A stretch of 23,213 nt of DNA from a virus. The stretch's first letter is position 1; each line of letters opens with the position of its first letter. Below are positions 1 to 23,213 of this stretch, one piece after another. The notes beneath the pieces were generated by a model. It worked only from the letters and a program-made list of their open reading frames with translations. It had not been told where the DNA came from and made no database searches. Location of the stretch: IMG/VR virus record IMGVR_UViG_3300009481_001819, positions 1-23,213 of that record, one strand, 5' to 3'. The translations under genes were made by a program, and so were the position numbers.

Positions 1-3000
1 ACTAATTCTTGCCAGCCTCATCTGACCGCTTCTCCTCAAAACCTGATTGCCGCTTTTGATGTCTTCATAAGCAATTTGGTAAGCACCTACGGTCGATTGG
101 ATAAAACTAGTCGTCCAGACAGGGAAGTTACCAAACAAAGGTACAGCACTTAAACCTTTTACTAACTTTGGTACTCTCGTTGCAGTTGGAGTGGTCCTCT
201 TAGTTCTTTCACCAGCTTCTTCCCATATCTGCATTTTAGTTTTAGTGCCAGCGTAAGCACGTGTCAGGATAGAGACTTCCGTAAGAAACGTATTAACCTT
301 TAGTACGTCATCAGGGATGCGGTACATAGATCCCTGGTCTTTGACTAGCTTGTTGTTAGTAATGTAGCCGATCAATTCATTAAACTTACGTCTAGCACGC
401 TCTCGTCTCGTTGCGTTGGGAACAGAAGGATCTCCCCTGTTTGACTTGAGGAAGTCGCTAAACTTCTCAAGTATTTTACGGTCGTCTTGCTCCTTGGCAA
501 CGCCATCTGGTATTAAACTGTTCACATCGCTAAACTGATCCAGTGTCATTTGAATCTGTTCTTCGACAACTCTCCAGTCGTCATTACCAACCACTCCAGA
601 CTTTACTAAGAATTCAGATAGCTCCTCATCTACTTTGTAGTCTTTGTTGAATTGGAGTAATTTGTCTAGTGTTGCCACGGTAGGGTTCATCCCCCACTTC
701 AAGGCAGGGTTCTTTTCGCCAGCTATATAACTAGCGGTGGCATACGACTGTGACAGCCTACCGAGACTAAAGGAACCATTGATAAACCCTTGGATCAAAG
801 CCTCGGTCATGTTCCGGCTAACCGTCTTGGCTGAAAGAACAGTCTTGTTCATACGGGCAGCGTTACTCATTGCGACCATTCCCGTGAGTATATACCCAAC
901 AGGACCATCGCCTCGCATCAGCTCACCAATTTTACCACCACGCCCACTGATCTCATTGATGGCCTTCATGGCGTCTTTGTGAACCCAGTACCCTTCAAGA
1001 GCTCCCCATTGAGGACCAAGTAACTCCGTAGTGATATTAGGTGCACTCCCCTGCTCGGGAGTGCGTAACTGACCTCCAAAAATGCCACTCTTTACAATTG
1101 ATTTCTGTAACGAGTTAATGCTTATCATTTGAGCTAACTTGCCAGTTGTGATTGCGTAACTCGCAGGAGCATCTCGCACTTCACCAAACAGTTCAAGGAA
1201 CTCTTTATTGATCTTCTTTCTTTCTTGCAAGACTCCAAGATCCTGCTCGGCACCCGATACGCTACCCATTGCAGAATTGTAGTGCCCTTCAATAATTCTG
1301 TTTACTTCATCAAGAGCTTCTTGTTCAGTAGCTAAGTCCATGTCACCCAATTGGTTTTCAACTTCCTTCTGTCCATTGGGTGTCATCATCATGCTTGTCT
1401 TGTACCTAGACATTTCCTGCGTAACAATGCTCTTGTACTTGGGCCCATCCTCCTTAAAGGCATCGGAATTCATTTTCTCCTTTATTTCGGCAGCACGCTC
1501 AGCACTAATCCTTCGGCCATCAGGCAGTTTATCTAACCCCTTTATTACAGCAGCTATATCAGCTCTTATTTCCTTACGTTTCTTTTTGCCTTCTTCGTAG
1601 AACAGCCCATCCTTCTTGAACAGCTCTCTGATTGCCGCTATCTCAGCTTTGACACGGTCTTCACCTTGGTTCTGCTCGTGTACCTTTGCAGCAGCTCGCT
1701 TGACCAACGCTTTTCCTTCAGTAGTGTTTTGTAGAAAATCGTGGTACTTAGCTGGAGTTTCAAACAACGCATACGATCTATTGACGTAATACCCTAAGTT
1801 CTCATCAATCGTAATTTCCAGTAAATTGAGATCTTCCCCAGGTCTCTGGAACAAGCCGATGTTGATGCCTTCTTCAGAAAGAGCGTCTATATGCTCTCTT
1901 GCTTCGTTGAGTGCTTCTTCGTATTCCCGAAGAGCTTCTACAATACTTTCCCTCTTACTACTGTCGGGTATGTATTTCTTCAGTGCGTCACCAATACTCA
2001 GTCCCCCCTGCAAACCTTTGGTTCCAGTCAGGTACTTAAAGAAATATTCTTTGAGAATTGGATTTAAGTCTTTTGTCGTAAGCTTTTTCCGAGCTTTGTC
2101 CATCTTGGACATGCTTCTAGCCCGTTGCTGATTATGGTAATTCATAAAGCCCATTTTTGCTTCTTTGAGCTTCCGCATAATCTTTCTTTTGGCTGTCCCC
2201 GATTTAGCGGGGACATCGTAGGCCTCTAGTATAAATGCAGATAATGTCTTAGGGACATCTGAAATAGTTTTGGCAAACGTGTCTCTACTAACTTGCCTTA
2301 CTTTTGCAAAGTTAAACTTTGACTTACGCTTCAACCAGCCTTTAACTAGCTCATCGTACTCAGTGTCAAATTCCTTAGCCAGACCTTCAAGCACAGACTC
2401 TCCAATATCCATTTGTTCTGGCCGCATTCCAGGGATATTGCGAGCGTTCTCACGGATAATCTCTTCAAGATCAAGTATCAACTGCTTACGCTGCTCTAAA
2501 AGTCTTTCCTCCTCTACGTCATCACCCTTCTTGATCGCCCTAGCAATTGCACGCTTAACCTTCTTCAGCTCCTTCTTCTTCTCTAAGTAAGGGCTTCTTT
2601 CAGGATCTGCAGACAAAGAGATATCAGAGCCAATTTGAGGCTCACCCCAATCCGTAGGTTTTACCTTGGTAGACGGATCTCTTTGCCAAACGCTTTCTGA
2701 TGTTAGCAATCTTTGCACATCGCTGTTGCTGAGAGTTAAAGTTCCCCCTGTAAGCTTGTGCAGTATCTCGTTTATCCAATCAGCAAACTTCTGAAGCACA
2801 CCGGGTTCTTTCCAATATTCAAGTGCAATAGCAATGTCTTCTGATTGCTGAGTCCGAGATGCGTTAGGGTCACTAAACCTCCGAACCAAAGCTGCCTTTT
2901 CTTGCTCAGTCCATAAGCCAGTATCAAAGGCGAGATGCACTAACTCATGCCGGATAGTACTCAAGGTCTCTCTTCTGTTCTGCCCTGCTTTGACTTGCAT

Positions 3001-6000
3001 CAGGCCTAATATACCCAGCCTCTCCATCGGCGCTACGTCTTTTGTTCCGGCTACCGGAATTATCATTAACCCTTGACTTCCTTCACTTGTCATAGAGTCA
3101 ACGAAATCTTGTTCTGTATAAGCTTCCCATCCCGGTAGTTTGCTATAAGAGTTTTTCCAAATATTGCGGGCACCCTTTTCCGATACGGTCACGGCTGTTC
3201 GGAATACAATCGGTACCCTATTATCACCCAGCTTAATCTCAAACCCAAATTCTGTTTCAGTAACAACCGAGCCAGGGAACGCCTCCTGAATGTCGGCGGC
3301 AGTAAGCTTTGAAACTTCTGCCATTACTTGTTTAGCTAATTTATCTGGAACAGTGATTCTTGCTTCAAAATCAAGATCCGTTTGTTTCGGATCAGCATCC
3401 ATACCTTCAAACATTCTTTTCTCAGAGCCCTTGCCAGTATTATCGAACTCAGGCTGAGGGGGACGCTCAACTTCCTGTTCAAGCTGAAAAGTGTCCGGCA
3501 TGTCGTTAAGATCTACGTCTGCAATAGGGTCAGGAGCCCTCTGCTCTCGCATTTCTCTACCAAGCTCAAAACCACCCTCAGTTTTTAGCGGCTTAGATGG
3601 ATCAGGGCCCTCCATTATCTGCTTAAACAATTCACCAGCTTCCAAGCCAGTAAACTTCTTTATGTCTGCTGCAACCTTATCGGATTCTCCTACAACTTCT
3701 TCAAAAGCTTCCTGCCAAGACTTACCTTCCGAGACTAAATCAGCTACAGAATCTGCACTGAGAATAATGTCATTGTAAAGAGTTCCAGTAACAACATCTT
3801 GTCCCATAGCACCTTCAGTAATGTCGATTGGAAGAAGTTCGTAGATCTTCTGGACATGCTTCAATCTCTCAGCAGTTGCACTGAATTTACTGTTTTCATT
3901 TAATTTATCGTTGTAGAAAAACGGACCAGTCCGATGAAGTATTGCAGCTTTCCCATACCTGCTTTCGCTAACAGGAGCAAATCCAAGGAATTCCCCTAGA
4001 TTCGTTTCCGGCTCAACCCACTCACCAGTCTCGGAGTTCCTTTCAACCCCAGCAAGTGTATTTCCGGCATCAACGAGATACTCTTTCCCGCCTTCAAATC
4101 TATGGCGATCCGCTTTATTGTAACTATGAGACCATCCATACCTGCGGTTATAGTCCTTCTCTGTCAGCAGTATAAATCCGTTTTCGTATTCTGCAATAAA
4201 ATGCAGGCCCGGTGGATTGCTCCCCTCTTGCCTTACAGTGTTGTGGTAGGGATCTCCATCTTCAAATGCAATACGCTGACCTTCACTTCTAAACTCTAAT
4301 TTTGCGGGAACCCGTTCTTTGCGACTAACTGGCTTTGGCATCCAAAGACCTTCACGGTAGGAAAGATCTTCCTTTTGCTGTTCTGCCTGCTCCGGCTGCT
4401 CCAGCTCGGCTTGTTGCTTATCCAGTCGTTCTGCTCTATCTTTTGGAGTTTCTTCTATGCCTGCTTCTGGATCATACTTCTCGTTATACTTTCGTTCAGC
4501 CTCTTCAGCTTTAGCCTGAGCTTCTTCATAAGAAGCAAGAAGCTTTTCTGCTTGCTCTGTATTGCCTTCTTCTTGAGCACGCCCTACTGCCGCATATAAA
4601 TTGCTTGCTGTTACTTTTAAGTCCTGCACCTCCCTATCTTCTTCATCGGCAAGGAAGCTCTCAGGTCTCTTAAGCTCTTCTTTCCTGGCTTCAACAACTC
4701 TCTTGAGGACTCCGTGCCAGTTGTCAAGAATCCATGCGACACCGTCTTCCGTGTTAAACTTTCTTAAAACCTTGTTTTCTATTTTGTAGCTAGAGTTGGC
4801 AAGATTCATTAACGTGTCTTCGTGATCAGACAACGCTTCCTTGATTAACCCACGTAGAATCTTGGAATCGCCGTTGGACTCCAAGATAGCATCGTCGATA
4901 AAGTCGTCTACGACGATCTCAAGAGCTTCATTGAACTCCTCTATTTCCTGTTCGTTCCAAGCTTTTTCTAAAACCTCTTCCTGCTTGATGAAGTCCTTGT
5001 TAAACAGGTCTGGGTACTGGGCTTGAACAACAGAGGGGAACTGAGAGTCTGACAGTACTTTACGGGCTTCTTCTACGTATCTTCGATGCTGATCTTGGTA
5101 CATCTTAAGGTCTCTAGGAGCTGCATTTACCAGCTCCTCAATGCTGTCATAACCCTGAGTTTCTTTGACTTGCTTCTCTATCCATTCATCTCTCCCCATA
5201 CTAATAGCCACAAAAGCATTGAAATGGGTTCCATCAGCATATGTAGTAGCAATACTGTAGCGATCATACAACTTGTTCCAAACAAGACTGATGACTACTT
5301 CTTTCTTCTGGTTTCCTTTACTGGCCGTGGTATCTAACTCAACACCTTCAATAGATTGAAGAACGAATGATCCTTCATCACTAATGCCCTCTTGCCATCC
5401 AATGTTACCAACAGCGTTAGCTGTATCCATTAACGTGGAATCAAATTTCTGATCACTAGTTAATGCACCGTACTCTTCCCTGCCTAGTATGTCTAGGTAA
5501 GTGTTGCCATATGCGGCTGCTGCTTTAAGTGAGTTCTCTAGCTGTTCTTTATCCCATGTCGTAATTACTTTTGGACCAGACTGCTTTTCTTGCTGGCTTT
5601 CGACTTCCTCAGTCGCAGCCTCTTGAAAGGCTGCGTTAGGGTCTTCAGGAACATCTGAAAGTTCCTCTTCAACGCTGACTCCTTGAACGTAAGGTCTTAT
5701 TACGCCATCATCATCTTTATCAAAAGAAACAACGTCCTTATAAAAACCTTGAGATTCCCTGATGATATATTCAGGGTCCATCCAGTCTTTTCTTAACTGA
5801 ACTAACTTTTCTTTAAGCTCTACTTGCGTGAAATAAGTATCTGTCTGATTGCCCCACGCCCTTCCTGGAGCTTGCCCCTCAGCTTCCATCCAAGCCGCCT
5901 GCTCAGGACCAGCCTGATTAAGGATTTGCTCTGTATCAGTAGTTCTCTTGTCAGTGCCAGCAAGCTTGACCGTTCCTCCCTTATCCTTTAGTGTCTTTAT

Positions 6001-9000
6001 TTGAGATAAGGTTGGTGGTGTTGCGTCATCTCCATAAAGTGTGTGGTAAGTATCATCTATAGATTCCAGTTCATTGTTCTGGAATTCTACGTATTGCCTA
6101 ATTTGCTCTAGCAAAACAATGGCGTAATCAGGTTTATCCCCAACTTCTTCCCTAACCAAACGCATGATGTTCTGAGCTGTGTACTTAGTCCCTTTAATAC
6201 CAGCAAGACTATCAAACACTCCAAAATAGATTTTAGAGTTTATTAATTCATTCAAATCATTTACTGCAGCTTCTGATAAATCGTAAATTATTTGACGCTG
6301 CGCATCATCCCTGTAATTAAATAATGTCGGAGCTTTGCTTTGAAGCTTACTAATTCCTATGAAATTCTTAACGTCTTTGTTGTCCCACAATTTATCGTAA
6401 GCTTCTTCGATAGTCCTTACGTTTTCGTCACCCCGAACAAGTGTTTTGCTTGTTTTCCCATCACCTTTAGGCTCACGGTAAGCTTTGTAGATCTTATTAC
6501 CATCGCTATCCAAATCTTGATATATGTCAGCAGTTATTTCTTTTCCAGTTTTATCGTAATAAGTAACAGTCTGGACTTTCTGAGCTTCGCCGGTAAGTCT
6601 GTTTTCAAGTTTTGTTTTGTGTGAATACTTTGGAAGCTCAAGACTAGATAACTCAACCTCTTTAAGGTCATCTCCAAACTTTGCTTTTACGACTTCTTCT
6701 TGCTTTTGTTTTCTAGTTACCGTTTTCTCGGGAGGGGCCTCGGTTTCAACCTCTGGTTCCGGCTGTATGCGGGCACCAGCTTTAGGATCTGTTTTGACAG
6801 GAGAGATTAGCTGATCTGAAATGTCAAATTTAGTTTCGGCATTAGGTGCTCTACGTTCAGTGCCCTTTTTAAGAAATCTGACGTTTACTAATTTTGCATT
6901 AAAGCCACCAGCGTGAGTTGCGAATGTAGTCTCCCACTGAGTATCAGAGTCAAGGAGATCTAACACCTGAGACATTACGTCTATGTTCTTGCCTTGATTA
7001 GCAGGGTCATAGAATATGTTAACCCTCTTGCCACTTTTAATCGCATCTGCAATTTGCTGAGCTAATTCCTGCGGTATAGAATCCGCAATTTTAATGTTCT
7101 TAAGCTGAAGCTTGGGTGCTTCAGCTCTTTCGTCCGATTCCTTTCCATCATAATCCCTGGCAGATGACTCAAAGTTGAGCTGCTTTATTACCTTTGCTGG
7201 ATTTATACTTATGGTTCCAGCAGTTTTGTTTTTCTTAGGAAGAATAACGGTATGAGTCGTTCCTGAGTCTCTTCCGGTGTACTCAACTTCTCCTTTTGTC
7301 TGACTTAAATTTATTGCGTTTTTGTTTACAAGACTGGAAATAACAAAATGCTGGTTAACTGCCTCTCCGAACTCCCGCGCGTCAGCAGCTAATTCGACTT
7401 CACCACCTGCGTTTGCTGGCGTGAAATTCGTCCCTGCAGTTTTTACCAATTCGGCATATCCACTTCTACGACTACCAAATTCTACAGCTGATCCACGGAA
7501 CACTTCACCAATGGGCTGCAGTTCATCCGAAACCTCTACATCCTCACCTTCAAATGCCTCTTCTCCTACTTCTTCTACTTCTATATCAGCTTTGGCCGTA
7601 TTATCGTATCTAGCCATTGCAAGATTTATTTCGTCATTACTAAGATTCGTATCCTTTAATGCAGCCTGGAATTTTTCACGGCCCATTCCGCTTTCATTAG
7701 CAGTTTGGATCATGTCGTCCGCTATTTCATTAAACGCCTCTTCGGCGTCTTGGTCCGAGATCAAAGGATCGATCTTACTTACATCCACAGCAAACTGATT
7801 GATTTCATCGACAGCACTTACAATCTGAGGTTCCGCTGCTTCCTGAGCAGCCTCCTTGCTAATTAGTTCTTGCTGCTTGTCACCCTTCTTTTTCTTAGCC
7901 TTCTTCTTGGAAGCATCTCGGTACTGTATTTTATTGCCAGTGTGCTGCTCAAAGATTATCTCGTTGATCTGGTTGTCAGTAAGTTGCTCCCCCCGGTTCT
8001 GCCTAAGCATAACCTCTACAGCAGTGCCAAACACAGCATCGGTGTTCAGGTCAGACCCTTCCCACATGGCCTCAACATCAAAATCAGTCCACTCATTTAA
8101 GTTTTCTAGATAGCCAGCATCAACAAGTTCACGGAACTGGTCGCCCATTTGCTTGGCTTGTTTCAATTGCGATTCATCTTGAACAAAGTCTTTCTTTGCG
8201 ATCTTAGACTGGCGACCAAGACTCTGGTTGTTTAGAAAACCCATGACACGCTTCTGGGCATTATCACGTTTAATAGGATCTCTTGAATCTATAGCATCCA
8301 GGTCTTGTGCTATCTGTGCCGCTACATCTTCAGAAACACCTCCAGACTCTAATTCCTTAATAGCGACATCTTTAACGCCCTGAATAGACTCAGGCGCTAT
8401 TAGCTCTCCCTGCTCAACCCTCTCTTCTCGCATCTCTTCTAAGAGCTCAGCTTCTTCTGTACCCTCTTCAAACTCAAGCTCTTCATCGACGGCAAGCTCA
8501 TCGGCTTGCCGCTGTATTACGCTTCTTAAATTGTCCTTTCTCTTTCGCTGCAAAAGATCTTCAATAGTATTATTTACTTCTTGATTTCTTTCTGCATCGA
8601 CATTCTCAACGGTTTCTACTAGAGCGTCGTGAAGCTGACTGGAAAATGCTTCCCTTTGTAAGTTTGTCTTCAGGCCAGCTTTTTCTAGGTTTGTAGGCAA
8701 TAAAAATCTTAGTCGGTCTCTGGTATTAGCCCACTCACTGTACTTGTCTATTAGCTTCTCTCTACTGTGCACCGACAGCTCTTGCTGAGAAGCTCCCTGC
8801 TCTACAGCCCACTTTTCAAAATTATCTTTTTCCATCTGTATAAGAATAGAAGGTGAAATAAACTTACCTCCGTCGTCCATCTGAGATAGAACATCTGCAT
8901 CTTGTTGCGAGTCTCTTTCAGACTCCTCCATAGTCTCCATAATTGAAAGGATCATGCGACCTCGTGGAACATCGGAGTTTATAGAACCATCAGGGTTGAA

Positions 9001-11172
9001 TACAGATTGATCAGAAAGAATAAACTCTCTAAACGCATTGCGTGAGGTCTTCGCAGCTCCTACAAGCTCAATAGCATCTTTTTTTAGTTTGTTATCCTGA
9101 GCTATGTAAGGCATCATAGCTTCGACTACTTTTTGTGCTTGACTGTCAGCTGCCTCAACATCTTTTTCTATCGCATCTATCTTTTCCTGAAGCACTTCTC
9201 CGGCAACAATTTTGTCGCCTATCTTTTCCCCAACGGAATTTCGCAGTATTTCAATGGCCTTCTTTTTTCCGGTTGATTTGCCGTATATACTCAGAAAATC
9301 ACCGAGACCTACATTTTCTCCGTCGTAGGGGATTTTTAAGCTGTTTAGCTTTTTGGTATTTTCTTTACTTGGATCACCGACCCATTCAGCAATCTGATCC
9401 ACCATCTGATCAGATACCATACGGTCTTCTTCGTTATCGCTCTGATAGCCAGATGCAATTTTCCCGGTTACTTTATCGGCTATTTCCTCACCACGAGTCT
9501 CCCTGACGTTAGCTCTATTAGCTATTTCTTTTAAAGTTCTATTCTTCTTCCCTCTTCCACTCATCGACTTGATAGATCTACCAGTAGCACCTAGCACAAG
9601 CATTGATGCCCCAGTAGCTTTCCATGTCTCCATTATCCTTCCTTTGACATCAATAGGCACATCAAGATCGTTGATCTCATTACCTATATGCTCACCGATC
9701 ATTGTTAATGATTCCTGAGCCACTTCCTGAGCTGTTTCCTTGGCAGCATTAATAGTGCTAGACTTTGTCCCCTGCCAAAGATTCTTGCCTCCCTGAATGA
9801 ACTTCTGAGACATTGATGTGTTTCTTTGTTTAACTACATCGAAAGCTTGTTTCAAACGCCCTTGTTGATTTGGCTTCAGATTCTTAAACCAAGAAGATTT
9901 CATGCTTTTAACCTGAAATCGTTCAATCGCTGCAACTGGAATGGCTGCTATAGAAGACACTGCATTAGCGCTGTCAGTGCTGGCACCATTCTCTACCATC
10001 TGGTCATAGATTGCATCTTTAGACTGTGCCCACCAGAACGTAGTTGACCCGACAGCTGCTGCCCGACCTGCCCCTTTTGCACCGACCTTAAGTGCTGTTT
10101 CGGCACCCTTCTTTGCAAGAGCACCAGTTCCCAGACCACTTATCATGCCGGGAGCTATTTCTAAGGCACCAGTAACAGCTCCTTCAAACCCGCCCAACCA
10201 CTCACTCCCAGTTGGAGCTGTGGTCTTTCTTTGTCTCTCTATTAAGTACTCAGCAAAATCTATCTCTGCCTGATCTAGTTTATCTTGCTCGGTATCTTCG
10301 TTTATTAGTCCAACCCATTGACCCAACTGCGTAGCAGCGTCACCAATCGACTCTCCTGTTTCCACAAAGCCCTTTTCGTAAAACGCATTCCAAGAACGAC
10401 CAAATAATCCAGCTTGCACTTGATTTTCATTGGATACATTTAGCATTGCCTCAAAGAAGTCTCCCTTCTCATCATCAGGCATACCATTCACCATCTGAAA
10501 AACGGTTTCTTTGGCATCGTTGCCGGGGTCATACATCTGAGCAATATTACTAGCCGCTTTAGCTAAGGTAAATGCCTTCAGCTGCTTCTTAAACCTTTCA
10601 TGGTCAAACGGTTGATCTGGATAGTCTGCCCTGGCTTTTCTCTCAGCAGCAACAGCCGCCTGTTCAAGCCAATAATCATCAACAGCGGTATTGTCATCAC
10701 TGCTTTTAGTAATGTGATATCCTGCATAGCGGTCAGGATCGATCTTACCTTCAGTCCAGCTACCTATAAATGTGTCATGTAGATAAGAACCTGCACCTCC
10801 ACGATCTATGTTTCGGCCTACGTCTATTGACCCATCTTCATTAAACTGCAAAGGGGCGACAGAAATCTTAGATTCCATTGCGAGCTTCTTAGCGGATTCT
10901 CGCTCAAAGTCACGACCACCTACGGCACGAATATCAGTGCCTGTGAACCGAGGCTTGTATATGCGAGCCTCGTGCTCTTCTTTAATGCGTTGCTGCTCAG
11001 CTGCAGCTGCCTGCTTTTCAGGAACGCCGGACCATTTGCCGCCAGACGGAGCCGGTGGGAGCACCGGCTTCCTCTCAGCAATAGATTTCTTTTCTTCTTC
11101 TTCTACAGACTGTTGCTTATAGAGATTGTCGTATAAATCCGACGCACTGAAATACTTAATTTCATCTGGCAT
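1..11172 (-). CDS. Giant phage protein, zincin-containing polyvalent/ejection type (3' truncated)
   Basis: The frame is open from ATG 11172 to the left edge: 3724 codons and no stop. The start is secure: AAAGGT lies 6 nt upstream, an in-frame TAG sits at 11193-11191, and no other start codon lies between. Visible from N to C: charged helical region; hydrophobic Gly/Ala-rich segment about residues 325-410, possibly membrane-active; acidic and Lys-rich linkers (SKKKAKKKK at about 1088); coiled coil about 2170-2275; a probable metallopeptidase domain about 2605-2800 with HELVH at 2742-2746, followed by FDTG, and a candidate third zinc ligand Glu2778 in SEDIAIALEYW; Lys/Glu helices 2860-2915; YYVNRSY at 3128-3134; TVLSAKTVSRN near 3440-3455; FGNFPVW near 3685. 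The late motifs resemble regions of phage large polyvalent proteins. It follows nozzle and coiled-coil genes, the slot of T7 gp15/gp16 internal proteins, so ejection with the DNA is inferred. Substrate is unknown. The C-terminus is not in the window. Confidence 0.9.
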   Translation of the reverse strand, partial: MPDEIKYFSASDLYDNLYKQQSVEEEEKKSIAERKPVLPPAPSGGKWSGVPEKQAAAAEQQRIKEEHEARIYKPRFTGTDIRAVGGRDFERESAKKLAMESKISVAPLQFNEDGSIDVGRNIDRGGAGSYLHDTFIGSWTEGKIDPDRYAGYHITKSSDDNTAVDDYWLEQAAVAAERKARADYPDQPFDHERFKKQLKAFTLAKAASNIAQMYDPGNDAKETVFQMVNGMPDDEKGDFFEAMLNVSNENQVQAGLFGRSWNAFYEKGFVETGESIGDAATQLGQWVGLINEDTEQDKLDQAEIDFAEYLIERQRKTTAPTGSEWLGGFEGAVTGALEIAPGMISGLGTGALAKKGAETALKVGAKGAGRAAAVGSTTFWWAQSKDAIYDQMVENGASTDSANAVSSIAAIPVAAIERFQVKSMKSSWFKNLKPNQQGRLKQAFDVVKQRNTSMSQKFIQGGKNLWQGTKSSTINAAKETAQEVAQESLTMIGEHIGNEINDLDVPIDVKGRIMETWKATGASMLVLGATGRSIKSMSGRGKKNRTLKEIANRANVRETRGEEIADKVTGKIASGYQSDNEEDRMVSDQMVDQIAEWVGDPSKENTKKLNSLKIPYDGENVGLGDFLSIYGKSTGKKKAIEILRNSVGEKIGDKIVAGEVLQEKIDAIEKDVEAADSQAQKVVEAMMPYIAQDNKLKKDAIELVGAAKTSRNAFREFILSDQSVFNPDGSINSDVPRGRMILSIMETMEESERDSQQDADVLSQMDDGGKFISPSILIQMEKDNFEKWAVEQGASQQELSVHSREKLIDKYSEWANTRDRLRFLLPTNLEKAGLKTNLQREAFSSQLHDALVETVENVDAERNQEVNNTIEDLLQRKRKDNLRSVIQRQADELAVDEELEFEEGTEEAELLEEMREERVEQGELIAPESIQGVKDVAIKELESGGVSEDVAAQIAQDLDAIDSRDPIKRDNAQKRVMGFLNNQSLGRQSKIAKKDFVQDESQLKQAKQMGDQFRELVDAGYLENLNEWTDFDVEAMWEGSDLNTDAVFGTAVEVMLRQNRGEQLTDNQINEIIFEQHTGNKIQYRDASKKKAKKKKGDKQQELISKEAAQEAAEPQIVSAVDEINQFAVDVSKIDPLISDQDAEEAFNEIADDMIQTANESGMGREKFQAALKDTNLSNDEINLAMARYDNTAKADIEVEEVGEEAFEGEDVEVSDELQPIGEVFRGSAVEFGSRRSGYAELVKTAGTNFTPANAGGEVELAADAREFGEAVNQHFVISSLVNKNAINLSQTKGEVEYTGRDSGTTHTVILPKKNKTAGTISINPAKVIKQLNFESSARDYDGKESDERAEAPKLQLKNIKIADSIPQELAQQIADAIKSGKRVNIFYDPANQGKNIDVMSQVLDLLDSDTQWETTFATHAGGFNAKLVNVRFLKKGTERRAPNAETKFDISDQLISPVKTDPKAGARIQPEPEVETEAPPEKTVTRKQKQEEVVKAKFGDDLKEVELSSLELPKYSHKTKLENRLTGEAQKVQTVTYYDKTGKEITADIYQDLDSDGNKIYKAYREPKGDGKTSKTLVRGDENVRTIEEAYDKLWDNKDVKNFIGISKLQSKAPTLFNYRDDAQRQIIYDLSEAAVNDLNELINSKIYFGVFDSLAGIKGTKYTAQNIMRLVREEVGDKPDYAIVLLEQIRQYVEFQNNELESIDDTYHTLYGDDATPPTLSQIKTLKDKGGTVKLAGTDKRTTDTEQILNQAGPEQAAWMEAEGQAPGRAWGNQTDTYFTQVELKEKLVQLRKDWMDPEYIIRESQGFYKDVVSFDKDDDGVIRPYVQGVSVEEELSDVPEDPNAAFQEAATEEVESQQEKQSGPKVITTWDKEQLENSLKAAAAYGNTYLDILGREEYGALTSDQKFDSTLMDTANAVGNIGWQEGISDEGSFVLQSIEGVELDTTASKGNQKKEVVISLVWNKLYDRYSIATTYADGTHFNAFVAISMGRDEWIEKQVKETQGYDSIEELVNAAPRDLKMYQDQHRRYVEEARKVLSDSQFPSVVQAQYPDLFNKDFIKQEEVLEKAWNEQEIEEFNEALEIVVDDFIDDAILESNGDSKILRGLIKEALSDHEDTLMNLANSSYKIENKVLRKFNTEDGVAWILDNWHGVLKRVVEARKEELKRPESFLADEEDREVQDLKVTASNLYAAVGRAQEEGNTEQAEKLLASYEEAQAKAEEAERKYNEKYDPEAGIEETPKDRAERLDKQQAELEQPEQAEQQKEDLSYREGLWMPKPVSRKERVPAKLEFRSEGQRIAFEDGDPYHNTVRQEGSNPPGLHFIAEYENGFILLTEKDYNRRYGWSHSYNKADRHRFEGGKEYLVDAGNTLAGVERNSETGEWVEPETNLGEFLGFAPVSESRYGKAAILHRTGPFFYNDKLNENSKFSATAERLKHVQKIYELLPIDITEGAMGQDVVTGTLYNDIILSADSVADLVSEGKSWQEAFEEVVGESDKVAADIKKFTGLEAGELFKQIMEGPDPSKPLKTEGGFELGREMREQRAPDPIADVDLNDMPDTFQLEQEVERPPQPEFDNTGKGSEKRMFEGMDADPKQTDLDFEARITVPDKLAKQVMAEVSKLTAADIQEAFPGSVVTETEFGFEIKLGDNRVPIVFRTAVTVSEKGARNIWKNSYSKLPGWEAYTEQDFVDSMTSEGSQGLMIIPVAGTKDVAPMERLGILGLMQVKAGQNRRETLSTIRHELVHLAFDTGLWTEQEKAALVRRFSDPNASRTQQSEDIAIALEYWKEPGVLQKFADWINEILHKLTGGTLTLSNSDVQRLLTSESVWQRDPSTKVKPTDWGEPQIGSDISLSADPERSPYLEKKKELKKVKRAIARAIKKGDDVEEERLLEQRKQLILDLEEIIRENARNIPGMRPEQMDIGESVLEGLAKEFDTEYDELVKGWLKRKSKFNFAKVRQVSRDTFAKTISDVPKTLSAFILEAYDVPAKSGTAKRKIMRKLKEAKMGFMNYHNQQRARSMSKMDKARKKLTTKDLNPILKEYFFKYLTGTKGLQGGLSIGDALKKYIPDSSKRESIVEALREYEEALNEAREHIDALSEEGINIGLFQRPGEDLNLLEITIDENLGYYVNRSYALFETPAKYHDFLQNTTEGKALVKRAAAKVHEQNQGEDRVKAEIAAIRELFKKDGLFYEEGKKKRKEIRADIAAVIKGLDKLPDGRRISAERAAEIKEKMNSDAFKEDGPKYKSIVTQEMSRYKTSMMMTPNGQKEVENQLGDMDLATEQEALDEVNRIIEGHYNSAMGSVSGAEQDLGVLQERKKINKEFLELFGEVRDAPASYAITTGKLAQMISINSLQKSIVKSGIFGGQLRTPEQGSAPNITTELLGPQWGALEGYWVHKDAMKAINEISGRGGKIGELMRGDGPVGYILTGMVAMSNAARMNKTVLSAKTVSRNMTEALIQGFINGSFSLGRLSQSYATASYIAGEKNPALKWGMNPTVATLDKLLQFNKDYKVDEELSEFLVKSGVVGNDDWRVVEEQIQMTLDQFSDVNSLIPDGVAKEQDDRKILEKFSDFLKSNRGDPSVPNATRRERARRKFNELIGYITNNKLVKDQGSMYRIPDDVLKVNTFLTEVSILTRAYAGTKTKMQIWEEAGERTKRTTPTATRVPKLVKGLSAVPLFGNFPVWTTSFIQSTVGAYQIAYEDIKSGNQVLRRSGQMRLARIS
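7103..7126 (-). other. Intragenic hairpin, 9-bp perfect stem, 6-nt loop
   Basis: AGCTGAAGC and GCTTCAGCT flank a six-base loop inside the giant gene. It is the longest of a set of perfect stem-loops found inside coding regions of this window. The others, with 8-bp stems, are at 1043-1064, 2194-2215, 5116-5138, 5614-5635, 8490-8511, 9392-9415, 11050-11069, 13226-13246, 20212-20232, 22030-22049 and 22623-22644. None is followed by a T-run, so they are not ordinary terminators. Confidence 0.6.
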
Positions 11173-11240
11173 TTTGAGACCTTTAGGAAGCTATCAACTA
11201 AAAGTTGTTGTTTAAGTGTTGTTTTTATTCTGGACGAATC
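11173..11240 (-). promoter_or_regulatory. Leader and RBS of the giant gene
   Basis: This 68-bp gap is the largest in the run from the 65-aa gene to the giant; the others are 10 bp or less, or overlaps. On the minus strand it carries AAAGGT (11184-11179) six bases before the ATG. It also holds two short perfect inverted repeats: 11247-11235 (5-bp stem, 3-nt loop, overlapping the stop codon of the preceding gene) and 11207-11195 (CAACT/AGTTG, 3-nt loop). The rest is A-rich. I see no convincing sigma70 promoter and no intrinsic terminator, since neither hairpin is GC-rich nor followed by a T-run. Confidence 0.5.
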
Positions 11241-13178
11241 TTATTCGAAAGGGTTCGGCCCCATCTTAAAGATCTTCTCCTCTAGCTCTTGAGCAGCTTT
11301 GAGCTCTTCCGGTGTAAGCGTATCCACTGGCTTCATCGGAGCGCCCCGTATTACGTCATCAACCATCAATTCCGTGGCCCCTAGTGGTTCCGGCGGTACA
11401 GAAATGGGTTCGCCGTCCGCACCTTTAATTATTTTGCCATCAACCGTAAAGAGTCTTCCGTCTGGTGACCTCCACATCGCCTGACCGGATTTGCTAATCT
11501 CAGGAGTTGAATTTTTTGGAACTCCAATGTGCCGTGCTCCTTCAAGTACTTGGCCCTGCATAGCAATAAGTTCATCCTCCCCGGCGGTACTTCCCAAAGA
11601 TTCAAGCTCTTTAAGCGAGTTGTTGTAAGCTTTTATAACTTTTGCCATTCTTTCCTTAGACATACCTTGAATCATTTCAGGATCTAACATATTACCCATT
11701 TGTTTGGCAATGTCTTTAGCGACCGAAAGATTCTTGTGGTTTAAGTCTAGCCGACCCTTGGACAACGGAATTGGCCCACTAGGAGGTTGTACAGGTACGT
11801 CAAGACGATCAATTGCACCGTCTGGACGCCTTGTGTAATCGCCATGTTCTGCATCTTCTTGATTTTCAAAAGGCCTGCCTTCAGAACCGACACCAGGAAT
11901 GTTAGGGCCTTGTGGATGAGTACCTAGTAACATATTCGGATCTCTAGCAGCCTCTTGATCCGCTGTCATCATAATATTTTCTTGTTCAACTTCCGATCTT
12001 TGATCAAAAGGAACAACGCCGTCCTGCTCTACTCCGTCTAGAACATTTGCTGCTGAAGGCGACCCCATTGCAGAGCCCGGCGCAACTTCAAGGCCGTAAC
12101 GATTACGCTCATGGGCTAATATCGCATCGTAATCCACTTCCCCATCTGGCCCGAGAGCCCATTTGGGAATTGAACTGTTGTAGCCTCCTGAGACGATATC
12201 CCCTTTGTTAGTGTATTTCTCGTACAGCTCCCTAGCGTCATCAGAGGCTTGCTTTTCATTTTCCCGTGTCTCTTTTTCAGTTTGTATGCGCAGTTGTTCA
12301 GCGTCATGTTTAGCGTCGGCTACATCTTTAGCACTCTGAATTTGAATTCTCTGTGGCGGGCCACCACTTGGATCAGGAATTATCTTAAATATATTATCTC
12401 CGTCTTCTTCTGTTTTGGTGTGAGCTTCTTGCCACTCCGCTACGTTCTTATACTTTACACCGTCTTCGCCCTCAGCGTCCCAGCGGTAAACATCTTGACC
12501 GTTGATTCGCTCAATAATGTAACCATTCTCTTTTCCTACGTAACCATCCTGATAACGAGCACCTCTTTTGTTTTCACTATCTAATGGAGAATTGAGTATT
12601 CCTTCTTGCTTATCTTTAAGTGGAGCAACGGCTTCGTCGTACTGCTCTTGGTTTATCTCCCCGTTCTGCATAGCAGTGTCTAGCTCTGCAATTTGACCAC
12701 TAATCTGATCATGCGCGTCTTTGCCTTGGGGAGTAAGGGTTCCGTAAAGATTGTTGCGTGCCTGAGCTGCTTGATCTCTTCTGATATTGTCAGCAGTTTG
12801 TTTATCTTCAAGCTCAAATCGGTTTTTTAGTTCGTCAAGATTGTTCTTGTGACCCATATCCATTAGGTCAACTCGTCTATCATGATCAATTGCATTTTGA
12901 TCAACTTGCCAGTCGTGCATCTTTTGGTCACGATCAACGTCAAATTGATTTGCCATCATCTGACGCTGCATACCAGCCTGATGGTCAAACTGCATCTTTT
13001 GGAAACCGGCATTAATATCGTCAATGTGCATAGCGGCACGCTGCTGTCGCTCAGCACGCTTTTCCTGCTGAGCTTCTAGCTCTCTACGACGACGATTAAT
13101 GTACTCGTTTTGCCCTGTCTTGTAAGCCAGACGGCCTACAGAGGTCATGCTAGGGCCATGTTCTACTACAATTCCCAT
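11241..13178 (-). CDS. Coiled-coil virion protein, probable internal/ejection protein (645 aa)
   Basis: The start is the first possible one: a TAA codon lies immediately upstream in frame. The previous gene's stop is 6 bp away, and a weak GGA about 9 nt upstream is the only ribosome site. Residues 1-26 form a distinct N-terminal motif (GIVVEHGPS then GRLAYKTGQNEY). Residues 27-145 are a highly charged Gln/Arg/Asp/Met-rich helix with Phe59, Phe64, Phe79 and Trp90, very likely coiled coil. Residues 200-280 look like a small beta-containing unit (ENGYIIERINGQDVYRW). A second charged helix covers about 280-335. A proline/glycine-rich linker follows, then a helical C-terminal third. No signal peptide and no catalytic motif. 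Its place between the 1751-aa protein and the giant suggests a partner in the same virion sub-assembly, comparable in position to T7 gp14/gp15. Function is inferred from context only. Confidence 0.8.
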   Translation of the reverse strand: MGIVVEHGPSMTSVGRLAYKTGQNEYINRRRRELEAQQEKRAERQQRAAMHIDDINAGFQKMQFDHQAGMQRQMMANQFDVDRDQKMHDWQVDQNAIDHDRRVDLMDMGHKNNLDELKNRFELEDKQTADNIRRDQAAQARNNLYGTLTPQGKDAHDQISGQIAELDTAMQNGEINQEQYDEAVAPLKDKQEGILNSPLDSENKRGARYQDGYVGKENGYIIERINGQDVYRWDAEGEDGVKYKNVAEWQEAHTKTEEDGDNIFKIIPDPSGGPPQRIQIQSAKDVADAKHDAEQLRIQTEKETRENEKQASDDARELYEKYTNKGDIVSGGYNSSIPKWALGPDGEVDYDAILAHERNRYGLEVAPGSAMGSPSAANVLDGVEQDGVVPFDQRSEVEQENIMMTADQEAARDPNMLLGTHPQGPNIPGVGSEGRPFENQEDAEHGDYTRRPDGAIDRLDVPVQPPSGPIPLSKGRLDLNHKNLSVAKDIAKQMGNMLDPEMIQGMSKERMAKVIKAYNNSLKELESLGSTAGEDELIAMQGQVLEGARHIGVPKNSTPEISKSGQAMWRSPDGRLFTVDGKIIKGADGEPISVPPEPLGATELMVDDVIRGAPMKPVDTLTPEELKAAQELEEKIFKMGPNPFE

Positions 13179-13184
13179 TTAGTC

Positions 13185-16100
13185 TTATCCGTATGTAAGC
13201 ATCGGTTTACGTTTCATGCCAGAGCCTTTGGCCTGTCGGGCCAAAGAGCTTAGCCCTCCCCCCTGTTTTTTGTAACGTGAAGCAGCATTACGCATTGCAC
13301 TGGCGTTTGATGACGAAGTTTGCATCGTGTTACCCAAAGCTCTGTTTTGTCTGGCAGTGAACTGCTTTTGCTGCATCCCTTGGTTGGGTTGGCGAACATT
13401 TATAGTTGTTGACCCCGAAGTCTGCCGAGTTTGCTGCGGCCTTTGTAAAAGCGACGTGTCCATACTGCCTGGATTGCGGCGATTGCCTTGCCCCATAATG
13501 AATTGTTTATCAGCTGCGGTAGGTTGCAATGATTGCTGATACTTGCTCCGCAAGTCATTAAGTCGTTGGTTACCAACAGCACCATGTTTATCACGAAGGA
13601 ATTTATCTTGACCTTGCTGATCACGCTGGAACTGCGAGGTCTGTGGTTGTGTCTCCCGATTACTCTGGCCTATCCTAAATCGCGCTTCAGCGTTAGCTTT
13701 TTCGTAGCCTTCCCCCCGTGCTTTATAGCGATCCAACCTTTCTCGCAATTCTGGGGGATGTTGTGCGTAAGCGTCGGTCTGAGGCTCATTCCTATTTGGC
13801 TGACCCTGAGCTTGAGCACTCAAACCCTGCAATGAACTCGGACTGCTTTGCTGCTGTTGCCGCTGACGAATCATATCGCCATAACCCTCCTGCCCGAACA
13901 TGGGGTTTTCAGGGGTTGCTTCAGGGCCTTGCTGCATACGTGATGCTTGAGGTTGACCCATTTGAGATGACGACTGCATTCGAAGTTCTCGGTCAGATAG
14001 CTGCATTGGATTGTTCTGGCTAGGGAATCCACGCAGTCTTTGGCTTCCGGTTCCCTCTTTGATCTGGTCGAATAATGCTACCTGATCTCGGGTGTTACCG
14101 CCCTCACCAAAGTTGGACTGCCATTTGTCCATGTCAGCCTTAAATTGACCAGCGTTCTGCATTCGCTGTTCAGGCGTCATCATGTCAAAGGTGCGTTTCA
14201 TGTTGTCAAGGAATTGCTGACCCTGATTATCTTGCCTTTTGAAGCCTCCACCGCCTTGCTGACCGCCACCTTGAGGCTGTGAACCCGCCGATGGTGGCAT
14301 CATGCCCATTCGCTTGTTAGCATTTTCTACAATCTCATCCTGCTTCTGGAGTTGCTCATTCCAAATGTCGCCTGCCATTCCCATGCCCGCTTGAACATCT
14401 GCGTTCCAAGGTGCATTAATAGGCATCATCTTATTCATCATTGATGCGTACTGGGCTGGGTCTGCGTCAGTACGTGGAGCATCAAGCTGATTACCCTGAG
14501 CAGGTTGCCCACCAGCAGGCTGCCCACCAGCATCCTGACCTCCCGCCGCTTGATTTCCACCTTGAGCAGCAAACGCTTGAACACCTGGGGGGAGTCCGTT
14601 GACACCACCACCTACGTTGCCACCTTGAGGTTGTTTAAAACTTACATCTGCGTTCGGGGGAGGGATTACTCCTTGAGATTGCGGCTGACCTTGAGCTTGT
14701 GCAGCTAACCCCTGAAGACCGCCACCCATGCCATCACCCATCTCAGCCGCAAGAGCCGCCTGTTCACCGCCGGGGTCAAGCTGTTGCTGCATAAACTGGG
14801 CGTATTGGGAATCGTCCATCCTTCCTAATCCGTCCGGTGTAAACACTCCGGTATCACCGCCACCGCCCGGACCTGCAGGTATGCCACCACCGCCACCACC
14901 GCCACCAATTGGGCCGCCTGTAGTAGGGTCTATGTTGGGTTCTAATGGGGGAGGATCATAACCAGGGGGATTGTTTTTACCGCCTTTACCGCCTTTACCG
15001 CCTTTACCACCTTTACCGCCTTTACCGCCACCCTTTGGTGGTTGAGTTGGATTCCCACCACCTGCTGTTCCAGTCCCTGCTCCTGCACCACCGCCAGCAC
15101 TACCACCGCCAGCACTACCACCTCCAGCACTACCACCGCCTTCTAGACCACCACCCATTCCTCCGGGGCCTTGGTTCGGGTTGTAGAATGGCCCACCGCC
15201 GCCAGGGTAACCACCCGGTGGACCCATTGAGCCTGGGCCTGTTCCGTCAATAACATCAACACCAGAATCTTTGTCTTGAAGTGAAACCTCGCTACCATTT
15301 ACAGTAACATCAACATTGACTTCGCCACCTTGAGCCTGTTGCACTGTAGCATTCTCTAAGGCTGCACCCAACGTACTGTTAGTAGATTCATAGGCTGATT
15401 GAGCAGCCGTATAGCCTTCTTGAGCAGCAGCAAGTGCTTCTGCGTTTCCGCTTTCAAGAGCTTCTTGCAGCTCTGTAGCTTTCTGCTCAAGAATTTCACG
15501 CTGCTCTTGTCGAACTGTGTCAGCAGCGTACATTTGGTCTCTAAATCTAATATCATCAGTGGCCCTAATATCTTCTAAAAATTTCTTCTGGAAGTCTTTG
15601 TCGGCATTTCTCCATTTATTTCTTTCGCCTTCCATGTCAAACATTTGTTGGCGACGAGCTTTTGCATCAGCGCGATTTTGATCCTGAACTTCTTTAGCCC
15701 TAGCTTGCTGTGCCATCATTTGCTGACGCATAAATGCCTGCTGCTGAGCCATTTGCTGTTGAGCAAATGTCGGCCCTGTTTGTCCGGCAGGCTGTGCTCC
15801 ACCAATACCTACTCCACCAACACCTTCTCCAGAAGCACCGGCAGCCATGATTAAATCAGCCATATCCTTTAGGCTTGGGGGAATGTCTTTCCTGTCTGCC
15901 ATAAACCCTAACTGGCCTCGTCTTGTTTCATCGCCACGAACGTCGTTGCGTTCGTTTGTTGCAAGACGACCTAACCCAATCTGAGCTTGTGTTCCAAAAT
16001 TAGTCGATTCCTGACCTAATCTTGAAGCTAATCCTTGGCCTGCAATTTGACCTTCCAGTCCTGTCAACTGGCGATCTGCGGCTGCACCTGCTGCTGCAGC

Positions 16101-18440
16101 CTGACCTTCCATGCCCGCTTGTGAACCAAACTGTTGGCCGATCAAACCACCTTGTATACCAGCACCTTGACCAAGAGCACCTGCCTGTTGACCTTGAATA
16201 GATGATGTCAATCCAGCATCTGCACCACCAAGTTGCTGCTCACGACCCGCTGCGGCTGCCAATCCTGCAAGACCAAACTGAGCCCCCTGACCCTCAAGCG
16301 CTGTCTGACCTCGGTCACCAGCGCCTGCAACGGCTTGACCCAAAGCTGTTCTGGCAGCGGCGTTTTGAGCCGCCATTTGTTGAGCTGCGCCAGCTCCTGC
16401 CATTCCAGCCTGCATCTGAGCCTGAGCTCCCTGGGTAGCCATTCCCTGTAGTCCAGCGGCACGCTGTCCAGCGATACTTTGCTGACCAGCTGCACGTTGA
16501 CCAGCAATGCTCTGCTGACCAGCTGCCTCCTGACCTACCAAACCGGCTCGTGCTCCAGCAGCCTGAGCCGCCAATTGCTGCTGAGCAGCTAATTCAGCCC
16601 CAGTTAAATTGGCAGCCGCACCTGCCTCCTGACCAAGAAATCCCATTTGAGCTTGGGTTCCCTGTTGAAGTGCACCTAACTGACCAGCAAGAGACTGTCT
16701 CCCTACAGCCTGCTCTGCAGCAGAGATGCCTTGTTGCCCTGCAGCCTGTTGCCTTAACCCTTCAAGACCAGATTGCATTTGAGCTTGTTCACCACGAACA
16801 TCAGCTCGCTCAGCTCCTGCGAGTGCTTGTTGATCAAGCTGCGTCTCAGTGCCTATGCGATTCATGCGGGCCTGCTCGCCAGCACCAGCTTCAGCTCCAG
16901 CTAGAGAAGCTTCTGACTGTAGACCTACCTGCTGAGCTGCATCTTGAGCACTCATTCCTTGGCCGGTAAGACGCTCAAATGCTCCAGCTTTCTGCTGGCG
17001 AACTTGCGAATCAACCTGACCAAGAGCTTCTTGACGATTGCGTTCTATATCGGATCTTGCACGGTCTATTTGACCACGTATTGTAGTGCTGTCTAAACCA
17101 CGAGACACGAGGCTTTGTTGCATTTGACCAACAGTTTTTTCAATCTGCTCATCAAATTGACGGTTAATACGATCCGTGGAAGCCTGACCCATCTGATCGT
17201 ACATGCCTAATCCAGTTTCAGCACGTTGCCCGTATCTCTGTGCTCGTTCGTCCTGAACTCCTCCGGCAGCTCCTGCTGCCGTTTCTCTGGCAGCACCAAA
17301 ATCAGAAGCTCTTTCACCAGCAGCTTGATCAAAACGACTACCGGCAGTGTCACGTATACCTTGAAAGCCTTCACGTACTTTTTCACCAGCAGTTCTGGCT
17401 CTTTCACCAGCATCCCTACCTAATCCTTCGTAACCTTCACCTAACTTGCCCAAACGGCCTTCTGCCCGAGAAGTTAAATCCTGAAGAGTTTGTTGGCCTA
17501 GCTGCCCAGCTCTTGCTTCCGCAGAGCTTGCGATGTCAGAGGCTGCGCCACGAGCCGCAGAAAAATCGCCCTTTACGCCAGCCTTACCTTTTTGAAATCT
17601 TTCACCAGCAGCAGAAATGTCACCAGCAGCACCTTCCCTAACTTCACCTCGGGCTCTCTGAAAAGCAGAACTAGCATCTCCAGAAGCCTTATCAAACGCT
17701 GCACCCGACTTACGTTCAGCCTCTCCAAAAGCTTCGCCTGCTTTACGCTCGGCTTCTCCAAATAACTGGCCTGCCTTGCCCTGCTGTTTAGAATAATTAC
17801 CCAGAACAGATTCGGCATCTTTCTTTCTTGATGCTTCGTCTTTACTGGCTAAACTTTCATAACCAGCTTTTACCTTCCCTCTCCCAGACTCAATTGTCTT
17901 TCTTTGCTCAGCAGCTTCTTTTTTATACCGCCCAATAAGCTTTTCTACATCTTTACTACCACGAGCCAATAAGCCTTTTCTAGCTTCCGATCCAAGCTCT
18001 CCAACTTTTCCGGCGACTTTTTCGCCAAGTCCTTTAGCCTTTTCTCCTGCGGCATCTGCAAGCTTTCCCAAACGACTTTGTCGATCATCAAACCTACCAG
18101 TTGTATCTTGAACACGTTTAGCTCCTTTCTGCAGTACATCTGTTCTAGTGCCATCCGCAATGTCTTTCATGGCAGAAGAAACATCGCCAGAAAGACCCGC
18201 CATTGCTGTTTCTAAATTACCATACCTGCTATCAAGAGCATCTAAACGAGTTTTTTGCTCATTAACTAATTGATCGTATCCACGGATTATTTGCGCATAC
18301 CGATCCTCATTGGCTTGATTACCTTTTAGACGCGCAGTTTCAAACTCGGAAATAACTCGTTCAATTAAGCTTTGTCTGTAATTAACTTGCTCACCGACAG
18401 TTTTCTTGCCCCGACTGGGGTTTTTTTGATCTGCGCCCAT
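13185..18440 (-). CDS. Repetitive hendecad-helix and Gly/Gln-rich virion protein (1751 aa)
   Basis: Start ATG shares its A with the preceding stop (TAATG), with AGGT just upstream. Residues 1-70 are charged helix. Residues 73 to about 821 follow an 11-residue repeat with hydrophobic positions 1, 4 and 8: charged and LEA-like up to about 430, then Ala/Gln/Gly-rich (AAGQQSIAGQR occurs twice in tandem). Residues 890-1020 are a Gln-rich coiled coil. Residues 1065-1200 are Gly-rich with SAGGG and KGG micro-repeats. From 1200 to the end the chain is Gln/Gly/Met/Pro-rich and probably disordered. It contains a motif present three times (GLQGLAAQAQGQP 1241, SLQGLSAQAQGQP 1536, GLSSLARQAKGSG 1729) and a QYA-x-x-M motif twice (1212, 1330). 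There are no G-X-Y triplets, so it is not collagen-like. I do not recognise a family. Position suggests an internal virion protein or elongated scaffold; a fibre role is the alternative. Confidence 0.85.
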   Translation of the reverse strand: MGADQKNPSRGKKTVGEQVNYRQSLIERVISEFETARLKGNQANEDRYAQIIRGYDQLVNEQKTRLDALDSRYGNLETAMAGLSGDVSSAMKDIADGTRTDVLQKGAKRVQDTTGRFDDRQSRLGKLADAAGEKAKGLGEKVAGKVGELGSEARKGLLARGSKDVEKLIGRYKKEAAEQRKTIESGRGKVKAGYESLASKDEASRKKDAESVLGNYSKQQGKAGQLFGEAERKAGEAFGEAERKSGAAFDKASGDASSAFQRARGEVREGAAGDISAAGERFQKGKAGVKGDFSAARGAASDIASSAEARAGQLGQQTLQDLTSRAEGRLGKLGEGYEGLGRDAGERARTAGEKVREGFQGIRDTAGSRFDQAAGERASDFGAARETAAGAAGGVQDERAQRYGQRAETGLGMYDQMGQASTDRINRQFDEQIEKTVGQMQQSLVSRGLDSTTIRGQIDRARSDIERNRQEALGQVDSQVRQQKAGAFERLTGQGMSAQDAAQQVGLQSEASLAGAEAGAGEQARMNRIGTETQLDQQALAGAERADVRGEQAQMQSGLEGLRQQAAGQQGISAAEQAVGRQSLAGQLGALQQGTQAQMGFLGQEAGAAANLTGAELAAQQQLAAQAAGARAGLVGQEAAGQQSIAGQRAAGQQSIAGQRAAGLQGMATQGAQAQMQAGMAGAGAAQQMAAQNAAARTALGQAVAGAGDRGQTALEGQGAQFGLAGLAAAAGREQQLGGADAGLTSSIQGQQAGALGQGAGIQGGLIGQQFGSQAGMEGQAAAAGAAADRQLTGLEGQIAGQGLASRLGQESTNFGTQAQIGLGRLATNERNDVRGDETRRGQLGFMADRKDIPPSLKDMADLIMAAGASGEGVGGVGIGGAQPAGQTGPTFAQQQMAQQQAFMRQQMMAQQARAKEVQDQNRADAKARRQQMFDMEGERNKWRNADKDFQKKFLEDIRATDDIRFRDQMYAADTVRQEQREILEQKATELQEALESGNAEALAAAQEGYTAAQSAYESTNSTLGAALENATVQQAQGGEVNVDVTVNGSEVSLQDKDSGVDVIDGTGPGSMGPPGGYPGGGGPFYNPNQGPGGMGGGLEGGGSAGGGSAGGGSAGGGAGAGTGTAGGGNPTQPPKGGGKGGKGGKGGKGGKGGKNNPPGYDPPPLEPNIDPTTGGPIGGGGGGGGIPAGPGGGGDTGVFTPDGLGRMDDSQYAQFMQQQLDPGGEQAALAAEMGDGMGGGLQGLAAQAQGQPQSQGVIPPPNADVSFKQPQGGNVGGGVNGLPPGVQAFAAQGGNQAAGGQDAGGQPAGGQPAQGNQLDAPRTDADPAQYASMMNKMMPINAPWNADVQAGMGMAGDIWNEQLQKQDEIVENANKRMGMMPPSAGSQPQGGGQQGGGGFKRQDNQGQQFLDNMKRTFDMMTPEQRMQNAGQFKADMDKWQSNFGEGGNTRDQVALFDQIKEGTGSQRLRGFPSQNNPMQLSDRELRMQSSSQMGQPQASRMQQGPEATPENPMFGQEGYGDMIRQRQQQQSSPSSLQGLSAQAQGQPNRNEPQTDAYAQHPPELRERLDRYKARGEGYEKANAEARFRIGQSNRETQPQTSQFQRDQQGQDKFLRDKHGAVGNQRLNDLRSKYQQSLQPTAADKQFIMGQGNRRNPGSMDTSLLQRPQQTRQTSGSTTINVRQPNQGMQQKQFTARQNRALGNTMQTSSSNASAMRNAASRYKKQGGGLSSLARQAKGSGMKRKPMLTYG
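14976..15035 (-). repeat. 9-bp micro-repeat coding KGG
   Basis: Residues 1136-1155 read as Lys-Gly-Gly units, with Lys at 1136, 1140, 1143, 1146, 1149, 1152 and 1155. The DNA units are nearly identical 9-mers, with one variant (plus-strand accacc in place of accgcc). The basic, flexible tract could contact DNA or the acidic partner proteins; that role is inference. Confidence 0.8.
15087..15140 (-). repeat. 15-bp micro-repeat coding SAGGG
   Basis: Residues 1101-1118 of the 1751-aa protein are GGG followed by three SAGGG units. The DNA units are near-identical 15-mers, so slippage or recombination could change the copy number. They would act as a flexible linker between the coiled-coil half and the C-terminal half. 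Confidence 0.8.
16428..16526 (-). repeat. 33-bp tandem repeat, three units (AAGQQSIAGQR)
   Basis: Residues 639-649 and 650-660 are identical at protein level. Their DNA (16494-16526 and 16461-16493) differs at five positions, all third-codon synonymous. A third, diverged unit (AAGLQGMATQG) occupies 661-671. The pattern indicates an old duplication whose amino-acid sequence has been kept. Confidence 0.8.
17697..17762 (-). repeat. 33-bp tandem repeat (FGEAERK unit)
   Basis: Two adjacent 11-residue units, FGEAERKAGEA and FGEAERKSGAA (residues 227-248), are the best preserved pair in the first half of the hendecad array. The next two units (from F249 and F260) keep the Phe and the spacing but have diverged. 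Confidence 0.7.
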
Positions 18441-19003
18441 TAACCTAATCCCATTAAGGAGTTCATCATTTTAAGTTGTTGTACAGCAAGTCCAGGGTTG
18501 CCTATCATTTGCTCGCCCATGCCATAGTCTTTTTGCTGAAAGGGTCTCATCCTTTCAATCTTCTTTCTTCCTTGACCGCCCCTTGCAGCCATTGTTGTCT
18601 GCGAATTGTCGATGTTTGTCTTTTGCTGATTGTATGTGCGACTGTAATCCCGATCACCGCCTCGGTAAGTGCTTCTATTGACATTGTGGGTTGTGGTGTT
18701 AAAGGTGTCACCACCAAACGTCGGGCTATAAGTAGTCGGATTGAAACCGCCACCACCGCCATCGGGGCCTGAAGGCAACCCTCCGGTATCGACACTTTCA
18801 CCACCACCTCCAAAACCACCAGCAGGAGGTATTGGCATTCCACCTGTAGGGGAAGCAGGCATAGGTGCAGCAGGCATACCTCCACCCATGCCTGGTGCAG
18901 GTGCATAACCTCCCGAGTTTCCAGCAGGTGCTTGATGTTTACCGGAAACTTGGCCGGGATAACCTCTCGGGTTAATCTTTGGTCCCATATACATTCGACT
19001 CAT
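18440..19003 (-). CDS. Gly/Pro-rich virion-associated protein (187 aa)
   Basis: ATG 19003 lies 4 bp after the preceding stop with no good Shine-Dalgarno, so translation is probably coupled. Later in-frame Mets at residues 4 and 6 are possible alternative starts. Residues 10-85 are Gly/Pro/Ala/Met-rich and probably disordered. Residues 85-135 are Thr/Asn/Tyr/Gly-rich, with alternating polar and aromatic residues. Residues 140-187 are a basic then amphipathic helical tail (KKIERMRPFQQKDYG, then LAVQQLKMMNSLMGLG). It shares its low-complexity style with the C-terminal half of the 1751-aa protein directly downstream, to which it is joined by a TAATG overlap. That suggests the two are made in a fixed ratio and may interact. 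I recognise no family. Its size and position are comparable to T7 gp14, but I see no sequence similarity. Confidence 0.75.
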   Translation of the reverse strand: MSRMYMGPKINPRGYPGQVSGKHQAPAGNSGGYAPAPGMGGGMPAAPMPASPTGGMPIPPAGGFGGGGESVDTGGLPSGPDGGGGGFNPTTYSPTFGGDTFNTTTHNVNRSTYRGGDRDYSRTYNQQKTNIDNSQTTMAARGGQGRKKIERMRPFQQKDYGMGEQMIGNPGLAVQQLKMMNSLMGLG

Positions 19004-19007
19004 ATCA

Positions 19008-19286
19008 TTAACTCATCTGCGTAAGGGTTTCTTCGTACCAGTTGCCGTTGTAAGCAATGCATAGCTTTGCTGTTGATCCCGCACCAAACAGCAATACAAT
19101 CTCTCCATCAGCAGGACTAGTGCTTAAGTCCGTTGAATCAGTTTCATCGCTAGTAACTACTGGAATAGCTACAGCTCCATTAAGTGTAATTTGTGCAGGA
19201 TCAGTTAACGCTAGGCGAGCATTAGCACGCCTAGCTCTCGGAGGAAACTTTGGACCTCTGTTGAGTCCACCAACTAGTCCACTCAT
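19008..19286 (-). CDS. Small virion protein of unknown function (92 aa)
   Basis: I place the start at ATG 19286, which shares one base with the stop of the nozzle gene (TAATG), as at two other junctions here, with GGGAGA about 8 nt upstream. A GTG at 19292 would add two residues and is less likely. The N-terminus is basic and Pro/Arg-rich (about residues 10-25, PKFPPRARRANARLAL). The rest is predicted beta (QITLNGAVAIPVVTSD, then GEIVLLFGAGS), ending in a compact strand motif (KLCIAYNGNWYEETL). No enzyme motif. It lies between the nozzle gene and the large repetitive proteins, so a minor tail or virion component is likely. Confidence 0.75.
   Translation of the reverse strand: MSGLVGGLNRGPKFPPRARRANARLALTDPAQITLNGAVAIPVVTSDETDSTDLSTSPADGEIVLLFGAGSTAKLCIAYNGNWYEETLTQMS
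19210..19235 (-). other. Intragenic inverted repeat, 8-bp stem, 10-nt loop
   Basis: GCTAGGCG and CGCCTAGC are perfect complements inside the 92-aa gene, within the codons of its basic Arg/Ala-rich segment. There is no T-run on either side. Confidence 0.5.
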
Positions 19287-20863
19287 TACCACTGTCTCCC
19301 TCTTGGGCCATCAAAGCTATTTAGCTCAATCCCCAAAAATTCATATGCCCAAGCTTCGTTGTTGTCGTCATTTCTTATTTTAATGTATATGTCATGTCCC
19401 ACAGCGCGCCTTCTTTCAGACTTATTCCTGCCAGCAGACCAACTACCAGTAAATACTGTCTGAGCTGATGCCGATGCCTCAGCAAGCTGAGCTGTTTCCG
19501 CTGCATAAACGGTAAAGTCTACGTCACTGCTTCCAGTCGCTATTGCCGCCTTCATGTCAGTAAGCATAATCTTAGGGCGATTAGCTAGTTGAATTGGCCC
19601 AAGATAGACAAAGCTATCTATAGCAACGCCATCATCGGCTGTAGCCGGTGTGGTGTAATCAAATTTTCTTACATACCCATCCTGACCGCCCAGCAAAACA
19701 GTTCGGTCGGCAGCAGCATCGCCATCAAACGTGTGCACAGACACAGGATTGTGTGCCGCCGTTGCAAACTTGTCAGGCCACCAAGACTGATTTCTAACAT
19801 CATAGTAAAAGTTTGTTGTCGCCCCACCAGCCAGCGGAGTTAAGAAAACGTAAAAACCACGTTCGATGTCACTCCAAGCCATACGTACTTGTGTCGTATC
19901 TGCGTTAAAAGCATTTAAGCGTTCAGGTATTTGTTTTTCGCTAATGTTTTGCGGAGGAGAACCAGGCTGCATTTGATACACACCACCCCGTGAACCAAAG
20001 AAATAAACAATCCCTTCAGGAGACTTGCAATAAGGCCTTCCAAACGGAGCACCTATTGTGTCCGACACTAAGTCAAGCCTACCACCTTCAGCTGGGTCAC
20101 CAGTCATTTGGTAGATTGTATGATCACCAAAGAACAGCAAAATGTCATCGCTATACGGGCACATAGCATTAATAATGTCAGGGCTTTTACCTGCGTCCGC
20201 ATTGTTACCAGCTACGGCCTGTATGGCCGTAGGAGTAGCTGGAGCATAGTTCCAATCTCTTGCATCACCTACTTTAGACATGTACCAGTTGTGCGGATCG
20301 GTGCTAATCCCACTACAAACAATACGCCCCCGCCAAGTTTCAATAAGGCGAGGTTCATTGCTGCTATCAATTGGAAGAGAGCCAGCCGAAGCTGACCATG
20401 TAGCTACAGTGTTAGTTGATGCAGTCCACTGCTTCGTAGAAGCGCCATCGGCAAAGTACACAACACCAAAAAGTTGTGCCGAGAATATTGCTGGAACAGT
20501 AGAAGACAAAGCTCCAGATCCATTAGTGGCTGTAGTAAACGTAGACGACGTTACCCTTGCTACAGTACCATTAGTAATTGCGTAGGTATACACCGTCCTC
20601 GCACCAACCTCATTTTGGTTGGCTGGGGTAGCTCTAGCTACAACTTGACCAATATCTTGTACTTTGCCATCAGCTGTTCGTGCGTCTACATACTTTGACA
20701 ACCCAGCACGCTGGCCACCACGAGAGCGACCAGTAGAAGGTTCCCAAGCACGAACATTCTGACACTCGGCGGTGCTGTTACGTGGTTGTGTTTCAAAACC
20801 TGTAGACTCCACTAAACCAAGATTAGGCCAAGGCATATCAAACCTTGTCCTTAATCTTGCCAT
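19286..20863 (-). CDS. Tail nozzle / DNA-stabilisation protein, beta-propeller type (525 aa)
   Basis: The N-terminus (FETQPRNSTAECQNVRAWEPS, then GRSRGGQRAGLSKYV) has the 'C-x-N-x-R, R-G-G-x-R-x-G' pattern of short-tailed phage nozzle and DNA-stabilisation proteins of the P22 gp10 / T7 gp12 type. Propeller-blade motifs follow: IETWRGRIVCSG with DPHNWYMSKVGDARDWNY (about 190-225), DDILLFFGDHTIYQMTGDP (about 245-265), EGIVYFFGSRGGVYQM (about 290-305) and RGFYVFLTPL (about 345). The C-terminal 130 residues are also beta-rich. Such proteins form the hexameric nozzle that closes the tail and holds packaged DNA. The start is coupled to the upstream stop by TAATG with no clear Shine-Dalgarno. Length is ordinary for the group. 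Family assignment comes from recognising patterns, not from a database search. Confidence 0.85.
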   Translation of the reverse strand: MARLRTRFDMPWPNLGLVESTGFETQPRNSTAECQNVRAWEPSTGRSRGGQRAGLSKYVDARTADGKVQDIGQVVARATPANQNEVGARTVYTYAITNGTVARVTSSTFTTATNGSGALSSTVPAIFSAQLFGVVYFADGASTKQWTASTNTVATWSASAGSLPIDSSNEPRLIETWRGRIVCSGISTDPHNWYMSKVGDARDWNYAPATPTAIQAVAGNNADAGKSPDIINAMCPYSDDILLFFGDHTIYQMTGDPAEGGRLDLVSDTIGAPFGRPYCKSPEGIVYFFGSRGGVYQMQPGSPPQNISEKQIPERLNAFNADTTQVRMAWSDIERGFYVFLTPLAGGATTNFYYDVRNQSWWPDKFATAAHNPVSVHTFDGDAAADRTVLLGGQDGYVRKFDYTTPATADDGVAIDSFVYLGPIQLANRPKIMLTDMKAAIATGSSDVDFTVYAAETAQLAEASASAQTVFTGSWSAGRNKSERRRAVGHDIYIKIRNDDNNEAWAYEFLGIELNSFDGPRGRQW

Positions 20864-21264
20864 TAGCTTAAAGCGCCACCATTATTAGCAAAGACATTCC
20901 AAATTAGATCAGCACCTAATTTAGTGCTAATAAAACTAACAGTGTCGCCAGCGTGAGCACAGGTCATTTGAACGGTTTGCGTCCCGTCAATAGAACCAAT
21001 CTTTGTTGCTGAACCAGTAGTATCACTTGTTGAACCAGTGATCACTAAATTATTTGTGCCCTTAGTCTGGAAGTTCACTGTAATGACAATGCCTTCACGC
21101 TCTGGGTTAGCTAGTACACGAGCACCGCCACCACTTGCGCTGGTAGAAACCACGTTGCAAATACCAAAGGTGCGATCAACAGGAATAACCCCATTTGCGC
21201 CCGGATCTTCGATAAGAAGCTCTGGTTCTCTTGAAAGTTGTTGAAGAATATTATGGCCTGACAT
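20863..21264 (-). CDS. Small beta-rich virion protein (133 aa)
   Basis: AAAGGGA six bases upstream of ATG 21264 is a good ribosome site, overlapping the stop of the previous gene. The protein is mostly alternating polar/hydrophobic strands with a Gly/Ala-rich middle (STSASGGGARVLANPEREG at about 41-59) and a tryptophan strand near the end (LIWNVFANNGG). Small proteins with this 'R-x-L-A-N-P-x-R-x-G' pattern and a terminal W-x-V-F-x-N-x-G strand are common beside phage connector genes and are usually minor head or decoration proteins. It has no catalytic residues. Its stop overlaps the nozzle start by one base, so the two are translationally coupled. Confidence 0.75.
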   Translation of the reverse strand: MSGHNILQQLSREPELLIEDPGANGVIPVDRTFGICNVVSTSASGGGARVLANPEREGIVITVNFQTKGTNNLVITGSTSDTTGSATKIGSIDGTQTVQMTCAHAGDTVSFISTKLGADLIWNVFANNGGALS

Positions 21265-21274
21265 GGATATCCCT

Positions 21275-21598
21275 TTACGAAATAATGTGTAGTGCAGCTG
21301 TGCCAGCTGCGTTTGCTTGTAGTTTTAAGAATGCAGCACCTTCTATAGCACTGTCAAGTGCATAAGATTTGCTATGAGCTACTGTGGTCGAAACCGCACT
21401 TCCGCCGCTATAAAGCTGCTGGTAAGTTCCATCTTCTGAATTAGCTACCCAATAAGTAATTGCAGTAATTGAAGAACCGGAAGGAACATTTATAATTCCT
21501 TTGCGAAATCCTGAAAAAACAATAGACGTTGAATTGTCTTTGTCATCACTAATAGTGACAGACGAAAGCAACATGTTTTGTGGACTAATAGTTGACAT
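21275..21598 (-). CDS. Small beta-rich virion protein, possibly head decoration or head-fibre type (107 aa)
   Basis: AGGTGA overlaps the upstream stop codon four bases before the ATG. The sequence shows an Ig-like strand pattern: TSIVFSGF, GIINVPSGSSITAITYWVA, then GTYQQLYSGGSAVSTTVA, ending with a Gly/Ala strand (FLKLQANAAGTAALHII). Small phage proteins with 'V-P-S-G-S-S-I-T' followed by 'A-x-L-K-L-x-x-N-A-A-G-T-A' recur in virion gene clusters, and I read this as one of them. The precise role is unknown. It sits between the connector and the 133-aa protein in a run with gaps of 7-10 bp. Confidence 0.75.
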   Translation of the reverse strand: MSTISPQNMLLSSVTISDDKDNSTSIVFSGFRKGIINVPSGSSITAITYWVANSEDGTYQQLYSGGSAVSTTVAHSKSYALDSAIEGAAFLKLQANAAGTAALHIIS

Positions 21599-21605
21599 GT
21601 ATCAC

Positions 21606-22709
21606 CTATGGGTTTGTATCGTAAAAGGCACTTCCATTGTACTTTACAACGTCACCATTTACATAACGATTGTCTTGTTCTGTCATCATCACAGTATCAC
21701 TAGCGTCTCGGTTATAGCCAGCGACATCTGGAGTGTTGATTTGTTTGTCGTAAGCGATTGATGCCTGCAATCTTTGCATGAAGTTAGCTGCATGAATACC
21801 AGCATTGTTTTCCTGACGAGCTTCAGCAACTGCCAAACAACTAGCAAGTATTGTTTCCGCATGAGCCTCACCTCCCAATGGGTACGGATAACTTGCCGTA
21901 AGTTTTGCTGGGAGAGCATGGTACCGATAAGAAACCGTATACGCTGCATCGGGAGTAGGCCACAACATTAATTGGAATCGCTGGCCATTAGATCCATCAC
22001 TACTTATTGGCCGAATAGCCATAAAGCGTGGATCAGATTGCTCTGATCCGCTGTCTCGTTGACGAAGCAATCTTATGCGAGCTTCACCAGTCGTTTCAAT
22101 TGGGCTCCAGCGATCATCGCTAGTAGCATAAGTCGCTACACCAATCATCCCACCAAAATTAGCCGACAAAGTATAGTCCTTTGTTCCAGCCACGGTAGAA
22201 AGAGTAGTAGTAGGCTCCATAAAAGACCATTTATATCCTTTTGGAGCTAACCCTCCTGGAGAAGGATGGTAAAATTGACGTAGGCCAGAATTAATAATGT
22301 CATCTATTTGAGTTAATTCATCTGCAGACCAATTTCCCGAAGTACGTTCTCCGAGCCAATACCAGCCGACTTCCTTTCTCAGGTCAGTCAATCCAAGAGA
22401 CAACGATGACTCTGTGCTGGTATCAGCCGGAGAACCAATTGTCTTTATCGTAAACTGGACCGGAACAGCTGATGTGTGGGTAAACAACAACCCTACTACA
22501 GCTGCGGTCATTTCTGCCGCAGTTAAATTAACTGAGTATTGACCGTTCCCTTCTTCTGCAATGGAACCTGCAATGGAAGCCTGTGTTCCACCGTCTTTTG
22601 TAATGAATTTACCTATGCCTGAAGCAGCCCCTGTTAGGGCTGCTCCGGTAGTCTTATTGACTAAGCCAAAAGTAAATCCAGTTACAGCTTCATTGCGTAC
22701 AAAGCTCAT
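21606..22709 (-). CDS. Head-to-tail connector (P22 gp4 / T7 gp11 type) with extra N-terminal domain (367 aa)
   Basis: ATG overlaps the upstream stop as ATGA, with AAGG seven bases before it. Residues 1 to about 92 form a separate beta-rich domain (GFTFGLVNKTTGAALTG, then GNGQYSVNLTAAEM, then VPVQFTIKTIG). Residues 100-330 carry the connector pattern: LGLTDLRKEVGWYWLG, then ADELTQIDDIINSGLRQFYHP, then the Trp-containing strand YKWSFMEPTTTLS and a beta region ending in TVSYRYHALPAKL, then a helix with HAETILASCLAVAEAR. Proteins of this type form the ring under the portal that receives the nozzle. The short C-terminal tail (VNGDVVKYNGSAFYDTNP) may be a strand that contacts neighbours. The N-terminal domain is an addition compared with T7 gp11. 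Family call by pattern recognition. Confidence 0.8.
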   Translation of the reverse strand: MSFVRNEAVTGFTFGLVNKTTGAALTGAASGIGKFITKDGGTQASIAGSIAEEGNGQYSVNLTAAEMTAAVVGLLFTHTSAVPVQFTIKTIGSPADTSTESSLSLGLTDLRKEVGWYWLGERTSGNWSADELTQIDDIINSGLRQFYHPSPGGLAPKGYKWSFMEPTTTLSTVAGTKDYTLSANFGGMIGVATYATSDDRWSPIETTGEARIRLLRQRDSGSEQSDPRFMAIRPISSDGSNGQRFQLMLWPTPDAAYTVSYRYHALPAKLTASYPYPLGGEAHAETILASCLAVAEARQENNAGIHAANFMQRLQASIAYDKQINTPDVAGYNRDASDTVMMTEQDNRYVNGDVVKYNGSAFYDTNP

Positions 22710-22903
22710 GAACTAGCCTTTTTTCTGGTTGTTGTTTTGGGTGCTGTTTGCTTAACGCCGCAAACTATTGCAATTTGAACTGCAAAAGGAAGCGGGCCAT
22801 TTTGTTTTTTGTGGTAGAGATTGTGCGCCTTATCAATAGCAAGCTTTTGTGCTTCCGTAAGCCCACCAGTCGCTTCTTCTATTTCTTCTCTAAAGTTTTC
22901 CAT
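22706..22903 (-). CDS. Small hypothetical protein between capsid-region and connector genes (65 aa)
   Basis: It has the strongest ribosome site of the window (AGGAGGGG, core five bases from ATG). The N-terminal half is an acidic amphipathic helix (EIEEATGGLTEAQKLAIDKAHNLYHKK), the middle is hydrophobic (PLPFAVQIAIVCGVKQ) and the last 14 residues are basic (KTTTRKKASS at the end). No family recognised. It is separated from the upstream virion gene by an intrinsic terminator and overlaps the connector start by four bases, so it heads the connector/nozzle operon segment. A helix-turn-helix is not evident. A small head-completion or assembly factor is possible but unproven. Confidence 0.7.
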   Translation of the reverse strand: MENFREEIEEATGGLTEAQKLAIDKAHNLYHKKQNGPLPFAVQIAIVCGVKQTAPKTTTRKKASS

Positions 22904-22906
22904 ATT

Positions 22907-22914
22907 CCCCTCCT
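22907..22914 (-). promoter_or_regulatory. Strong Shine-Dalgarno AGGAGGGG
   Basis: The site directly follows the terminator T-run and lies five bases (from the AGGAGG core) before ATG 22903. Its position means any transcript that passes the terminator presents a ribosome site right at the foot of the hairpin. Confidence 0.8.
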
Positions 22915-22956
22915 AAAAAACTGGGGGAGAAGGAAGGAAGGAGCCTTCTCCCCCAG
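22915..22956 (-). terminator. Rho-independent terminator after the lectin-like virion gene
   Basis: The 13-bp perfect stem CTGGGGGAGAAGG/CCTTCTCCCCCAG (22956-22944 with 22933-22921) has a 10-nt loop. On the minus strand it is followed directly by six T residues (22920-22915). It lies 20 bases after the stop codon of the upstream gene. An attenuator after the abundant head-protein genes is a known arrangement in T7-like phages. Confidence 0.92.
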
Positions 22957-22976
22957 CGACGAAAAACAGAAGACGA

Positions 22977-23213
22977 CTAATTGTCGATCTGCTCTACCTG
23001 ATAACAAGCAAGCCAATCCACTGAACCGACTGTTTGCGTAGTCCCTGCGGACTGCACAACAACCGATGGTGTCATAGGTTTCGTTACAGCAATGTTGGTC
23101 GTGATTTTGTCACCAGCGACACCATTCACGTAAGGTGTGATTGAACTCACACCATCAACAACAAAGCCTAACTTCACGTATGTTCCATCAACAAAGGTAT
23201 GGGCAGTCCCACC
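22977..23213 (-). CDS. C-terminal end of lectin/LamG-like virion protein (5' truncated)
   Basis: Seventy-eight residues up to a TAG stop are in the window; the frame is open to the right edge, so the start is missing and the internal GTG at 23177 is not the true start. The sequence alternates strands (HTFVDGTYVKLGFVVDG, then ITPYVNGVAGDKI, then TPSVVVQSAGT) and ends VGSVDWLACYQVEQIDN. The 'K-L-G-F-x-x-D-G-x-x-x-x-x-P-Y-V-N-G' pattern with a terminal 'V-D-W-L-x-x-Y-Q' strand is that of a concanavalin/LamG-like jelly roll found in phage virion proteins. A decoration protein next to the major capsid gene is the likely identity. The terminator after it fits a highly expressed head gene. The whole capsid-protein possibility is less likely. 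Confidence 0.7.
   Translation of the reverse strand, partial: GGTAHTFVDGTYVKLGFVVDGVSSITPYVNGVAGDKITTNIAVTKPMTPSVVVQSAGTTQTVGSVDWLACYQVEQIDN

Follow-up and report, generated by a model that had tools for sequence, protein, structure and literature searches.

The ejection proteins of podoviruses diverge so fast that gene order is the usual basis for assigning their function. In phage T7 the ejected gp14 forms a pair of antiparallel helices connected through a short loop and is present in six copies in a channel located in the nozzle and the outer membrane, and prior to ejection the same protein bridges the portal and gp15 (PMC11784390). The genes are arranged in the order gp14-gp15-gp16, and gp14-like proteins of characterised podoviruses comprise 181-240 aa with size variation of less than 30% (PMC8954989). 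Periodicity of 11 residues is known from other phage proteins: siphophage tape-measure proteins have F/W every 11 residues and change their length by multiples of 11 (PMC3271669), and the DNA-translocating tube of phiX174 protein H contains hendecads (PMC7354561). These two examples show that the original prediction was wrong in holding that no phage protein with an 11-residue ladder had been described. Coiled-coil arms that are matched and of discrete length are known in SMC proteins, at ~47 nm in Bs Smc (PMC5344682).

The protein considered here is encoded in a virus record of 23,213 bases, the whole of which is called the window. Its genes form one string on the minus strand, in the order (aa) 78 (fragment), 65, adaptor 367, 107, 133, nozzle 525, 94, 187, ladder protein 1751, 645 and a giant protein of at least 3724. 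The genes of importance for the comparison are the following.

21606..22709, minus strand: adaptor, Pfam SU10_adaptor (E 7.5e-16)
19286..20863, minus strand: tail nozzle protein, 525 aa, recognised by Foldseek matches from a low-confidence model
13185..18440, minus strand: ladder protein with the putative hairpin, 1751 aa, an open reading frame with homologues read
11241..13178, minus strand: 645-aa protein (P0003), directly downstream of the ladder gene, at the gp15 position by gene order
1..11172, minus strand: giant protein of at least 3724 aa with a HELVH motif, at the gp16 position, continuing past the contig end

The nozzle gave a poor AlphaFold2 (AF2) model (mean pLDDT 45), whose Foldseek matches are nonetheless consistent, the top ones being podovirus tail-complex proteins (Pan3, SU10, VP1, Pam1, P22, Sf6). 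The adaptor was found in 12 of 14 distant-relative records, and a terminase, a connector/portal-like protein and a capsid protein are present in a near-complete relative. The order nozzle, hairpin, 645-aa protein, giant protein corresponds to gp12, gp14, gp15, gp16 of T7 by position, not by homology. The likeness to gp14 extends to paired antiparallel helices linked by a short loop, which prediction and arm statistics indicate here, and residues 25-143 of T7 gp14, with ~60 residues per arm, equal in size the short members of the present group. Unlike gp14, the protein has arms of up to 403 residues (480 in the longest up arm of the group) bearing an aromatic hendecad ladder. Membership of the gp14 family is not claimed, because comparison of the ladder protein with T7 gp14 by profile (hhalign) gave a probability of 0.1% or less and no similarity. 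The maximum Kyte-Doolittle window amounts to 1.11 for the ladder protein, in which no clear transmembrane segment was seen, and 1.31 for T7 gp14.

Relatives were gathered by way of the nozzle (41 loci in IMG/VR; 80 with a nozzle profile), and for every nozzle locus long enough to include it, the gene in the ladder position was read. Neither the ladder protein and its relatives nor two nozzles, the adaptor and part of the giant protein had a match in 50,697 phage genomes, and no relative turned up in one scan of genomes from bacteria and archaea. PHROGs and NCBIfam provided no name for any window protein, Pfam named the adaptor only, and profile searches of solved structures returned short or chance-like matches. 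Close homologues keep the frame of the ladder at differing absolute positions. In seven relatives (L024/L025/L029 and L051/L053/L055/L056) the N-terminal region is different and the hairpin starts at residue 500-850. Three anchors recur: a start motif (N..RY..IL), the turn RG(L/M)xxTT(I/V)R and an end motif (FMERR.D..P). On this basis the 1751-aa protein can be divided into the following parts.

18276..18371, minus strand: start anchor SLIERVI..FE.AR..GN.AN..RY, residues 24-55, putative hairpin base, conserved in the alignment
17103..18275, minus strand: up arm with the aromatic ladder (residues 73-414), residues 56-446, helix in the AF2 model, no proline
17076..17102, minus strand: turn RGLDSTTIR, residues 447-455, conserved in 40+ contigs, AF2 loop at 447-450
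15906..17075, minus strand: down arm of Ala/Gly/Gln-rich hendecads, residues 456-845, no proline
15816..15905, minus strand: end anchor FMADRKDIPPSL..., residues 846-875, conserved
13185..15815, minus strand: C-terminal region, residues 876-1751, Gly/Gln/Pro-rich by composition, probably disordered

The ladder itself proved to be as regular as originally described. Each of the 17 Phe/Tyr residues between 73 and 414 (73, 117, 172, 194, 216, 227, 238, 249, 260, 282, 293, 337, 359, 370, 381, 403 and 414) equals 7 mod 11, and the chance of one common class is ~11^-16. Autocorrelation, proposed as the check, gave F/Y peaks at 11, 22, 33, 44 and 55 in residues 60-430 (z 7.5-10 versus local shuffles) and no other peak up to lag 60. 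Hydrophobic residues of the up arm occupy row positions 3, 7 and 10 (and 6), never 1, 2, 5, 8 or 9. In the long members the aromatic column precedes the turn by distances that are exact multiples of 11, for all aromatics in some and for the large majority in others, and up-arm hydrophobics are absent at offsets 2, 5, 6, 9 and 10. As for the claimed continuation of the frame to about residue 821, F601 and F722 are in frame, and F/Y/L/I/V/M autocorrelation for residues 590-830 peaks at 11, 22, 33, 44 and 55 (z 3-4.5), where hydrophobics still fall on position 7 of an Ala/Gly/Gln-rich sequence, but F771 and F815 are out of frame and the signal in 430-600 is weak. After residue 830 autocorrelation detected no 11-residue aromatic or hydrophobic signal. 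The phase, said to run unbroken, is kept in homologues but is structurally interrupted by the conserved turn at 447. An artefact of a 33-bp DNA repeat was rejected because few repeat copies are still similar, DNA similarity at that spacing surviving in short runs only (16453-16535, 17710-17774); the ladder is an old repeat. The view of the region as one of hendecads and long helices, with a link to virion or ejection proteins, is supported.

The turn motif at residue 447 splits the ladder region into an up arm of 403 and a down arm of 399 residues, and the same near equality is found in relatives of very different length. Distances from start to turn and from turn to end are 403/399 (window), 392/389, 381/377, 370/366, 238/235, 227/224, 172/169 and 161/158 in longer members, and 87/84, 69/66, 61/55, 58/55, 51/48 and 40/37 in shorter ones; the down arms of the window and L040 were measured from the positions of F846 and F781. 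Across arm pairs in 43 contigs (40 to 403 residues, L042 being left out of this statistic) r = 0.99998 and the slope is 0.999, with a difference of always 3-6 residues, although 43 does not count independent events, because the sequences are related, and distinct lengths are the better unit. The up-arm lengths of 161 to 480 comprise nine distinct values, all of which equal 7 mod 11 (~5e-9 by chance if independent), and no other modulus from 3 to 29 fits these nine. Short members differ by 7s and 11s, steps which both keep the helix face, and a length of 60 is the single misfit.

Insertions and deletions in one arm are mirrored in the other. Between the window and L021 the up arm shows +11 at 318 and -33 at 188-221, and the down arm +11 at 310 and -33 at 197-230; L012 versus L040 shows -33 at 235-268 (up) and -33 at 244-277 (down); the window versus L002 shows +77 at 133 and +77 at 144; and L021 versus L016 adds three more size-matched mirror events. 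The mean mirror offset is 11 residues, where the position of a gap within repeats can be off by about a repeat; in 200,000 random placements no equally close fit arose. Such mirror-matched indels require pairing of the two arms in register over their length, and among proteins they are an unusually clear example of compensatory indels, akin to covariation of base pairs in RNA. In the most diverged pairs (window-L012, L012-L021) some gaps are not multiples of 11. Clearly unmatched arms (355/377) occur in L042:1314-6248, where 26 residues are missing from the up arm only, between LGQQ repeats, which reflects a recent deletion or else a collapse in the assembly. Frequent homologue indels out of step with 11 would have spoken against the ladder; most ladder indels are multiples of 11, with L042 as the one clear exception.

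AlphaFold2 was given residues 1-875 with 23 aligned sequences, and it predicted a helix at 250-446, a loop at 447-450 and a helix at 451-663. Confidence is mostly 80-90 (pLDDT) at 410-490, low in the up arm except toward the turn and <50 far from the turn, with pTM 0.28, i.e. the predicted turn is supported by the model and the global shape is not. Prolines account for 2 of 9,209 hairpin residues versus ~10% outside, a figure unchanged without two records whose hairpin bounds were off. Counting against the hairpin reading, glycine makes up 15-18% of both arms, which is high for a stable coiled coil. Since a conserved turn separates two length-matched arms, the single straight helix of 110 nm proposed earlier is not supported, and the fold-back offered as its alternative is favoured by the data; at 0.15 nm per residue of standard alpha-helix the rod would measure ~60 nm in the window, ~70 nm in L002 and 6 nm in the shortest member. 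Lining of a membrane or wrapping of DNA by a lone amphipathic helix, also considered at first, is unlikely because the arms evolve as a pair, and the 11-mer families of LEA proteins, perilipins and apolipoproteins gave no Pfam match at E 0.1.

Gene order and the match to the antiparallel-helix shape of gp14 suggest an ejected core protein working like gp14, and it is on the whole probable that the region is an antiparallel two-helix hairpin of such a podovirus protein, acting as a ruler-like strut or conduit element. Sequence statistics show the chain running up ~400 hendecad residues, with aromatics at exact multiples of 11, to the conserved turn and coming back over an equal number; in relatives the arms lengthen or shorten mostly by whole hendecads (by 7s and 11s in the shortest members), the change being mirrored in the other arm where tested. 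By gene order and shape the protein would be a podovirus ejection (internal core) protein standing in place of T7 gp14. With a thickness of ~2 nm, the hairpin could travel through portal and nozzle in its folded state or refold with ease, and a bundle of several copies, like that of the gp14 hairpins in ejected T7, would make up a strut or conduit. The length of this structure (~6 to ~70 nm) would depend on that of the arms and fit the barrier to be crossed. Its use would probably be to bring phage DNA through the bacterial envelope via a rod of adjustable length. More tentative, and less likely than not, is the notion of a genome-delivery ruler, in which the span of the ejected hairpin would be tuned in evolution by mirror-compensated gain or loss of hendecads so that the number of 11-mers encodes the length of a trans-envelope conduit, between ~6 and ~70 nm.

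Other arrangements have to be weighed against the ejected hairpin. Mirror-compensated indels and matched arms are equally expected of an antiparallel dimer of extended helices, ~120 nm long and crossing at the 447 motif, in which the up arm pairs with the down arm of the other chain. RGLxxTT, however, is predicted as a loop and its Gly and Ser/Thr-Thr have the look of a helix cap, the turn motif is kept even with arms of only 40 residues, and 120 nm is too long to fit straight in a head for a ~48-kb genome, which leaves such a dimer improbable. A collar inside the virion, with hairpins wrapping the portal or core as architecture and not as conduit builders, draws on several described structures: in N4 the gp51 density surrounding the portal is an alpha-helical hairpin (PMC12633501), in DEV a helical ring of gp72 encircles the portal (PMC10925440), and T7 gp14 serves as the pre-ejection bridge between portal and gp15 (PMC11784390). 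Yet straight arms that range tenfold in length are not something that a collar should require, and the collar is compatible with being the pre-ejection state of the ejected hairpin; as a separate explanation it is considered unlikely.

The siphophage-type tape-measure protein shares with the present protein an aromatic residue every 11 positions (F/Y here) and a length that changes in blocks of multiples of 11 (PMC3271669), but two matched antiparallel arms encoded in a short-tailed phage module set the latter apart: the tail module consists of an adaptor and a podovirus nozzle, two near-complete relatives have no recognised tail-tube gene, and neither a hairpin turn nor equal arms are described for tape-measure proteins, so that this identity is hardly credible. 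An external fibre or whisker built of the hairpin would accord with the length variation common in appendages; the gene nevertheless lies between those of the nozzle and the giant LPD-type protein, no receptor-binding domain is recognisable by Pfam, PHROGs or NCBIfam, and the C-terminal region is of low complexity, and a fibre is thought quite unlikely. SMC/Rad50 proteins resemble the ladder protein in two near-equal antiparallel strands around a hinge and in discrete arm lengths, and differ in that hendecads with an aromatic column are found here; no ABC ATPase head or hinge domain was matched in the ladder protein by Pfam, PHROGs or NCBIfam. The phiX174 H tube likewise has hendecad helices in a phage DNA-translocating protein, but there single coiled-coil helices, in part hendecad and in part heptad, assemble as a decamer, and there is no hairpin. 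No description of a phage hairpin with matched arms from 40 to >400 residues was found in the open-licence literature, and the length-matched, hendecad-quantised hairpin appears to be undescribed, whereas the aromatic 11-mer ladder itself is already known. For the ejected hairpin, the length series in these uncultured marine short-tailed phages offers natural material for studying how the length of a trans-envelope channel is determined, and the constraint of two equal arms, readable from sequence, provides a test for such proteins in other uncultured phages.

Several minor observations concern other parts of these genomes. Low complexity of the C-terminal region takes the form of (GGK)n at window positions 14976-15029 and of a long (NP)n in L025:5251-10188. 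The HELVH of the giant protein (window 1-11172) is a zinc-metallopeptidase-like motif in a protein without a significant Pfam match. Giants at the gp16 position in relatives carry LPD38, a large-polyvalent-protein domain (L063:15561-21086 and L076:5805-11084), or, in distant relatives, GGDEF (diguanylate cyclase; L080:9976-14364, E 4e-19, and L082:13665-18416, E 4e-20), the latter possibly representing a phage-delivered c-di-GMP synthase. The N-terminal ~100 residues of the adaptor (21606-22709) recur in a second protein, G001:C1:1824-2108, upstream of the terminase, with 54% identity (E 4e-26). In a 47.5-kb relative (L044-L046) ORFs near both contig ends terminate in an identical STTPIAAISMNTYRQMRN peptide, which suggests a terminal repeat or paralogous genes.
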